Shown: positions 1 to 64,000 of the stretch, piece by piece
Position numbering within the stretch: the first letter of the stretch is position 1
How the letters are laid out: each line of letters begins with the position of its first letter
Virus record (IMG/VR): IMGVR_UViG_3300018424_003600
Span: 1 to 64,000 of that record
From: a virus
DNA: 64,000 bases
Reading direction: 5' to 3' (one strand)
Program-made: the position numbers and the translations under genes
Notes under the pieces: generated by a model
What the model was told of the DNA's origin: nothing
The model's database searches: none
What the model saw: the letters and a program-made list of their open reading frames with translations, nothing else

Positions 1-14
1 AACTGAGTAAATAT

Positions 15-23
15 TGCTATAAT
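15..23 (+). promoter_or_regulatory. extended -10 promoter (TGC-TATAAT)
   Basis: TATAAT at 18-23 is preceded by TG one base upstream, the extended -10 form recognised by host sigma70-type RNA polymerase. The likely transcription start, near 30, would give a short leader before the ATG at 56. A -35 element would lie outside the window and cannot be judged. The leader carries GAGAGG as ribosome binding site. Confidence 0.5.
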
Positions 24-55
24 ATATACATAAAGTTAGGAAATGAGAGGCACTG

Positions 56-1381
56 ATGGCTGTTTTAGCAAACGCAAAAGATACTGCTAGTAAACTTAAA
101 AACTGGCAACCTGATCCAGATATAACCCCCGAAGCACTTGAGGTAATGCGAGAAGAAGTTTACGACCGCATTATTATTGCACGAGTAGGCTTACTACTTC
201 GTCATCCTTTCTTTGGTAACATGGCTACACGTTTGCGCATTTTAGCAGCAGATGATTGGTTGCCTACAGCCGCAGTAGACGGACGTAATTTATACTATAA
301 CACACAATTCTTTAATGCAATGTCAAACAAAGAAATCGAGTTTGTTATTGCACACGAAATTTTACACTGTGTTTACGATCATTTAGAACGTAGAGGTGAT
401 CGTATTCCTATGCTATACAATATTGCCGCTGACTATAAAGTAAACAACCTGCTTGTAAGAGATCGCATTGGTGAAAAGCCAAAGATTGTAGATTGTTTCC
501 AAGACTTTAAATATGAAGAATATTCATCAGAAGAAATTTACGAAGAACTGTTTAAAGAAGCAGAAGAGCGTGGCAAAGAATATTTAGAACAACTAGGTGA
601 ATTGTTAGACGAACACTTAGATCCAGAATCAGGAGAAGGCGAAGCTGACGGTGATGCAGGCGAAGAAAAAGATTCAAAAGGTAATGCTGTAAGTAAAAAG
701 AAACCTAAATATTCTAAAGAAGAAGTTAAAAAGATTAAAGACGAAATTAAAGAATCTATGATTAATTCTGCGCAAAGTGCAGGTGCAGGAAATGTTCCTG
801 CAGGTGTACAGCGCATGATTAAAGAACTTACAGAACCTAAAATGAATTGGCGTCAGATTTTACGCCAGCAAATTCAATCTACAATTAAAGACGATTATAC
901 ATTTGCTCGTCCATCACGTAAAGGTTGGCAAAGCGGTGCTATACTTCCTGGTATGAATTTTGCAGAAACTATTGATCTTTGTATTTGTTTAGATATGTCA
1001 GGTTCAATTGGCGATGCACAAGGTCGCGACTTCTTAAGTGAAGTTAAAGGTATTATGGAAGAATACAAAGACTACAAAATTAAATTGTGGTGCTTTGATA
1101 CTGCTGTTTACAACGAAGATGATTTTAGTGCAGACGATGGACGTGATTTATTAGACTACGAAATTATGGGCGGTGGTGGCACTGACTTCATGGTAAATTG
1201 GGAATACATGAAAGAAAATGACATTACGCCTAAAAAGTTTATTATGTTTACAGACGGTTATGCTTGGGATAGCTGGGGTGACCCAGACTACTGTGATACA
1301 GTGTTTATTATTCACAGCAACCGTGATAAAGGGTTACAAGCGCCATTTGGTGTTACAGCCCATTACGAAGAAGCTGCATGA
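56..1381 (+). CDS. VWA-like domain protein with HExxH metallopeptidase-like domain
   Basis: 441 aa. An N-terminal putative metallopeptidase domain carries HEILH at residues 100-104, the zinc-binding HExxH form. A charged, low-complexity linker of Glu/Lys/Asp covers about residues 165-245. A C-terminal von Willebrand A-like domain has the metal-ion-dependent adhesion motif DMSGS at 313-317 and a later FTDG (Asp about 400). This two-domain layout is known in bacteria, where it often accompanies a MoxR-type AAA+ ATPase, and in marine T4-like phages. No ATPase is in the window, but one could lie just upstream. The cellular role is unknown; a chaperone or metal-dependent assembly role is inference. 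The start has a GAGAGG ribosome binding site. The last bases overlap the next ATG (ATGA), so translation is probably coupled. Confidence 0.8.
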   Translation: MAVLANAKDTASKLKNWQPDPDITPEALEVMREEVYDRIIIARVGLLLRHPFFGNMATRLRILAADDWLPTAAVDGRNLYYNTQFFNAMSNKEIEFVIAHEILHCVYDHLERRGDRIPMLYNIAADYKVNNLLVRDRIGEKPKIVDCFQDFKYEEYSSEEIYEELFKEAEERGKEYLEQLGELLDEHLDPESGEGEADGDAGEEKDSKGNAVSKKKPKYSKEEVKKIKDEIKESMINSAQSAGAGNVPAGVQRMIKELTEPKMNWRQILRQQIQSTIKDDYTFARPSRKGWQSGAILPGMNFAETIDLCICLDMSGSIGDAQGRDFLSEVKGIMEEYKDYKIKLWCFDTAVYNEDDFSADDGRDLLDYEIMGGGGTDFMVNWEYMKENDITPKKFIMFTDGYAWDSWGDPDYCDTVFIIHSNRDKGLQAPFGVTAHYEEAA

Positions 1382-1659
1382 TACTAAACAAAGAACCAAA
1401 TCCACTTAACGTATTCAAGGCTAGGAGAGTAAATCATCCACTGCCGCATTTTGAATACGTTAATGTTCCTATAAAATACAATCTTGAAGGTAGTCTAGAT
1501 AAATGGATTGATCGAAATCTAAAGAACAGATATTTTATAGGTAAAAACGTATCTTTAGATAAAAATAATTCGTTATCTAGTGTACTTACAGTTGGATTTG
1601 AAGAAAAGAAAGATATGAGTTATTTCATGTTAGCTTGTCCACATTTGAAGTACACATAA
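1378..1659 (+). CDS. small phage protein of unknown function
   Basis: 93 aa, basic, soluble, with no signal peptide or membrane segment. I do not recognise a family. It starts inside the stop of the upstream metallopeptidase-like gene (ATGA overlap), so it is probably translated by coupling, and it belongs to the same transcript. A late promoter box for the following gene overlaps its stop codon. The tight overlap and its place in a run of small genes typical of T4-like phages support it being real. Confidence 0.6.
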   Translation: MILNKEPNPLNVFKARRVNHPLPHFEYVNVPIKYNLEGSLDKWIDRNLKNRYFIGKNVSLDKNNSLSSVLTVGFEEKKDMSYFMLACPHLKYT

Positions 1660-1662
1660 ATA
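1655..1662 (+). promoter_or_regulatory. T4-type late promoter box CATAAATA
   Basis: CATAAATA fits the NATAAATA late promoter consensus of T4-like phages. It lies 37 bp before the ATG at 1699, leaving room for a start site near 1668 and the AGGAGA ribosome binding site at 1685-1690. It overlaps the stop codon of the preceding gene. Such 8-mers occur by chance in AT-rich DNA; the position is what supports the call. Confidence 0.5.
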
Positions 1663-1698
1663 AAGTGCGCATATATATTACTATAGGAGAAAACAAAT

Positions 1699-1944
1699 AT
1701 GAGCGATGATAAAAACGCAGCACCAGAAGCAGAAGTAAAAGAAACTACTACAGCATCTGCTCAAGAGCAACAAAGTCCTGATTTAACAGTTCAAGATCTA
1801 CAAGCTCTTAAGAGTATTATCGATGTTGCTAGTCAGCGTGGTGCATTTAAACCAAATGAAATGATGGCTGTTGGACAAACTTACAATAAACTAGAAGTAT
1901 TTTTAGCCGCAGTTACTCAACAACAACCTGCACAAGGAGCATAA
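1699..1944 (+). CDS. small acidic phage protein
   Basis: 81 aa. An acidic, Glu/Gln/Thr-rich and probably disordered first 30 residues precede a helical part that includes LKSIIDVASQRGAFKP. This pattern recurs in marine T4-like phages as a conserved hypothetical protein; I cannot assign a function. It has a strong AGGAGA ribosome binding site and a late promoter box just upstream. It is followed after one base by the next gene, whose ribosome binding site (AAGGAG) lies inside its last codons. Late expression suggests a virion or assembly role, which is inference only. Confidence 0.65.
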   Translation: MSDDKNAAPEAEVKETTTASAQEQQSPDLTVQDLQALKSIIDVASQRGAFKPNEMMAVGQTYNKLEVFLAAVTQQQPAQGA

Positions 1945-1945
1945 T

Positions 1946-2545
1946 ATGTTGAAACATGTAGGCCGTATGGTCAGAAACAAAAGAAAGGTTGTAGTAGCAT
2001 ATAGAGTTGTCCCAGGAGAAGCAGACAGTGCTATTGTAATTACTACAGAAAATTTAGAAGCTGCGGATCACGATACACTAATGAAAACCGTAGAATCTCC
2101 AGCTGGACAAGATGCAGATGAATTTGCACTAGTTATGGCTAGAACTAGATTATCAGATGGAAGTAATATGCTTTCTAGATTCCATACAACTGGAAAGATG
2201 GTTAAAGTAAAACAATCTGATATTGAAATGATTCCAAATTCAAACACTACTATTAATCTTGCAGAACTTAATAAAGTTATTGCAGAACAAAAAGGGGTTA
2301 GTATCGAAGATTTGGCTATTCAACCAGAAGGCGGCACTGTTGCAACAGTAAAAAAAGAAGATAGTCCTGTAGCAGAAACTGCTGCACCTAGTGACGGTGT
2401 ATTATCTGATGAAGATTTAGCTGCACAATATAGATCACAAGCAGATTCATTATTTAAAGAAGCAAAACGACTTCGTGAGCAGGCAGAAGAGCTAGTGCCT
2501 ACTAAAAAGAGAGCCAAATCAGAGAAATCAACAGAAAGTGTCTGA
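1946..2545 (+). CDS. phage protein of unknown function with C-terminal coiled coil
   Basis: 199 aa. The first ~110 residues are a compact mixed alpha/beta region beginning with a basic stretch (RMVRNKRKVVVAYRVV). A Pro/Ala/Glu-rich linker follows. The end, about residues 155-190, is a likely coiled coil (QADSLFKEAKRLREQAEEL) with a lysine-rich tail. I do not recognise the family. The AAGGAG ribosome binding site sits in the end of the preceding gene, and the 3' end overlaps the next gene by 8 bp, so the three small genes form one late operon. It may be a virion-associated or scaffold-type protein, but nothing in the sequence proves it. Confidence 0.6.
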   Translation: MLKHVGRMVRNKRKVVVAYRVVPGEADSAIVITTENLEAADHDTLMKTVESPAGQDADEFALVMARTRLSDGSNMLSRFHTTGKMVKVKQSDIEMIPNSNTTINLAELNKVIAEQKGVSIEDLAIQPEGGTVATVKKEDSPVAETAAPSDGVLSDEDLAAQYRSQADSLFKEAKRLREQAEELVPTKKRAKSEKSTESV

Positions 2546-2858
2546 AGCATCTAAACTTCCACCCGAAGTTGTTGATCATTGGCCCGAAATATTCAAAGAC
2601 GTTGAAATTAAAGCAGTACCACTCGAATATATTCATAGCGTCCATGTTCATTTTCACGATGGAAATATATGGGAAATTGATATGGACAGTCAGGAAGTTT
2701 CAGGCAGTGATCAATTAACTGAAATAGAAGATTCGTTAGAAGCATTTTTTGCAGAATACGACGAATCAATATCACATGTCGATTTTCGTTTAAATACCTC
2801 AAAAGTAGTTAAAGATGTCAAAGCTAGAACTCAAAAGTTCATGAAAAAGAGAAGATAG
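2538..2858 (+). CDS. conserved small phage protein, GTG start
   Basis: 106 aa, acidic middle and basic end (KARTQKFMKKRR). The start is GTG at 2538, inside the last codons of the upstream gene; no earlier in-frame start fits and the first internal ATG is far downstream. The mixed beta/alpha pattern (VHVHFHDGNIWEIDM) resembles small conserved proteins of marine T4-like phages, but I know no function. It is the last gene of the 1699-2858 operon and is followed by a fresh late promoter. Confidence 0.6.
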   Translation: MSEASKLPPEVVDHWPEIFKDVEIKAVPLEYIHSVHVHFHDGNIWEIDMDSQEVSGSDQLTEIEDSLEAFFAEYDESISHVDFRLNTSKVVKDVKARTQKFMKKRR

Positions 2859-2881
2859 AATTAGGTAATCTTAGAAATTTG

Positions 2882-2889
2882 TATAAATA
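2882..2889 (+). promoter_or_regulatory. T4-type late promoter box TATAAATA
   Basis: TATAAATA is the exact T4 late promoter consensus. It lies 31 bp before the ATG of the fibre gene at 2920, with a CCAGGAG ribosome binding site in between. It is in the 61-bp gap after 2858. This is the clearest late promoter in the window. Confidence 0.7.
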
Positions 2890-2919
2890 CATATAATAAG
2901 ATATTCCAGGAGTATAAAC

Positions 2920-3999
2920 ATGGCATTACGTCTAAGACGAGGAACAGACGCAGAACGTCAACTAATAACACCATTAGAAGGTGAATTAATCTATACAACA
3001 GATACCAAACTACTTTGGATTGGTGACGGAGGTACTGTCGGCGGCAATCTAGTAACAGGCGGCGCAGGCACACCTTTTGCACTTGCAGATGCAACTGATG
3101 TTGATACAACCGGAGTACAAGATCAACAAGTATTACAATATAATGCGTTGTCAGGTAACTGGGAACCTGGAATTACTCAACAAGTTACAAGCGAATTAGA
3201 CGACTTAACAAACGTAGTAGCAGCAAATCCAAACCTTAATGATGTATTATCTTGGGATGGATTAAATTGGACTGCAACTGCAAGTAATGTTACTTTAGAC
3301 AGTTTAACTGATGTTGTATCTGGACCAGCCGTACTAGGAGACTTTTTAGTATATGACGGTGCTAACTGGATACCACAAAGTAGTGCAGAAGTAGGACTTA
3401 CAAATCTTACAGCAGATATTAAAGGTAGTGTGTTTGCAGACGATTCTACTTTACTAGTAGATGGTATAAATGGTACTTTGTCAAACGGTTCATTAGTATT
3501 TGAAAACAATACTATTTCAGCAGTAATTGATGATAATATTACTATCAAAACAGAAATTTTAGCACAACAGTTTTATGGTGTAGAAAACACTACTGACGGA
3601 ACATTGTACACTCTAGAAGCATTTAGAGGAACTGAGACATCCCCTGCGGTTGTACAAGCAGGAGATCCTGTTGGTACACTAGCATTTGCAGGATATGACG
3701 GAACTTCCACAGTAACACAAGGTGCTATTAACGTATCTATAGATACTGTTACTGGAACCAATCAGTTACCAGGTAAAATGTCTGTTTATTTACACGACTA
3801 TGATGGAAACTATTTTATAGCTATAGGAGCTGACTCTAGAGGTACTGTTACAGTTCCTACACTTAAAGTAACACCATATGCAGATGCTGCGGCTAGAGAT
3901 GCAGCAATTCCATCTCCTGAAGCAGGAATGATGGTGTATATCACATCAACAAATAAACATCAAGGATACGATGGTACTACTTGGAACGATTTCTATTAA
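2920..3999 (+). CDS. tail fibre or virion surface protein
   Basis: 359 aa. The N-terminus (LRRGTDAERQLITPLEGEL, then TKLLWIGDG) matches the head of phage fibre proteins of the major-tropism-determinant N-terminal type. The middle repeats short beta motifs such as LDSLTDVVSGPAVLGDFLVYDGANW, seen here as LDDLTN.../LDSLTDV... pairs around residues 90-150. The C-terminus (YADAAARDAAIP, then NKHQGYDGTTWNDFY) is typical of fibre and tail-tip ends. It probably trimerises and may contact the host. It has its own exact late promoter and ends 24 bp before a hairpin terminator, so it is a single-gene late transcript. It is the last structural gene before the accessory island. Confidence 0.75.
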   Translation: MALRLRRGTDAERQLITPLEGELIYTTDTKLLWIGDGGTVGGNLVTGGAGTPFALADATDVDTTGVQDQQVLQYNALSGNWEPGITQQVTSELDDLTNVVAANPNLNDVLSWDGLNWTATASNVTLDSLTDVVSGPAVLGDFLVYDGANWIPQSSAEVGLTNLTADIKGSVFADDSTLLVDGINGTLSNGSLVFENNTISAVIDDNITIKTEILAQQFYGVENTTDGTLYTLEAFRGTETSPAVVQAGDPVGTLAFAGYDGTSTVTQGAINVSIDTVTGTNQLPGKMSVYLHDYDGNYFIAIGADSRGTVTVPTLKVTPYADAAARDAAIPSPEAGMMVYITSTNKHQGYDGTTWNDFY

Positions 4000-4022
4000 T
4001 CCAAATACATAATTATATTAGT

Positions 4023-4057
4023 AATCCTCTGATATATAATATGTCAGGGGATTTTTT
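4023..4057 (+). terminator. intrinsic terminator whose hairpin also holds the next gene's ribosome binding site
   Basis: The arms AATCCTCTGATATAT and ATATGTCAGGGGATT pair over about 14 positions with G-U wobbles, followed by TTTTTT at 4052-4057. This is a classic rho-independent terminator for the fibre gene. The AGGGG in the 3' arm (4046-4050) is the only ribosome binding site for the ATG at 4058, which begins directly after the T run. Confidence 0.8.
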
Positions 4058-5008
4058 ATGAAGGTATTATTAACAGGATCATCAGGATTTATTGGTCAAC
4101 ACTTAACTCCACGTTTAGAAAACGATCACACATTATATCACTTAAAGAGCGATCTATTAGATTTTGACAGTGTTCAACAAGAAGTTGATGCTATTAAACC
4201 AGACATCATTGTTCACTTAGCAGCTCGTACAGAAGTTGAAAATAGTTTTTACGAACAAATTACATTTAGTCAAATTAACTATGTAGGCACTGTGAATCTT
4301 ATCGAAGCTGCAAGCAAAGTTAAGAATTTAAAAAACTTTGTATTTGCCAGCACTATGGAAGTATACGGATGGCAACCTATAAGTGACGAAGTACGTGACA
4401 ACATTACACCTAAAAAGTTTATAGCATTTGACGAAAATACTACCCCTAATCCAAATGCTCCGTATGCTGTTGCAAAGTACGGTTGTGAAAAGTATCTAGA
4501 ATATGCACATAGAAGTTTAGGATTACCGTTTACTGCAATACGTCAAACTAATAGTTACGGACGCAAGGACAACGACTTCTTTGTAACAGAACAAATTATT
4601 ACACAAATGATTAAAAATCCTAATCGTATTGAACTAGGATATGCAGAACCATATCGTAACTTTATCTTTATTGACGATTTATTAGATGCTTGGTGTACAG
4701 TTATTAACAACCCTAGCAAAGTAAACAATGGTTATATTTTTACGATCGGTCCTGACAATCCTATTAAGATTAAAGATTATGTTGATATGATTGCCAATAA
4801 AATTGGTTGGACAGGTGAAGTTGTTTGGGATACCAAACCAATAAGACCTGGTGAAATTTATTGGCTAAACAGTAACCATAGGTTAATAACTAGTATCACT
4901 GGATGGGAACCTAAAGTAAGTTTAAGTGACGGTTTAGATTATACTATAAATGTATGGAAGAATTTATTAGGACAACAACCAATCAATAAGGTTATTCGTC
5001 TTAACTAA
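4058..5008 (+). CDS. NAD-dependent sugar-nucleotide epimerase/dehydratase (extended SDR)
   Basis: 316 aa, the usual length of the family. The Rossmann motif TGSSGFIG is at residues 6-13, the STMEVYG strand at 98-104, and the catalytic YxxxK as YAVAK (Tyr136, Lys140). Family members act on nucleotide sugars such as UDP-glucose, GDP-mannose or dTDP-glucose; the substrate cannot be read here. It is cytoplasmic. It opens the accessory island and is the only forward gene before a seven-gene reverse run. Its expression depends on read-through of the terminator, because its ribosome binding site lies within the terminator hairpin. The last 42 bp overlap the convergent SGNH gene. Likely role: supplying a modified sugar to the island's glycosyltransferases (inference). 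Confidence 0.85.
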   Translation: MKVLLTGSSGFIGQHLTPRLENDHTLYHLKSDLLDFDSVQQEVDAIKPDIIVHLAARTEVENSFYEQITFSQINYVGTVNLIEAASKVKNLKNFVFASTMEVYGWQPISDEVRDNITPKKFIAFDENTTPNPNAPYAVAKYGCEKYLEYAHRSLGLPFTAIRQTNSYGRKDNDFFVTEQIITQMIKNPNRIELGYAEPYRNFIFIDDLLDAWCTVINNPSKVNNGYIFTIGPDNPIKIKDYVDMIANKIGWTGEVVWDTKPIRPGEIYWLNSNHRLITSITGWEPKVSLSDGLDYTINVWKNLLGQQPINKVIRLN

Positions 5009-5749
5009 GTAATTAGACTTTAGTGTTGTATTATTCCACACAACGTTAGACAGATCTAAATACCCAGATTTGTTAATATTACTTTCTATAAAATCTGCTA
5101 GAATTTTATTGTTTTCATTTGTCATATGACAGTGTCTTAAATCAATATATTTTTTATAATCTTGGCTTTGTTTTTGTGTTGTATTCCAAGATTCTAACTC
5201 TAAATCATATACATGTTTTAAATCTGGATATGCATTTACAAAAATTGTATCCGGTCTAGCTAACTTAATACTATCAATTATTGCTTGTTTTAAAAGATTT
5301 TCTCGTTCTTCGTCTTTATGATAAACGTCTTTAAAAAAATTAGTTAAAGATTTAAAGTATTGTTTATCAGAATAATCTTTTGCAAATTCTATCTTTTCTA
5401 CAGCATCTTCATAAGAAGCACAATGTACCCAACCATTAAAGTTTGTACTATAACGAAACGGGCTTGTTATAGTAAAGATACACTTTTCATATTTTTTATG
5501 ATTATTAATAAATTGATTATAACTATAATATAAGTCACTACCACTTTGTCCATAAACATCTGCATCTAAATGTCTATGCCAGCCTATATATTTTTCTCCC
5601 CACTTAGATAAAACCATAGAGGAATCTTCTTTAGAATACTTACGTTTACAAACTTTATAAACTTCTCTTATAAATCCTTCAGCAGTAATGTGCCACTCTA
5701 AATGCGGATTTGCTGCAAAGCTGTCACCAAATATTGCTATTTTATTCAC
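4967..5749 (-). CDS. SGNH/GDSL-type hydrolase-like protein
   Basis: 260 aa with the GTG start chosen here. The N-terminal block I motif KIAIFGDSF gives the nucleophile Ser in GDS at residues 8-10. A block V-like Asp-x-x-His appears late in DLRHCHMTNENN (about residues 203-206). Family members are esterases, acyltransferases or deacetylases, often acting on sugars. GTG at 5749 overlaps the TAG stop of the upstream gene and has GGAAA in front; a TTG start four codons earlier is possible. It is the last gene of the reverse run 11428-4967 and overlaps the convergent epimerase by 42 bp. It is one of three SGNH-like genes in the island; a role in sugar O-acylation or deacylation is inference. Confidence 0.7.
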   Translation of the reverse strand: MNKIAIFGDSFAANPHLEWHITAEGFIREVYKVCKRKYSKEDSSMVLSKWGEKYIGWHRHLDADVYGQSGSDLYYSYNQFINNHKKYEKCIFTITSPFRYSTNFNGWVHCASYEDAVEKIEFAKDYSDKQYFKSLTNFFKDVYHKDEERENLLKQAIIDSIKLARPDTIFVNAYPDLKHVYDLELESWNTTQKQSQDYKKYIDLRHCHMTNENNKILADFIESNINKSGYLDLSNVVWNNTTLKSNYLVKTNNLIDWLLS

Positions 5750-7227
5750 TAGGGTTTCCAATTAAGTTTATTATCAATATATTTTCTTATAAATGCATCT
5801 GTATTAACTCTACCTTCAGGTCCGTCAAAAATTGCAACTGGTGTAGTTAGTCTTTCTTCAACTTCTTTGCCATGCATCGCATTAGTAGCAAGCATCCATA
5901 TATCTGTCATTAAGGGCTTATCTTCAAGACGTACAGACTTTGCAATGTCTAAAGCTTCGTCCATTGTCATATAGTCATTTTCCCAATTCACAGCATTTCT
6001 AGACGGATCTCTATCAATAGATTCTTGATAAGCTGATCCGTTTTCTACTTGGCGTTCTCTATATCCATACTTTTCCCAATTTAACGTAAACTCAGAAGTA
6101 TTTCCATAACTATGTCTATTAATTATTAACGGGTGTATAGATACATAAATTTCAGGAGGCAATGCATTAATCCATTTTATAGTTGATGCTATAGTTTCTT
6201 TTGTTTCATAAGGAAGACCAACTATAAAAGAAAGAGTTGCTGCATATAACTCACGACCATTATTATTAAAATAATTATAGATATCATAAAATCCTTGCTT
6301 AACTTTTTCAGGGTCCATTCCTTTTCCGATTGTTTTTCCGCTTTCGCGGTTAAGAGTTTCAATCCCATATGCATGACCTAGAAATCCCATTTGTAGTAAA
6401 AGTTCTTTATCTTGAGGTCTGCTTATAAGCAAGTCTCCTCGAATAAACCCGGCAAAAAAGGGATCAAAGTTTAGCTCTTGTACACCTTCTGCATACGTCC
6501 TTATTTTCTCTGTTGTTTCGTTAAATGTACTATCTGCAACAATATAATTTTTTACACCAAATCTGTCATAATTTTCTTTCATTTGAGTTACAAAGTCTTC
6601 CTTTGCAGCAATATAGTTTCCTTTAGCTTTTAAATAAGGAAAGTCACAAAATGAACATTTAAATTTACACCCTCTAGAAAATTCCATAGTAAGCCATTCG
6701 CCTTCTTGTATAAAATCTCTATCTTGATACTGTACTTCTAAATCTGTCATATAGCCTGCATGATGAGGACTATCTGTACTGTTAGCTAGTATAACTTTTT
6801 TATCTGTCCAGGGAAACTCTGTTTTTATTAAAGGCAATCCGTTGTTAAACAAATAGTCTAACAATTTTAGTATAGCATTTTCAGCATGTCCTACTATATA
6901 ATAATCAATGTAGTTTGCATCATAAGTAGGAAATCCTTGCATACCTGCTAAAAGGTATAGATGCGGATATGTGTCTTTAATCCATTTAGTAAATGCTTCT
7001 AGCTTTGGTGTCCAAAAAGTAAAAACTTGTCCAAAACCTATAAATTTAGTATTTGAATTGACTCTAGATCTAACTAATTCTTTTAGTTCTTCAAGTTCCC
7101 AACTAATAGTATAATCAATAACTTCAACATCCCAGTTATGATTTCTAAGGTGATGTGCAATCCTATAACAACCAAAACCTCTTATAATGTCGTCACTTGA
7201 AATGTTAAAAATTAAAGTATGATTCAT
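5749..7227 (-). CDS. radical SAM protein with N-terminal B12-binding-like domain
   Basis: 492 aa. The first ~170 residues have the alternating beta/alpha pattern of a cobalamin-binding-type domain (IFNISSDDIIRG, LLAGMQGFPTYD), but the DxHxxG cobalamin ligand motif is not evident, so B12 binding is uncertain. The radical SAM core begins with CKFKCSFC (Cys187, 191, 194), the CxxxCxxC site for the [4Fe-4S] cluster. A conserved IVGLPYETKET loop lies near residue 340. This B12-rSAM class includes methylases and ring-contracting enzymes acting on unactivated carbons. It sits just downstream of the amidinotransferase gene (15 bp gap) with an AAGAGA ribosome binding site, in the same reverse operon. 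The substrate is unknown; a C-methylation or rearrangement of an amino sugar is a guess. Confidence 0.8.
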   Translation of the reverse strand: MNHTLIFNISSDDIIRGFGCYRIAHHLRNHNWDVEVIDYTISWELEELKELVRSRVNSNTKFIGFGQVFTFWTPKLEAFTKWIKDTYPHLYLLAGMQGFPTYDANYIDYYIVGHAENAILKLLDYLFNNGLPLIKTEFPWTDKKVILANSTDSPHHAGYMTDLEVQYQDRDFIQEGEWLTMEFSRGCKFKCSFCDFPYLKAKGNYIAAKEDFVTQMKENYDRFGVKNYIVADSTFNETTEKIRTYAEGVQELNFDPFFAGFIRGDLLISRPQDKELLLQMGFLGHAYGIETLNRESGKTIGKGMDPEKVKQGFYDIYNYFNNNGRELYAATLSFIVGLPYETKETIASTIKWINALPPEIYVSIHPLIINRHSYGNTSEFTLNWEKYGYRERQVENGSAYQESIDRDPSRNAVNWENDYMTMDEALDIAKSVRLEDKPLMTDIWMLATNAMHGKEVEERLTTPVAIFDGPEGRVNTDAFIRKYIDNKLNWKP

Positions 7228-7242
7228 GTATTATCTCTTTTA

Positions 7243-8301
7243 TTAATCAAAGTAGTTTTCTAAACTACCTTTACGTTTAACATCTAATGTATTACAGTGA
7301 AAACCACCACTCATACTACGTGCTTGTCTAGCAGGACAAGGGACACTTTCAATACCATACTTTTCTAGTATACGCATTAACGGTTCTTGATCCTTGTCAA
7401 TTACTACACAATTTTCATTAATACTTAGCAGATTCATCCCAATCCAAGGTGAGCAAGGGCTTACACCATTTGGCAAATTGCAATTGGGTGCAACTAGGTC
7501 GTCCATACCTACAAAAATCTTATCCCATTTTTCAAAAATCTTTGGATAATGATCTGGACTACAACGTTCTGCATTAAACATAACTAAGCCCGGACGTAGT
7601 GGAATAACTGTACTGTCAAAGTGTGCAAAGAAATAAAAGTCTTCTGCAAGATGCAAACGATATCCTCTAGGTTCTACAATAGTTTTTAACCATTCGTATC
7701 CTAGTATACTTCCTGTGTTACTGTGTTGGTACAACAAGTCTCTACCTAGTCTTACTACGTTAGGTGCTTCCCAAACAATTTCATTGTTACGCACCGTAGG
7801 GACACTTAAATCGTCAAATTGATATAAGTCGTCCTTTAGTATAGGTGAAGGACTTTTAATCCACTGTGTGCCTTCTTTCATTTGCTGATACAAATAATCA
7901 TAGTACACTCTAGTTTCATACTGCCTTGCTCTCATAGGACTGCTACATTCAATAATCATGTTATCTAACGGTAATAACAAATCTCTTGGGCAAAAGCTAT
8001 ACCAGCCAGTAGTAGTCCAGTCAGGTGAACTAAATTCTTTACTGTGATCAGTAGGAGTAGGACGATGTACTTTAATGCCTAACTTAGTTAGTGTGTCGGC
8101 CAAGATATCTAAATCTTCTTCTGCCTCTTCCATAATTTGTTTGTCATGTGGTCCTTCTAAGCCTACAAGTTCTTCTTCACTATAAGTAGCATAAGAAAAA
8201 CTACGAACACTCGGGTCCATTGTAGGTAGTACTGCACCCTTTGCTGTACCAACAAAAATCTCTTCTAATGGATCCCAATCATTGTTCGATTGTACTGCCA
8301 T
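7243..8301 (-). CDS. amidinotransferase (glycine/inosamine-phosphate amidinotransferase family)
   Basis: 352 aa, close to the streptomycin-pathway enzyme StrB in length. The family transfers an amidino group from arginine to an amine through a covalent Cys intermediate. The Cys loop MSGGFHCNTLDVKR (Cys336) and the His region HFDSTVIPLRPG (His227, Asp229) are intact. The region EAPNVVRLGRD (178-188) aligns by spacing with DAADFxRxGRD of the family; there Glu178 and Asn181 stand where I recall Asp, so the third catalytic residue may be Glu. A strong AAGGAG ribosome binding site precedes the ATG, and the start overlaps the aminotransferase-like gene by 23 bp. Adjacent aminotransferase plus amidinotransferase is the pairing that makes guanidino groups in streptomycin-type aminocyclitols. 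The acceptor here is unknown. Confidence 0.85.
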   Translation of the reverse strand: MAVQSNNDWDPLEEIFVGTAKGAVLPTMDPSVRSFSYATYSEEELVGLEGPHDKQIMEEAEEDLDILADTLTKLGIKVHRPTPTDHSKEFSSPDWTTTGWYSFCPRDLLLPLDNMIIECSSPMRARQYETRVYYDYLYQQMKEGTQWIKSPSPILKDDLYQFDDLSVPTVRNNEIVWEAPNVVRLGRDLLYQHSNTGSILGYEWLKTIVEPRGYRLHLAEDFYFFAHFDSTVIPLRPGLVMFNAERCSPDHYPKIFEKWDKIFVGMDDLVAPNCNLPNGVSPCSPWIGMNLLSINENCVVIDKDQEPLMRILEKYGIESVPCPARQARSMSGGFHCNTLDVKRKGSLENYFD

Positions 8302-9178
8302 CTAAAACTCCTTTGTCTAAATAATTGTGGAAGCTAAGTCTGTTAGTGATACCTCCACGATTGTAATCGTTCCAAATTCCATTACCTAATCCAAAAAGGA
8401 CAGTAGAACTTGGTTCAGTATTTGTAAGATTACAAAATTTTATTTGTGTATCTTTATACTTGTTTACTATATAATCTGGTTCAAAATTTTTAATTAATTC
8501 TAAACCTAGTATTGCACCTAGTCTATTTTGATAGTTTGCTTTTTCATAAACAAATAATGTATCGTCATCATCTTTTCGTGTTAAACGCATACCAATTCGT
8601 GCGTGTGCAACAGGAAACATTTTACTCAAACTAAAAGTTATATCAGTAATACACTTATGAGTAAAATCAAATTCAAGTCCTGAACTAATTGTATAATATG
8701 CACAGTCTATTAGTACAGGAATACCTAATGCATCACAATTATGTAATATAAAATCCATTTGTTCATGTTTGTTTCCTGTGTCAGCAAAAGGATAACTTAT
8801 AATTACTGCATCGTTTTTATCAAGTTTAGTATCCTCAATATATGCCCAATCTAAATTGCTGTTTCGCCATGCAAGCTGATGGTACAAATATTCCGATTTA
8901 AAAATTCTAAACCGTCTGTTTAAATTTTTTAAATAAAATTTATCAAATGCTTCACTTGTGCCGTGCGAATAAACAGCATATTTGAATTCGTCTAGTCCTT
9001 TAAATGTATTAGGATGACGTTTAATCCATTCTAAATATTCTTTACAAAAAGTTCTGTTAATATCAACATCACCAAAGTTTTCTAAACTTATAGTTTTTAT
9101 AACATCTAGTACTGTGCTATCGTTTACAGCAGTAGAGTGTCCAAAAGGCAAATGTTTTTTATCATAAGTATAGCTCAT
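8279..9178 (-). CDS. PLP-dependent aminotransferase-fold protein
   Basis: 299 aa, shorter than typical fold-type I aminotransferases (about 370-420). Visible marks are SHGTSEAFDKF near residue 71 (phosphate-binding region), VIISYPFADTGN near 126, the Asp that contacts the PLP ring in IPVLIDCAYY (Asp158), and the Schiff-base lysine in FSLSKMF (Lys186) followed by the ARIG motif. ATG at 9178 is chosen because it overlaps the TGA of the upstream gene (ATGA); a GTG four codons earlier also exists. It is followed by the amidinotransferase with a 23-bp overlap, which suggests the amine it makes is the acceptor for amidination. The short C-terminal part may mean a reduced small domain. Confidence 0.75.
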   Translation of the reverse strand: MSYTYDKKHLPFGHSTAVNDSTVLDVIKTISLENFGDVDINRTFCKEYLEWIKRHPNTFKGLDEFKYAVYSHGTSEAFDKFYLKNLNRRFRIFKSEYLYHQLAWRNSNLDWAYIEDTKLDKNDAVIISYPFADTGNKHEQMDFILHNCDALGIPVLIDCAYYTISSGLEFDFTHKCITDITFSLSKMFPVAHARIGMRLTRKDDDDTLFVYEKANYQNRLGAILGLELIKNFEPDYIVNKYKDTQIKFCNLTNTEPSSTVLFGLGNGIWNDYNRGGITNRLSFHNYLDKGVLDGSTIEQ

Positions 9179-9696
9179 TCGTCTAACCACGTAATTTGCA
9201 TTACTACAAAATCTGTAAAACCAAAGTTACCAACACCGTGCCAAGCGTATGCACTCCAAGAATATGTGTCTCCTACACTCCATTTAGTATGTGTATCATT
9301 TTTTATTTGTAGTACTTGTCCGGGTTCCCAGTCTGTGAGCATTACAATAGTTCTATTGATATTTTCTGATTGTACTTCTGTAATGTTGTTATAACGCACA
9401 AAAGTAGAATAGCTATCATAATGCATCCAAAGATTGTAACCAGGGGTAAGTTTTAAAAAGTTATAATGATGTTTTTTATCTTTGAAAGGTTCTATGTAAG
9501 AAGTTAATGTATCATCTAGTGTTGGAGAGAACGCCATAAAATGTTTAGAACATTCTTTTGGCATGTTAAGATTACGATAGTGCGATTCTAAGTTTAATTT
9601 TTTTACCGTAGCAAAATTTTCCCAAACATCATCTGCAGGGACTTCGTCTATCATATATGTCTCTTGCCAGTCAAAGACTGAATAATCTATACTCAT
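9175..9696 (-). CDS. 2OG-Fe(II) oxygenase-like double-stranded beta-helix protein (Arg missing)
   Basis: 173 aa. A metal-binding HxD (His92, Asp94) in LWMHYDSYS and a distal His153 in WHGVGNFG make the facial triad of non-haem Fe(II) oxygenases of the aspartyl/asparaginyl hydroxylase type. The 2-oxoglutarate-binding Arg normally about ten residues after the distal His is not seen (the stretch reads NFGFTDFVVMQ), so the cosubstrate may be bound differently or the protein may be inactive. WEPGQVLQI and SVGDTYSW match the core strands shared with the other four members of this set. It lies between the glycosyltransferase-like gene and the aminotransferase-like gene, with 0-4 bp spacing. Substrate unknown. 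Confidence 0.65.
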   Translation of the reverse strand: MSIDYSVFDWQETYMIDEVPADDVWENFATVKKLNLESHYRNLNMPKECSKHFMAFSPTLDDTLTSYIEPFKDKKHHYNFLKLTPGYNLWMHYDSYSTFVRYNNITEVQSENINRTIVMLTDWEPGQVLQIKNDTHTKWSVGDTYSWSAYAWHGVGNFGFTDFVVMQITWLDE

Positions 9697-10938
9697 TTAT
9701 AACTCTAAATTTTTTATTTGCTGCTTATTATATATCAGCAACGATTGCATGTCTTGCTGGATCCTGGCTAGTTCTTCATTGCTATATGCTGCAATAGTAT
9801 CTATAACATCAAAAATTTTATACATACGTTTTGTATGATCAAATTCATCATCATAGGATTCGTCCCAATAATTACCAAAAGTTTTGAAGCCCATATCTTT
9901 TGCAGTTTGCAGAGACTTTGGCGGTCCAACAATTACAAAAGGCATATGGTTAAAAATTGCAGATAAAGTTTTATCGCTTATGTAACTAGTAATATCTAAA
10001 AAACTTGATTCATTTACAATACTACAGAATGCATCAGAATATATTGTGTTTGGCATATCTGGCACATTATCAAATTCTGGTAACTTAAATCTATCTAAAA
10101 TGTTGCCTTCTAATACTGTAGGATTTTTAACATTAACATCTAACGACAAAGGAACTGTTTCATTTAATTTTTTAAAACCATTCAGTAGCTTGTTATTAGG
10201 TTCGAACCAAATATTTCTTTTAAAGTTTTCTTGTGTAGATTTATAACTCCAACTAATTTTAGAGTTATAATTTTTAAGATATGCTGCTATGATATGTCTA
10301 TAAGGTTCATATCTCCAATTTGAATTAACAAACGTATATTTTATTTTTTGTTTTTGTACAACAGATTTATCAATATTTTGTTTTATGTACTGCTGTAAAA
10401 ATAAATCTTTCCATGCAAACTTTAAATTTTTATATCTCAAAAATGCTTTTGAAACACCGTGTTCAGAAGTATAAACTGTTACGTTATTTAAATTGTTGTT
10501 ATTAACAAAATCTTGTATACTATCTAATTGTCCGCAGCGTGGATTATTAAAAATTCCTGCGTTTATGCCATTATCATTATTAAGTTGCAAAAAGTTTTGT
10601 TTTGCCCTTCTTGAATGATATACTCTATCACTATCGTATTTCATTAGATTTTCAGTTAAAAAAATGTGCAAACCTTGTTTGTTTAAAAAATCAACTGTTG
10701 AGCTATCGTATTTTAGAGTGTTGAATTGCACTGACTCAAACGTATTGTTAAACATCATATAAGGAACATTTATATTTCCTAATAACTCTATATAATTTTT
10801 AAAGTCTTGTATCTTAGGAGAATAGAAATGTTCTTCGCCGCTATCGTAATCAGCTAATAACACACGACTACAGTCTTCCAATATTAAACATGAGGTTCCA
10901 TTGAAATTTTCTAATAAAATTATTCTATCAGATTTCAT
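9697..10938 (-). CDS. glycosyltransferase-like protein with KTFG-x-Y-x-DESYDD motif
   Basis: 413 aa. The C-terminal third has ISDKTLSAIFNHMPFVIVG, then LQTAKDMGFKTFGNYWDESY (about residues 318-360), shared closely with the 418-aa protein at 27110. That arrangement (S-x-K, PFV, KTFG, DESYDD) resembles the nucleotide-sugar-binding half of GT-B type or exostosin/fucosyltransferase-like enzymes. I cannot name the family with certainty. The N-terminal half is Asn-rich and divergent. ATG at 10938 is preferred over a TTG two codons upstream; it overlaps the preceding gene by 11 bp. No signal peptide or membrane segment is visible, so it is probably cytoplasmic. Confidence 0.5.
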   Translation of the reverse strand: MKSDRIILLENFNGTSCLILEDCSRVLLADYDSGEEHFYSPKIQDFKNYIELLGNINVPYMMFNNTFESVQFNTLKYDSSTVDFLNKQGLHIFLTENLMKYDSDRVYHSRRAKQNFLQLNNDNGINAGIFNNPRCGQLDSIQDFVNNNNLNNVTVYTSEHGVSKAFLRYKNLKFAWKDLFLQQYIKQNIDKSVVQKQKIKYTFVNSNWRYEPYRHIIAAYLKNYNSKISWSYKSTQENFKRNIWFEPNNKLLNGFKKLNETVPLSLDVNVKNPTVLEGNILDRFKLPEFDNVPDMPNTIYSDAFCSIVNESSFLDITSYISDKTLSAIFNHMPFVIVGPPKSLQTAKDMGFKTFGNYWDESYDDEFDHTKRMYKIFDVIDTIAAYSNEELARIQQDMQSLLIYNKQQIKNLEL

Positions 10939-11428
10939 TAACAATGCCTGTAACTTGTAAAGTATATCTATTGTGCATACCTAAATTTATAGCACTGTGA
11001 GGTGTTTCACCTTGCCAAGATTTAACGTTGCCCGATTTCCAATTTGTAAAACAGTCGTTGTTTACAACTAGCATATGCCCTGGTACACTATCTTCTAAAA
11101 ATATGACGTAGCGTTTTATGTTGTTTAAATCTGTAACATTATATTTTTTAGAATAAAATCCATATTTGTCTTGATGTACTGGAAGATAGTTACCAGGAAC
11201 TAATCGATGTATTGCAATGCCAATATGTTTAAGATTAGGAAAATAAGATTTAACTGTTTCTGTAAATTCATTGGTATACGACAATTGATATACATCAATT
11301 GTTAATTTTTCTAAATCGTGTCCACTGTTTTTCCAATGTTCAACTTGATTAGGATCTTTGAAATGTTCAGTAGTATAGTTGAGTTTTTTATAGAAATCAT
11401 TCCAAAAAGGTTCAATATGCACAGTCAT
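10928..11428 (-). CDS. 2OG-Fe(II) oxygenase-like protein with complete triad
   Basis: 166 aa. The HxD is HQD (His85, Asp87) in YLPVHQDKYG, the distal His is His144 in ETPHSAINLG, and Arg154 in NRYTLQVTG is where 2-oxoglutarate is bound. This makes it one of the two most complete of the five related proteins here. Family members hydroxylate or otherwise oxidise amino acid side chains, sugars or small molecules. It is the first gene of the reverse run 11428-4967 and starts only 38 bp from the divergent gene at 11467, whose product has the same fold. No clear ribosome binding site is seen. Confidence 0.7.
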   Translation of the reverse strand: MTVHIEPFWNDFYKKLNYTTEHFKDPNQVEHWKNSGHDLEKLTIDVYQLSYTNEFTETVKSYFPNLKHIGIAIHRLVPGNYLPVHQDKYGFYSKKYNVTDLNNIKRYVIFLEDSVPGHMLVVNNDCFTNWKSGNVKSWQGETPHSAINLGMHNRYTLQVTGIVNEI

Positions 11429-11432
11429 AACG

Positions 11433-11462
11433 TATTTATAACCCTACTTTATATCATAAATA
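11433..11462. promoter_or_regulatory. divergent pair of late-promoter-like boxes forming an inverted repeat
   Basis: On the - strand TATAAATA lies at 11440-11433 and on the + strand CATAAATA at 11455-11462; the arms TATTTAT and ATAAATA are perfect 7-bp inverted repeats. Both boxes point outward at the divergent starts (11428 and 11467) but sit only 4-5 bp from them, so any transcript would be leaderless. An operator role is equally possible. Confidence 0.35.
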
Positions 11463-11466
11463 TGTT

Positions 11467-12150
11467 ATGATTGAAAGAATTTCACTTGTTGTTTCAAACA
11501 AATTAATGGATGAAGCACGTAACTCCTTACCCAATATTGATTTTAAATTAAGTTTAAATCAACCTACTGGTGATTTCTTTTACGATCCTTGGGAAATTAA
11601 AGACGAATTTAAAAATACTGTTTGGGAAGAAATTATTGATAGTTTGCCTAGCGATCGAGGCGAAGCTAGAATTATAAAACTAGACATTAAAACGTGTTAT
11701 GCTATGCATTCTGACATTGATGATAGATGGCATTTGGCATTACAAAAAGGTGAAAGCTATCTAGTAGACTTAGACAAAAAAGACATGCACCAAACACTGC
11801 CAGGTATTTGGTATATTATGGATGCCGGAAGACTACATAGTGCAGTAAATTTTGGAGATGCTAGTAGATATCAATTGGTTGTTAGAAAACTACTGAATAA
11901 AAATACACTAACTGCTCCAGTAGGAGTAAATTTATCTATTAACAATCCTCCTGAAAATTATAGATATGTTGTAGATCAATTTATTAGTCCAAAGTTAAAT
12001 TACTGGAACAAAAATAATAAATTATCAAATTTCAAACAAAATAACGACAAATCAATTTCTTTTATGTTAGAAAAAGATTCAATATCTGAATTAGAAAAAG
12101 CAGTAGACAAACTTAACTTAGACACAAGAGTAATTTATGACTCCATTTAA
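11467..12150 (+). CDS. 2OG-Fe(II) oxygenase-like protein with C-terminal extension
   Basis: 227 aa. The oxygenase core has HSD (His81, Asp83) in YAMHSDIDDRWH, the distal His124 in GRLHSAVNFG and Arg134 in SRYQLVVRK, so the metal triad and the 2OG-binding Arg are all present. About 85 extra residues after the core, rich in Asn and Lys, form an extension the others lack (it ends in SISELEKAVDKLNLDTR). It is the first gene of a three-gene forward run (11467-13232). Its end overlaps the small kinase-like gene by 14 bp. Substrate unknown. Confidence 0.65.
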   Translation: MIERISLVVSNKLMDEARNSLPNIDFKLSLNQPTGDFFYDPWEIKDEFKNTVWEEIIDSLPSDRGEARIIKLDIKTCYAMHSDIDDRWHLALQKGESYLVDLDKKDMHQTLPGIWYIMDAGRLHSAVNFGDASRYQLVVRKLLNKNTLTAPVGVNLSINNPPENYRYVVDQFISPKLNYWNKNNKLSNFKQNNDKSISFMLEKDSISELEKAVDKLNLDTRVIYDSI

Positions 12151-12691
12151 AAAATATATAGATGGCAACTTATGTCAAGCAACACCTATATATGACGGGC
12201 TTTATGACGATGACACATTTGTAATGAAATTTAAAGATTCGTTTTGGTTTAACCAAGAAATAAGAGGCATAGGATTAATATCTCACAAATGGTATGCTCC
12301 TGAGATTACTTCTGTTAACTCTTTAGAAAAAGAAATTAAATTTAAGTGGTATGATACTAATCTAAATCATTTATTTCATTTTAACAAAAATTTACCAAAT
12401 GACTGGAGAGAACAAATTAAGTATATTCTACAAGACTTAAAGGATGCAGGATTATATAAACTTAATATATATCCACATACTTTTTTTGTAAAAAACGATA
12501 AAATTTGTATAATGGATTTACATGCCTGTCTATGTCACGATGACGAAATAAAACAAGATGCTATTGGAGATGTTATAAACGACAAAAATAGATTTCAATT
12601 TGAAAACGGCATTTTAAATATCAAAGATACATATGAATATACAATAAAACAAAACATAGGAAACTGGCCTGGGAATTTTTTAAATGGTTAA
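12137..12691 (+). CDS. small protein-kinase-like protein, degenerate catalytic loop
   Basis: 184 aa. The C-terminal half has DWREQIKYILQDLKDAGLYK, then LNIYPHTFFVKNDKICIMDL (residues 109-128), which follows the pattern of kinase or phosphotransferase lobes: a helix, a catalytic-loop-like N-x-x-x-H-x-F segment (Asn110, His114) and a DFG-like Asp127 in IMDL. The glycine-rich loop is not recognisable and the N-lobe is short, so activity is doubtful. It is related in this segment to the 230-aa protein at 14072. It overlaps both neighbours (14 and 8 bp) and lies between two oxygenase-like genes. Possible roles are phosphorylation of a small molecule or a substrate-presenting pseudokinase; both are inference. 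Confidence 0.5.
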   Translation: MTPFKKYIDGNLCQATPIYDGLYDDDTFVMKFKDSFWFNQEIRGIGLISHKWYAPEITSVNSLEKEIKFKWYDTNLNHLFHFNKNLPNDWREQIKYILQDLKDAGLYKLNIYPHTFFVKNDKICIMDLHACLCHDDEIKQDAIGDVINDKNRFQFENGILNIKDTYEYTIKQNIGNWPGNFLNG

Positions 12692-13232
12692 ATTTATAGG
12701 AAACTGTAATAACATAATAGACTGGAATGCAGTTATTGAATGTGTAAACAATTCTACACCTGCGTACATAGGTCCAAGACACGATGTAGGACATCATGTA
12801 GAAGGTGTTCAGGAAGTTGCAGCACCGTTGCGTGATGCAGGTTATAAATTTAAAGCAGAAGGCGGTAATGCTAGTTGGGAAATGCATTTTCCGGGCGAAC
12901 AATTCCCCAAAGAAATAGTTACAACATTTATGGATTTTGTCGGAATGAAATCGTATATAAATTGTTGGATTAGTAAAGTATTACCAGGCGATGTTGCACC
13001 GTGGCATTGGGATATTACAGATGACGAAAAAACGTTAGATGCTAGTGGAGATCTTAAAAGATTTCATTGTCATATAGATATTCCTAGACCTGGACATATT
13101 TTTATTTTAGACGATACTTGTTTATATAATGAAGCACAAGGAAATGTATATCAATGGCCAGATAGAAAAAGCTGGCATGCTGGTGCAAATGCAGGACTAA
13201 CTCCAAAGTATCTTTTTAATATATGGGGTTAA
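12684..13232 (+). CDS. 2OG-Fe(II) oxygenase-like protein
   Basis: 182 aa. The metal triad is HWD (His108, Asp110) in VAPWHWDITDD and the distal His165 in KSWHAGANAG. The 2OG-binding position appears to be Lys175 (TPKYLFNIWG) instead of Arg. The core strands RFHCHIDIPRPGHIF and EAQGNVYQWPD are clear. It is the third gene of the forward run, starts within the stop region of the kinase-like gene (8-bp overlap), and overlaps the convergent 271-aa oxygenase-like gene by 4 bp. The Lys replacement suggests a shifted cosubstrate or a different reaction. Substrate unknown. Confidence 0.65.
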   Translation: MVKFIGNCNNIIDWNAVIECVNNSTPAYIGPRHDVGHHVEGVQEVAAPLRDAGYKFKAEGGNASWEMHFPGEQFPKEIVTTFMDFVGMKSYINCWISKVLPGDVAPWHWDITDDEKTLDASGDLKRFHCHIDIPRPGHIFILDDTCLYNEAQGNVYQWPDRKSWHAGANAGLTPKYLFNIWG

Positions 13233-14044
13233 TAAAATTCTAAAGTATTTATACCAAGTACTTTTCTAAACTCTGGTGTAAACTTACAATCAACTCGCAT
13301 ACCGTATTCAATTTCTTTAGATTCTTCACCTCCATGCCAATCTTGGTCATTCCAAAAACCTGCATGACAATTTAGATAGTGCTTGTTTTGTGTTTCTGGA
13401 TCCCATATATAAAATCCTCTTTTTGTACGATAGCGTATGTGTATAAATTCGTTGTTGTGCGGACTATATTGTTTATCGTCCATGACGCCATTGTTTGCAT
13501 CTAAATCTCTGTGTTCAAATGCTCTTCCGTTATGATCACAATGAAAAAATATCACACGTCCTATTTGATCAATAACACCTTCTGTAACTAAATTTTCTAC
13601 CCATTTAACTGCTCCTGGAAAATATGAGCTTTCTTCTGTTTTTTGACGTTCGGCATTGCGTTCGTTCCAATCGCCTTCATTCCATAAAAAATAATATATG
13701 TAAGGATCGTTAGCATCTAGAGTAGCTTTTAAATAACGTGTAAAAATATTTCGTTGTTTATAGTCACCAAAATTAGTAGGTAATATTTTATTGCCTTCTA
13801 TCTTAATAGGATTATCGTCTGGTAATGCTTGATATTCTTCCCATGCCTTGTATATAGGCTTCCAATTAATAGTGTAACTACAATCTTTCCAATCAAACCC
13901 GGGTGCCATCCACGTGCCTTCTTTTGCATAATCTCGTGCTAGTGCAAATCCTCGACATATTTCAGGATGCAAATTTTTGAATCCTTCTATGTCTAAGTAA
14001 GGATCTAAGTTAATATACGGTTTTCCGCCAATTCCTCTTATCAT
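13229..14044 (-). CDS. 2OG-Fe(II) oxygenase-like protein, long form
   Basis: 271 aa. HRD (His178, Asp180) in AFEHRDLDANNG, the distal His237 in QDWHGGEES and Arg250 in YGMRVDCKF give a full 2OG/Fe(II) site. About 160 residues precede the core, with an aromatic-rich region (YIYYFLWNEGDWNERN) not seen in the other members. It is a single reverse gene between two forward runs: the stop overlaps the convergent gene by 4 bp, and the start lies 27 bp from the divergent gene at 14072. No own promoter is obvious within that gap. Substrate unknown. Confidence 0.65.
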   Translation of the reverse strand: MIRGIGGKPYINLDPYLDIEGFKNLHPEICRGFALARDYAKEGTWMAPGFDWKDCSYTINWKPIYKAWEEYQALPDDNPIKIEGNKILPTNFGDYKQRNIFTRYLKATLDANDPYIYYFLWNEGDWNERNAERQKTEESSYFPGAVKWVENLVTEGVIDQIGRVIFFHCDHNGRAFEHRDLDANNGVMDDKQYSPHNNEFIHIRYRTKRGFYIWDPETQNKHYLNCHAGFWNDQDWHGGEESKEIEYGMRVDCKFTPEFRKVLGINTLEFY

Positions 14045-14047
14045 ATA

Positions 14048-14068
14048 ACTACTTATGCGGTAAGTAGT
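14048..14068. repeat. 7-bp inverted repeat between divergent genes
   Basis: ACTACTT (14048-14054) and AAGTAGT (14062-14068) are perfect inverted repeats around a 7-base spacer. They occupy almost the whole 27-bp gap between divergent start codons at 14044 and 14072. This could be an operator or an mRNA hairpin that controls the forward start, which lacks a clear ribosome binding site. Confidence 0.4.
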
Positions 14069-14071
14069 AGT

Positions 14072-14764
14072 ATGAATACTAAGTTTGAGTATTATTTTAA
14101 CGACATACCCGGAACTGGACTCTGTAGAAACAATTTAATTTATACAAGTCTTGTTGATTCTAATTTGACTACATTTGTACAATGGTATTATAATGACGGA
14201 GAATACCATAAAGGACAAAATCAAGTAGTTGATCCTAGTCTAATGCAAGAAAAATTTGATAGAGAAGTAAAATACTTAACTCTAATGACTGAAAATTTTC
14301 CCGAGCTTGTTCCTAAAATAAAAGAGATTGATACTACAAACCGTAAAATTTATTTAGAAATTGACGGAAAAGATTTTTGGAATCGTGCAGGTTGCTTAAC
14401 AGAAAATTATGATAATGTGTTACCGGACTGGCAAGATCAAATGATCGAAATAATTAATGCACATAAAAGTTTAGGCCTTCACAAATATTCAATGCATCCT
14501 TCAAGTTATTTTGTAATAGATGGAAAACTAAAAAGTATTAATTACTTTTTTACATACCATAACACCGAACCTAACTTTAGTATTGCAGATGTAGAAAGTC
14601 ACATATACAGTACACGTCAAGATAAAATGCGAGAGCATTTAGAAACTTTAGGTATTGAGTGGAATACTCCGCAGACATTCGAAACTATGGATAAATTATG
14701 CTGGAATAGTTTTAGAAATAATTATCCTATAGAGTTTATAGAAAGAGTTTTACAAAAAATATGA
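14072..14764 (+). CDS. kinase-like protein, probably catalytically degenerate
   Basis: 230 aa. The segment LGLHKYSMHPSSYFVIDGK (about residues 135-152) has the spacing of a kinase catalytic loop followed by strands leading to the metal-binding loop, but the position of the DFG-like Asp reads INYFF (Asn157). A glutamate in KFDREVKYLTLM (Glu65) could be the helix C residue. It shares the loop pattern with the 184-aa protein at 12137. It opens the forward run 14072-18178 and overlaps the PP-loop gene by ATGA, so the two proteins are probably made together. Function unknown; the lack of key acidic residues argues for a pseudokinase or a distant phosphotransferase. Confidence 0.5.
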   Translation: MNTKFEYYFNDIPGTGLCRNNLIYTSLVDSNLTTFVQWYYNDGEYHKGQNQVVDPSLMQEKFDREVKYLTLMTENFPELVPKIKEIDTTNRKIYLEIDGKDFWNRAGCLTENYDNVLPDWQDQMIEIINAHKSLGLHKYSMHPSSYFVIDGKLKSINYFFTYHNTEPNFSIADVESHIYSTRQDKMREHLETLGIEWNTPQTFETMDKLCWNSFRNNYPIEFIERVLQKI

Positions 14765-15441
14765 ATTTATACTTAAATCCAAAATGGCAGAGAATTGGAA
14801 TTAGTCTTAGTGGAGGAGCAGATAGTGCTTTATTAGCATACCTTATCTTAAAACAAACTAATGCCGAAATATTTTTTACTACACAAATACGTATGTGGAA
14901 GTCGAGACCTTGGCAAGGATATATTGCAAGACAAGTAGTACGTTGGTTTAAATTTAATTTTCCGCACACAATACATCACATTGAAGGATTTATTCCTCCA
15001 GAAATGGAAGAACCGCATACTACAAATATAAAAGACGAATACGGTAAAATTAAACCTGGTAATAGAATTATACTTAGGGCGCATAATGAATATATTGCAC
15101 ACGAACACAAATTAGATGCTTGGTTTGCAGGAGTAAATAAAAATCCAGACATAGAAATACCCGGAGCATTATCTGAAAGAGACGAAGGTACGTTACCTGT
15201 ACATATGGAACATATGGGAGTTGACATTTATCATCCTTTCGTGTATACTAGTAAAGACTGGATTATAAAACAGTACTATGAAAATAAAATAGAAGATTTA
15301 TTAAATTTAACTCGAAGTTGCGAAGGCGAGTTTGAAGGATTAGATTATACTACATGGACTCCGGGTAAAAATGTACCCACTTGCGGAGAATGTTTTTGGT
15401 GTAAAGAAAGAGAATGGGCTATTAACAAATGTCAAGATTAA
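14761..15441 (+). CDS. PP-loop ATPase, QueC/ExsB-like
   Basis: 226 aa, close to QueC length. The PP-loop SGGADS (residues 17-22) binds ATP and adenylates a carboxylate or carbonyl. A QueC-like zinc site is visible at the end: Cys187, then Cys208, Cys211 and Cys214 in TCGECFWCKERE. QueC converts 7-carboxy-7-deazaguanine to preQ0, but none of the radical SAM proteins in the window looks like QueE and no QueD is present. It may act on another acid, as an amide- or nitrile-forming step, or complement host genes. It is coupled to the kinase-like gene by ATGA and overlaps the SGNH gene by 13 bp. Confidence 0.75.
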   Translation: MNLYLNPKWQRIGISLSGGADSALLAYLILKQTNAEIFFTTQIRMWKSRPWQGYIARQVVRWFKFNFPHTIHHIEGFIPPEMEEPHTTNIKDEYGKIKPGNRIILRAHNEYIAHEHKLDAWFAGVNKNPDIEIPGALSERDEGTLPVHMEHMGVDIYHPFVYTSKDWIIKQYYENKIEDLLNLTRSCEGEFEGLDYTTWTPGKNVPTCGECFWCKEREWAINKCQD

Positions 15442-16016
15442 TTACCTTTGGTTGTTCTTACACTTGGGGAGCCGGGTTACCTGGAGATGGTCTTTTTCCA
15501 AGCAAATTATCATGGCCAGTTTTAGTAGCTGAAGAATTAAACTTAGAGTTAATAAACAAAGGAGAACCTTCTGCTAGTAACACAGAAATATTATATGAGA
15601 TTTTAACATTTGATTATAAACCAACAGATATTATTGTAATTATGTGGACACATACACATAGAGATTTAATTTTTAGTAAATGGGGTGCTAGATTTAAGTC
15701 ATTAAGAAAAAGATTTAATGCTTCAAAAAAAGATAAATCTTGGCAAAAAATGATGAACAAAACAGATTATAATACAAAAAGTTGGTTGTGTATTCATCAT
15801 GCAGATCTTTTTTTAAGATCAAAAAATTTAAAATATTTACACTATCCATTTTCTATACACGAGTTGTCTAAATGCACAATTAAAGGATTAGAAATTTCAA
15901 ATTTTTGCAAAGATGGTATGGTTTTGTTAGACAAAGGGACAGATAATTTACATCCTGGTATACGATCTCATAAAGCTACTAGTAAGAATATAGTTAAGGT
16001 ATTAAATGAAAAATAA
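15429..16016 (+). CDS. SGNH/GDSL-type hydrolase-like protein
   Basis: 195 aa. Block I reads TFGCSYTWGAG (Ser10), a variant GCSYT form of GDS found in phage and bacterial SGNH-like proteins. The late D-x-x-H is DNLH (Asp172, His175) in TDNLHPGIRSHK, where block V is expected. The middle, with IIVIMWTHTHRDL, fits the third strand of the fold. It may be a carbohydrate esterase or acyltransferase; the substrate is unknown. It overlaps its neighbours by 13 and 11 bp within the forward run, placed before two radical SAM genes. Confidence 0.6.
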   Translation: MSRLITFGCSYTWGAGLPGDGLFPSKLSWPVLVAEELNLELINKGEPSASNTEILYEILTFDYKPTDIIVIMWTHTHRDLIFSKWGARFKSLRKRFNASKKDKSWQKMMNKTDYNTKSWLCIHHADLFLRSKNLKYLHYPFSIHELSKCTIKGLEISNFCKDGMVLLDKGTDNLHPGIRSHKATSKNIVKVLNEK

Positions 16017-17274
16017 ATCGTGTACATTTTGTATGCACCCGTTTACAGGGCTTGCTACACGAGAAGACGGAGCAATTAAGGTTTGTTGCCGTAGTGCTCC
16101 TATTGGATTTATACAAAATGAAACTCTAGAAGAAGCATGGAACAACGATACCATGCGAGAAGTACGCAGGCAAGTATTAAATAACGAGCGTCCAGAAGTT
16201 TGTAAGCCGTGCTTTGACCTAGAAGATCAGGGCGTACAGAGCTTACGACAGCGTCATATAGCAGGGGTTATACCAGAAGCACGTATAAACTTGTATCCAG
16301 ATGCACTAGACGCACTAGACGACAATTATACAATGCCATTTGAGCTTCCTACTATGGAAATTAAGCTCAATAATCTCTGTAACCTCAAATGTCGTATGTG
16401 CAATCCTTTAGATAGTACACAATGGAAAGACTGGAGTGAGGTAAAACCTTTTTACGAAAAAGAGAATAATATTCTTATTCCAATTATAGACAAACTTACA
16501 GACACACCTGGAAAATATATTGGACCGTTTGACAACAGTGAAAACTGGTGGGCATCCTTTACTAAACTATTGCCGCACTTCCGCAGAGTAGAATTTGCGG
16601 GTGGGGAACCTTTGATGGATCCTTATCATTACAAGATACTTGACATGTTAGCACCTTACGGCGAAAACATAGAACTAAAGTATGCTACAAACGGTACTAC
16701 GCTAGGTATAAAAGGGGGACGCACTATACACGACTATTGGCCTAAGTTTAAATCAATCGCTGTAAACGTAAGTATAGACGGTATACACGATGTCTACGAG
16801 TACATTAGAGGCAATGGTAAGTTTAGCGAAATAGAAGAAAACATCAAAGTGTTTAAGTCATTTCCTAATGTAAGTCGTGTAGTAGGTGCGTTTACTGTAC
16901 AAGCAAACAATATTATGCAGATTGACAAAGTAATAGAATACTTTTTAGAAGAAATGGGTATTGTTTTTTACTCGCATCGTGTAAACTATCCCATGGCACT
17001 ATCTGCTCAAGTTATTCCAAACTTTTTAAAAACAATTGTAATTAATAATCTTGAACAAATGAAACACAAAGTATTAGGCTATAGTTTAGTTAAAGAGTAT
17101 GATATAATAAAGCAAGTTACACTACAACAAATACAAGATAATATAAATTTCTTAGAAGCAAAAGACATGCATCCTACCCATTGGCAAGATTGTGTAAATT
17201 TTAATCGTGCGCTAGATAAAACACGTAATCAAGATTTTCTTACTGTAAACCCGGAGTTTGCTCCGTATGTATAG
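16006..17274 (+). CDS. radical SAM protein with N-terminal twitch/SPASM-like cysteine domain
   Basis: 422 aa. The N-terminus holds a cysteine-rich auxiliary cluster domain placed before, not after, the core: Cys6, Cys9, Cys27-Cys28 and Cys66/Cys69 in FCMHPFTGLATREDG, VCCRS and CKPCFDLEDQG. The radical SAM motif is CNLKCRMC (Cys125, 129, 132), and the GGEP loop, which contacts SAM, is at 199-202. The same layout occurs in the proteins at 19130 and 25832. In SPASM/twitch enzymes the extra cluster helps bind or oxidise a peptide or sugar substrate. It is followed with an 8-bp overlap by a C-terminal SPASM-type radical SAM gene, suggesting two sequential steps. No RiPP precursor is visible next to it. 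Confidence 0.85.
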   Translation: MKNKSCTFCMHPFTGLATREDGAIKVCCRSAPIGFIQNETLEEAWNNDTMREVRRQVLNNERPEVCKPCFDLEDQGVQSLRQRHIAGVIPEARINLYPDALDALDDNYTMPFELPTMEIKLNNLCNLKCRMCNPLDSTQWKDWSEVKPFYEKENNILIPIIDKLTDTPGKYIGPFDNSENWWASFTKLLPHFRRVEFAGGEPLMDPYHYKILDMLAPYGENIELKYATNGTTLGIKGGRTIHDYWPKFKSIAVNVSIDGIHDVYEYIRGNGKFSEIEENIKVFKSFPNVSRVVGAFTVQANNIMQIDKVIEYFLEEMGIVFYSHRVNYPMALSAQVIPNFLKTIVINNLEQMKHKVLGYSLVKEYDIIKQVTLQQIQDNINFLEAKDMHPTHWQDCVNFNRALDKTRNQDFLTVNPEFAPYV

Positions 17275-18178
17275 AATAGAAAGTAGATGGGGTCATCAAG
17301 ATAGTATACATGTTGAATGGAATATTGGTAAACGCTGTAACCTAGACTGTGCGTATTGTCCTGCTGAAATACACGACAATTTTTCACCACACACTGACTT
17401 AGATGTTATGGTTAACACAATATACGAATTAGAAAAAATAAACAAACCTATACGTTTAAGTTTAACTGGCGGTGAACCTACTGTGCATCCTAAAATTAAT
17501 GATATATTAGAATGTGCTAGTGCTAGACTACAATGGCTAAGTGTTACAACTAATGCATTACGTTCCCCCGAATGGTATATTAAACAGCCTGTGGACCAAT
17601 GGGTGTTTAGTTTACATTTTGACAATGAACATTCTATAAGAGCAACAGAAAATGTTGTTAGATATACACAGTTGCTTGATATGGAGAGTAAGGATACTAA
17701 ATTTCAAGTAAACTTAATGTGTCATCATGAATATATGGAAGATGTAAAGGCTGCTGCTATTTTGTTAGATTCTCATCATGTTCCGTATGTAACTAGACGT
17801 ATACGCTGGACTAAAGCAGATGACAGAGATTACTTTGACGATATGCGTTATAAAGAAAAAGACCTAGAATGGATACTTAGTAAAACTTCAACTGTTAAAG
17901 CAAATTGTGTTATCGACGGGGAACACAAAGTACATGCTAATGATATTATTAAGTACAAATGGAATCAATTTGAAAATTGGACTTGTAATGCAGGGCTAGA
18001 AAGTCTAATGATTAACTGGGACGGTGAAGTACATCGTGCTACATGTAGAGTAGGTGGGAGCTTAGGCAATATTTACGACGGTAGTTTTGAAATACCAAAA
18101 GAACCAATTGTTTGTACACGTAAATGGTGTACCTGTGCAGCAGACATTCCGTTGACTAAAGTAAACGTTGTTTCCTAG
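17267..18178 (+). CDS. radical SAM/SPASM-type protein
   Basis: 303 aa with ATG at 17267 (a TTG three codons upstream also exists; the ATG has GGAG ten bases before it). The core motif is CNLDCAYC (Cys24, 28, 31), with TGGEP about 50 residues later. The C-terminal auxiliary region has WTCNAG, ATCRVGG and CTRKWCTC, a SPASM-like arrangement for one or two more Fe-S clusters. That tail closely resembles the protein at 21101 (WTCNAG... IFKEPRKC), so the two are paralogues. It overlaps the upstream twitch radical SAM gene by 8 bp and the convergent radical SAM gene at 18156 by 23 bp. Substrate unknown. Confidence 0.85.
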   Translation: MYRIESRWGHQDSIHVEWNIGKRCNLDCAYCPAEIHDNFSPHTDLDVMVNTIYELEKINKPIRLSLTGGEPTVHPKINDILECASARLQWLSVTTNALRSPEWYIKQPVDQWVFSLHFDNEHSIRATENVVRYTQLLDMESKDTKFQVNLMCHHEYMEDVKAAAILLDSHHVPYVTRRIRWTKADDRDYFDDMRYKEKDLEWILSKTSTVKANCVIDGEHKVHANDIIKYKWNQFENWTCNAGLESLMINWDGEVHRATCRVGGSLGNIYDGSFEIPKEPIVCTRKWCTCAADIPLTKVNVVS

Positions 18179-19133
18179 CATTTGTTTCTGGTTGACAATC
18201 ACACACTCCTTGTTTCCTGCAAATAGTAGGTATTATTGTTGGAGCAAACTTGTTAATAAAATCTTCATCATAAATGTTATAGCATGTATCTAAATTATAA
18301 ATTGGTTGTCCACAGCCTCCTCTAATATCACCAGTTTTATCAATAAAGAAAGTATCTATTCCAATATTACATTCCCAACCTGTAAAAATATTTTTATTGT
18401 TTAGCGATAGCCAGTTACGTGGAACTTCTTGTTCTGTTTTATCAGAAAAAATTACTGTAGGATTATTTCTAGGTAACTTCTCAGCACCGAGCCAATATTC
18501 TTTGTTAGGCCAACGCTTTAAAGAATTGCTAAGATAGTCTTTTTGTTCTTGTGTATATTTTTGTTTATCATTGTGTACTTCAAGTGCAGTAATTGGCCAT
18601 TCATATTTGCTTTTCTTAAGTGCTTCAACTATAGAAACGCATTTGTCCCAAACAGTTGGATCCATTAATACCATTCCATTCACAGTTTTATTTTTAGTGT
18701 ATAAAATATCACCAACTTCTGCAATGTGTGCAGGATCAACTCTTTCGTGATGACAACTTAACATAGTATGGTCAACATAATCGCCATACTCGTTCCACCA
18801 TCGTATAGTTCTACTTCCATTAGAACTCATACTAATAACACACTTATGTTCTTCGCTAAAATATTTTACAAAAGTGCCAAACTCTCTCCATAATGTAGGT
18901 TCACCGCCGATTATATGTAGATGTATTTCACGTTTATTTCCATTACTTTTATAATAATCAATAATATGACTAAGATTATCTTTTATTCTTTCAAACTTAG
19001 GCCATGGTGTATCACCTTCGTGATATCCTGGAAAACAATACCAGCAATTATAGTTACAAATATTACTTAAAAATAATTCTATCCTTAAAATATCTTTAGG
19101 TATATTTGATTCTATTCTAATTATGTCTTTCAT
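18156..19133 (-). CDS. radical SAM/SPASM-type protein
   Basis: 325 aa. The core motif is CNYNCWYC (Cys26, 30, 33), with IIGGEPTLW as the SAM-contacting loop. The C-terminal auxiliary cysteines are in WECNIG, RGGCGQP and CRKQGVCDC. The overall layout is the same as the proteins at 17267 and 21101. It is translated directly after the twitch radical SAM gene at 19130 (ATGA overlap), mirroring the forward pair 16006/17267. It is the last gene of the long reverse operon and its end overlaps the forward pair by 23 bp; no terminator hairpin is visible at the junction. Substrate unknown. Confidence 0.85.
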   Translation of the reverse strand: MKDIIRIESNIPKDILRIELFLSNICNYNCWYCFPGYHEGDTPWPKFERIKDNLSHIIDYYKSNGNKREIHLHIIGGEPTLWREFGTFVKYFSEEHKCVISMSSNGSRTIRWWNEYGDYVDHTMLSCHHERVDPAHIAEVGDILYTKNKTVNGMVLMDPTVWDKCVSIVEALKKSKYEWPITALEVHNDKQKYTQEQKDYLSNSLKRWPNKEYWLGAEKLPRNNPTVIFSDKTEQEVPRNWLSLNNKNIFTGWECNIGIDTFFIDKTGDIRGGCGQPIYNLDTCYNIYDEDFINKFAPTIIPTICRKQGVCDCQPETNARKQRLL

Positions 19134-20509
19134 AGCAAATGCTCTAACTCTGGAAAAATACTTGAAGCTGATAAACCTCGTATATTGTCTAGTTTGTTTA
19201 CATATTCTTTAAAACCTGATAACAACCGGCTGTTGTCATATTTGTGCATATAATTTAAAATGCCTTCCCACTGATTCCAACCTTTTGGATTTTTAACCCA
19301 AAAATCATCATCTTGAGTATAATTGTCCCACAACCATTGTTTTAGTTCATCAAATTTTTGTTGTACTTCTTGTTTATCCTTTTCTGGAAGTATTGAAATA
19401 TTAAGAAATGTTGGAATATGTACTAGGTGTGCATTAACTAGTCCGCCGCCCATTACGTGTCCGTCAATAGTTCCTATATTCATTTTTTTAAAATTACTGT
19501 TTACTTTCCATTTTATAAAATCAGGTATATGTTTTATATTAAAAATTTGTATAGCTGTTGCTATGCTAACATGAATATTATCAGGCGTATTATCAAGTAA
19601 GTGCAGTGTGCGTTCTACATCTTTAAAACTTGTTGGATATCTTATATACTCGTCTCTTTCAAAACAAGCATCTATACTTACAGCAAATTTTACCTTTTTG
19701 AATTTACTCCAAATATTAATTAATTCTTCATCAACAAGTATACCATTTGAGTTATATCGAAGTAATATGTTTTGCGCATAGCCTTGACGTATGATTTCTT
19801 CTAAAAAAGTTTTATGTTCTTTAATCATTAACGGTTCGCCGCCTGCAAAGTACACTTGCTTTAGATTAGGTATTTGTTCATACAACTCGTCCCAAAATTT
19901 TCCTTCTTCATACCATTTGTTGTTAAACCCCTTTTTGTCCCAAGTCATTTGATTTTTAACTTCGGGGTCTTGGAGCACTGGTATAAGTTTTTTCCAATCA
20001 CCTACCCATTTGCTACTATCATGAGGTGAACACATTACACACTTAATATTACAAGTATGTCCTAAGCGTAAATCTAAATATTGTAAACGACTAGGAACAG
20101 TACCATCTTCTTCTGTTTGTTGTATTAATTCTTCAACATCTAAACCTTCATCTTGTATCCAAAAGCCTGTTTCCCAAATACGTTTACTTACAATTCCTTG
20201 ATCTTCTTCTTTAAAACATCCTGTACAACTTGCTGGTATATTACCTTCTAGCATAGTTTTACGAACACTACACATATACTTGTTATTAAATGCTTCTAAC
20301 GGAGCAGTGTGTGCAAAGTTAGCAGGTTCTCCGTCCTCATTTTTAACCAATCCAATTTTATGATCAAAACCTGCTCCACTAGCATTTGATGTACAACACA
20401 ATCTCATATCGCCGTTAGGGCGAGTGGCTAAATGTATCCACGGCAAAATACAAAATGTTGGTGAGCCTGTTATATCTTCAAGCTGTTTTTTATATTTTTC
20501 TATTGCCAT
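19130..20509 (-). CDS. radical SAM protein with N-terminal twitch/SPASM-like cysteine domain
   Basis: 459 aa. The N-terminal cysteine domain is FCILPWIHLATRPNGD (Cys20), LCCTS (Cys38-39) and CTGCFKEEDQG (Cys95, 98). The radical SAM core is CNIKCVMC (Cys153, 157, 160), with AGGEPLM about 75 residues later. It is longer than its relatives because of an inserted acidic stretch around residues 110-140. It joins the methyltransferase gene upstream by TAATG and the SPASM radical SAM gene downstream by ATGA, so all three are likely made in fixed order. In this family the first-placed auxiliary cluster is known mainly from environmental bacteria and marine phages. Substrate unknown. Confidence 0.85.
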   Translation of the reverse strand: MAIEKYKKQLEDITGSPTFCILPWIHLATRPNGDMRLCCTSNASGAGFDHKIGLVKNEDGEPANFAHTAPLEAFNNKYMCSVRKTMLEGNIPASCTGCFKEEDQGIVSKRIWETGFWIQDEGLDVEELIQQTEEDGTVPSRLQYLDLRLGHTCNIKCVMCSPHDSSKWVGDWKKLIPVLQDPEVKNQMTWDKKGFNNKWYEEGKFWDELYEQIPNLKQVYFAGGEPLMIKEHKTFLEEIIRQGYAQNILLRYNSNGILVDEELINIWSKFKKVKFAVSIDACFERDEYIRYPTSFKDVERTLHLLDNTPDNIHVSIATAIQIFNIKHIPDFIKWKVNSNFKKMNIGTIDGHVMGGGLVNAHLVHIPTFLNISILPEKDKQEVQQKFDELKQWLWDNYTQDDDFWVKNPKGWNQWEGILNYMHKYDNSRLLSGFKEYVNKLDNIRGLSASSIFPELEHLL

Positions 20510-21111
20510 TAGCTGCTTCTTTTTCCAATTATCATGTATCTATTATACAAAGGCAAAGATAATGTATCTTTGTATATAGGATTTATTTTACTCATTCTTA
20601 CAAAATCATCAATATCAAACGCACATCTAATGTGTTCTTCAATATCAGTAAAATTATTACTTTGTAATACAATCAACGAATCTGCTGGTACTAAATCTAA
20701 CCATGCTTCATACTGTTCTTGCGTTAAATGTTCGCAACTTGTATTAATAATAATATCCGCACCATAGTAATATTTAGACATGTCAGCAGTAATAGCTTGA
20801 AACTTACCATCAATGTGATATCTTTTGTTTATAGTATTTGCAACTTCTTCACATTCAGGGTCTATATCAATACTACTGATTGTAGTGATAGGAATGTTAC
20901 TATTAAAAAGTAAACTAGCAAGTACACCATTCCAACCTGCACATATTTCAATAGAATTATCATCAAGTTCTATATGTTCTTGTAATTTTTCTATAAGCCA
21001 TATTTTTGAATTTATTTGACCTTTCCAAAAACTTTCTAAGGTACGGTATCTGTCTTCGCTGTTTCGAATTGCGTCCATCCAAAATAATATGTCCTGTATG
21101 TCAACTTTCAT
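20509..21111 (-). CDS. class I SAM-dependent methyltransferase-like protein
   Basis: 200 aa. Motif I is IEICAGWNGVLASL (about residues 54-67), the acidic residue after strand 2 lies in SSIDIDPE, and motif IV-like DIIINTSCEHL is near residue 120, followed by LVPADSLIVLQS. This is the Rossmann order of small-molecule methyltransferases. The glycine-rich loop is unusual (AGWNG), so it could be a divergent enzyme. No DNA-methylase motif (DPPY or NPPY) is present. It overlaps a radical SAM gene on each side (11 bp and TAATG). Likely role: O-, N- or C-methylation of the island's product, or partner to a radical SAM step (inference). Confidence 0.65.
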   Translation of the reverse strand: MKVDIQDILFWMDAIRNSEDRYRTLESFWKGQINSKIWLIEKLQEHIELDDNSIEICAGWNGVLASLLFNSNIPITTISSIDIDPECEEVANTINKRYHIDGKFQAITADMSKYYYGADIIINTSCEHLTQEQYEAWLDLVPADSLIVLQSNNFTDIEEHIRCAFDIDDFVRMSKINPIYKDTLSLPLYNRYMIIGKRSS

Positions 21112-22108
21112 TTTTTACCTTTGGCAATTTTGAATCTGCACTACTAACACATGTTGGAGTAATACATTTACGCGGTTCTTTAAATATTTCAAATCCTTCA
21201 CTAAGTGTTCCAATTGGCTCATCATGGCAACTATAGCTACGTTTAACTTCATTTTCACGTATTACAATACCTTGATAGCCTGCATTACAAGTCCATCCTT
21301 GAAACTTATTAAATCCAAACGCATTAAATCTTTCTGCTTGATCTATATAATATGTATTTCCTTTACTGTCTAAGAGTTCAACTTGTAACAAAGGAATTAA
21401 CTTTTTGTATCTATCTGGGATTTGTTGTGGGAATCCTGTTTGCATTCTTCCAATTTGTTCAGTTGTGTATCCAGATACAACATAGGATGCAGTAGGATCG
21501 GACTGGGGTTTAAGTGTGACATTGATACCTCTATCGGCAAACCGCTCACAGCGTTCGTATAATTCGTCAAACATTTCTGGAACCATAACTTGATTGATTG
21601 TGACAAACGTTTCATCGTTCATTAACTGGAGGCACTTGTCTCCAAACTCCTGTTCTTTTGCAAACTCTGCGTGGTAACTTGCTGTTATACTCCTACGCTC
21701 TAGAGTTTTAGTATTGTCTAACCATTTACTCCACCATTTGCTTCCTGGCGAAAGATTTGTAGTCATGTGTATACTCTGATACCCGGGTGCTGTATCACTA
21801 CAGTAATGATCTATGATCTCCCCAAAGTATTTATAGGCTGTTGGTTCACCACCGCTAAAACTGAAGTGGAAATCTGTAAAACCATTTGCACGAGCCTGTG
21901 CTTTGATGCTGTCAAGGGTGTTTAAGTAAATTTTTAAATCTTGGTGGTCTGGGGTACTAGATCTAGCGTATGGCCAGCAATATGAGCAGTTATAATTACA
22001 AAATCTAGCCAGAATCCACGAAACTGTAAAAAGATGGCTCTTTAGGAGGGTTTTCTGCCCAAACTCTGTAATATTATCCCACGGTATGTCTTGAAAATTA
22101 TTGTTCAT
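21101..22108 (-). CDS. radical SAM/SPASM-type protein
   Basis: 335 aa with ATG at 22108, which overlaps the TGA of the upstream gene (ATGA); a longer in-frame start at 22138 would overlap that gene by 34 bp. The core motif is CNYNCSYC (Cys37, 41, 44), with SFSGGEPTAY as the SAM loop. The C-terminal cysteines are in WTCNAG, SYSCHDE and CITPTC. The tail is close to that of the protein at 17267 although the cores differ more. It follows the radical SAM gene at 22105 in the operon and precedes the methyltransferase. Substrate unknown. Confidence 0.85.
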   Translation of the reverse strand: MNNNFQDIPWDNITEFGQKTLLKSHLFTVSWILARFCNYNCSYCWPYARSSTPDHQDLKIYLNTLDSIKAQARANGFTDFHFSFSGGEPTAYKYFGEIIDHYCSDTAPGYQSIHMTTNLSPGSKWWSKWLDNTKTLERRSITASYHAEFAKEQEFGDKCLQLMNDETFVTINQVMVPEMFDELYERCERFADRGINVTLKPQSDPTASYVVSGYTTEQIGRMQTGFPQQIPDRYKKLIPLLQVELLDSKGNTYYIDQAERFNAFGFNKFQGWTCNAGYQGIVIRENEVKRSYSCHDEPIGTLSEGFEIFKEPRKCITPTCVSSADSKLPKVKNES

Positions 22109-23151
22109 TTTCTTTGATCGTATACACTTTTTGAACACGACTTAACACAAGTCATGCACTTATTTTTTCCTTGCCAGTACTCTGGTAATAACTTAAATAA
22201 TATTTTATCAGTATGCAAAACACCGTCTTGACAATTTGGTAAACCAACTCGTTGTATTATTTCCTTTGTATTGTCTACTGCTAAATTACGCAAAGTATGT
22301 ATTGGTAATTTTTCTTCAATATGGTTTTCTAGATAATCACTTCCTAACCAACAACACGGAAAAATATTTCCGTAAGGATCTATATAAACACTTTGGTCTG
22401 TCTGACATAACGGGTTAATTGTTGCATTAGATAAAACGTTTTCTCTAATATTTTTATCAACTAGTTTATCTAACTCTAAATTAGGAGTTTTTTTAAATTT
22501 TGAACGCTGTGCAGGTTCTAAATAATATATTACTTCACCATTATCGTTGTGTACTTCAAATTTATCTATATTATAAAATCTCGAAGTACTAATAAAATTA
22601 ATTTTTTCAACACCTAAATTTAATATATATTTTTCAAGTTCTTCTACGTCATGTTCGTTATGTGCAAACACAAGACTATCTACTCTTGCTTTTCCTCCTG
22701 CATCAACAAATGCACGTAAATTTTCAATTACTTTATCAAACTTTGTATTTTTACGATATAGTTCATGCTTACCCTTAAAGCCGTCTACAGCAAATATAAC
22801 TTCGACATTTTGTTTTGCAAGTTTGCGCCACCATTCTGTATTACGCATACCTCCGTTAGTATGTATTGCAAGTCTAGCAGTTGGATTGCACTCTCGAACA
22901 TAAGAATAAATTTCTAAACAATCTTTTGCAAATGCAGGATCACCGTAGTTGCCGCAACTGTAAAAATTATCTAGTTGTGCTAAAAAGTGTTTAGGAAACC
23001 ATTCTTTAAATTGTTCAATACTAATATCGCCATTACGTATAAAAGGACGAGTTTTGCCACCATTAAAATTTCTAGCACACATTGGACATTGTGCTTGACA
23101 CTTATCTGTTAGTTCAATGTGAACTTGTTTTATCTTATATACTGGCTGCAT
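22105..23151 (-). CDS. radical SAM/SPASM-type protein, divergent subgroup
   Basis: 348 aa. The core motif is CQAQCPMC (Cys18, 22, 25), preceded by HIELTDK, a start common in MoaA/PqqE/NirJ-type enzymes. In place of GGEP it has CGNYGDP, typical of a different subgroup from the other rSAM proteins here. The C-terminal SPASM-like region has VYIDPYGNIFPCCW, then CMTCVKSC. The 3' end is coupled to the next radical SAM gene (ATGA); the 5' end overlaps the glycosyltransferase-like gene by 17 bp. The family often modifies peptides, cofactor precursors or sugars. The substrate here is unknown. Confidence 0.85.
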   Translation of the reverse strand: MQPVYKIKQVHIELTDKCQAQCPMCARNFNGGKTRPFIRNGDISIEQFKEWFPKHFLAQLDNFYSCGNYGDPAFAKDCLEIYSYVRECNPTARLAIHTNGGMRNTEWWRKLAKQNVEVIFAVDGFKGKHELYRKNTKFDKVIENLRAFVDAGGKARVDSLVFAHNEHDVEELEKYILNLGVEKINFISTSRFYNIDKFEVHNDNGEVIYYLEPAQRSKFKKTPNLELDKLVDKNIRENVLSNATINPLCQTDQSVYIDPYGNIFPCCWLGSDYLENHIEEKLPIHTLRNLAVDNTKEIIQRVGLPNCQDGVLHTDKILFKLLPEYWQGKNKCMTCVKSCSKSVYDQRK

Positions 23152-23818
23152 TAAATTGTTCCTCTAGCCAGTCAAAGTCATTTATAAGTTTTAACGCAGC
23201 ATCATTATTAGAATTTACTGTACCGTATTCTTTTCCAGCTAGTGCTCCGCTAATTGCCCATTTACCATTTTTACGTTCTTCGCCTACACTACACCAAATT
23301 TTTAATCTAGATTCTGTTTCTTCGCTTACTTGTCCTTCAATTACTTTTGACGACAATTTAACACATTCTCTAAATGCACTACGCCAAGAACTATAAGGGT
23401 CTGTATTAAAGGAGGTATAATTTGATATTTGTTCAACTACTTTAAACTTATCGCTTATACTAGTTGTCATATCAGTTTTACTAGTATCCATATTAATTGT
23501 TAATTTACGAGGTAATAACTTTACTCCGCCATAGCCGTAAATTAAATCGTTAACAGGATTTTGACTGCGCCATACGTGTACAGTATCTAAATCCCAGTCT
23601 GGAACTACATAATCAAAATTAAAGTTGTCTACAATGAGAGCATCAGCGTCTACTATCCAAACCATTTTTGTTAGGCATTTTTTAGCAGCAGCAATATGGG
23701 CTTGGTGTATTCCTTTTACTCCGTTAATACGTTTAGCAACAGGAAACCGTTTTTTTAGTTTTTCGTAATTTGTGTCTGCATAACGTTCATTATAACTTAT
23801 AAAGACTATATCGTACAT
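23135..23818 (-). CDS. glycosyltransferase-like protein (GT-A type, DxD)
   Basis: 227 aa. It starts MYDIVFISYNERYADTNYEK, then has KRINGVKGIHQAH and a strand ending WIVDADA (residues 54-60), a DxD-like motif for metal and nucleotide sugar. YGYGGVKLLPRK follows. The same order occurs in the 309-aa protein at 28368 (LSYDEP, RVHGVKG, TVDGDN, YGNGGLKCWP), so they are paralogues; the present protein is shorter at the C-terminus. It is cytoplasmic with no signal. It sits between the dehydrogenase gene (2-bp gap) and a radical SAM gene (17-bp overlap). The transferred sugar cannot be read from the sequence. Confidence 0.6.
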   Translation of the reverse strand: MYDIVFISYNERYADTNYEKLKKRFPVAKRINGVKGIHQAHIAAAKKCLTKMVWIVDADALIVDNFNFDYVVPDWDLDTVHVWRSQNPVNDLIYGYGGVKLLPRKLTINMDTSKTDMTTSISDKFKVVEQISNYTSFNTDPYSSWRSAFRECVKLSSKVIEGQVSEETESRLKIWCSVGEERKNGKWAISGALAGKEYGTVNSNNDAALKLINDFDWLEEQFNAASI

Positions 23819-23820
23819 GT

Positions 23821-25047
23821 TTATGTTTTTCTAGTGTTGCCATAATGAACAACTTCTATACCTTCTAGTTTTGGCATAGTCCTCCAAGGATCAACAATTA
23901 CACTACCTGTTGTAGGAGTGAAGTACATTTCATCATCAGTAACACTAACTCCTGTGCCTGAATAAGTTACTTTAGCATTATGTGCCATTAATACTACAGC
24001 AGGTTCATCATCAACAGTTGTATCTCCTGTAAGAGGATCTGCATATGTTAATTTTACGCCTGCGGCTTCTACAAAGTGTCCGACTAATTCACTATAACTT
24101 CCTATAGTGTACGGTACGTAAGGCTTATATGCTCTGCCATGAATTACTACAGGCAGATTCTTTTCTTGTGCGATAGATATTAATTTTTCAGCCATGTTTT
24201 TTGCTTGCATATCTCTACTATGCATAATAGCATGGAATAAATCATAACCTAAATCTAGTTTTTCTGCTAGATATCTTAGTGCAATGTTGTCTCTAGGATG
24301 ACATGCACCTGCATCACCTAAACCAGCAGTTAAATAACGAGGACCTGTAATACGTTGTGTTGCTTTTTTAAGTGCATCTGTAACTACATCAACGTTTATA
24401 TTACCATTACGTTCAGCAACGTCTTGAATCATATTAACTAAACCAATTTTAGCACTAATAAATGTATTATAAAAAACTTTAATTGCTTCTGCTTCGTCCC
24501 ATGTTCCAATATTTACAATTGGATTGTTTTCCATTAGCGGCTGATAAAAATCTGTAAGTATTTTTGCATCGCCTGTTTCTGAACCATCATCCGTTCCAAT
24601 AATTAAACATTCAGGATTTACCATATCCCATTTGACTGATCCCATAGCAATTAAATAAGGATTATAGATAAATCTTGCATTTGTAATACAAGGACGTAAA
24701 TGTTCTCTAACTGTGCCTGGTAAAACTGTACTAATAAGAACAACCAATTGCTGTTGTGTTACATATTTGTTAATTTCAGTTAGAACATCTTGGACAATAC
24801 TGTAATCAAAATCTTTTGTAGGTAAGTTAGCAATAGGTTTACTTCCACCGTATTCTTCACTGTGCGGAGTTGGCACAGCTACAAAAATTAAATCTGCATT
24901 TTGAACTGCTTCTTCAACGGTATTTAATAACGGAATTTTTGCACTAGGATCCTTTACAACATCATATCCAACAACATTGTAATGATGACTCATAACCTCT
25001 GCACAAGGTAATCCTAATTTTCCGCATCCTATCATTGCTACGTTCAT
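23821..25047 (-). CDS. UDP-glucose/GDP-mannose dehydrogenase family protein
   Basis: 408 aa, the family's normal length. The NAD-binding Rossmann motif is GCGKLG (residues 7-12). The central domain has NTFISAKIGLVN (Lys200) and the catalytic Cys249 in GLGDAGACHPRDN, equivalent to the family's GxCFPKD loop. The C-terminal UDP-binding domain carries GRAYKPYVPYTIGSYSELV. The enzyme oxidises the C6 alcohol of a nucleotide sugar to an acid with two NAD+. It has a good GAGGAAAA ribosome binding site after a 44-bp gap from the SGNH gene. It probably provides uronic-acid nucleotide sugars to the neighbouring glycosyltransferases. The exact substrate, UDP-Glc or another hexose, is open. Confidence 0.85.
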   Translation of the reverse strand: MNVAMIGCGKLGLPCAEVMSHHYNVVGYDVVKDPSAKIPLLNTVEEAVQNADLIFVAVPTPHSEEYGGSKPIANLPTKDFDYSIVQDVLTEINKYVTQQQLVVLISTVLPGTVREHLRPCITNARFIYNPYLIAMGSVKWDMVNPECLIIGTDDGSETGDAKILTDFYQPLMENNPIVNIGTWDEAEAIKVFYNTFISAKIGLVNMIQDVAERNGNINVDVVTDALKKATQRITGPRYLTAGLGDAGACHPRDNIALRYLAEKLDLGYDLFHAIMHSRDMQAKNMAEKLISIAQEKNLPVVIHGRAYKPYVPYTIGSYSELVGHFVEAAGVKLTYADPLTGDTTVDDEPAVVLMAHNAKVTYSGTGVSVTDDEMYFTPTTGSVIVDPWRTMPKLEGIEVVHYGNTRKT

Positions 25048-25091
25048 ATTTTTTCCTCTTATATTTTTATAGTTATCTAAGTATTTTTAAT

Positions 25092-25832
25092 TTATTTTAG
25101 ATTGTGAAGAATTTGTTGTGTCCAAAGATCAATACCTTTCCTAGAAGGATGGTTATCTGTATCATATCCAAATACATCTCCTTGAAATTTGCGTTGTAAT
25201 CTTAGTTTTTGTCCAGAACCTGTGATTACTACACTATTATCTTGGCTGTACGTTGGTATTGATTTTTCGTAATCATAAGTTGCTGAAAAAATACTGCTCT
25301 TATAACTAGGATCTCTTAGTAGGTTATAAAACGACTCACACAAAACATTCAAATAAGGATATTGTTTTGTTAAACTTAAATCAATGTCGCTACATCCGCC
25401 AATTAAATTTATTTTAGTTTTATATGTTTTTCCGATTTCGTTTAAGTTATAGTAAAAAAGATCTATTAAAGTTTTATTAAATTCTTTATAATTGCCATTT
25501 TTAAATATGTGACTAAAATTAGCTGTATTATGATTTATCTTAGATATAACACTTCTCATTGGTTCTGTTTGTATTACTAATATACAAGTTTTAGGTTTTC
25601 TAAAAGATTTTACAGTGTAAGATTCTAATACACCTCTTAAGGATTCTAATATAAATTCATTACTTACGCCGCCTTGAGAAAAATTTTCAATTTCTGAAAA
25701 ATATTCTAATAGTTTTTCGCTGAAATAATTGTCGCCATTGTCGATAAAAGATCCGTCAGGCGTTGTCCAAGCGCCTCTACCCCAGCTGTCTCCAAAAATT
25801 AAAGCTCTGTGATACTTTGATGCTTTCCACAT
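25092..25832 (-). CDS. SGNH/GDSL-type hydrolase-like protein
   Basis: 246 aa. Block I is ALIFGDSWGRG (Ser16), and the late acidic/His pair is in YDTDNHPSRKGID (Asp226, His228), a spacing slightly different from the DxxH of the other two copies. NFSQGGVSNE near residue 51 resembles block II with its conserved Gly. It starts at the stop of the twitch radical SAM gene (TAATG). After it comes a 44-bp gap, the largest within the reverse operon, containing only AT-rich sequence. It is likely an esterase or acyltransferase of a sugar; this is inference from the family and the context. Confidence 0.65.
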   Translation of the reverse strand: MWKASKYHRALIFGDSWGRGAWTTPDGSFIDNGDNYFSEKLLEYFSEIENFSQGGVSNEFILESLRGVLESYTVKSFRKPKTCILVIQTEPMRSVISKINHNTANFSHIFKNGNYKEFNKTLIDLFYYNLNEIGKTYKTKINLIGGCSDIDLSLTKQYPYLNVLCESFYNLLRDPSYKSSIFSATYDYEKSIPTYSQDNSVVITGSGQKLRLQRKFQGDVFGYDTDNHPSRKGIDLWTQQILHNLK

Positions 25833-27106
25833 TATATTAACTCATAAATTTCTGGAAATTTAACAGGACGCATATTGTCTAAGGTTTTTAAATAATCAAG
25901 TGTTTGGTCTAACTTATCACTCCAGTCTTCACTATTCATAAAATCTATTAATCCGCTCCATTGTTGTACTTCGCTGTTGTCTGGATATTTTGCCATAAAG
26001 TTTCTTAACTTTTCTTCTACTCGTTTTTTTGATTCAGCAGATAAAACCTTTGTACAAAGATATTGAGGCCAATGTAGTGTAGCAGCGTGAAATAGTCCGT
26101 TACGTCTTGTTCTTTTTCCTATTTTTTTAAAGTTTTGCGACCAAAGCCATTCAGCAAATTCTGGTAGCCAATAGATGTTAAGTGCCTGAACAGTAGTGTT
26201 AATGTCTACAATAATGTCGCCGCCAGTAGTATTATCAAATGTTTTTAAATTCTTTACTACTTCATCCCACTTTGAAGGATATCTAATATAAGAATTTAAA
26301 TCTTCGTGCGCATCTAAACTTACCATAATGTGTGTTTTCTTAAAGTGAGTCCAAAGCTCTAACAATTCTTCGTCTACAACAGTGGCATTTGTATGATAAC
26401 GTATTTCTACATTTTTAGCATGATCAATTTCTACAAGATATTTTATTAAGTCTTTGTGTTGTTTAATTAGTAGAGGCTCTCCTCCTGCAAAAATAAGATC
26501 TCTAATATTATGTACATCTTTATAAAAGCTATCCCAAAACGCTTGGTTTCTATACCATTCGAACTGTTCAACAACAATATTACTTTTATGTTCCCAATCC
26601 CACTTAGCTTCACTAGTTAAATTTTTTGCAAGTATTTTAGAATGATTAAGCCATTTACTGCTATCATGTGGTCTACACATTATACACTGTAAATTACAAG
26701 TATTGCCTAATCTAAAATCAACACTAACAATGCCGCTATCTATAGAACCGTCTTCATTTGTTTCTGCAACAATTTGTCTTAGTTCATTTATTTTTATAGG
26801 GCTCCATTGATTTGCCCAAACATCGTTTTCGTTCTGTCTATGACTTCTGACTCCAGCAGCTTCTTCTTTATAACAACTATTACAGTACTTGACAGGTTCA
26901 TTGTTGAGCATCTTTTTGCGAACTTCTTTGTATTGCGGACTATTCCAAATTTCTTCCCAAGTCATATTATTAAGATTTAATTCGTGTATAGGAGAAGCAA
27001 CACAACATAGTTGCACTGCGCCGTTTGTTTGTGTTGCACAATGTATCCACGGCATTATACAAAATTTTTCTGTGGATTTTAATCTATCAAAAAGTGGTTT
27101 TGTCAT
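25832..27106 (-). CDS. radical SAM protein with N-terminal twitch/SPASM-like cysteine domain
   Basis: 424 aa. The N-terminal cysteines are FCIMPWIHCATQTNG (Cys16), LCCVAS (Cys34-35) and CNSCYKEEAAG (Cys75, 78). The core motif is CNLQCIMC (Cys137, 141, 144), followed by RPHDSSKW, which is nearly identical to the corresponding stretch at 19130 (SPHDSSKW). AGGEPLLI is the SAM-contacting loop. It is the third copy of this architecture. Unlike the other two it is followed by an SGNH gene, not a SPASM radical SAM gene. It lies 3 bp after the glycosyltransferase-like gene. Substrate unknown. Confidence 0.85.
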   Translation of the reverse strand: MTKPLFDRLKSTEKFCIMPWIHCATQTNGAVQLCCVASPIHELNLNNMTWEEIWNSPQYKEVRKKMLNNEPVKYCNSCYKEEAAGVRSHRQNENDVWANQWSPIKINELRQIVAETNEDGSIDSGIVSVDFRLGNTCNLQCIMCRPHDSSKWLNHSKILAKNLTSEAKWDWEHKSNIVVEQFEWYRNQAFWDSFYKDVHNIRDLIFAGGEPLLIKQHKDLIKYLVEIDHAKNVEIRYHTNATVVDEELLELWTHFKKTHIMVSLDAHEDLNSYIRYPSKWDEVVKNLKTFDNTTGGDIIVDINTTVQALNIYWLPEFAEWLWSQNFKKIGKRTRRNGLFHAATLHWPQYLCTKVLSAESKKRVEEKLRNFMAKYPDNSEVQQWSGLIDFMNSEDWSDKLDQTLDYLKTLDNMRPVKFPEIYELI

Positions 27107-27109
27107 TAT

Positions 27110-28366
27110 CTATTCCATAAGTGCATTCATTAAATCTTCTTTGAGATTTTTATATATTGTAACATCGTGTCTTTCTTTTAGCAATCTATAATTATGTTCA
27201 AATATAGGTTTCATTTCTATCATAAGTTTGTTTAATTCTTCATGAGTCCTGCTTATAAAAGTGTTTATACTAGTAATAGCCATTTTTAGTCTTGTTTTAT
27301 CGTCTAGTACATCGTCGTAGGATTCGTCTATATAGTCTCCAAATGTTTTATAGCCTAACTCTTTAAGTAATTTTACTGTTCCAGGGCGAGCAATTGCAAC
27401 AAAAGGTTGCATAAAAACAATAGGCTTAAACATTTTTTCACTTAAAAATAAAGTATCTTGTCCTTGAGCTTTGTTTTCAAAAAATGTTTCTGTTACAATA
27501 TACAAATAACTATCATAATATTTTCTTATTTTTCCCCATTCGTTTGATGCAGGATTTTGAACTTCAGGATTTATTCCATCATTGTATGTTAACGGAATTA
27601 ACGGCTTTACTTCGTTGATATATTTTTCTTTTAGATCTGGATAGTCTTGGTAAAAACAATCTTCAACCCAATCAGTATAATCTTTGCCGTATCCTGCAGA
27701 CTTAGCACAGGTTAAAATTCCTTGTTTTTTTACATCAAATAAACTCGTTACTGTTGCATATCTATGTATCGAAGGTCTTCTATTTAAACATATAAATTTA
27801 TGTGTTCGAGGACGCTCTACAGCATTCATAAATGTGTTATAGTGTGTATCTCCGTTATAGTTTCCGTATATTTGCCGTTCCCAAGTATTAAAAGTTACTG
27901 TTTTTACAGTAGGATGAGGATTATAATTTCCTGATAAAAAAACAACATGTTTTTCTTTTAGGTCATATTTAGATTTTAATATGTCTAAAAGACTATCCCA
28001 CCAAGTCCATGTCCATCCTTCAAATGGACAAAGAAGCAATATTTTACAATTACCTTTTTTAATTTGTTCAATAATTTCAGGTTCTATCTCAACTTGATCA
28101 AATACAGTTTCTATTGACCAAAGACTAAGTGGTATTGGATAATAAAATTTTGGTGCTTTTTTTGTAAACTTATTACGCTTGGGTATTTTAGAAATAGGTT
28201 TATAAACAAGTTCAAAATCATTACCAAACACTGCATAAAGATGTGTTGTGTCTACTAAATCCACTTGAGGATTAGCTGTATGCTTCCGGTATAACTTTTT
28301 AGTAAATCCGTTAACATAAGGAAGTTTATTTTTTCGAGGTTTTATGTCTACATAAATTGGAATCAT
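27110..28366 (-). CDS. glycosyltransferase-like protein with KTFG-x-Y-x-DESYDD motif
   Basis: 418 aa. The C-terminal part has LSEKMFKPIVFMQPFVAIA, then LLKELGYKTFGDYIDESYDD (about residues 305-352), the same set of motifs as the 413-aa protein at 9697. The N-terminal part has PFEGWTWTWWDSLLD and HKFICLNRRPSIHR, the latter resembling a loop of phage and bacterial glycosyltransferases with an exostosin- or fucosyltransferase-like fold. The enzyme class is inferred from motif pattern and neighbours, not proven. It lies between two genes with 1-3 bp gaps in the reverse operon. No signal peptide or membrane segment. Confidence 0.55.
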   Translation of the reverse strand: MIPIYVDIKPRKNKLPYVNGFTKKLYRKHTANPQVDLVDTTHLYAVFGNDFELVYKPISKIPKRNKFTKKAPKFYYPIPLSLWSIETVFDQVEIEPEIIEQIKKGNCKILLLCPFEGWTWTWWDSLLDILKSKYDLKEKHVVFLSGNYNPHPTVKTVTFNTWERQIYGNYNGDTHYNTFMNAVERPRTHKFICLNRRPSIHRYATVTSLFDVKKQGILTCAKSAGYGKDYTDWVEDCFYQDYPDLKEKYINEVKPLIPLTYNDGINPEVQNPASNEWGKIRKYYDSYLYIVTETFFENKAQGQDTLFLSEKMFKPIVFMQPFVAIARPGTVKLLKELGYKTFGDYIDESYDDVLDDKTRLKMAITSINTFISRTHEELNKLMIEMKPIFEHNYRLLKERHDVTIYKNLKEDLMNALME

Positions 28367-28367
28367 A

Positions 28368-29297
28368 TTACAACTTTTCTATAAATCTTTGATGGTCTGT
28401 TCTAGCAGGATGTTCATATACTTCTTTAAAAAATTTACTTTGATCTTTATCAAGTGGTGCTGCTGCTATAGGTAATTTGAGCTCACTTACTAGTTGCTGT
28501 CCTAATACTACAGTTTCTTCTAATAATGTATCATTGGTGATTTTCTTTGAAACAGTATTATCCCAATAATTATTAAGATATTCAAAGTCACGAACATTAA
28601 CATAATCCCAGTCTGTACACATAGTTTTATATAACCCTTCTCTAGCACCATATATAGCCCAAAGCCCGTTAGTAACATCAGAACCTACCATACTCCAAAT
28701 GTACAGCCAATGTAGGCAACGCCAATGATTATTTTTAAATTCTTCTTTAGCAATTCTTACACCACGATCAGTGGCAAGTTTTACTCCTTCTCTAAATCCT
28801 GCTCTCCAAGCCTGTGCAGGTGTTTCATTATTATATACATCAGAATATGTACTGTTCATTTGTATGTAATGAGCGTCCCAACAAAAGTCTACTTGGGCAT
28901 GAGCATTATTTGGATCTGCATTTTCATGAGTACGCATACGTAAAACATATTGTTTAGGCCAACATTTAAGTCCACCATTGCCATAACGCAACCCGTTGAT
29001 TTCGTTTCTGCCGCACCAACTTATTACAGCATTTTCTAAATCCATGTGTTCGTTAAAATCAATTTCTTGGTTTAAAAAATCTTCCCTAATCCTATTGTCG
29101 CCGTCAACAGTAATAAACCGCTCAGTTTCTGATAATTCAGCACAAGCCTTGTGTGCAGCATCTGAACCTTTTACTCCGTGTACACGCTTTGCCCAGGGCA
29201 CTTTTGAACACAAGTCTGCGTAATTTTTTTCTGCATTTGGTTCATCATAACTTAGATAAATTATGTCGTAGTCAATAGGTTTAAAAATTTTTGACAT
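28368..29297 (-). CDS. glycosyltransferase-like protein (GT-A type, DxD)
   Basis: 309 aa. YDIIYLSYDEPNAEKNYADL, RVHGVKGSDAAHK and the DxD-like VDGDN at residues 64-68 match the 227-aa paralogue at 23135; YGNGGLKCWP and AWRAGFREGVKL are also shared. It has about 80 more residues at the C-terminus (EYLNNYWDNTVSKK onward). The fold is likely GT-A. It starts at the stop of the 434-aa protein (TAATG) and is followed after one base by the next glycosyltransferase-like gene. Donor and acceptor are unknown. Confidence 0.6.
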   Translation of the reverse strand: MSKIFKPIDYDIIYLSYDEPNAEKNYADLCSKVPWAKRVHGVKGSDAAHKACAELSETERFITVDGDNRIREDFLNQEIDFNEHMDLENAVISWCGRNEINGLRYGNGGLKCWPKQYVLRMRTHENADPNNAHAQVDFCWDAHYIQMNSTYSDVYNNETPAQAWRAGFREGVKLATDRGVRIAKEEFKNNHWRCLHWLYIWSMVGSDVTNGLWAIYGAREGLYKTMCTDWDYVNVRDFEYLNNYWDNTVSKKITNDTLLEETVVLGQQLVSELKLPIAAAPLDKDQSKFFKEVYEHPARTDHQRFIEKL

Positions 29298-30601
29298 TAC
29301 TCAAGTACCTCATGTGTATAATGATTAAAATACTTTGATGTATATACGCTTACTTCATCAGTTTCATAGTCTGATTCAAAATCAAAAGAAACTGTAGATT
29401 CCAATATTTCTTTTAGTTTAAAAGACAAACTTCTATACAAAACATTAGGATTGCTAGGAGAAGTTACACTAAAATAAAGCATAGAATTAGAATTAGCAAA
29501 TGAAGTTTTTAAAAACTTTTTAGTTAATGGATGAAGTGCAATGTTCCACTTTTTGTTTATTTTATTTTGTGTTAGTACAATATCTACATCTATAGCCGAC
29601 TGTATTCTATATAATTGTCTTTCTAATAAAACTAAACTTCCGTTTTTAAGTTCTTCAATGTTTGTAAATTTAACATTATCTTTTAAATTTTCCCCGTGTA
29701 CAATATTGTTGTTAGAGGTATAATAAAATTGTGTTATTCTATCAGTTGAGTAATTTTCAAATTCAGTAGTGCTATCTTTTTCGACAAACATATAAAGACT
29801 ATTATTATCTAAAAATAGTTCATAATTATCAACATTTTCAAATTCTAAGTCTTTGTTTTCGTCATCATATAACTTTACATTTTTTTCGACTAAAGTAGCA
29901 TTGTTTGTTCTAAACTTACTACCTTTGCGTTGATTCTTTTTAATTTTATAAACTTTGTTGTTTATAAAAATATGCTGACCTTCGTAGTGTTCAACATCGT
30001 CGTACCAAACATCAACATTTACTCCTACATACTGCTGTTCTTTAACAATCATTTTACCAGTATTAATTTCGTGCGTAGGTGTAGGTACGTCTGGAATATA
30101 TACATCTTTAATATATATTCTACTGATATTTTCTAAACTAGAAGCAGCCTTTACATCTACATTTAAAATGTAAACATTATTGTCAAACCATACAAAATTA
30201 CCTTTGTTATATTTTTCTCCTTGTTTCCAAATAAAAACATCAATACCTTTATACTCTTTTATAAACTTGTATAACGGATTTATATTTGAAAACTCAATCT
30301 TAGGAAGTTCGTAACAAAAATTACCAAGAGAATTTGCTGCTAGTTCAGCATTTATTTTTTTCAAACGAGTTTGCTTTTCGACTATGTCGTAAATTACTGT
30401 ATATTCGTCAATATTTGACTCACCATTTAAAATAGGTTTAGCATCATATATAGGAACAGCTAGTACATCATATTCGCTATCTTCTTTTGTGCCACTAACT
30501 TTGTGTATTTTTCCAGTTGCTTGGTCATAATACACATATGCATCATTTGATGCTGCTTTTACTTTTAAATTAGTTATTAGTTCAGCTAGATTAGACGCCA
30601 T
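29297..30601 (-). CDS. beta-rich structural-like protein of unknown function inside the glycosyltransferase cluster
   Basis: 434 aa, no catalytic motif recognised. Two segments, FIWKQGEKYNKGNFVWFDNN (about 121-140) and VWYDDVEHYEGQHIFINNKV (about 199-218), share an aromatic-x(n)-Tyr-x-x-Gly-x-x-hydrophobic-x-x-x-x-x-Val-Tyr pattern. This resembles small carbohydrate-binding repeats and also occurs in the giant protein at 44416. The rest is beta-prone and Asn/Lys/Asp rich. It is the only island product that looks structural, and it is flanked by four glycosyltransferase-like genes (overlap 11 bp; TAATG). It could be a fibre or adhesin-like acceptor for the cluster's glycans, or a carbohydrate-binding accessory protein. 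Both are inference. Confidence 0.5.
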   Translation of the reverse strand: MASNLAELITNLKVKAASNDAYVYYDQATGKIHKVSGTKEDSEYDVLAVPIYDAKPILNGESNIDEYTVIYDIVEKQTRLKKINAELAANSLGNFCYELPKIEFSNINPLYKFIKEYKGIDVFIWKQGEKYNKGNFVWFDNNVYILNVDVKAASSLENISRIYIKDVYIPDVPTPTHEINTGKMIVKEQQYVGVNVDVWYDDVEHYEGQHIFINNKVYKIKKNQRKGSKFRTNNATLVEKNVKLYDDENKDLEFENVDNYELFLDNNSLYMFVEKDSTTEFENYSTDRITQFYYTSNNNIVHGENLKDNVKFTNIEELKNGSLVLLERQLYRIQSAIDVDIVLTQNKINKKWNIALHPLTKKFLKTSFANSNSMLYFSVTSPSNPNVLYRSLSFKLKEILESTVSFDFESDYETDEVSVYTSKYFNHYTHEVLE

Positions 30602-31433
30602 TATAACTCCTATAACTTTTTAAAACCGGTGTTTTTTCAATAAAACTATTTTCTGTATAATGAAAAATTCCTGATTGTATATAGTTGCCTATTTGTAATT
30701 CGCAGTTTTCTGTCGTATATACTGGTATCTTATCTTGCCAACTTGATTTAACTTGTTCCCATCCTTGACAATATGGTTTCATATGTACAAATGTTGGAAA
30801 ACTAGTTTTAGAATTTGTGATTTCAGTTTCACAGTCTAAAATTTTAGTAACAATTGCTGCACAAACATCGATACTTACATGTTTGGGTCTAGTTTCTGGT
30901 GTAAGATTTTTTTCGTAAAATGCTTCCCAGTTTTGTATTACAAGTTCTAGCCATGTATAAAATTCTTGTGCAAAATCTGATTTTTTAAAGTAATGAAATC
31001 CTGCAAACAAATTAGGCAAATTATTATCAATAAATGTTTTTCTATAATAACTAGTGTTTGCAGTGTTTCCTCTATAGTCTAGTACTTTGTTTGTAAAAAA
31101 TAGCTCATAGTTCGATAAGAAGTCCCACCATCTATCAATGTTTTGTAAAACTAGCATATCAGTATCCATTACAATAGTTTCATCATATGGACTAGCATGA
31201 TAGATTTTCCAACGATTTTCTACTTTCCATTCACTTTCTTCAGCAGCGTCTCCAAAAGGGATCGGAATAATGTTATCAAAAAACTTTTGGTAATTTAAAG
31301 GAACATCGTCATCAGTAATAACTGAAATTTTAGTTTCTTTATTGTGTGTTTGTAAACTCATTGCTAACAAACATGCTTGCATTACATAATCTGTTTCGCC
31401 GTTTTGTGCTAGAACAACTATACCTTTACTCAT
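30591..31433 (-). CDS. glycosyltransferase-like protein (GT8-like, DTD)
   Basis: 280 aa. N-terminal VVLAQNGETDYVMQACLLA starts a GT-A-type nucleotide-binding fold. The metal-binding motif is IVMDTD (Asp90, Asp92) in SPYDETIVMDTDMLV. It is followed by GFHYFKKSDFAQEFY and ends with GNYIQSGIFHYTEN. It is a tandem paralogue of the 283-aa protein at 31430 (SPYDETIIMDTDYVV). It overlaps that gene by 4 bp (ATGA) and the downstream 434-aa gene by 11 bp. It probably transfers a hexose or a modified hexose; donor and acceptor are unknown. Confidence 0.65.
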   Translation of the reverse strand: MSKGIVVLAQNGETDYVMQACLLAMSLQTHNKETKISVITDDDVPLNYQKFFDNIIPIPFGDAAEESEWKVENRWKIYHASPYDETIVMDTDMLVLQNIDRWWDFLSNYELFFTNKVLDYRGNTANTSYYRKTFIDNNLPNLFAGFHYFKKSDFAQEFYTWLELVIQNWEAFYEKNLTPETRPKHVSIDVCAAIVTKILDCETEITNSKTSFPTFVHMKPYCQGWEQVKSSWQDKIPVYTTENCELQIGNYIQSGIFHYTENSFIEKTPVLKSYRSYNGV

Positions 31434-32281
31434 AGAGGTACCTCATCAATAATTCTACCTAAACTAAATTTATTCATTACATGAATGTTTTGTCCTTTGG
31501 TTTTGATTGCAGTGTATTCTCCTAAATAATCTTTCTTTTCAACTAAAAACATCATTTCGTCATCTTGTAGTTTCCAAAGGATATCTTTGTCGGTTGTGTA
31601 AAGCATAGAACCCGGTAACTGAGATGCAAAACTTCCTGATTCAAAACCATTCATAATATGAATAGCAATACTAAATGCAAAGTCATTTCTAAAAAGTGAA
31701 GAATTAATTTGGTATGTTCGTTTGTAATGTGTCCATTCTTGCTCTATGTGTTGTACTAAATCAAAGAATATTTTATTAGTTGGTGTTTTTCTAAAAAACA
31801 CAACAGTTGCCCAATAAAAATCTACACTAGAATCAGTAATGTATTTGAATTCATTTTCATTTCTAACTTTTGCTATATCATTAGAATTTTTATAAAGAGC
31901 AAAATCTACATCTAGATCAAATACATTTGATAACATATTGTTAGACACAACATAATCAGTGTCCATTATAATAGTTTCGTCATAAGGAGAAAGTTCGTAG
32001 ACACTTGCACGATTACTATTCTTAAAACTTGCAGTTCTTTGAGACATAGCACCATCATGGAACAGCCTAGAGTTTGTTCCATCTGTCCAATCTAGTTCAA
32101 TTACAGTATCAAATATACTAGAATCAAAAGAACCTTTTAAATAGTCAACGCAATCTGTTGCTACTGTAGTAGGTAAATTTAAATATTTTTTTATTCTTTT
32201 TGCTAAAAAAACAGCCTGCTTAACATAGTCAATTTGTGAATTATTTTTGGCTATTAAAAATACACCTTTAGTCTTGCTCAT
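31430..32281 (-). CDS. glycosyltransferase-like protein (GT8-like, DTD)
   Basis: 283 aa. FLIAKNNSQIDYVKQAVFLA begins a GT-A type fold and IIMDTD (Asp107, Asp109) is the metal and nucleotide-sugar motif. The two tandem copies share SPYDETI-x-MDTD and the following region (FYWATVVFFRKTPTNK here, GFHYFKKS there) but diverge elsewhere, which suggests an old duplication with different specificities. It overlaps the upstream 118-aa gene by 14 bp and the downstream paralogue by ATGA. No membrane segment. Confidence 0.6.
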   Translation of the reverse strand: MSKTKGVFLIAKNNSQIDYVKQAVFLAKRIKKYLNLPTTVATDCVDYLKGSFDSSIFDTVIELDWTDGTNSRLFHDGAMSQRTASFKNSNRASVYELSPYDETIIMDTDYVVSNNMLSNVFDLDVDFALYKNSNDIAKVRNENEFKYITDSSVDFYWATVVFFRKTPTNKIFFDLVQHIEQEWTHYKRTYQINSSLFRNDFAFSIAIHIMNGFESGSFASQLPGSMLYTTDKDILWKLQDDEMMFLVEKKDYLGEYTAIKTKGQNIHVMNKFSLGRIIDEVPL

Positions 32282-32624
32282 ATCCTACTAATTTTTCCAC
32301 TTTTCTATTTTTCTTAAGATTACTATATTCTGAATAATAATCGTTAGATGCACTAGAATACTTTTCAACAATTTCTTCTAAAAAATCTTCTAAGTTATCA
32401 ATAGAAGCAGGCAAGCCGTTGTCGTCAATTAATACCGTTGTATCTTGTCCTAGATTCAACATTGTACTACAAAAGGTTATAAGTTCTCTAGTTATGGTAA
32501 ATTGACAGCCGCTAAAAAAATGTATCAAATCGTCATTGTATTTTTCTTTGAGGAGACGCTTTTGATTGTTGAGTGTAGTCATATAGTTGGAAAAGTCAAG
32601 TGCTTTTTCTAAACGTTCATCCAT
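32268..32624 (-). CDS. conserved small protein, first gene of the island operon
   Basis: 118 aa, acidic, mostly helical at both ends. The pattern KALDFSNYMTTLNNQKRLLKE and VLIDDNGLPASI resembles a conserved hypothetical protein of T4-like cyanophages, often near structural genes, whose role I do not know. A strong AGGAG ribosome binding site precedes the ATG. It is the first gene after the sigma70-type promoter at 32698-32726, so it is expected early and heads the 14-kb reverse operon. Its end overlaps the first glycosyltransferase-like gene by 14 bp. Confidence 0.7.
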   Translation of the reverse strand: MDERLEKALDFSNYMTTLNNQKRLLKEKYNDDLIHFFSGCQFTITRELITFCSTMLNLGQDTTVLIDDNGLPASIDNLEDFLEEIVEKYSSASNDYYSEYSNLKKNRKVEKLVGYEQD

Positions 32625-32668
32625 AGATTTCTCCTGTGTGTATTATATATTGTGTGGAGCAGATTTTT

Positions 32669-32685
32669 AAAGTCAATCTGACTTT
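32669..32685. repeat. perfect inverted repeat in the leader of the island operon
   Basis: AAAGTCA-ATC-TGACTTT is a perfect 7-bp inverted repeat with a 3-base loop, lying just downstream of the predicted start site (about 32691) and 45 bp before the ATG at 32624. There is no U-run after it on the - strand, so it is not a terminator. It may be a 5' mRNA stabilising hairpin or an operator. Confidence 0.5.
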
Positions 32686-32697
32686 GCCATTTATATT

Positions 32698-32726
32698 ATA
32701 ATAACACAGGATTTAAGAAATGTCAA
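32698..32726 (-). promoter_or_regulatory. near-consensus sigma70-type promoter (TTGACA-17-TATTAT)
   Basis: On the - strand TTGACA (32726-32721), a 17-bp spacer and TATTAT (32703-32698) match the bacterial housekeeping promoter almost perfectly. It lies in the 105-bp gap between 32624 and 32730 and points into the island operon. Host-type promoters are typical of early phage genes. The gap holds nothing else besides the leader hairpin. Confidence 0.75.
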
Positions 32727-32729
32727 GGA

Positions 32730-35700
32730 TTAAGAAGCCCAATAAATTAAGGTACTTGCACTTACTGAATTTCCATCGTTGTGTGTATAAGTAACTGTTA
32801 AATTTTCGTAAAAGCCTTGAGATTTTGTACCGGCTCTCCAAGTTCCAGTTACAGTGCCGTCAGTAACTTGAGATCCATTAACGCTAGTAAGTGTAGTATT
32901 TGCGCCGCTTTCGCTCCACGTTCCTACTCCATTAGGTAATGCACTACCACCTGTGTCGTAGGCTGTGAGAGTAATACTAAAGCTACTTCCGCTAGTTACT
33001 ATAATATAACCAACACCAGGCAAGCCGCCGATACTACCAATTGTTGGTCCTGTTGCTGCATCAATTGTTGCATTATCTGTATCTAATGTGTCAGTACCGT
33101 GTGCTAGTACTGCTGTAAGTGAACTGCCTGGGTAACCTGCTGTATCAAATACTAATTGACCTGATGTACCATTACCCGATACAACCAATGTATTAAGATC
33201 ACGATACATATATGCTGTTACTGTAGTAGTTGTATTTGATGTTGACCAAATTGCAACTGCTGAATCACCTTCTTGATAAGAACTAGCATCAAAGTATATC
33301 TGTCCGCTGACTGTAGGCGGTGGTGTTGCTGTAACTAGAACACTATCAGTTGCTAAAGTTCCGCTATCATCTATTAATGAAAAACTCCAAGTACCTGCAG
33401 AACTAAGTGTTTGTGATAAACTTGACGGATTTAGCGTTGGGCTGAAGCTACCTTGAGATACTCCGTCTTTGAAATATTCAATATAAACATTGTTAGCATT
33501 TGAATAACTCCATGCTACTGTAAACGTGGTAGAATTCGCAACACCAGAACTTGGCGAAACTTGAATCGATCCGCTTGGTGGAGGATATCTCACTTGTAGT
33601 GTGTTTGATGTTGTAGAGCCGCCAATTGAACTAGTTCCTGATAAAGTTATATAATAGTCAATCTCACCGGTATGGACTTGATTAGATACGGTATAGTTTC
33701 CGCTCGAGTCAGCATTAAAAGTTACGCTAGTACCTGAAGTACTCCATGGCTGTCCACCTGGATACAATGTGCCATATACAGTAAGGATGTATGTTCCGTT
33801 TGGTTCAGCGTTTGTTAATGATACTGTATATGGCTCGTTAACTTCTACAGAGCTAGGACTTATAGTTAGACTAGGAGCATATGTAACTGTTGTAGAAGCC
33901 GAATCACTGCCTGCACTGTCAGATATAGATGCTGACCATGTACCGACAACATTCAACGGTCCAACAACCGAACCGGTGGCGTCTGTAGATTGTGCATGGA
34001 GGATGCCGTTTGGTTTATATAATGATGCAACAGTACCAGTACCATAAGAATTCCATGTAAGTGTAAAGTTATCTGAATTAATTGCGCCGCTGCTTGGTGA
34101 TAAACTAATAGTCGGCGGGTCTGCTGCAGGTGGATTAATTGTTTGTACAACTGTTATTGAACTAGGAGATCCAACTCCAAACGTAAATACATATGTAAAC
34201 GTTCCCCAGTCAGTGTGTACTCCAGATCCAGAAGCTTCTCCATTTGAGTCTAAAATAACGTTATTGTTTCCAGTGAATGGGCCTCTATCGTAAGTCCAAC
34301 TTATATTTACAGTATCTCCTGGAGTTCCCGAAACTGCTATAGTATATGTATCAGACTGCCCTGTTCCTGCTGCACCTGTGAATCCAATAGGATTTGGTGT
34401 GATTGAAGCTGAGTTTGGTCTATATCCGATAGTTGTTTCAACAGTATTTGCTGCTACAGTTCCGCCTGCGCCAGTAGCAGTACCGGATATTGCTACCGTA
34501 CCTACAGAATTTTGCGCAGGAATTGTTTGGGTTCCTGACGTAGCTGTTCCTGGAGAGGTTATTGAATTTCCGAGTACACCAACTATTACTCTAGTTGTAG
34601 ATGTTGCATTTGTTGCCGACCAACTAAAATCAAATGGGTCACCTATATATGCCGATGACGGTGCTGTAATAGTCATAGTCGGTGATGGTGCTGCTGAGCC
34701 AACATTAACAGTTTGTGAAGTTGTTACACTTCCTGCTCCGTTAGTTGCAGTAAGCGTATATGTAGTATTTGTTGTAGGAGATATTGTTGTAGCACCACTT
34801 GAAGCATTAACTGATCCAATTCCTTGGTCAATAGTAACAGTATCAGCATATTGTACAACCCAGCTTAGTGTTGTACTATCTCCTGATGTGATAGAACTTG
34901 ATCCTGCTGTAAAATATACTATTGAGGGAATATCAATAACAGTAGCACTATCGTTTATATTAACTCCGTCATAACTAGCTGCTCCTGCAATGGAGCCTCT
35001 GCCTGAGACTGTAATCGATACACTATTAGATCCTGTTTTAGAACCAGATGTATTGTTGATAGGACTACCTACTAAAGAATATCCGACTGATGCATTTGTA
35101 TCGTTTGGATCAAGTGTCCAATTAAATGTTGCTGTGTCACCTGAATTATATTGTGCTTGATCCCAACTAGCGGCAGTTAATACAGAAGCCTGAGATGTTA
35201 CTACTATTGTGTCTTCTACGTATGTTGCACCTTTTACTGACGTTAGTCCATTAGGATATCCATTTGGTGAAATTCTAACAGTCCATGTGCCTGTGAGTGC
35301 CGGAGTTGACGTAGCCGATCCTATTAAATCAGTACCATTTGGTACTCCGTACGTAATGCCATTAGAACCAATTATACTAACTATTGAACTAGTATATCCT
35401 CCAGCATTCCACGAATAGGTAACACTATTGTTAACTTCTACTGTACTTGCAGCATATGATATTGACGGTGCTTGAACTCCTTCAAAAGTAGTCGAATACG
35501 ATCCGTTGCCCCAAGAGTTAGACGTTGTAATATTTGCTGTGTATGTTCCTGTTCCTGTTGGTGTAATTGTTTCGTTGCCGGATGTAAGGTTACTACTAAA
35601 AATAGTAGTTCCGTTATGGTTAGTTACTGTAACTGTAGTTGTTGTGCCGCCGCCGGAAGTCCAAGAAAGTAACGTTGAACTTCTTGTGTCAACACCACTA

Positions 35701-37226
35701 TCATTAAAACTAATACTAGGCGTTGGAGGATCTTGTGTTGCTGCAACGTAGTGAGTTGCACTTACAGTGCCTGCCGCGTTTGATGCTGTTAGTGTATATG
35801 TAATGTTGTTTGAAATAGTTACATTTTCAGTACCTGTTGCGCCTGTAACTGTAACTGATGGCGATCCGTCATCTGCAGAAAGTATCAAAGTTGTTGCATT
35901 ACTAACATTCCACGATAATCCTATACTACTTCCAATTGTAGCAGAGCTTGCGCCGCCAAACGAATTAATAACAGGGGGTTGTACAACACTAACTGTTGCT
36001 GTTGCTGAGTCTGTTCCGTCACTGTTTGTAGCTGTTAGAGTGTATGTTGTTGATGATGTAGGACCAACAACTGTACTTCCACTAGAAGAATTAACCGTTC
36101 CGATGCCTCTGTTGATACTTGCACTTGTTCCATTTAATATAGTCCAAGATAATGTAGAACTGCTTCCACTTGAAATGCTGCTAGGTAATGCTGTAAAACT
36201 TGTAATAGTTGGCGGAACTGGAATTGTATTACCTAAAGGAGTAAGTAATGATCCAACCGGCGGAGTTGAAATAACCACAGTGTCATAATCAGTTCCATTA
36301 ATGTTAACTTGTCCATTTGGTAGTGCAACTTCTGCTATACTACTAAAGTCTCCTAGTACAGTTTCGTCAATTCCCCATGTTGTATTATTTGGTGCATCGT
36401 CTGTAAATGATGCTTTAAATTGTATTGTAGTTGCATTAACTTCTCTAGCAAATAATTCATAATCATTTCTAGTATAAACTGAGCCGCCTGTTTGACGGTA
36501 TACTTTTTGATATGCAGAGCCAAGTTGATAGTTTCCTATACTATAACCTGTTCCTGCGCCTGTACTACTAGAAGTTGCATTTGCTTTAAACGAAATAGCA
36601 CCCATAGCACTTAGTCTAGTTTGCCAGTCAACTGTTTTAGCTTGAGATCCTGTATATGCAACATTTGCACTACATCTAATTTGTCCGCCGGCATTAAAAA
36701 ATTCTTGTCTTGCAATTGCACTTGCAAAAGTAACTTGGAAAATATGGTTAATTGTTCCATTCCAGTTACCACTTACTGTATTATATCTTGTACTAGTTAT
36801 TACTGCATTTTGAGAATCTAGTAGTGCAGAAACACTTAGTTGTGTTGTTGCATCAACTAAAAATTTATCAGTATCAATGTCTGTTGCAAGAGACTCTAAA
36901 CCTTGCATATAAATTTCTTCAACTTTATCAGTATCTTCAAGATTTATATCGTAGTCGCCCACAACAAAGGGATTTATAGTTACACTAGAAGCACCTAATT
37001 GGTGTGCTCTAATACGGATTAAATCAATATAAAGATTTTCGTAATCTTCTGCTGAAATTTTATCAGCATCTAAAGGATCAGTTACTGATCCTGTACCAGT
37101 AACACTTTGAGTAGTAAATGATTGTCCATAACCGTATGTAGGCGTAACAGATGTTGAACTACCAAGAATCAAATTAACTTGATCTCTAAGAGTATTATAT
37201 CTATTAGCTAGAATTACAGTTGGCAT
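32730..37226 (-). CDS. tail-fibre-like protein with about 13 tandem Ig-like domains
   Basis: 1498 aa. Residues 1-330 are a head domain (NRYNTLRDQVNLILG, EFFNAGGQIRCSANV) homologous to the whole 316-aa protein at 37291. From about residue 335 to the end there are about 13 modules of 75-105 residues starting with Pro and containing x-LSW-x and TYTLTA/TWS-type ends (for example SSGSSSTLSWTI, then TTYTLTATNSDGTDS). These are Ig-like beta sandwiches (PKD/Big-type appearance). Such domains on phage virions are known to bind carbohydrates weakly. The protein is Ser/Thr/Gly rich, a possible glycosylation target. A late promoter box lies 26 bp upstream, and there is an AAGAGAG ribosome binding site. 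It is the last gene of the reverse tail module. Confidence 0.8.
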   Translation of the reverse strand: MPTVILANRYNTLRDQVNLILGSSTSVTPTYGYGQSFTTQSVTGTGSVTDPLDADKISAEDYENLYIDLIRIRAHQLGASSVTINPFVVGDYDINLEDTDKVEEIYMQGLESLATDIDTDKFLVDATTQLSVSALLDSQNAVITSTRYNTVSGNWNGTINHIFQVTFASAIARQEFFNAGGQIRCSANVAYTGSQAKTVDWQTRLSAMGAISFKANATSSSTGAGTGYSIGNYQLGSAYQKVYRQTGGSVYTRNDYELFAREVNATTIQFKASFTDDAPNNTTWGIDETVLGDFSSIAEVALPNGQVNINGTDYDTVVISTPPVGSLLTPLGNTIPVPPTITSFTALPSSISSGSSSTLSWTILNGTSASINRGIGTVNSSSGSTVVGPTSSTTYTLTATNSDGTDSATATVSVVQPPVINSFGGASSATIGSSIGLSWNVSNATTLILSADDGSPSVTVTGATGTENVTISNNITYTLTASNAAGTVSATHYVAATQDPPTPSISFNDSGVDTRSSTLLSWTSGGGTTTTVTVTNHNGTTIFSSNLTSGNETITPTGTGTYTANITTSNSWGNGSYSTTFEGVQAPSISYAASTVEVNNSVTYSWNAGGYTSSIVSIIGSNGITYGVPNGTDLIGSATSTPALTGTWTVRISPNGYPNGLTSVKGATYVEDTIVVTSQASVLTAASWDQAQYNSGDTATFNWTLDPNDTNASVGYSLVGSPINNTSGSKTGSNSVSITVSGRGSIAGAASYDGVNINDSATVIDIPSIVYFTAGSSSITSGDSTTLSWVVQYADTVTIDQGIGSVNASSGATTISPTTNTTYTLTATNGAGSVTTSQTVNVGSAAPSPTMTITAPSSAYIGDPFDFSWSATNATSTTRVIVGVLGNSITSPGTATSGTQTIPAQNSVGTVAISGTATGAGGTVAANTVETTIGYRPNSASITPNPIGFTGAAGTGQSDTYTIAVSGTPGDTVNISWTYDRGPFTGNNNVILDSNGEASGSGVHTDWGTFTYVFTFGVGSPSSITVVQTINPPAADPPTISLSPSSGAINSDNFTLTWNSYGTGTVASLYKPNGILHAQSTDATGSVVGPLNVVGTWSASISDSAGSDSASTTVTYAPSLTISPSSVEVNEPYTVSLTNAEPNGTYILTVYGTLYPGGQPWSTSGTSVTFNADSSGNYTVSNQVHTGEIDYYITLSGTSSIGGSTTSNTLQVRYPPPSGSIQVSPSSGVANSTTFTVAWSYSNANNVYIEYFKDGVSQGSFSPTLNPSSLSQTLSSAGTWSFSLIDDSGTLATDSVLVTATPPPTVSGQIYFDASSYQEGDSAVAIWSTSNTTTTVTAYMYRDLNTLVVSGNGTSGQLVFDTAGYPGSSLTAVLAHGTDTLDTDNATIDAATGPTIGSIGGLPGVGYIIVTSGSSFSITLTAYDTGGSALPNGVGTWSESGANTTLTSVNGSQVTDGTVTGTWRAGTKSQGFYENLTVTYTHNDGNSVSASTLIYWAS

Positions 37227-37246
37227 CTACATCTCTCTTTTTTAAT

Positions 37247-37287
37247 TATAGTATTTATTTAGAAAAAAATTCTAATAAATTACTATA
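37247..37287. promoter_or_regulatory. 18-nt imperfect inverted repeat containing a T4-type late promoter box
   Basis: Arms 37247-37264 and 37270-37287 are near-perfect inverted repeats (TATAGTA at the outer ends, TTAGAA at the inner ends) around an A5 loop. On the - strand the box AATAAATA (37259-37252) sits in the arm nearest the Ig-domain gene and 26 bp from its ATG at 37226. The structure fills most of the 64-bp gap after 37291. No U-run follows the hairpin. Confidence 0.55.
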
Positions 37288-37290
37288 GGA

Positions 37291-38241
37291 TTATGCCAAC
37301 TCGTGGTCGTTAAAATAAGTAGGAGCAGGAACAACTACGTCTGAGTCAGCTCTATAATGCTGAACAAAACTTTCAAGTCTTCCGTCTACATTGTTGTCAA
37401 TATTATTATCAAATACAGTATCGTTAAATTCAACTCTAAAAATAATTCTATTTGCTATATCACTTCTAGCTTTAATAGTGTATAAGTTGCCTGCATATAT
37501 ACCACTGTATGTTCCTGCGCCAACTTTTTGGTAGATTGTTTGATAAGCACTAGTTAAACCATAATTACCAATTGCTTGTGTTACCGTATCTGCATTTGAA
37601 CCAATTTTTTGATAAGTTTCGTTTGCTTTAAATTTAATAATTCCAACTTGCGAAGTTAGCTGCGTCCAATCTAACCCTTTTGGCGTTGCTGCGTTAGTTA
37701 CATTTGCTGTAAATCTAATTTCTCCGCCTGTGTTAAAAAAGAATCTTCTGTGATTTTCTGACGAAAAAGTAACTGTAAATTCATGATATAATAGACCGTT
37801 CCAATTTGAAGCTCTAGCAGTAGCAATACCATATTCTAAAGATGCTTGTGTGCTATCCATTAACCTCTTATCAGCTTCTACTTGAGTCATTAAACGTTCA
37901 AAATCAGCAATACCTTTTTTATCACCGTCTGGATCTGTACTTGATACACCATCATCATTTACAAAAAAGCTAGTTTCTTCTGCAACTACGTTTAAATTTT
38001 GTATTACTTCAGCAATACCAGTATCGCCAGGTCCAACTTGGTGGACTCTTGCTTTAATAATATCAGTATAGATGTTGTTTAAATCTTCGGCAGTGATAAC
38101 ATTATTATTATCACCCGGCGCACTAGATACTTGATTACTTGACAGTGTTTGTCCATAACCGTTTTGTCCCGAGCCTGTTCCTAAAATTAGTTCTACTCGA
38201 GATTGTAAGTTATTAATTCGTGCTGCTGTAATATCTGCCAT
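37291..38241 (-). CDS. tail/fibre structural protein, paralogue of the Ig-domain fibre head
   Basis: 316 aa. ARINNLQSRVELILG, YGQTLSSNQV, ITAEDLNNIYTDIIKARVHQ and FFFNTGGEIRFTANV align in order with the first 330 residues of the 1498-aa protein. It consists of that domain alone, without Ig modules. The pattern occurs as a structural protein in marine T4-like phages. It probably forms an attachment adaptor or short fibre at the tail. It lies 9 bp after the 495-aa fibre gene and is co-transcribed with it. The duplication probably created a base onto which Ig repeats were later added (inference). Confidence 0.7.
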   Translation of the reverse strand: MADITAARINNLQSRVELILGTGSGQNGYGQTLSSNQVSSAPGDNNNVITAEDLNNIYTDIIKARVHQVGPGDTGIAEVIQNLNVVAEETSFFVNDDGVSSTDPDGDKKGIADFERLMTQVEADKRLMDSTQASLEYGIATARASNWNGLLYHEFTVTFSSENHRRFFFNTGGEIRFTANVTNAATPKGLDWTQLTSQVGIIKFKANETYQKIGSNADTVTQAIGNYGLTSAYQTIYQKVGAGTYSGIYAGNLYTIKARSDIANRIIFRVEFNDTVFDNNIDNNVDGRLESFVQHYRADSDVVVPAPTYFNDHELA

Positions 38242-38250
38242 GACGATTCC

Positions 38251-39738
38251 TTATACCTTTAGCACACATTCTACTAACTTTTCACCCTCGTCATGATTGC
38301 TTTCTAGTGCAATTCCAACCATTGATCCGCCATTAATTGCAGTACTTGCACAACCATTTTCGTCTACATATACTGCATCACCTTTGCTTACTGGACCAAT
38401 TACTCTAACCGGTAAGCGTCCTTTTAAGCCAATGTATTGTCCTTCTGCATCACTGTTCATCATTACAGCAGGCTGAGTTGACACTACACCAATTGCTATA
38501 CAACCTCTGCCAGCTGCTTCAACTTCATGATCATCATGTCTGCACACACATACTACTGTACCTGGTGCTAATTCTTCGCCTGTGCTGTATTTTTCTGCTA
38601 AGTCAGCATAACGTGCTGTTGTTGCTGTACCGTCAAATAAATTTGCTGCAATAGTTCCTGTCGCATCTCTAACTGCAACTGTATCTGGATTTGCACTTGT
38701 ACTTGCACTACGGAAATTTGTTCCTACTCTAAGTGTATTTGCCTTAGTAGCTTCACCAACAAATGATGTAGCGTATACATTTGCCCATGTTGCAGAACCT
38801 GAACCTAAATTAAATGTTGCATCTGCTCCAGGAATAAGCGATGTAGAGTTTATTGTTGCAACGTGGGTTAATGTGCCGCCGCTGTCTGTAGTTTTAAACT
38901 TAATTACACCATTATTTGTAACGTTTTGAATTACGCCATCAAATCCATTAGTATCAATTTTTATGTGTAAATCATTACTATCTCCAACAAAGGCACCAGA
39001 GTCAGGTATTTCAATTGATTCTGTAAAGACAGTATTTTGTCCTTGTGAAATTTGTACAAAATCACTAGCAGGAATACCTCCTAATTTTGCTGCGTTAGAC
39101 GCTGTACCCCAGAAATAGTGATCAGTACTTGTTACACCATTAGTTGCTGCCTTTGTATTTTTAAGGGTAATACCTTTTTTGATTCTATCAAATCCTTGAG
39201 CTCTTAAGTTAACTTCGCTTACATTTAAGTCAAATTCATTTGGGCTAGTTATAAATAGATATTCATCTTCAATAATGGCTACAATAATGCCTCTTGGAGT
39301 ACTAGTAGTATCTAAAACTTCCATACTTTGCATTTGGGTTACGCCTTCGCCTGCATTCTGCGGGCCAATTAGTATGAAGCTAGTTCCGTTGTATACATAA
39401 AGCTGATCGTTTGCACTATCCCACCAAAAATCTCCTACTGCAAGTCCGCTTGGCTCGCCTGTTGAAATTTCTGCGCCGCCTGTTGTTCGCCATTGTGCGC
39501 CGTCATAAAATTTTAATTTGCTATTTCCAGTATCAAACCAAATCTGTCCGCTGATTGGTCTTGCTGGCTGATTTGCTCCAGCAAAATTTTCTAGCAAAAA
39601 CAGGAAGTTTTCATTCTGGATCTCACCGTAACCTGCATAGTTTTTACCTATAAATTTTAGGTCAGTGGTTTGATCAACAGTTCCGTCTTCGACTGTTGTT
39701 AATAATGTATTGTTATATCTGTCTATTTGATAAGCCAT
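38251..39738 (-). CDS. tail fibre protein, copy with C-terminal DLAEKY domain
   Basis: 495 aa. The N-terminal ~130 residues (TTDLKFIGKNYAGYGEIQNE, FLLENFA, ISGQIWFDTG, LKFYDGAQWR) are shared with the 648- and 685-aa neighbours. The middle is beta-repeat fibre sequence. The C-terminal ~120 residues start YADLAEKYSTGEELAPGTVV and contain GRLPVRVIGPVSKGDAVYVD, a fibre tip domain seen in marine phage fibres. A late promoter box lies 26 bp upstream. It is expected to be a trimeric fibre or adhesin at the baseplate. Confidence 0.75.
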   Translation of the reverse strand: MAYQIDRYNNTLLTTVEDGTVDQTTDLKFIGKNYAGYGEIQNENFLFLLENFAGANQPARPISGQIWFDTGNSKLKFYDGAQWRTTGGAEISTGEPSGLAVGDFWWDSANDQLYVYNGTSFILIGPQNAGEGVTQMQSMEVLDTTSTPRGIIVAIIEDEYLFITSPNEFDLNVSEVNLRAQGFDRIKKGITLKNTKAATNGVTSTDHYFWGTASNAAKLGGIPASDFVQISQGQNTVFTESIEIPDSGAFVGDSNDLHIKIDTNGFDGVIQNVTNNGVIKFKTTDSGGTLTHVATINSTSLIPGADATFNLGSGSATWANVYATSFVGEATKANTLRVGTNFRSASTSANPDTVAVRDATGTIAANLFDGTATTARYADLAEKYSTGEELAPGTVVCVCRHDDHEVEAAGRGCIAIGVVSTQPAVMMNSDAEGQYIGLKGRLPVRVIGPVSKGDAVYVDENGCASTAINGGSMVGIALESNHDEGEKLVECVLKV

Positions 39739-39763
39739 TCGTGTAACCCCTAAGCATTTATAT

Positions 39764-39771
39764 TATTTATC
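39764..39771 (-). promoter_or_regulatory. T4-type late promoter box GATAAATA
   Basis: GATAAATA on the - strand lies 26 bp before the ATG at 39738, within the 37-bp gap after the 648-aa fibre gene; a second related box (TATAAATG) overlaps just downstream. The spacing equals that of the boxes before 37226 and 63350, which supports the call. Confidence 0.55.
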
Positions 39772-39775
39772 GTTT

Positions 39776-41722
39776 TTATGGATATGCGGTTGTTGATACC
39801 CACTGCCAATTTGTTCCGTTACTTTCAAATGTCATTACAGATCTTACTGGCGATAGTACAACACTACCAGATGCACCAGCTGGATCAAATACTACATCTT
39901 GCGTAACAGTTTCGTTTAATGTTCCTCCTGCATCAACAGCAATATAACTTATTTGTTTTATTGATTCAATATCAACACCCGATACAGTTGCGCCTGAATA
40001 TGATGTTGCATGTATTCTAGCTACCTTTCTGTTATGTGTTGTTGTTAAAGGATACAAATCATCTAAATATCCTGCTACAGCATTTTGTAATGCTGTACCA
40101 GAACCTAAACCTGTAATGTCCATAGAAAATACTATAGTTTCTGTTGCAATTTCTTCGTCTACATAGCCTTTGTTTGCAACTGTATCATCTGAATCTTCGC
40201 TAACTGATAAAATTGCTGCTTGTTTTTCACTAATTGCTTTGCCTGCACCAGTAATTTTTTGATTATCTGTTATATTAATGTCACCTAATGCAGTAATATT
40301 GATACCATTAGTACCAACAAGATTCATTGCTAACAGATTGTCAGATGCATCGCCTAGTGATATAGCTGCACCTACTTTAATAGTAGTTCCGTCAAGTCTT
40401 ATATTATCAACAGATAATGCTGATAGTGTACCAAGACTTGTTAATTGTGGAGCACTTGTAACATTAACTAAACTGTTGTTTGTTAGTTTGTCTACGCCAC
40501 CAATTTTATAAGTTAAATTTGTATTCAATAAGTCTATGTTTACGTTAGATGTGAAGGCATTTGTTGCAAATCTCCAAAGCAAATCTTTACTTCCACTTAG
40601 ACTATTAACTCTTAATCCTGATTCGTCTGCTAATCCATCAGTTAAAGCAGTACTATCATTAAGTATACCAATCTCTATGAGTTTATCTTCTACTCTAAGT
40701 GTTTGTACATCAAGTGCTACACGGTCACCTTCAACAATTAAATCTCCGGTTACTCTCAAGTCACCTTCTACATCTAGTGTATACTCTGGTAATCTATCAG
40801 TTGTAAAAATACCAACTCTTGCTGTACTTGCATCTACATAAACAGCATCAACTGTAACAGCACCAAAAACCGACGACTTAACACGTAAACTTAAATCATG
40901 GTCTGTTAGCTGATTTTCAATGTAAAAACGTGGTCCTACAACTCTTTGAACATTGTTTTGAGATAATCCAATAGTTAAACCACCTGAGTTTTGTATAGTT
41001 AATGTTCCGGTTGTAACACCATTAGCAGTTGACGGGAGGAAACTATCAGCAGTTCTTACAACTCCTGAAGCAGTTACTAGTGCGTTTGCAGAATCAGCAG
41101 TTCCTCTATATTTAAAATTGCTTTTATCGATTATGTTATAGCCTTGATAGATAATACCGTCTGGATTAGTATCTGTAACAAGACTTAAAATTCTTTGACT
41201 GTATATCGGTGTAAATTCAATATTACTAATAACAGCAGACATTGTACCGCCTATATACAAATAAACAACTGTTCGAGAACGACTTTGTGTATCTAATATA
41301 CTTCCAACTTCAAAACCACTTTTTCCTTGTGCTTCTGTATATTGAGGACCAACAAGTATTAAATCAACACCATCAAAAGCATAAAGTTGATTTGCTAAAT
41401 TATCAATCCATAAGTCTCCAGCAACCATCTGCGGTCTTGTATCTGTTACGCTAGGTCCGCCACTTGCTTTCCATTGCGTTCCATCATAAACTTTTAAACG
41501 TTGCTCTGATGTATCCCACCATATTTGACCAATAATAGGATTGCTAGGAGCAGCAGTATTTGCAAAATTTTCTAAAAGTTTTACAAAGTTCTCGTTAAAG
41601 TATTCACCATATCCGCTATAGTTTCTACCAACAAGAGTAAGATTGGTGCTATTAGTGTCTAATTGCCCGTCTATAAGATCTATTAGTAAAGTTCCATCTG
41701 TCTTGTTTATTTGGTAGCTCAT
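39776..41722 (-). CDS. tail fibre protein, middle copy
   Basis: 648 aa. It has the shared head (STNLTLVGRNYSGYGEYFNE, LLENFANTAAP, IIGQIWWDTSEQRLKVYDG). A long beta-helical or coiled middle follows, with DLRVTGDLIVEGDRVALDVQ and LRVEDKLIEIG (about residues 319-350), typical of phage fibre shafts. The C-terminus ends in SVVLSPVRSVMTFESNGTNW, without collar or chaperone motifs. It starts 1 bp before the stop of the collar-domain fibre gene and has AGGAC as ribosome binding site. It is probably part of a fibre complex with its two paralogues. Confidence 0.75.
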   Translation of the reverse strand: MSYQINKTDGTLLIDLIDGQLDTNSTNLTLVGRNYSGYGEYFNENFVKLLENFANTAAPSNPIIGQIWWDTSEQRLKVYDGTQWKASGGPSVTDTRPQMVAGDLWIDNLANQLYAFDGVDLILVGPQYTEAQGKSGFEVGSILDTQSRSRTVVYLYIGGTMSAVISNIEFTPIYSQRILSLVTDTNPDGIIYQGYNIIDKSNFKYRGTADSANALVTASGVVRTADSFLPSTANGVTTGTLTIQNSGGLTIGLSQNNVQRVVGPRFYIENQLTDHDLSLRVKSSVFGAVTVDAVYVDASTARVGIFTTDRLPEYTLDVEGDLRVTGDLIVEGDRVALDVQTLRVEDKLIEIGILNDSTALTDGLADESGLRVNSLSGSKDLLWRFATNAFTSNVNIDLLNTNLTYKIGGVDKLTNNSLVNVTSAPQLTSLGTLSALSVDNIRLDGTTIKVGAAISLGDASDNLLAMNLVGTNGINITALGDINITDNQKITGAGKAISEKQAAILSVSEDSDDTVANKGYVDEEIATETIVFSMDITGLGSGTALQNAVAGYLDDLYPLTTTHNRKVARIHATSYSGATVSGVDIESIKQISYIAVDAGGTLNETVTQDVVFDPAGASGSVVLSPVRSVMTFESNGTNWQWVSTTAYP

Positions 41723-41723
41723 G

Positions 41724-43781
41724 TTATTGTCCTGTATAAATTATGTAATTAACGGCTAAGTATGGGTTCATTACATTTAATGCTTCGCCTATTGATGTAT
41801 CAGTCTTAATACCTCCACTTGTCGCCAATCCTTGTGTTCCGCCGCCGCCTGGTTCAATAGGCAACGTAATAGCATTACTGTCTGAAGCTTCTCCAGCAGC
41901 AACTCTAATACCATAGAATTGACCGTTAGTAACATCGCCTTTTAAATCGTGTTCGTGTTCTGGTAAATTGTCTAATTCAATATTTACACCTTCAGAGCCT
42001 CCAGTGCCGCCCATTGAATCTGCTGCAATATCAGTTACTCTATTTGCGGTTGGGCCTCCCATGTTATCTAAGCCCATTGCAAATCTACCACGTAAGTCAG
42101 GTAGTGTAAATCTGTTAACTCCGTTGTCAGAAACTAGTGTCGGATCTTTAAAATTATGTTGGATTGCTAACCACAACTCATTATAATCTGTTTTAAGAAC
42201 TTCCGAACCATCGCACAATAACCATCCTTCTGGTGCTTCTTCGCCACCATATGGCATAATTGCTCCTGCAGGAACTAATGGTATTGATTTTAAGAAGTTA
42301 CGTTTTGTAATTCTGTAAACACCTGTTGTTCCAGTTGTTCTATTTAAAAGGATTTCGTCTGCATTACCTGCATCATATGTAACATCTTTACTACTAATAA
42401 ATCCATTGGAAATACTCACATTAAAAGTTTTGCTTGTTCCGCCAGTTTGTCCGTCGAATTCAAAACTATTATTTTCTACATCACCTGTAATATTAAATGT
42501 AGTTGAGCTTGCAAGTCTATCTGCTGAGCCTGCTCTCCCTGATACTGTACCGCTTACGTTACCTTGTAGGTTACCAAAAAATGTTGTAGCATAAACTTCA
42601 TCATATTTGTTGTTAGTTGTACCAATATTTCTAGCTGCATTTTCGTCTGGAACTACATTTCCAGTATATAAAATTCCGCCAATATCTACATCGCCTCCGA
42701 TGTAAGCGTTTAGTGAAACACCTAAGCCCCCTGTTGTTGTAATACTTCCTGTTCCTATCGATGTAGATTGTTCAGTACTAGCAACTTGAATTACTCCTGT
42801 TCCGGGTTCTCCAGTTTTTGGTGCAACTTTAATATTACCTTTAACATCTAATGCTTCTTCTGGAGCACCATTGTTAATACCTACTGAACCTTCACTATTA
42901 ATAGTTACTATTGTAGGAGACAAGTTACCATTACGCATTCTTACATCAATACTAGAACCATTTGTATTGTGTTGTATTACACCTGTTTCACCGTCAATAC
43001 CAATAGTTAATTGTCCGCCAGTACCAATGCTAATTCCGTCATTTGATTTTACACTAAGTTGGTAGTTGGTTGTACTTGCTGCATTGCCTTGTAAAAAATT
43101 ACTTGCAGATACAACTTCACCGCCTACAACTAATGCTTCAGCTTTTTCAGCAATACCATAATACTTTAATGTTTGTGTGCCAACTATTGCCTCATTAGCA
43201 ATGTTCATTCCTGCACTAATACCTTGTCTAAATCCTTTGATAGATGTTTTAGGTATAAATGATTGGCTACTAATAATAATTGCAGGTTTGTCTTCAACTT
43301 TAATAGTAAGAACACTATACGTAACATCATCTGTTCCTACTATTGATTCTGCTTGTGCTCCAGTTAAAAGGCCGTCGCTGAAACTTGGGCCAACTAGCAC
43401 CCAGCCTGCGCCAGTAAACAAATAAAGCTGTTGACTTTCTGTGTTTACCCAAAGATCACCGGCTGTTGAATTTGCTACAGCAGGTTGCGAAGTTGCTTTT
43501 TTAAGTCCGCCACTAGCAACCCAATTAGTACCATCATATACCTTTAATTGATCAATTCCTGCTGAAGTATCGTACCATAATTGTCCTTCTACTGGACGAG
43601 CAGGTGCTGTATTATTTGCAAAGTTTTCTAATAGATGTAACAGGTCTTCTGCAATTGCTTGTCCGTAACCAGTAGTAAATCTACCAGGAATACTTAAACT
43701 AGTTTCTTGGTTGAGAGTATTGTCTTCAACGGTAATTGTACCTTTGTTTACAGTATCGGTATAGTTTATTGTGTATGCCAT
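41724..43781 (-). CDS. tail fibre protein with tail-collar domain
   Basis: 685 aa. It has the shared head (TSLSIPGRFTTGYGQAIAED, LLHLLENFANNTAPARPVEG, LKVYDGTNWVASGG). The tail-collar domain is at about residues 505-570 (GAIMPYGGEEAPEGWLLCDG, then TLPDLRGRFAMGLDNMG), as in T4 gp12 short-fibre and related receptor-binding proteins. The C-terminal end (AVNYIIYTGQ) is the usual finish of this domain. It starts after the 200-aa tail gene with AGGGG as ribosome binding site. It is the best candidate in the window for a receptor-binding fibre. Confidence 0.8.
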   Translation of the reverse strand: MAYTINYTDTVNKGTITVEDNTLNQETSLSIPGRFTTGYGQAIAEDLLHLLENFANNTAPARPVEGQLWYDTSAGIDQLKVYDGTNWVASGGLKKATSQPAVANSTAGDLWVNTESQQLYLFTGAGWVLVGPSFSDGLLTGAQAESIVGTDDVTYSVLTIKVEDKPAIIISSQSFIPKTSIKGFRQGISAGMNIANEAIVGTQTLKYYGIAEKAEALVVGGEVVSASNFLQGNAASTTNYQLSVKSNDGISIGTGGQLTIGIDGETGVIQHNTNGSSIDVRMRNGNLSPTIVTINSEGSVGINNGAPEEALDVKGNIKVAPKTGEPGTGVIQVASTEQSTSIGTGSITTTGGLGVSLNAYIGGDVDIGGILYTGNVVPDENAARNIGTTNNKYDEVYATTFFGNLQGNVSGTVSGRAGSADRLASSTTFNITGDVENNSFEFDGQTGGTSKTFNVSISNGFISSKDVTYDAGNADEILLNRTTGTTGVYRITKRNFLKSIPLVPAGAIMPYGGEEAPEGWLLCDGSEVLKTDYNELWLAIQHNFKDPTLVSDNGVNRFTLPDLRGRFAMGLDNMGGPTANRVTDIAADSMGGTGGSEGVNIELDNLPEHEHDLKGDVTNGQFYGIRVAAGEASDSNAITLPIEPGGGGTQGLATSGGIKTDTSIGEALNVMNPYLAVNYIIYTGQ

Positions 43782-43792
43782 TTATATACCCC

Positions 43793-44395
43793 TTACCCTG
43801 CTAAACTCTGAACTCTTACAGTATAGTCAATTTGTATTAAGCGGTTTAACGATTTTTGCACAGGGTGGAAAATTACATGAGTGATTAATTTACCTTCTCC
43901 GTCCTGTGAATAACTACGTAACCCTAACTCGTCAAATACATATGGACTATCAGTTGCAGATGCAGTATCAAACGCCTCTTGACCGTTTGGCTCGCCATAA
44001 TCAAGCAAACAACTTACAACAATATCAGTATAATTTGTACCTGCAACGTGTCTTGTTTCTAACTTATTACGTGCAGGGTCTGTATTGTTTACGCTTCTGT
44101 CGTCTACAACTTTAGTGTAAGTTTGATTGTACAAACTTGCGTTTGTGCCAGTTGAATTTGGTGTTAGGTATGTAATAATACCAGTTGGATCGACGTTTGT
44201 ACCGCCGTTACCAAAACTCATCTGGTAAATGAATCCTTGTCCTTCGTTTGCCAAACTTTCTGCAAGCGCAATACTCATATTTTCATAATGAATTGCGTTG
44301 CGTTTGTCAACGTAGACTTTTTGAGATTCAGGGTCATATATTTTTATATGTCCTTGAACTAGTACTCCGTTTGTATCTTGCATAATGTCACTCAT
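43793..44395 (-). CDS. tail/baseplate-associated structural protein
   Basis: 200 aa, beta-rich. NGVLVQGHIKIYDPESQKVY and SMALAE-like helix, then FIYQMSFGNGG and FDELGLRSYSQDGEGKLITH, recur in a conserved structural protein located between baseplate and fibre genes in marine T4-like phages; I cannot give it a T4 number. A late promoter box lies 18 bp upstream inside the stop region of the giant gene. It is followed by the fibre genes after an 11-bp gap. It may connect the fibres to the baseplate (inference from position). Confidence 0.6.
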   Translation of the reverse strand: MSDIMQDTNGVLVQGHIKIYDPESQKVYVDKRNAIHYENMSIALAESLANEGQGFIYQMSFGNGGTNVDPTGIITYLTPNSTGTNASLYNQTYTKVVDDRSVNNTDPARNKLETRHVAGTNYTDIVVSCLLDYGEPNGQEAFDTASATDSPYVFDELGLRSYSQDGEGKLITHVIFHPVQKSLNRLIQIDYTVRVQSLAG

Positions 44396-44412
44396 CTATT
44401 TTTCCTATACTG

Positions 44413-44420
44413 TATTTATT
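44413..44420 (-). promoter_or_regulatory. T4-type late promoter box AATAAATA
   Basis: AATAAATA on the - strand overlaps the TAA stop of the giant gene and lies 18 bp before the ATG at 44395. The spacing is shorter than for the other boxes, so the leader would be about 12 bases long. Confidence 0.45.
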
Positions 44421-47400
44421 CTGGTAGCTCAGATGTTCCTGCACGTAAGAATCTTGCAATTGAATTTTCTGTATTTCCTAGTGTAGTTCCTTGTGTTGTC
44501 CACGCTCGACCTACTTTTTTAACAACTGTAATTCTAGAATTTTCTGCAGGAGTGTTTAATAAAGTAATACTATTTGTATCTGCATCAAAACTAAAATCTG
44601 CACTAATTGTTACATCGCCTTCTGGACTATCTAACGCAAGCGTTGGATCAAAAACTTCAATTGTAGTTTTACGCTGTCTTGTGCCGCCAACAAATACTTC
44701 AATTTCATTTATAGAATTAACATCGTAATCTATTTCAAAATTGTTTGTATTTCCGTCAGCTATTGTGTTATAAGCTAAAGTTGTATCTCTGTATGGAACG
44801 GTTTTACTTATGTTTTGATCAAATACATTTGTTCCCGCTGAGTGTACTTCTTTAACTCCTGTTCCTAGTGTACCTCTACGTAATTGACGTAATGTATTAT
44901 CTTCTTTTACAAAGTACTCTATACGTTCGCCATTTATAAAAATTACACCCGGTAAATTTAAATCTTTGTTAGGGGTTGATAGCGTAGATCCGTCAACAAC
45001 TTCTATACGTAAATCATAATAATTTAAATCTTGTGCAAGTGTAGTTGCTGCACTATCAAGTCGTTTAAAGTGTGTTCTGTTAAGCATATCTTTAAACTGT
45101 CTAAACGCAAATTTAGGAACACTTACATTAGCAGCAAAATGTAATATATCTATTACATCGTTTGCTTGTGGTGTAACTGTTAATCTAACTTTTTGTTTAT
45201 CATCTGTTATATAATAATCTACACTCGGAGTTAACAATTCTCCATTTAAAGATACCCAAACATACTGTGCATCTACAGCAGGTTTACGTAGTTTTATTTC
45301 ACCTAGTGTTAATCTGTTGTATGTTACATACTCTACTTCGCCTGCATATGTAGTAGTTCTTTCAACAACATCATAATTTATTCTTTCTAATTTTAGAATG
45401 TCATGATTTGTCATTTGAATAATTTCAACAGTTTCTTGATCAGCTGGCGGTGTATCTAATATTACTGTTGATCCAATAACACGATATTCACCATCTGTTA
45501 TAACATAGATATCTAATAAATCTCCAGGGGTACCAATATCATCTGGAAGTACAATACTACTGTTTGCAATATCAAATCTCCATTGTACCGGAGTTTCAAT
45601 TAATTTTCCATTTAAATAAACACTAACATCAGAAACATCTAAACTTCCTTGTGGTTGTTGGAAAATTTCTAAAGCATATTCTCTTTGATTGTTTTCTGGA
45701 ATTTCAAACTTTGTATTATAACCAGCGTTTAAAATTCTGTTTCCAACTTTTACAAGTATGTTATGTTGAGTTGGAGCAGCATAAAGAGGTGTTGACTGAA
45801 TATCATACTCTATACTAACACCATCACCTACAAACATACTTGACGACATTTGACTATAATTTACAACATCGCTGTTTCCAAATAGCGTAAAATTAATTAC
45901 ACTATTAAGATTTGGTGGTGTGTCAAAACGTATAAACGCTCTTGTTGAATCATTAGTGTTATAAACTGTTACGTCTTGCTGTACTCCATTAATATTAGCA
46001 TAGCCAGACATTCCTTCTACAAATTCAACATTAGTTTCAAAGTCTGTTTGTTCTCCGTCTCCAGTAAATTTACCATAATCAAGTATACTTTGAACACCTT
46101 GTGCAACTGCAACTATGTTAAGTTCCTCACCTCCAATTAAAGACGGAATAGTTATAATATTTGAACTCCAGTTAATTGTAAACTCAGAATCTGCAAGTAT
46201 TACATTGTCAACTTTTACAATTACTGCTGATATATTGTTAGGAATAACTCCTAGATTATAGTTAAGTGTTCCTGGAACTGCACGATAACTTTGAGAATAT
46301 ATTACGCCTTGTCCGTCGCTGTCTCTTGTATAAACTTTAATATCAAGTGTATCAAGAATTTGTCCAGGTACTAATTCTTCAGGACCACCACTAGTTGTTG
46401 GCGTAACAAATCCATCGCCGTCAACAATTATATCCTCAGCATTAAGTCCTGTTGCTGTTGAATATTGTAAGTCGCCGCCTTCTAATTGCGTATCATAACT
46501 ATCAGGGTCAATTTTAACACTGCCATCACTAGTAATTTTTCGAATAGCAAGTACGTCTCCGTCTAACATCAAAATATCTCTTGATGCTAGATCAATTGTA
46601 TCAGTTACTCCGTCGCCTGTAATGCTATTTGTAATAGCGTGTACATTTGTCGGTGTGCCTGCATCGTAGTCAGGATCATCAATTCTTACACCATTTTTAT
46701 ATAAGTTGTAAACAACTCCGTCTTCTAATGGTGCAGAAAGTTGAACCGAAACTGTTGAACCATCTGCTGTAAAAATTTCATCTTCAAATGTATTAACAAA
46801 AGAATCCCAATTATCAGTATACCAAGGTTGACTATCCCATCCTGCAGAACTTGTAAAGTCAAAACTTGTTACTTCAACTCCACCATAGTCAATACCTGTC
46901 ATTAGCTGCGCTAAATCTTTACCATACATTCCTGCTGTTGGTGCATATGCTAAATTAATTCTGTCTTGTGCAGTTAGCATACTTAATGGTTTATAATATT
47001 CTACACGAATACTTGCTCCAAGTGCAGGAGGTGTAGTAAATATAATTTTTCCTTGATGTCTAGTATATGTCTTACTATTGTCAATAATATTTTCGTATGA
47101 ATATTTGCTTCTTAATTGTAATACATCATCAACATAAATTTTAACTTTCTTTTTATCAAGGTCCATTGGCCATTCTAAGAAGAAACGTGTTTCAGAATTT
47201 GTTCCTACAAAAGTCTCGGTTTCTGCTAACGACTCTATAGTAAATGTTTTAGAAACACGGTCAAACTTAACTTTAACTCTTGTAGATCTTACAGATCCGT
47301 TGCCTAATACCGCAGTTGCTTTAGCAGGAGTTCCGGTATCTAGTTGTGAACCTTCAATTACTACTGTTGGTGCGCTTGTATAGCCTGTTCCAGGATTGGT

Positions 47401-50400
47401 GATTTCAATCTTTGTAATTTTTCCGTAACCTAAGTATGCCTTAGCTGTTGCGCCTGTACCATTGCCGCCTACAAATTTAATTATAGGTTCATAAGTATAT
47501 CCGCTTCCTGTATCACCTATATCAACTTTGGTTATTTGATAACCTAAATTATTCTTCCAGTTGTTTCTTGGTGGAGTTTCTAAATCAAAGTTTACATCTT
47601 GCAAACTGCCATCAACAATAATAGCTTTACTCGGTTCTATTTTTCCAGTCAAACTATTATACTTAGGCGGTAAATCAAAATCAGTTACTACACTGTTGGT
47701 TTCTTCAGTTACAGTATATTGACTTACAAATTCTCTTAATTTAGTTTTATAAGGTTTAAATTCTTCTACAAAATCTTGATAGCTTTGTAAATTATCATTA
47801 TTGAATGTAAGATCTTTTTGTCCTAGATCGCCTCGATTGTGTTTTGCTTTTACAAAACTAGTTTTAAATACCCAATCTGCTGCTGGCTGTTCAGCCAATA
47901 CATAACGTAGTGTAGAAGCAAAAAGTTTATTATATTCTACTTCTAAATCACCAACAAATAATTTATCACGTATAGTGTTAAGAATTATTCTTAGTTCAAA
48001 TGCAGGATTGCTATCATAAAAATAATTGTCAAAACTTCTATTACTATAACCTATAGTATTTTTACTAAAATTATACAATGACTCATTAAATTCTATGGTA
48101 CCATTTTGTCTACCAATAGTTTTATAATTAACAGTATAATCTTCTGTATCTTGAGTATCTATTTTTTCAAGTAATAACCAGCCGCCTGAGCCAATATTAT
48201 TAATTTTAATAACATCGCCAATGCTATCAGATAGCGTAGGTAACTGATAAGAACCATCAATGTTATGTTTAATGTTTGTAAACTGATTATAACCAGTAGC
48301 GTACCAATCTTTATAATCCCAATAAAGTTCTACGTTATATCCTTGAACTGATATTCTATTCCATGATTGGCTTTCTATATTCCAGCTATGTAGTGCCCAT
48401 TTATCCTGAACTTCACTATCTGCTGTTACAAGTGCAGTAAATGGTCTAACTGTTATAGTAGTGTTATTATCATATCCATAACCGTCATTAGTTATTTTAA
48501 CATTTGTTATTTGTCCTAAATTATTAAGAGTAATATCAAAATCTGCATCAAACCCTTTGCCGTTTATTTTAAATGAAGGTGCTACTTTGTAACCTCTTCC
48601 AGAATTAATAATATTAATTCTTGTAATTCTTCCATTTACTATCACAGGCTCTAAAATTGCTTGTGTAATTTTACTTGTACTAATATATTGTAATTCGCTA
48701 ATAGAGTCAACTGATATATCGTATTTTTTACTAATTAGCGTTGGCGCTTCGTCTTTTGCTGTTAAATCAGATATGTCATACTCATCAGTAATTAGACTAT
48801 TGCCTAATACAAAATTAACTCTTTCAATTGTTTGTTTAAGAGCTTCGATTCTATTAACAAACATACTTTGTCTAGGACGACTTTGTACACCATAACGATT
48901 TTTTACTGTTATATCAGGATCTGGAACTAATCTAGAATTTTCATCAAAGCCAATTAAACTATCAAACCATTTGCGCTCAATATCAGCATCAGGTTTAGAC
49001 GACTTGTCGTTTTCTGAAAGCAATTTATATTGACTATGTAGATTTTGATTTTCTTTTGGACCAGTTGAATATTTAATGTTAAGAACAACATCATCACCTT
49101 CAATAACATCGTCGCAGTTGTTTAAAACAAATTTGTTATTTGTTAGTAATGATAAAAACTTATAACCTTGTGTTCTAGGATTTGCAATAAGTGCTGCAAT
49201 ATCAAATATTGATAAGAATCTGTCTTCCATTACTGGAACTGTTCGTTTTGATTCTACCCAGTAGTAGTACTTGTTTTTAAAAGTTTTAGAAACATCATCA
49301 TATATAATTCTTGTAGAGAATTTTTCATCTCCATACAAAGATGTACCACTTATATCTTGTGATGCACCTTCTGGAGTATCTGCAAGAGTATCCCAAGAAC
49401 TTGGTAGGTAGTCACTTTCAACCCATTCATATATGTTAATAGTTGCGTTAGGTAATAATTTATTCCAGTTATTTTTTTGGAATGTAGTTGAACCTTGGTG
49501 TGCATTAGCAAATTTAGCTGTAGAAATATCCCACCAAACTTTACCAACATATTCGTCTGTCCACACTCTGTCAGGATCAACATTATTATCTGTAAGCTCT
49601 CCTGTGTTATAAAGCGCAGGATCGTATGGTGCTTTAAATGCTATTTCTTGATCAGCTACTCCTGGGATTTTTCCTTGTACAGGGTCTACATAATCAACAT
49701 AAGTGATAATTTCATTCTTTCTTTTATTGTAAAGAAATGCTCCTCTAATTTTAGAAACATCTACAGGAATAACATTTTGACTTATTGCTTCCCAAGCAAA
49801 TACACCATTACCTTTTCTAAAGTCTAACATAATGCCTTTGTAGTCGCCACTGTATTGTTGCGGCATTCCTACATAAACATGATTGTTATTTGAATATACA
49901 TTTTCGCCAAACATACGTTGTGACAACGAATATCTAAACTGTTCAGAATATATTAGTGTATCTTCTAAATTTTCGTAAACATAAACAACACCTTTATCAA
50001 GTATAATATTATTAAATGTAGTAAACTCAGCATCAAATGTTGTAGCAGTTCTTTCTTTAGATGTAGTATCTAATGTATAAGAGTTTTCATCTACTCTATC
50101 TGTATATGTGTCGAAACGTGTTGGAATTTTTTGATCGCCATTTAAACTTGATATAACAAGATTGTCTTCACCAAAGTTTAAACTGTAACCAAACCCTTCG
50201 CTTTCTTCATTATTTGGCGGCGTTAATGTTTGTGTTTGTACAAATTTTCCGTTAACTTGACTATAGATATAAACAATACCTTGATTAATCTTTTTGTCGT
50301 CATTATACGGTGCGCCTATAGCAATTTTTCTGCCATCTGGACTTAGACTAACAACATCTGCAAATCCTTCAGTATTATTAGGAGAAGGTATAACTTGATC

Positions 50401-53400
50401 TACCATATACTTGTCATCTACTTCCCTGTAAACTACAATAGATTTGTGTATAGTACTGTCTGTTTCCATTTGCTTACTAGTAACAATTAAAACATTACCA
50501 TCGTCACTAATATCGAACGCCTCACTAAATTGTTCAATATTTTGTATAGGATCAAATACTTCTTCATTATAAAAATGTGTTGATGTAAGATTCGGCAAGT
50601 AACCTAAGTAATCAATCTTAGTGCTTATTTCACTCCATGATGCATTTGAATTTGAAGGTACAGGTGCATTAACATCAATATTAGTATTAGCAGACCAAAG
50701 TTTGTTATCGTAAACAACTATATTACCAGATTTATAAGTATAAGAATTATCAAAATCTCCTCGATAATTTGTATCTTGGCCGTAACGCCAACTAATGTTA
50801 GTCCAATATATAGAATCTTGTATTACATTTTGTGTTTCAAGAATTGCTTTGTTTGCACGGTAGTAATTATCTTTATAAATTACAATATCGCCTATGTCAT
50901 ATGCTGTTAACTGGTACTCTCCTTTGAAATTATCTGACGGTTTTGTACCGTGTCTAACTATTTCAATAGTTCCTGGATATGTGCGTCTGCCTATTGAATC
51001 GTCTAATAATTCTTCTGTTGTGTCAACGCCCTTAGAGCCAATCATTAATGTATAATAATTATTATTTTGAGTAATTTTTACTAAATTACCAAACTGTCTA
51101 CCAGCATGTCTATATTCTGATACAAATATATTTTGTAAACGATATTCGCCTGCAACTCTTCTAAAAATAGCAACTGCGCCTTCGTTTTCTAGTCCAGTTT
51201 TTGCAACTCCGTATTTGTCTGCAGGAATATTGTAAACTTGAGTATAATCTTTGTTTAGACTGTAAGGAGGATTAGCTAGACGTTGTATTCCAGATTCAGT
51301 ATTTTCGTTGAAGAACCAATATTCTTCGTCAACAACTTCTGGTTGCGTAACAATATTTAAATTGCTATCATTTGCAAATACTAATAATTTACCTACTAAA
51401 TTTGTACCTAGTACAATATCATTATTAATATCTTCAACTGTACCAATTACTCTGTCAACATCGTTAACACCTCTAATGTTTGGATTAACTGTGTTGTTAG
51501 TTCCTGCTTTTCTACGGATTTCGTATCTTCCAATATTTGATAATTCATTCCAATTTCCTGACAACACTTTTACATAAACTCTAATACTATTAAAGTTTCT
51601 TCTCATAAACACAACTTCGGCACTACTTGTTGTAGTTGAAGTTAGTGCTAGTCCGCCTTGTCCGTCTCTTGGAATTTGTACATCTTCTAAAATATCACCA
51701 ATTTGTGGTTCATATGGGAAGCCTTGGAAGTCAAATTCTGTAAGTTCAAAATCTATGTATCCATCCCAAATATCAGTTATTGTATGTTTTTTGTTTAAAA
51801 ATTCGTATGTGAAAGCAGTATTACTTAAATCAATATTTCTATTATCTAAATCATACAATCTAAATTCGTATTCTTCTCCAACTTGTACTATGTTACTAAA
51901 TTCTTTTCCTACTCGAGCAATCCATCTATTATCAAGTTGCGGAGAACTAACTCCGCTAGTTCCGTCTGCGCCAGCCGGGTCACCAGTATACGAAAGACTT
52001 GACAAGAAGCTCGCTTGGTTTTTATTAGTAATGTATGGGCCAACGGCTGCAATTGTATTTTGAATATTGTAATAATAGTTTACTGGACGTTGCGAGTCAG
52101 CAGGTCTAACATCTGCATAAACTAGACCTTTACCTGAATCATAATATCTTCCATTGTTTGAATATGTAAATCCAGTTTCAATATACCAGTAACCTGCAAC
52201 AGCATCTGTTATAGAGTACGTTGATTCTTCTGTATAATCACCAATTAAATCGCCTTCGGCATTGTAAGCAGTACCAGAAATATCAAATACACCATTTGTG
52301 TTTGAAACATAAATTACTGCACTATCACGCCTTGTTCCAACATATACAATTTCCGCTGCGCCGGTGTCTGTAGTAAATGTATCGCCTACGTTAGGCAATG
52401 TAACAAATGTCTCAAGGAAAAATACATGATCTACTTTTTTAGCAATAGTATGTTCTTGATTTAACCAATTAACAGTTATTTCAGCAATTTCATTATCAAA
52501 CGGATATTGAATGTCTGAAGTATTGAATGCATAACTTACTGTATTCCAATATAAGTTTACTAAATCGCCCACTGCTGTACCAAGGTACATATCTTTAGGA
52601 GCTCTTACTAGAATGTGATCAACAGTATTGTTAGGTAATCCAGGATCGCCTGCAACTAATAAATTTAAACTGGTACTATCAGCATCTTGCTGTGATGCAA
52701 TATTAATATATGTATCAAATGTAGTAAACGGTTGATTGCCTATTTGTGGTAATATTTCTCTATTAGCTTTCCATAGTGTTTCTCTATAACGAACAATATC
52801 ACCTTTTACATAAGTCTTATCAGATTGAAAGTCAAAAGTTTGTTCATTTGTATTTGAATCTGTTTTATAAGCCAATTTAGTTTTAATATTACTTGCATTA
52901 GGAACACCTACTACTAAGTATTCACCATCTGGAGAAACATCTATACTTCTACTAAAGTCTAAATTATCTAATGCAAAATAATCATCATTGTCAAGTTCAA
53001 TTTCTTGAGACAAGTTTAAATTAGATGCTTCTCTACTTCTACGGTAGAAATAGACTTTTCCGTTTACATCATTTGGAGAAGCTACAAATACATTGTTGTT
53101 ATCTTTAGTTACAGCAAGACTATCTGTAAATCCATGAGTGGTACTATCGTACTCGCTAGGATTGACTATTGTTTGCTCATTATTGTAAACAGAATTATTT
53201 TCTAATACTGCCCAAGTGCTATTATAGTCATCTATCCATATTTTTTGATCTTGGTAAAATTCTTGGTTTGTTAAAGAATTAACTCCGTTAAGAGAATCTG
53301 TTCTAACAGTCCTTAACTTAACAACTGAAAAGTTTTCTTCTTCAAAATCTAAAACATCATCAGTTAGTTCATTACCAGCAAACGGAACTTCAATTTTTAT

Positions 53401-56400
53401 TTTATTAAGTTCTGCAGAAATAACTTTGTAAAATCCATTAAGTAAATATTCTTCTGCATGTTGTAATCCAATATAGTCTCCTTCAGTAACAATAGAAGCA
53501 GACCATCTATCTAGTGTAAGTTCTCCAATTCCGTAACCTGGATCTGCATCTTCAATCAAAGAAACTGTAAATTCAGATGCATATGCTCCTGAACGAACTA
53601 CTTGCATTACTGTCCAGTCATTAGACTCTGTGTTAGTAATCCAAATATTATCTCCTAAATTTAGTCCATTTACATTAACTAAAATTAAATTTGAAATATT
53701 ACCTATAGTTGTTGCAACATCACTTTCTTTAACATATCCGCCTGTTTTAATATATTCAGATTCAATATTTTTTACAGGAAGAGGTGCATGATCGTAATCT
53801 TCCGGTTTGTCATAAACTTCGTTTGGTAAAATTCTATATATCTTGTCATAGTTAGTAGCAGGTAATGTATTCAGCAATTCAAATGCTTGAGGCGATTCTT
53901 GAACTTTTTCTTCTTGAATAATGTATTCTACTTGTTTAATATCATCAACAGAACCATATCTTCCAACTTGTAATGCCCACTCTTCATAAAATTCTAAATT
54001 ATCTGTAGTCTTACCTAGAGCATCAAACAATTTAGTAAAGACATTCATAGTTCCTTTTTCTGCTATAGCTCCGCGATAAAACTTAAACTGACTTACATCG
54101 TCGTTAATAATGTTTGCAAGATACTGACGCTTTTGGTAACCAATTAGATGCTGAGCCATTCTTTGTTGTTCAATATCAAAACTATCGCTATCTAAATCAT
54201 AAAAGTCTGTAAACTGAGTAGTTCTGTAATCAAAGTTTGTTAACAACTGAGATTCTGGTTTCTCTGAAAGCAAGTACCAATCATTAGAATTAAAATTTTG
54301 TGATCCCGAAATATTTTTTGATGCAACATAATAATATTGTTTGTATTTTACTATGTCGCCAATTGTATAATCTTTCCATTGTGTCCAGTCAGTAAATGTT
54401 CCGTCGTCATACAAGAATCCCGGAATGTTTAATCCGCCATTCCAGTTATCTGATCTATAGCCACTAACTTTAATTCTTTCTTGTCTATAACCAGTTGATG
54501 GTCTATATATGATATCGTTAAACACTGTAGTATTATCTAATAACACAACATGTTCTTTTTGAATCAAAGGTAATGATGCATGGAATAAACCCTCGTCGGT
54601 ATTTGTAACTTCAACACCAAAACTGTTTTCGTTTCTAAGTAAACTATTAAATTCTGAATCTAAAAATAAACCGTCTGCTTTCAATATTGAATATCCATAA
54701 AACGGATCTTTAATATCGTCAACAACATAAAAATCTTTTTGGAATTCTAATATATTTGCAGCAGGACTTAGTGTAATAATACCTCCAGAAGCCCAACCTT
54801 GGGTTGTCCAGAACATAAATTCTTTTGCGCTTTGATTCCAATTGTTTACTTCTCCAAAGCCTTCACTCACATCGTCAAATATAAATCCAATATCTGTTAG
54901 TCTTTCGTTATACCCTAAAATAAAATCTACAACTTCTTGTACTGTTTTTAATCTAGTACCATATTCTAAAGTTTTTACAGATGTTTTATCAAAATTCTTT
55001 TTAAACTGTGCAACTCTGCCGCCTTCAATTGGCAAGGTTGGTAACTTAGAAAGATTTTCTAAAGTAAAACTTACTCCAGTTTCGAAAGATTTTGTAACTC
55101 TATAATACGAATTATTGTGTATTATAATTTCGCCTGCTGTATAAAGTGTATTAGAATCCCAAGGAACAACTGCTTCGTTTATTCCTCCTACCGTTACAGT
55201 AGAAGAAGATGAACCTTCTCTAGCTTCATAATATTCAAAATAAGGTTTTTCTAAATTGTAACCTCTAAGTACATAACCAACTTCGGCTTTTTCTACAATT
55301 AATCCACTGTATATTGCTAGTTGCGAAGGACTACTTGTGTTTAAGAAAATTTGGTAATTTTCTTGTGGTACAAAAATTCCATCTTGTGTAAGATTTTGTG
55401 TAGGTGATCTGCTATCAAGTATAAGATTGAATTTTGGTTTACTAGTAAAGCCTCCAATTTTTATACCAATTTGATTTGATATATTTTTAAGATTAGTTTC
55501 ATAACTTGAATAAAGTGTTAAAATATTACTTGCTACTAGATTGTAAACATAATTTACTAAACCAGAAGTTAACACTCTTGAATCTGAGTTGTAAGTATTT
55601 GGTAATAATAAATTTTTTGTTTCGATAGGTTTATTTGTTTCTTTATAAACCCATTGATTAGCTTTGTTTTTATTAATTCTAGATATATCAAAACCTAAGC
55701 CCATTACTTTTGCAGGCTTGTTTAATAGATAAGATGTTAATAGTGCAAACGGATATTCTGAACTTCTTCTCCATGCATTTTCTGTAGGAGAATAATCTCC
55801 AAAACTAAAGTTTCTAGACGTCTGCTGGATGTTAAATCCGTTAGCATATCCTATTCTAGTAGGAGTTACTAATTTTCCATCACTACCAACAGGAATATGA
55901 TTAGTTAGCCCAGGACGAGCATAATCTAAATTTATTCTAACGTTGCCGGGTTCTGCAATCTTACCGGCTTCTAAATCTTTCCACAACACCAAGTTATCAC
56001 CAGTATACGGCGCAGGACCATATACTTCATCCCACCAACTTGGTTTTATTGTGATGCCTAACATTTCCCATGGGCATGTGTGCGGACGATCTGTATCAAA
56101 CGCATAAACAAACAATGATCTCCAAAATCCTGGATTTTTATTTCCGTTTGGTGTTTTAGTATCGGAGTAATTAAATGTCCAAGCATTATTTCTATCGTAG
56201 AATGTATTGTTTGTATAACTTGTATTAGTTAAACTAGTAGTCAGCCATTGTTGGAAATCTCCAAGTAATGTTCTATTAATTTCATTTCTACTAAATTCAG
56301 TTTCTCTATGATCTCCTGGAATAAAATTATGAATGTCTAATCTATCTGTCGAATAATCAGCTTTAATGTTATTGAATATTCTTTTTTCTAATTCCAGTAA

Positions 56401-59400
56401 TAGTTCGTCTCTGTAATCTTTGTATGCTTTAATAAAGCTACCGTCATGTCCTTTAACAAAAGCAACGCCTAAAGGATACTCGTTAATTTCAACATTATCA
56501 TAATGTCCGTAAAAAGAACCGGTTGCAGGCATATAGAAAATTTTGTTTAAACCAACAAATGTAATTGTGTTAGCAGTATCATTTGCATCTGCATCTTTAG
56601 CAGCTTTTCTAGTTGTATATATAGGATAAAACCAGCCTCTAGTTCCTTTGTTGCTGCCTGATTCAGCTTGTCCGTAAATTTTAAATGGACCAGTTTCTGA
56701 AGGTTCATCTACTATAACTGTATCATCAATGTATAGTTCTGGTTCATATTTAGGATAAAGTCCTAACTTTGTAGGTGTTGGAGGAACAAATGATCCGTCA
56801 GTATTATCATACTCATAAATTTCTATCTTGTCATCTTCGACTTGTCCTGCATCAATACTTACATAACCTGTAGAGTCAAAATTATAATCTCTGCCATGTA
56901 TTAATTGTTCTCCGTTCAAGTATACTAAAACACTTTTTACAGACAAACTAGATAGATTAAAAGGAGAACTTAAAGGATATTCTTTTGTTCTAGGATCTAA
57001 AACTGTATATTCTATAATATTAGTGTTGCTATATGATAGCATATCACTAAAGTAAAACGGCTGAGTTTTTACTTTATCTTTATTAATTTCTTCTAATAAT
57101 TTATCAACATGTACTTTAGTAGTTCCGTCATACCCTAAACTTAGAGCACTTTCTAAAAATACTTTTTTAAATCTTGAATATTCATTTTTAGAATATTTTA
57201 AGGCTTTTATAATATTAGTTTCTTTATTTGTTATATGATATAAAGATAAATTTATCGGTCCGCTGTGTTTTACAAAACGCTTACCAAATCTATCTAAGTT
57301 TCCTAAATCACGCAAATTACTTGAGCCTAAAAACACACCTTTAAAGTTTGGTAATTCTTCAAGCATAGTGTCAACATGATCAACTACTTCACCTAAGGTA
57401 AACTCACTTACATCCTCGTTTAGTGGATTGCGTTCTAGGTTATGTGGGAACTCATAATGTCCATTACTATTTTTAGATGTTTTAGATCTTGTTTTTATTT
57501 TAACAATATCTCCAGAATTTAAATTATCATAAAATCTAACATATGCAATTTTGTTTATTCTGTCAAGTTCATAATCTGTTAATTTAATTTGTATTTTATT
57601 ATTAACATAAACTACAACATATAAATCATTTAAATCTCCAGAATTATTATAAACATCTATTGCAAAATTATTATTTTTTATGTCTGTTACATCGTATTGT
57701 CTAACAACATATTGTTTACTTTCTGTAGGAATGTTACTGAAAGCATTTACATAAGTAAAGTCCGAAAGTGTTTTGTATTTTTTTAGGTAGCCAGAACTAA
57801 TATCTTGAGATATAATTTCTGTTCCTTCTTGATATTCAAATGTATCGTTTAATAAATCAAAGTTAAAAAGTATATCACTCGAATTTTCAATAGTTCTGTA
57901 ATTTAAAGGAAATCCTAACTCTAAATCATTAGTACCTTCACCTAACTTATATGAAAATAATTTAGTTCCTTTAAAGGTAGTAGATTCATAATAAGTTTCG
58001 TCAGCAAAACTATTATCGTTTACATCACAAACTTCAAATAACGGAGACTGGTTTCTTTGAGTTTTTTCTTGTGCTTCTAGCCAGCTTCCGCCGTGATAGT
58101 GATAACTTTTTCCTGCATTTTTTACACCACTAGTTACTAGTATAGTTTCTAAATCTTGCGGTTCAGTATCATCAGTTTCAATTAATGCAATTTGTTTATT
58201 ATTACCAATTTCAATAAATTTAACTTGATAAATTTTTCCAGATACTAAAATATCAGTATCTGCTACAAAAAGAATGCGCATGCCTTCTGCTAAATCAATA
58301 CCGTCGATATTATACCCTAATGCTCCTTCAATTGTACTAAAAACATCTTTTGTAAAAGTATCAATTAAATCAACATCTTTTTTAGCAAAACTACCAAAGT
58401 TGTTTAATTTTAGTCCTGCTTCAAATTCAATAATCGGACGTTTAGCTCTTTTGCTTTCGTCAATATTTTCAGGTAAATTATTAAATTTAAAACTATCTTT
58501 TAAAACATCTTTATGGAACCATTTATTATAACGACTCCATGCGTTTCTATCTTTACTTGCTCTATTAATAATAATATAATCTGGTTCAGTTGCTGAAGCA
58601 GTAGCATCAGAAAAAGGTAATGTATCAAATTCTTCACTATCAAATGGAACATAACGTGCTTCTGTATATGCAGCAGGAATAATTAAATCTTGATCTTTGA
58701 TTAATTTAATATTTTCTCCTACACCTTCAACATACCAATTATTTTGAGCATAATAAGCAGGTTCAACATCGCCTTGGAACTTAATCTTCATACCGTTGGA
58801 CAATTCAACTCCGTTTGCACTTAGATATGTTTTCTTTCCTAAGATTTCGTCAGTAACATTTAAGAAAGCATTTTCTTCAATGTCATAAATTTTAATTAAT
58901 CCGCTAGTGTCAATTGAATTCTTGCTAACATAGTATAATCTATTAGGTGCGTTAAATGGAATTGTAAATTCAATTGTACCTTTTTCAACATATGCAACTG
59001 CAACTTCTTCACCTTCTTCACCTAATTTGCGTATTCCGTCAGGATAAAGTGTTGAAACGTTTTCATCATCTTCAAAAGTAACACTGCCGCCGGAAGGAAG
59101 AACAATAAAGTCTCCTTGATCATATTCATTGCCATATAGATCTGCTCCAAATAGTCCGTCAGCTCTTATTCCTTCTGTTCCTGCTGTTAATATTGCACTA
59201 CCTGGAGTAAAACTTCTAGTAATTGCAAATGCTATTGGATGTCCTGGAGTGTCAATATCAAAACGATAAGTTTGTCCTCTATAAAGTTTTAACGATGGAT
59301 TTCTAGTCAATCCGTCATTAAAGACATATGCTTTATTATCTCCTTGATCTTCAATAGTTACAGAATACGTACTAACAACTTCTCTACTTTGTCCTCTAAC

Positions 59401-59877
59401 AGGAATGCTAATAGGACCGTGCGGTAACCAATAATACTCACGGAAGTTTACAAACTTATCCCAATCTATACTTGGGTTCCAACTATAAGTTTCTTGATTA
59501 TTTAATCTACTATGGTTTTCTATATTTGCACCAAAAACATTTAGTTGTCCAAGATAGTCATTATAGTCTTTATAAAAAGTAACATTATCATACAGATCTT
59601 TAACTACTACGCTAGGTTCTAGTTGATAATCTTCTCTTGTTTTATTAACATCAGCAACATAATTGTCAGTTGACTGATGTGCTTTTGCTGTCCTTCTACC
59701 ATAATATCCATTTAATTTTTCAGCAACACCCGGTTGGATCATTTGATCCATTGTAGCTTGTAAAAACTTTTGGTTTGCCGTACTCCTAAAAAATCTAGGT
59801 AAAAAATCTGCAGAACTAATTTTATTATTTCCGCCTGGAATTGGCAAAGCCGAATCTTGTTGAGTTTTCTTAGCCAT
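44416..59877 (-). CDS. giant modular tail/baseplate structural protein
   Basis: 5153 aa in one open frame of 15.5 kb, next to gp6 where T4 has gp7 (about 1030 aa). The first ~150 residues (SADFLPRFFRSTANQKFLQA, FREYYWLPHGP) resemble the start of giant structural proteins of marine T4-like phages. Five short repeats with Y-x-x-G-x-I/V-V-x-Y/H (near residues 1575, 1835, 2355, 2995, 3045, for example YTIGDIVKYKQYYYVASKN) resemble carbohydrate-binding CBM5/12 modules. Propeller-like repeats (VSPDGEYLVVGVPNAS, LSPDGRKIAIGAPYND, about 2250-3350) follow the FG-GAP style. GxGYTxAP-type repeats lie near 3756-4176 and ING-ERI/RRGTLGTG near 4980-5015. It is translated by TAATG coupling after gp6. It probably spans or decorates the baseplate and binds surface glycans (inference). 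Confidence 0.75.
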   Translation of the reverse strand: MAKKTQQDSALPIPGGNNKISSADFLPRFFRSTANQKFLQATMDQMIQPGVAEKLNGYYGRRTAKAHQSTDNYVADVNKTREDYQLEPSVVVKDLYDNVTFYKDYNDYLGQLNVFGANIENHSRLNNQETYSWNPSIDWDKFVNFREYYWLPHGPISIPVRGQSREVVSTYSVTIEDQGDNKAYVFNDGLTRNPSLKLYRGQTYRFDIDTPGHPIAFAITRSFTPGSAILTAGTEGIRADGLFGADLYGNEYDQGDFIVLPSGGSVTFEDDENVSTLYPDGIRKLGEEGEEVAVAYVEKGTIEFTIPFNAPNRLYYVSKNSIDTSGLIKIYDIEENAFLNVTDEILGKKTYLSANGVELSNGMKIKFQGDVEPAYYAQNNWYVEGVGENIKLIKDQDLIIPAAYTEARYVPFDSEEFDTLPFSDATASATEPDYIIINRASKDRNAWSRYNKWFHKDVLKDSFKFNNLPENIDESKRAKRPIIEFEAGLKLNNFGSFAKKDVDLIDTFTKDVFSTIEGALGYNIDGIDLAEGMRILFVADTDILVSGKIYQVKFIEIGNNKQIALIETDDTEPQDLETILVTSGVKNAGKSYHYHGGSWLEAQEKTQRNQSPLFEVCDVNDNSFADETYYESTTFKGTKLFSYKLGEGTNDLELGFPLNYRTIENSSDILFNFDLLNDTFEYQEGTEIISQDISSGYLKKYKTLSDFTYVNAFSNIPTESKQYVVRQYDVTDIKNNNFAIDVYNNSGDLNDLYVVVYVNNKIQIKLTDYELDRINKIAYVRFYDNLNSGDIVKIKTRSKTSKNSNGHYEFPHNLERNPLNEDVSEFTLGEVVDHVDTMLEELPNFKGVFLGSSNLRDLGNLDRFGKRFVKHSGPINLSLYHITNKETNIIKALKYSKNEYSRFKKVFLESALSLGYDGTTKVHVDKLLEEINKDKVKTQPFYFSDMLSYSNTNIIEYTVLDPRTKEYPLSSPFNLSSLSVKSVLVYLNGEQLIHGRDYNFDSTGYVSIDAGQVEDDKIEIYEYDNTDGSFVPPTPTKLGLYPKYEPELYIDDTVIVDEPSETGPFKIYGQAESGSNKGTRGWFYPIYTTRKAAKDADANDTANTITFVGLNKIFYMPATGSFYGHYDNVEINEYPLGVAFVKGHDGSFIKAYKDYRDELLLELEKRIFNNIKADYSTDRLDIHNFIPGDHRETEFSRNEINRTLLGDFQQWLTTSLTNTSYTNNTFYDRNNAWTFNYSDTKTPNGNKNPGFWRSLFVYAFDTDRPHTCPWEMLGITIKPSWWDEVYGPAPYTGDNLVLWKDLEAGKIAEPGNVRINLDYARPGLTNHIPVGSDGKLVTPTRIGYANGFNIQQTSRNFSFGDYSPTENAWRRSSEYPFALLTSYLLNKPAKVMGLGFDISRINKNKANQWVYKETNKPIETKNLLLPNTYNSDSRVLTSGLVNYVYNLVASNILTLYSSYETNLKNISNQIGIKIGGFTSKPKFNLILDSRSPTQNLTQDGIFVPQENYQIFLNTSSPSQLAIYSGLIVEKAEVGYVLRGYNLEKPYFEYYEAREGSSSSTVTVGGINEAVVPWDSNTLYTAGEIIIHNNSYYRVTKSFETGVSFTLENLSKLPTLPIEGGRVAQFKKNFDKTSVKTLEYGTRLKTVQEVVDFILGYNERLTDIGFIFDDVSEGFGEVNNWNQSAKEFMFWTTQGWASGGIITLSPAANILEFQKDFYVVDDIKDPFYGYSILKADGLFLDSEFNSLLRNENSFGVEVTNTDEGLFHASLPLIQKEHVVLLDNTTVFNDIIYRPSTGYRQERIKVSGYRSDNWNGGLNIPGFLYDDGTFTDWTQWKDYTIGDIVKYKQYYYVASKNISGSQNFNSNDWYLLSEKPESQLLTNFDYRTTQFTDFYDLDSDSFDIEQQRMAQHLIGYQKRQYLANIINDDVSQFKFYRGAIAEKGTMNVFTKLFDALGKTTDNLEFYEEWALQVGRYGSVDDIKQVEYIIQEEKVQESPQAFELLNTLPATNYDKIYRILPNEVYDKPEDYDHAPLPVKNIESEYIKTGGYVKESDVATTIGNISNLILVNVNGLNLGDNIWITNTESNDWTVMQVVRSGAYASEFTVSLIEDADPGYGIGELTLDRWSASIVTEGDYIGLQHAEEYLLNGFYKVISAELNKIKIEVPFAGNELTDDVLDFEEENFSVVKLRTVRTDSLNGVNSLTNQEFYQDQKIWIDDYNSTWAVLENNSVYNNEQTIVNPSEYDSTTHGFTDSLAVTKDNNNVFVASPNDVNGKVYFYRRSREASNLNLSQEIELDNDDYFALDNLDFSRSIDVSPDGEYLVVGVPNASNIKTKLAYKTDSNTNEQTFDFQSDKTYVKGDIVRYRETLWKANREILPQIGNQPFTTFDTYINIASQQDADSTSLNLLVAGDPGLPNNTVDHILVRAPKDMYLGTAVGDLVNLYWNTVSYAFNTSDIQYPFDNEIAEITVNWLNQEHTIAKKVDHVFFLETFVTLPNVGDTFTTDTGAAEIVYVGTRRDSAVIYVSNTNGVFDISGTAYNAEGDLIGDYTEESTYSITDAVAGYWYIETGFTYSNNGRYYDSGKGLVYADVRPADSQRPVNYYYNIQNTIAAVGPYITNKNQASFLSSLSYTGDPAGADGTSGVSSPQLDNRWIARVGKEFSNIVQVGEEYEFRLYDLDNRNIDLSNTAFTYEFLNKKHTITDIWDGYIDFELTEFDFQGFPYEPQIGDILEDVQIPRDGQGGLALTSTTTSSAEVVFMRRNFNSIRVYVKVLSGNWNELSNIGRYEIRRKAGTNNTVNPNIRGVNDVDRVIGTVEDINNDIVLGTNLVGKLLVFANDSNLNIVTQPEVVDEEYWFFNENTESGIQRLANPPYSLNKDYTQVYNIPADKYGVAKTGLENEGAVAIFRRVAGEYRLQNIFVSEYRHAGRQFGNLVKITQNNNYYTLMIGSKGVDTTEELLDDSIGRRTYPGTIEIVRHGTKPSDNFKGEYQLTAYDIGDIVIYKDNYYRANKAILETQNVIQDSIYWTNISWRYGQDTNYRGDFDNSYTYKSGNIVVYDNKLWSANTNIDVNAPVPSNSNASWSEISTKIDYLGYLPNLTSTHFYNEEVFDPIQNIEQFSEAFDISDDGNVLIVTSKQMETDSTIHKSIVVYREVDDKYMVDQVIPSPNNTEGFADVVSLSPDGRKIAIGAPYNDDKKINQGIVYIYSQVNGKFVQTQTLTPPNNEESEGFGYSLNFGEDNLVISSLNGDQKIPTRFDTYTDRVDENSYTLDTTSKERTATTFDAEFTTFNNIILDKGVVYVYENLEDTLIYSEQFRYSLSQRMFGENVYSNNNHVYVGMPQQYSGDYKGIMLDFRKGNGVFAWEAISQNVIPVDVSKIRGAFLYNKRKNEIITYVDYVDPVQGKIPGVADQEIAFKAPYDPALYNTGELTDNNVDPDRVWTDEYVGKVWWDISTAKFANAHQGSTTFQKNNWNKLLPNATINIYEWVESDYLPSSWDTLADTPEGASQDISGTSLYGDEKFSTRIIYDDVSKTFKNKYYYWVESKRTVPVMEDRFLSIFDIAALIANPRTQGYKFLSLLTNNKFVLNNCDDVIEGDDVVLNIKYSTGPKENQNLHSQYKLLSENDKSSKPDADIERKWFDSLIGFDENSRLVPDPDITVKNRYGVQSRPRQSMFVNRIEALKQTIERVNFVLGNSLITDEYDISDLTAKDEAPTLISKKYDISVDSISELQYISTSKITQAILEPVIVNGRITRINIINSGRGYKVAPSFKINGKGFDADFDITLNNLGQITNVKITNDGYGYDNNTTITVRPFTALVTADSEVQDKWALHSWNIESQSWNRISVQGYNVELYWDYKDWYATGYNQFTNIKHNIDGSYQLPTLSDSIGDVIKINNIGSGGWLLLEKIDTQDTEDYTVNYKTIGRQNGTIEFNESLYNFSKNTIGYSNRSFDNYFYDSNPAFELRIILNTIRDKLFVGDLEVEYNKLFASTLRYVLAEQPAADWVFKTSFVKAKHNRGDLGQKDLTFNNDNLQSYQDFVEEFKPYKTKLREFVSQYTVTEETNSVVTDFDLPPKYNSLTGKIEPSKAIIVDGSLQDVNFDLETPPRNNWKNNLGYQITKVDIGDTGSGYTYEPIIKFVGGNGTGATAKAYLGYGKITKIEITNPGTGYTSAPTVVIEGSQLDTGTPAKATAVLGNGSVRSTRVKVKFDRVSKTFTIESLAETETFVGTNSETRFFLEWPMDLDKKKVKIYVDDVLQLRSKYSYENIIDNSKTYTRHQGKIIFTTPPALGASIRVEYYKPLSMLTAQDRINLAYAPTAGMYGKDLAQLMTGIDYGGVEVTSFDFTSSAGWDSQPWYTDNWDSFVNTFEDEIFTADGSTVSVQLSAPLEDGVVYNLYKNGVRIDDPDYDAGTPTNVHAITNSITGDGVTDTIDLASRDILMLDGDVLAIRKITSDGSVKIDPDSYDTQLEGGDLQYSTATGLNAEDIIVDGDGFVTPTTSGGPEELVPGQILDTLDIKVYTRDSDGQGVIYSQSYRAVPGTLNYNLGVIPNNISAVIVKVDNVILADSEFTINWSSNIITIPSLIGGEELNIVAVAQGVQSILDYGKFTGDGEQTDFETNVEFVEGMSGYANINGVQQDVTVYNTNDSTRAFIRFDTPPNLNSVINFTLFGNSDVVNYSQMSSSMFVGDGVSIEYDIQSTPLYAAPTQHNILVKVGNRILNAGYNTKFEIPENNQREYALEIFQQPQGSLDVSDVSVYLNGKLIETPVQWRFDIANSSIVLPDDIGTPGDLLDIYVITDGEYRVIGSTVILDTPPADQETVEIIQMTNHDILKLERINYDVVERTTTYAGEVEYVTYNRLTLGEIKLRKPAVDAQYVWVSLNGELLTPSVDYYITDDKQKVRLTVTPQANDVIDILHFAANVSVPKFAFRQFKDMLNRTHFKRLDSAATTLAQDLNYYDLRIEVVDGSTLSTPNKDLNLPGVIFINGERIEYFVKEDNTLRQLRRGTLGTGVKEVHSAGTNVFDQNISKTVPYRDTTLAYNTIADGNTNNFEIDYDVNSINEIEVFVGGTRQRKTTIEVFDPTLALDSPEGDVTISADFSFDADTNSITLLNTPAENSRITVVKKVGRAWTTQGTTLGNTENSIARFLRAGTSELPE

Positions 59878-62800
59878 TAGTAACTATAACCTCCGCCTGT
59901 AGAGCTTGATGTAGATGATGCACTACTTGTTATTTGATTAGATGTTGTGCTTGTTGAACTTGTAATTACATTGCCGCTTGCTTGTAAATTAGTTGCTGTA
60001 ATTTCGTCTATTGTTTCTATGTCAGATACTTTTGCGCCGCTGGCAAAAATTTCATCTGCTTCAGATTTTATTTCAAATAAACTACCAAAACTTTGTGTAG
60101 TTTGTCTAGGTACAATTAATATACTAACTAATTTTGGCGATAACTGACTCATAATATAAGAACTTAGCTCTTGGAAATAAAATGTTTCACCAAAATCCCA
60201 ATTTTCAATATCAAAGAAACGATTTATTGATTCAATAATATCAGATTTAAGTTCATTATCATTAATTACTAAGTTAGGATTTTTTACAATTTTAAATTTA
60301 ACTTGTAAATCTGCAGGTGCTTTGTCGCCAAATAAAATTTTATATTTTACTGGATGATATATAATTTCATCACTTATACTTTTAATTTCATTAATTGAAC
60401 TTCCATAAGATCTAAAAAGCTCATCATTACTTGGCGGCTTTGGTTTTACAGAAAGTGTTCCATCAATATATTGTTTGACTTGATCGTCATATGTTTTTGA
60501 TAAAATATATGTATCAATAATATTTGATGCACTAGGATCTATTCTGTATCCACTGTCTGCAACATGAACATAATGAAGTTTTAATCCTGCTCTACCATAG
60601 TATGCTTTGTAGTTTACATCAAGTGTAGTATTGTTTAATGTTTTATTAAGTTTCTTAAAAACACCTTCGTCTATCAAGTAAAAAATTTGTCCGTTATTGT
60701 CCCATTGGGTATACGGAGCAATACTAGATTCATTTTGCACTAAAACAACTTCACTTGTTGAATTATCAAGATATTTAAAATCTTCGACGCCATCTGTAGT
60801 AGTATATTTCTTTTGGAATATAATTTTTTCTTCTGTAGAAATTGAAGTATCTTCTTCTCCAACTATTTGTTCAAAGATATCCGGATCATCAACTACCCCG
60901 TCATCATCTAAATCAATAAATTGTACTTGTATTTTACGACTATCTAAGTAACCTTCAGAATCTTTATAAGCATCAGTTATGGTCCAAGTAAAATCTTTTG
61001 TAAATGGTGTTAATTGTCCAGGTTGAGTATTGATGTTTAGCACATCAATTCTATCTCTAACAACTTGTCCAGTTGACGGATCGTAAATTTTATCAGCACT
61101 ATCAAAGAAAAATCTTATTTCGTCTGCACTTTCAAAAACATATCTTAACTGTCTATATGTTATTGTGTATTTTTCACCGTCTGTTTTAAAATACAACATC
61201 CAACTAGAATCTAAGTTTTCTCCAGTTGTGTCTCCTGCTTTACCAGTTGCAAAATCGCTAATAGTATTAATATCTTCTGCTAATACTATTTTCCAAATTC
61301 TGTCTGTTATATCGTATCTTAAAGCAAAATCTTTATATTCAAATGTTTGATCAATGATTTCTGTTTTAAGATCGTCTACTAATGATTTAGAATAGTTAGG
61401 AATAACTTGTGAAATTAATGCACCGTCAGGAATAATATCATTTAATATAACCGGACCAGTTCCGTCATCTTCAACATCAACACCTGTGTTAGAAACTGCA
61501 ATAACTTTTGCCCATTTATATGTAGATTGACCTTTTTTAATAGTTCCTGTTTCGTTCCATGTGCCGTTTGGCATGAAGGTTTTTGTATCCGGAGACGTAA
61601 ATTTAATTAAGGATCCAGGTTCTACAAAACGGAGTGCATTAACTGTAAAGTCACCTAAAGGATATGTTTGATTTGAAGAATCTTTAAACAAGCCTGTACA
61701 AATATTTGTGCCTTTAGTTGACTGTGTCCACGTTGCATTAAGGTCACTTACTATTGTTTTAGGATATTTTGCTAAAAAGAAATTTTTAGAATTTATATTA
61801 CCAATAATACGCTCAACTGTATTGTAAATAATACCTTCAATGTCAGTTTGAGTTGTAAATGTAAAAGATTGTTTTTCTACAAATTCTTCTTTGTATAATA
61901 TTCCGTCATCTGCAAACAAACTTGTATTTGAATATTTTCCACTAGCATCTTTTAAATCAAAAAATCTGCTTATTCCGCTTGATATTCTATTTGAACTTTT
62001 TGTTTTAATAATATCTTGGCTTATAGCAAGAGGTCCAACATTGTAATCTTCGCCTGTAACTAGTCTATTTTGTGTATAATAAGTTGCTGGAGCATTTGCT
62101 TTTATTTCTTCATTAGATTCTGTTGCAGTTCCATTTGTTACTGTGTAATTTAATTTTAATCCAATTGTAAGTGTTTGCTTAGTACCATTTCTAGCTTGGT
62201 AAGGAATATCAATACTAACTGTATTAATTGCTCCAGGAGTTATAACACTTTTTAAACCATTACTAGTTCTATAATATACTTTAAAATCTCCTGCTGGTAA
62301 ATTACCAAAAACACCATCACTAAAAACTAAATTAATTCTATCACCTATTCTTGTAGTGACTGCAAAAACATCTCTTGTTTGATTAAACAAACTATTATAG
62401 ATAACATTATTTCCTTCTGTAGAAGAAACTTTTGTCCACTGTTTATTTTCTATTCCTAAACTATTAACTTCATATAACCAAACATCGGTATCATTAATAT
62501 TTCTTGAATCGATTGCCACTGATTGGTTTGGTATCGGATTTGACATGTTAAACGAGCCGTTTTCAAGACGTCCTTGACGGAAGTGCATAAAAAATCCTGT
62601 ATTATTAGATCCTGCGCCTTGTCCATCATCACGGAAAAGAAATGCTGGACTATTGCCAGGCAACGGTGGTTCTTCTACAATACTTCCAGAAGAAATGTCT
62701 GAACTTACAATTTCAAATCTAGTTGTAACACCTTCTATTTGTTTTGTAAACGGATATACTGCACTACCTGTGTTTAGTGCGTTTATACGATATTTTTGAG

Positions 62801-63350
62801 TTTGTACATCTGCAACCTGTTCTGATTTTAGTGGATTTCCAATTGAGTTTGCAAGCGGCATTGCAGAATTTAAAATTTTAACAAATTGTTCAAAATAGTT
62901 TGTATTTGCTTGGTCATTCCATTTTACAGTAATGCCAGCTAGATTTAACCCGTTACTATCTATAATACTCTCAGTTGTTGATAATGTATCAATTTTTAAT
63001 AATCCGTTGGCTGCTTGATTTCTGCGTGGATTATAAGAAAGCATACGTGCAAGACGTAGTACACTTTCTCTACGTTCTGCTGTTTCAAGGAAGTTTTCAC
63101 GAGCATTTAGATCTACACGGAATGATAAGTTTTGCCCAAGGAAAGCAATCATATCAATCAGTGCAAGATATTCGCTTGACTCAATGTAATCGTTAAAATC
63201 TTCTGGATAGTTTTGACGCAGATAATTAATCATTGTTCTGCGTAGGTTATCAAAATCATAGCTTTGGAAATCTGCGTTCCTAAAGCTCTGGTAAATTCTT
63301 TTCCAATCTTCGGCTACAAGTAGCCTAGACTGTCTATCGGTTGCAGCCAT
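59877..63350 (-). CDS. gp6: baseplate wedge protein gp6
   Basis: 1157 aa, longer than T4 gp6 (660 aa) but in line with cyanophage versions. The N-terminus (LLVAEDWKRIYQSFRNADFQ, DFNDYIESSEYLALIDMIAF) is the conserved start of the gp6 family in marine T4-like phages. The end (FFDIENWDFGETFYFQELSS, LVSILIVPRQT) matches the gpJ-like wedge region. It forms the ring of the baseplate wedge around the hub. A Ser/Thr-rich tail follows. It has a late promoter box 25 bp upstream, lies 60 bp after gp25, and is coupled to the giant gene by a 1-bp overlap (TAATG). The gp25-gp6 order is as in T4-like phages. Confidence 0.85.
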   Translation of the reverse strand: MAATDRQSRLLVAEDWKRIYQSFRNADFQSYDFDNLRRTMINYLRQNYPEDFNDYIESSEYLALIDMIAFLGQNLSFRVDLNARENFLETAERRESVLRLARMLSYNPRRNQAANGLLKIDTLSTTESIIDSNGLNLAGITVKWNDQANTNYFEQFVKILNSAMPLANSIGNPLKSEQVADVQTQKYRINALNTGSAVYPFTKQIEGVTTRFEIVSSDISSGSIVEEPPLPGNSPAFLFRDDGQGAGSNNTGFFMHFRQGRLENGSFNMSNPIPNQSVAIDSRNINDTDVWLYEVNSLGIENKQWTKVSSTEGNNVIYNSLFNQTRDVFAVTTRIGDRINLVFSDGVFGNLPAGDFKVYYRTSNGLKSVITPGAINTVSIDIPYQARNGTKQTLTIGLKLNYTVTNGTATESNEEIKANAPATYYTQNRLVTGEDYNVGPLAISQDIIKTKSSNRISSGISRFFDLKDASGKYSNTSLFADDGILYKEEFVEKQSFTFTTQTDIEGIIYNTVERIIGNINSKNFFLAKYPKTIVSDLNATWTQSTKGTNICTGLFKDSSNQTYPLGDFTVNALRFVEPGSLIKFTSPDTKTFMPNGTWNETGTIKKGQSTYKWAKVIAVSNTGVDVEDDGTGPVILNDIIPDGALISQVIPNYSKSLVDDLKTEIIDQTFEYKDFALRYDITDRIWKIVLAEDINTISDFATGKAGDTTGENLDSSWMLYFKTDGEKYTITYRQLRYVFESADEIRFFFDSADKIYDPSTGQVVRDRIDVLNINTQPGQLTPFTKDFTWTITDAYKDSEGYLDSRKIQVQFIDLDDDGVVDDPDIFEQIVGEEDTSISTEEKIIFQKKYTTTDGVEDFKYLDNSTSEVVLVQNESSIAPYTQWDNNGQIFYLIDEGVFKKLNKTLNNTTLDVNYKAYYGRAGLKLHYVHVADSGYRIDPSASNIIDTYILSKTYDDQVKQYIDGTLSVKPKPPSNDELFRSYGSSINEIKSISDEIIYHPVKYKILFGDKAPADLQVKFKIVKNPNLVINDNELKSDIIESINRFFDIENWDFGETFYFQELSSYIMSQLSPKLVSILIVPRQTTQSFGSLFEIKSEADEIFASGAKVSDIETIDEITATNLQASGNVITSSTSTTSNQITSSASSTSSSTGGGYSY

Positions 63351-63374
63351 ATTAGTATTCCTTGTTTACTATGA

Positions 63375-63382
63375 TATTTATC
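63375..63382 (-). promoter_or_regulatory. T4-type late promoter box GATAAATA
   Basis: GATAAATA on the - strand, 25 bp before the gp6 ATG at 63350, in the 60-bp gap after gp25. Its spacing matches the boxes in front of 39738 and 37226. Confidence 0.55.
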
Positions 63383-63408
63383 TGATATTGAAAAGTGCGT
63401 GTTTAATT

Positions 63409-63424
63409 GTTTACGAAAGTAAAC
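63409..63424. repeat. 6-bp inverted repeat at the gp25 stop codon
   Basis: GTTTAC-GAAA-GTAAAC overlaps the TAA stop of gp25. On the - strand transcript it makes a 6-bp stem with a UUUC loop, not followed by a U-run. It may stabilise the mRNA end or be chance. Confidence 0.3.
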
Positions 63425-63848
63425 CGTTTTCTTTGTCAAATTTAAATCGTAATTGGTCTACAATTTGATATGGTAAAAATGTTATTGTACACTCTACTTG
63501 TAATCCTTGCTCATACGTGTCAACGATAATTTCTTCTGCACGTACTCTTGGATCATAGTTGATAATTGTAGTTACATCTTCAATTACAAGTTCTTGTACT
63601 TCGTTTGTAAATGGCTCATATAATATATCCCATATTATTGTGCCAAATGTAGGATCACTAAGTTTTTCAGTTTGTCTAATATGAAAGTGGTTGATTATAT
63701 CTTGTTTTATTAGATCGAAATCATATAAACTAAAACTTTTAGCGTCTGAGATCGTAGAAAAACCTCTATAAGCTCTGCCTGAAGAAGCATCACGCATTGT
63801 TTGTTTAACAGTTACACGTTTATATAAATTTTTTTCTAATTCGCTCAT
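63411..63848 (-). CDS. gp25: baseplate wedge protein gp25 (lysozyme-like fold)
   Basis: 145 aa, close to T4 gp25 (132 aa). Family marks are GRAYRGFSTISDAK, then LSDPTFGTIIWDILYEPF and NYDPRVRAEEIIVD, where DPR replaces the EPR motif of T4 gp25. The protein starts the sheath-binding part of the baseplate wedge. The stop of the preceding gene lies 13 bp before its ATG; a GTAAATA sequence in that gap is a weak late-box match placed too close to the start. Followed by gp6 as in T4-like genomes. Confidence 0.9.
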   Translation of the reverse strand: MSELEKNLYKRVTVKQTMRDASSGRAYRGFSTISDAKSFSLYDFDLIKQDIINHFHIRQTEKLSDPTFGTIIWDILYEPFTNEVQELVIEDVTTIINYDPRVRAEEIIVDTYEQGLQVECTITFLPYQIVDQLRFKFDKENGLLS

Positions 63849-63860
63849 ACTATATTTACC

Positions 63861-64000
63861 CTATTGTACTGTACGTGGAACTTCTTCAACTGTTGAAACA
63901 CTGTCTTTACCACTAATTGTTGGTGGTGTAGTTGTTTTTGACAATTCTTGTTCTAAACTTTTTAGAGCGTCAGCTTTTTCATTTTTAAATCTATTTACAA
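63861..64000 (-). CDS. C-terminal end of an unidentified protein (partial)
   Basis: Reading the - strand into the window gives an open frame without stops that begins VNRFKNEKADALKSLEQEL and ends VSTVEEVPRTVQ before a TAG at 63861-63863. The last ~46 residues have a helical, charged part and a Thr/Pro-rich tail. In T4-like phages a baseplate hub or spike gene (gp5 or PAAR-type tip) often precedes gp25, but nothing here identifies it. The start lies outside the window. Confidence 0.55.
   Translation of the reverse strand, partial: VNRFKNEKADALKSLEQELSKTTTPPTISGKDSVSTVEEVPRTVQ

Follow-up and report, generated by a model that had tools for sequence, protein, structure and literature searches.

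We propose that a 5,153-residue protein encoded by a marine giant-type virus infecting bacteria is an oversized baseplate wedge protein that takes the position of gp7 (BW3) in a jumbo-type myovirus, most likely with one copy per wedge. We put the probability of this reading at roughly 60%. The gene lies in a window of 64,000 nucleotides, the whole stretch of DNA that we analysed (Table 1).

A giant frame in the slot after gp6

The original prediction of a single 15.5-kb frame of 5,153 residues next to gp6 held exactly. The frame opens with ATG, contains no internal stop and encodes a protein of 582,010 Da. Other assembled contigs carry the same 5,153-codon frame, among them IMGVR 3300017964_001331, which is 100% identical at both the N-terminal and C-terminal loci. 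Because of this recurrence, we ruled out that the giant is a frameshift or assembly-fusion artefact. Along the minus strand, a gp25-like gene and a gp6-like gene are followed directly by the giant, and the stop codon of the gp6-like gene, whose identity two profile families confirmed, overlaps the giant's ATG by one base.

Table 1. Features of the giant protein and its neighbours in the window
Feature	Position	Strand	Profile or remark
gp25-like baseplate wedge / sheath initiator, 145 aa	63411..63848	-	phrog_261, phrog_43
gp6-like baseplate wedge protein, 1,157 aa	59877..63350	-	phrog_10646 + phrog_219
Giant virion structural protein, 5,153 aa, 582 kDa	44416..59877	-	phrog_10938
Conserved N-terminal region, residues 1-200	59278..59877	-	
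Insert, residues 200-400	58678..59280	-	largely missing from Rak2-like homologs
Conserved core A, residues 400-1560	55198..58680	-	HDGS and PWEMLG motifs
CBM5/12-like unit 1, residues 1569-1614	55036..55173	-	
CBM5/12-like unit 2, residues about 1828-1884	54226..54393	-	inserted relative to Rak2-like homologs
Putative gp7-like helical segment, residues 1910-1972	53962..54150	-	KGT motif with invariant K-G; weak profile link
Clade-specific block, residues 2200-3360	49798..53280	-	interrupted FG-GAP (integrin-type) beta-propeller with CBM/beta-module inserts
CBM5/12-like unit 3, residues 2348-2403	52669..52836	-	
CBM5/12-like unit 4, residues 2986-3040	50758..50922	-	
CBM5/12-like unit 5, residues 3040-3096	50590..50760	-	
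FG-GAP repeat, residues 3171-3205	50263..50367	-	PF14312, above cut-off once
Conserved core B, residues 3400-4300	46978..49680	-	
GYT-type pair 1, residues 3752-3831	48385..48624	-	motifs 3752/3791
GYT-type pair 2, residues 4116-4195	47293..47532	-	motifs 4116/4155; shared with P-HM2 gp7
C-terminal region, residues 4450-5153	44416..46530	-	conserved in marine clade
200-aa protein after the giant in marine relatives	43793..44395	-	phrog_11259
Tail collar / fibre protein, 685 aa	41724..43781	-	PF07484

The two halves of the giant match phrog_10938 with E values of 9.5e-248 and 3.3e-75. In Rak2-like jumbo phages, this family is the giant 'virion structural protein' (3,326–4,555 aa); it has further members in PA5oct, Atu_ph07, SCTP-2 and Vibrio 2.275.O, and is carried by several hundred IMG/VR contigs. 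Homology to the isolates extends across residues 1–2050 and 3400–4450, and the gp25–gp6–giant order recurs in the Rak2-like phages examined, PA5oct and Atu_ph07. The present protein differs from the isolates in an extra marine-clade propeller/CBM block and in its C terminus, and is about 600–1,800 residues longer than the Rak2-like members. Consistent with its prediction as a virion protein, mass spectrometry of virions detected the homologs in PA5oct (gp355), CBB (CBB_236, 21 peptides) and phAPEC6 (gp245, 382 kDa, which adjoins the wedge protein gp244).

Elsewhere, the slot after gp6 is held by gp7 in T4 and by gpI in P2. In cyanophages it is held by proteins of 4,454 aa (P-HM2, annotated gp7) and 5,195 aa (P-SSM2, PCMG_00114), which belong to phrog_2885 ('baseplate wedge subunit') and share the giant's size class as well as its gene slot. 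Because equally huge proteins hold the same slot in jumbo phages and cyanophages, the giant belongs to an already known kind of huge wedge-slot protein and is not a new glycan-sensing device. Sequence and fold searches with residues 1060–2060 and 2190–3380 found no solved structure of any such giant. Profile searches of the 200-aa protein downstream found no match to gp8 or gp9; in PA5oct, a gene of similar size, detected by mass spectrometry, lies close behind the giant.

The link to gp7

The claim that the giant takes the place of gp7 stands as to gene position, directly after gp6; as to homology, it has partial support from a weak profile match to cyanophage gp7, a protein that in turn matches T4 gp7 (hhalign 4e-9). 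We compared 268 windows from six alignments, reversed ones included, with the cyanophage gp7 profile. The four best matches all overlap around residues 1840–2060 and align at the same template position, with a best score of 33.1 versus 25.0 for the best of the remaining windows. The link is weak (P about 0.0005–0.004 per pair) and confined to one short segment, at about residues 1910–1972, the only part of the giant that aligns with the cyanophage gp7 core. At 73%, conservation of this KGT segment is among the highest in the protein, and the K-G of the motif is invariant in 70 diverse members. Its alignment is suggestive of gp7 kinship, but is not proof.

Other searches for gp7 were negative. 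Direct hhalign comparison of giant windows with T4 gp7 gave no significant match, a result that carries little weight because window gp6, the positive control, matched T4 gp6 only weakly (P 0.009). The P2 gpI profile also landed on the KGT motif, where it scored no higher than on control windows. Neither Tail_P2_I (PF09684) nor Baseplate_wedge (PF23786) matched anywhere in the record; the absence of PF09684 is uninformative because this profile also misses T4 and the cyanophages. A Pfam scan of the KGT segment in the 70 members returned chance matches only. Residues about 2485–2550 matched the second domain of gp7; because beta-modules of this sort occur repeatedly in the giant, we set that match aside.

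These results bear on a rival reading in which the giant sits at the baseplate periphery and fills the gp7 gene position without being a gp7 homolog, as an independent rim protein or fibre adaptor, with the core wedge role performed otherwise. In its favour, no significant direct homology to gp7 or gpI was found, and a model of the giant's 1,001-aa core (residues 1060–2060, pLDDT 84) gave only the CBM in a Foldseek search of the PDB, with no gp7 and no other solved relative for the modelled part of core A (from residue 1060); a BFVD search with the same model returned mainly homologs. However, no window scores higher than the one that links the KGT motif to cyanophage gp7, and no alternative gp7 candidate adjoins gp6. 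We regard this reading as rather unlikely.

Mosaic architecture and the role of the clade-specific block

Judged from sequence comparison, the giant is a mosaic of conserved cores (residues 1–200, 400–2050 and 3400–4450) and a clade-specific propeller/CBM block (2200–3360). Within the insert that follows the N-terminal region, residues 302–359 resemble residues 1743–1802 of P-HM2 gp7. The C-terminal region is mostly unlike that of the Rak2-like isolates, with one patch in common with PA5oct, and DGTxxTF-type repeats in it were not supported in a shuffle test.

The prediction of at least five CBM5/12-like repeats was borne out by five units. Pfam PF02839 scored above cut-off in the first half of the giant. 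When each unit was left out of the HMM in turn, it scored 8.2–21.3 bits, whereas the top scorer among 200 shuffled proteins reached 3.4–9.4 bits in these leave-one-out tests, and every unit outscored its own shuffle set. Each of the 21 marine relatives compared has four or five of these units at equivalent positions. Comparable units were not detected in Rak2-like isolates with homologous cores, which gave sub-threshold Pfam matches only.

The other predicted repeats fared less evenly. An AlphaFold model of residues 2190–3380 (pLDDT 86) matched integrin-alpha propellers (Foldseek probability 1.00, E about 1e-7). Beyond the single PF14312 match, the FG-GAP blade motifs were indistinguishable from shuffles by sequence alone, so it is the fold evidence on which we retain the propeller. 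Four GYT motifs are present in two pairs, but only two of the four exceeded shuffles, one of them marginally; the pair at residues 4115–4204 matches P-HM2 gp7 (BLAST E 1e-4).

It had been suggested that the propeller and CBM repeats form a glycan-sensing belt, binding host surface sugars and thereby triggering the baseplate. The integrin-type propeller and the homology of the CBM units to chitinase and deacetylase binding domains would fit such a role, as would the conservation of a tryptophan near the C-terminal end of units 2, 4 and 5. Against it, the block is just slightly less conserved than most of the core (58% versus 61–63%), unlike a receptor-recognition hot spot, and comparable CBM units went undetected in the Rak2-like isolates. 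Moreover, the tail-binding module of Milano gp124 contains a CBM5/12-like fold, as does the baseplate of the Anabaena injection system. We find this proposal unsupported and consider it improbable. It is more improbable still that the giant is a head, collar or whisker component, as the PHROGs category of phrog_10938 ('head and packaging') and the many fibres along the tail and head of phages such as CBB and phAPEC6 might suggest, since the gene lies inside the wedge block and the cyanophage counterparts are annotated as wedge proteins.

Proposed arrangement and known systems

For the giant as a gp7-position wedge protein, we infer a contact with gp6 and a role as a platform. A conserved core that includes the KGT segment would sit against the gp6 dimer, and the rest of the chain, including the propeller and the five CBM5/12-type folds, would spread at the baseplate rim. 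This rim part may act as both platform and spacer, with the fibre proteins encoded just downstream mounted on it. The gp7/BW3 protein is the usual attachment site of receptor-binding proteins in contractile tails (PMC10811340). By analogy with T4 gp7, which is present in six copies, each wedge would contain one giant chain.

More tentatively, and with a probability well short of even, the jumbo-phage and cyanophage giants in the gp7 position may form one gp7 superfamily that repeatedly took up whole domains, with a chain of 0.4–0.6 MDa per wedge replacing much of the T4 periphery (gp8, gp10 and gp11). On this view, the propeller and CBM folds would serve as internal scaffolding and as docks for fibres, and the giant would be among the largest single-chain baseplate components known. 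Should these proteins prove homologous to gp7, a single huge mosaic chain would make up the outer baseplate in many abundant marine and jumbo myoviruses, and the search for fibre-docking sites, and for the way receptor binding is coupled to contraction, would shift accordingly.

Among known folds, the giant's propeller shares that of integrin alpha at 8–13% identity, but is broken by long inserts and CBM units. The CBM units are related to the CBM5/12 domains of chitinase A1 (1ed7) and deacetylase DA1 (profile E 3e-4 to 1e-5), with a structural match to 1ed7 at Foldseek probability 1.0 and TM 0.74. Unlike those domains, they are embedded singly in a tail protein, where sugar binding is putative; CBM5/12 matches in tail proteins should not be taken as sugar binding untested.

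Among wedge proteins, the cyanophage giants share small modules with the present protein (the GYT pair, a phrog_460/22827 module and a weak CBM-like unit) but lack end-to-end homology to it. Their gp7 core is N-terminal, whereas the candidate core here lies near residue 1940, and P-HM2 encodes gp8 downstream, where this virus has the 200-aa protein without a gp8 match. T4 gp7, like the giant, directly follows and overlaps gp6 and holds the wedge position, but has 1,032 residues compared with 5,153.

Position of the giant protein and its virion relatives

We found a single open frame of 5,153 residues (computed mass 582,010 Da), as in the original prediction, and placed it on the minus strand, which had not been stated. 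Its ATG overlaps the stop codon of the gp6-like gene by one base. The protein was 100% identical in contigs from other metagenome assemblies, and a single contig (IMGVR 3300017964_001331) covered both termini at equal length. More distant IMG/VR relatives had frames of more than 4,300 residues, stop-free within the fetched DNA. The 75.6-kb virus record containing the window is probably a fragment.

The minus-strand order is gp25-like gene, gp6-like gene, giant, 200-aa protein (phrog_11259) and then fibre-like proteins, one of which contains a collar domain. Because gp7 of T4 is encoded directly after gp6, the giant occupies the gp7 slot, in line with the predicted gene position. The 200-aa protein follows the giant across marine relatives and did not match T4 gp8 or gp9. 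Genes of nearly equal size lie just behind the giant in PA5oct (detected by MS), SCTP-2, Vibrio 2.275.O and Phosso. Three consecutive fibre-like proteins have a common N-terminal domain (phrog_15511, phrog_14394), as if one shared dock mounted them all. The tail-protein gene run also includes a 1,498-aa protein that contains Ig-like (I-set) sequence and matches phrog_2155 (virion structural protein).

Features of the window
Feature	Position	Strand
gp25-like gene	63411-63848	-
gp6-like gene	59877-63350	-
Giant	44416-59877	-
200-aa protein	43793-44395	-
Three fibre-like proteins	38251-43781	
Ig-like protein	32730-37226	
Two ORFs, about 280 aa each	30591-32281	
Radical SAM gene with SPASM	25832-27106	-
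UDP-glucose dehydrogenase	23821-25047	
Radical SAM gene	22105-23151	-
Radical SAM gene	21101-22138	-
Radical SAM gene	19130-20509	-
Radical SAM gene	16006-17274	+
Radical SAM gene	5749-7227	-
Epimerase	4058-5008	

Elsewhere in the window, at least six radical SAM genes lie within about 22 kb and are interspersed with nucleotide-sugar genes (whole region 4058-27106), in what looks like a sugar- or peptide-modifying cluster, unusual for a phage. Two neighbouring ORFs downstream of the tail-fibre genes appeared glycosyltransferase-like by eye and matched no Pfam family.

Both halves of the giant matched phrog_10938. Among isolated phages, tblastn identified relatives (24-32% identity) in Rak2-like jumbo phages, PA5oct-like phages, Atu_ph07, Phosso, SCTP-2 and Vibrio 2.275.O. 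The gene comes after gp25-like and gp6-like genes in the annotated relatives that were examined; in SCTP-2, the surrounding genes have no functional annotation. IMG/VR scans yielded 442 relatives of the N terminus and at least 579 of the core. PA5oct gp355 is documented in the virion (ESI-MS/MS, record note), as are CBB_236 (21 peptides, 7.7% coverage; PMC5259590) and phAPEC6 gp245 (382 kDa, 17 peptides; PMC7247149), the last equated with the giant on the basis of its size and its location behind wedge gp244 rather than of sequence.

Relationship to gp7

Direct comparison of the giant with T4 gp7 and P2 gpI was not significant. The cyanophages P-HM2 and P-SSM2 encode frames of 4,454 aa (annotated gp7) and 5,195 aa, respectively, each directly behind gp6; the N-terminal core of these products aligns with T4 gp7 728-825 (hhalign 4.2e-9). 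When the giant was compared with a profile of this core (77 sequences), one region stood out: residues ~1910-1972, which contain the motif FYRGAIAEKGT and gave P = 0.0012 in a 300-aa scan and 0.00046 in a 140-aa scan. We scored 268 windows drawn from six alignments, roughly half of them reversed. The best four (33.1, 31.0, 28.9 and 27.9) were overlapping windows of this region, which are not independent, as they hold the same residues in two alignments; the best window outside it scored 25.0. The K and G of the KGT segment were invariant in 70 diverse members. The cyanophages tentatively bridge the giant and gp7; homology to gp7 is likely, though not proven.

Carbohydrate-binding-type units, propeller and proposed role

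A leave-one-out search bore out the predicted CBM5/12-like repeats, with five units in the giant; each of the marine relatives compared has four or five of them. A profile search of solved structures matched chitin deacetylases and the chitinase A1 domain. The model of residues 1060-2060 (pLDDT 84, pTM 0.72) matched 1ed7 at TM 0.74, and Foldseek found no solved counterpart for the remainder. The model of residues 2190-3380 (pLDDT 86, pTM 0.71) matched integrin-alpha propellers (probability 1.00), a predicted fold that supports the proposed FG-GAP-like repeats. By sequence, one Pfam hit agreed with these repeats, but the other blades were inseparable from shuffled sequence.

Conservation relative to Rak2-like homologs covers residues 1-200, 400-2050 and 3400-4450; residues 200-400, 2050-3400 and the C terminus are mostly not conserved. 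CBM5/12 unit 2, at least, is an insert, since these homologs have nothing at its position. Mean pairwise identity within the marine clade was 76% (1-200), 63% (400-1560), 73% (1880-2010), 58% (2200-3360) and 61% (3400-4300).

T4 has six copies of gp7, one in each wedge (PMC3004832). The baseplate periphery of contractile tails, where receptor-binding proteins attach, is formed by the gp7/BW3 protein (PMC10811340), as also described for Vibrio phage XM1 (PMC10457771). The simplest account would be that the giant performs this job with a far longer chain; six copies would amount to 3.5 MDa. The CBM and propeller units had been proposed to form a glycan-sensing belt. We instead favour structural docking as the more probable role, because the units are conserved and restricted to one clade, and a CBM5/12-type fold is also part of the tail-binding module (residues 1-175) of Milano gp124, in which residues 79-118 matched.

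Large domains within wedge proteins have another example in P-HM2 gp7 (6319-19683 of its locus, L161), which contains a YHYH domain (PF14240, E = 8e-27). Sullivan et al. 2010 (PMC3037559) noted that large structural proteins, T4 gp7 among them, diverge strongly within the T4-like phages. The size, slot and mosaic nature of the giant are already known from jumbo phages and cyanophages. Two points are new: the marine clade combines five CBM units with an interrupted integrin-type propeller, and the cyanophages tentatively link the Rak2-type giant to gp7.
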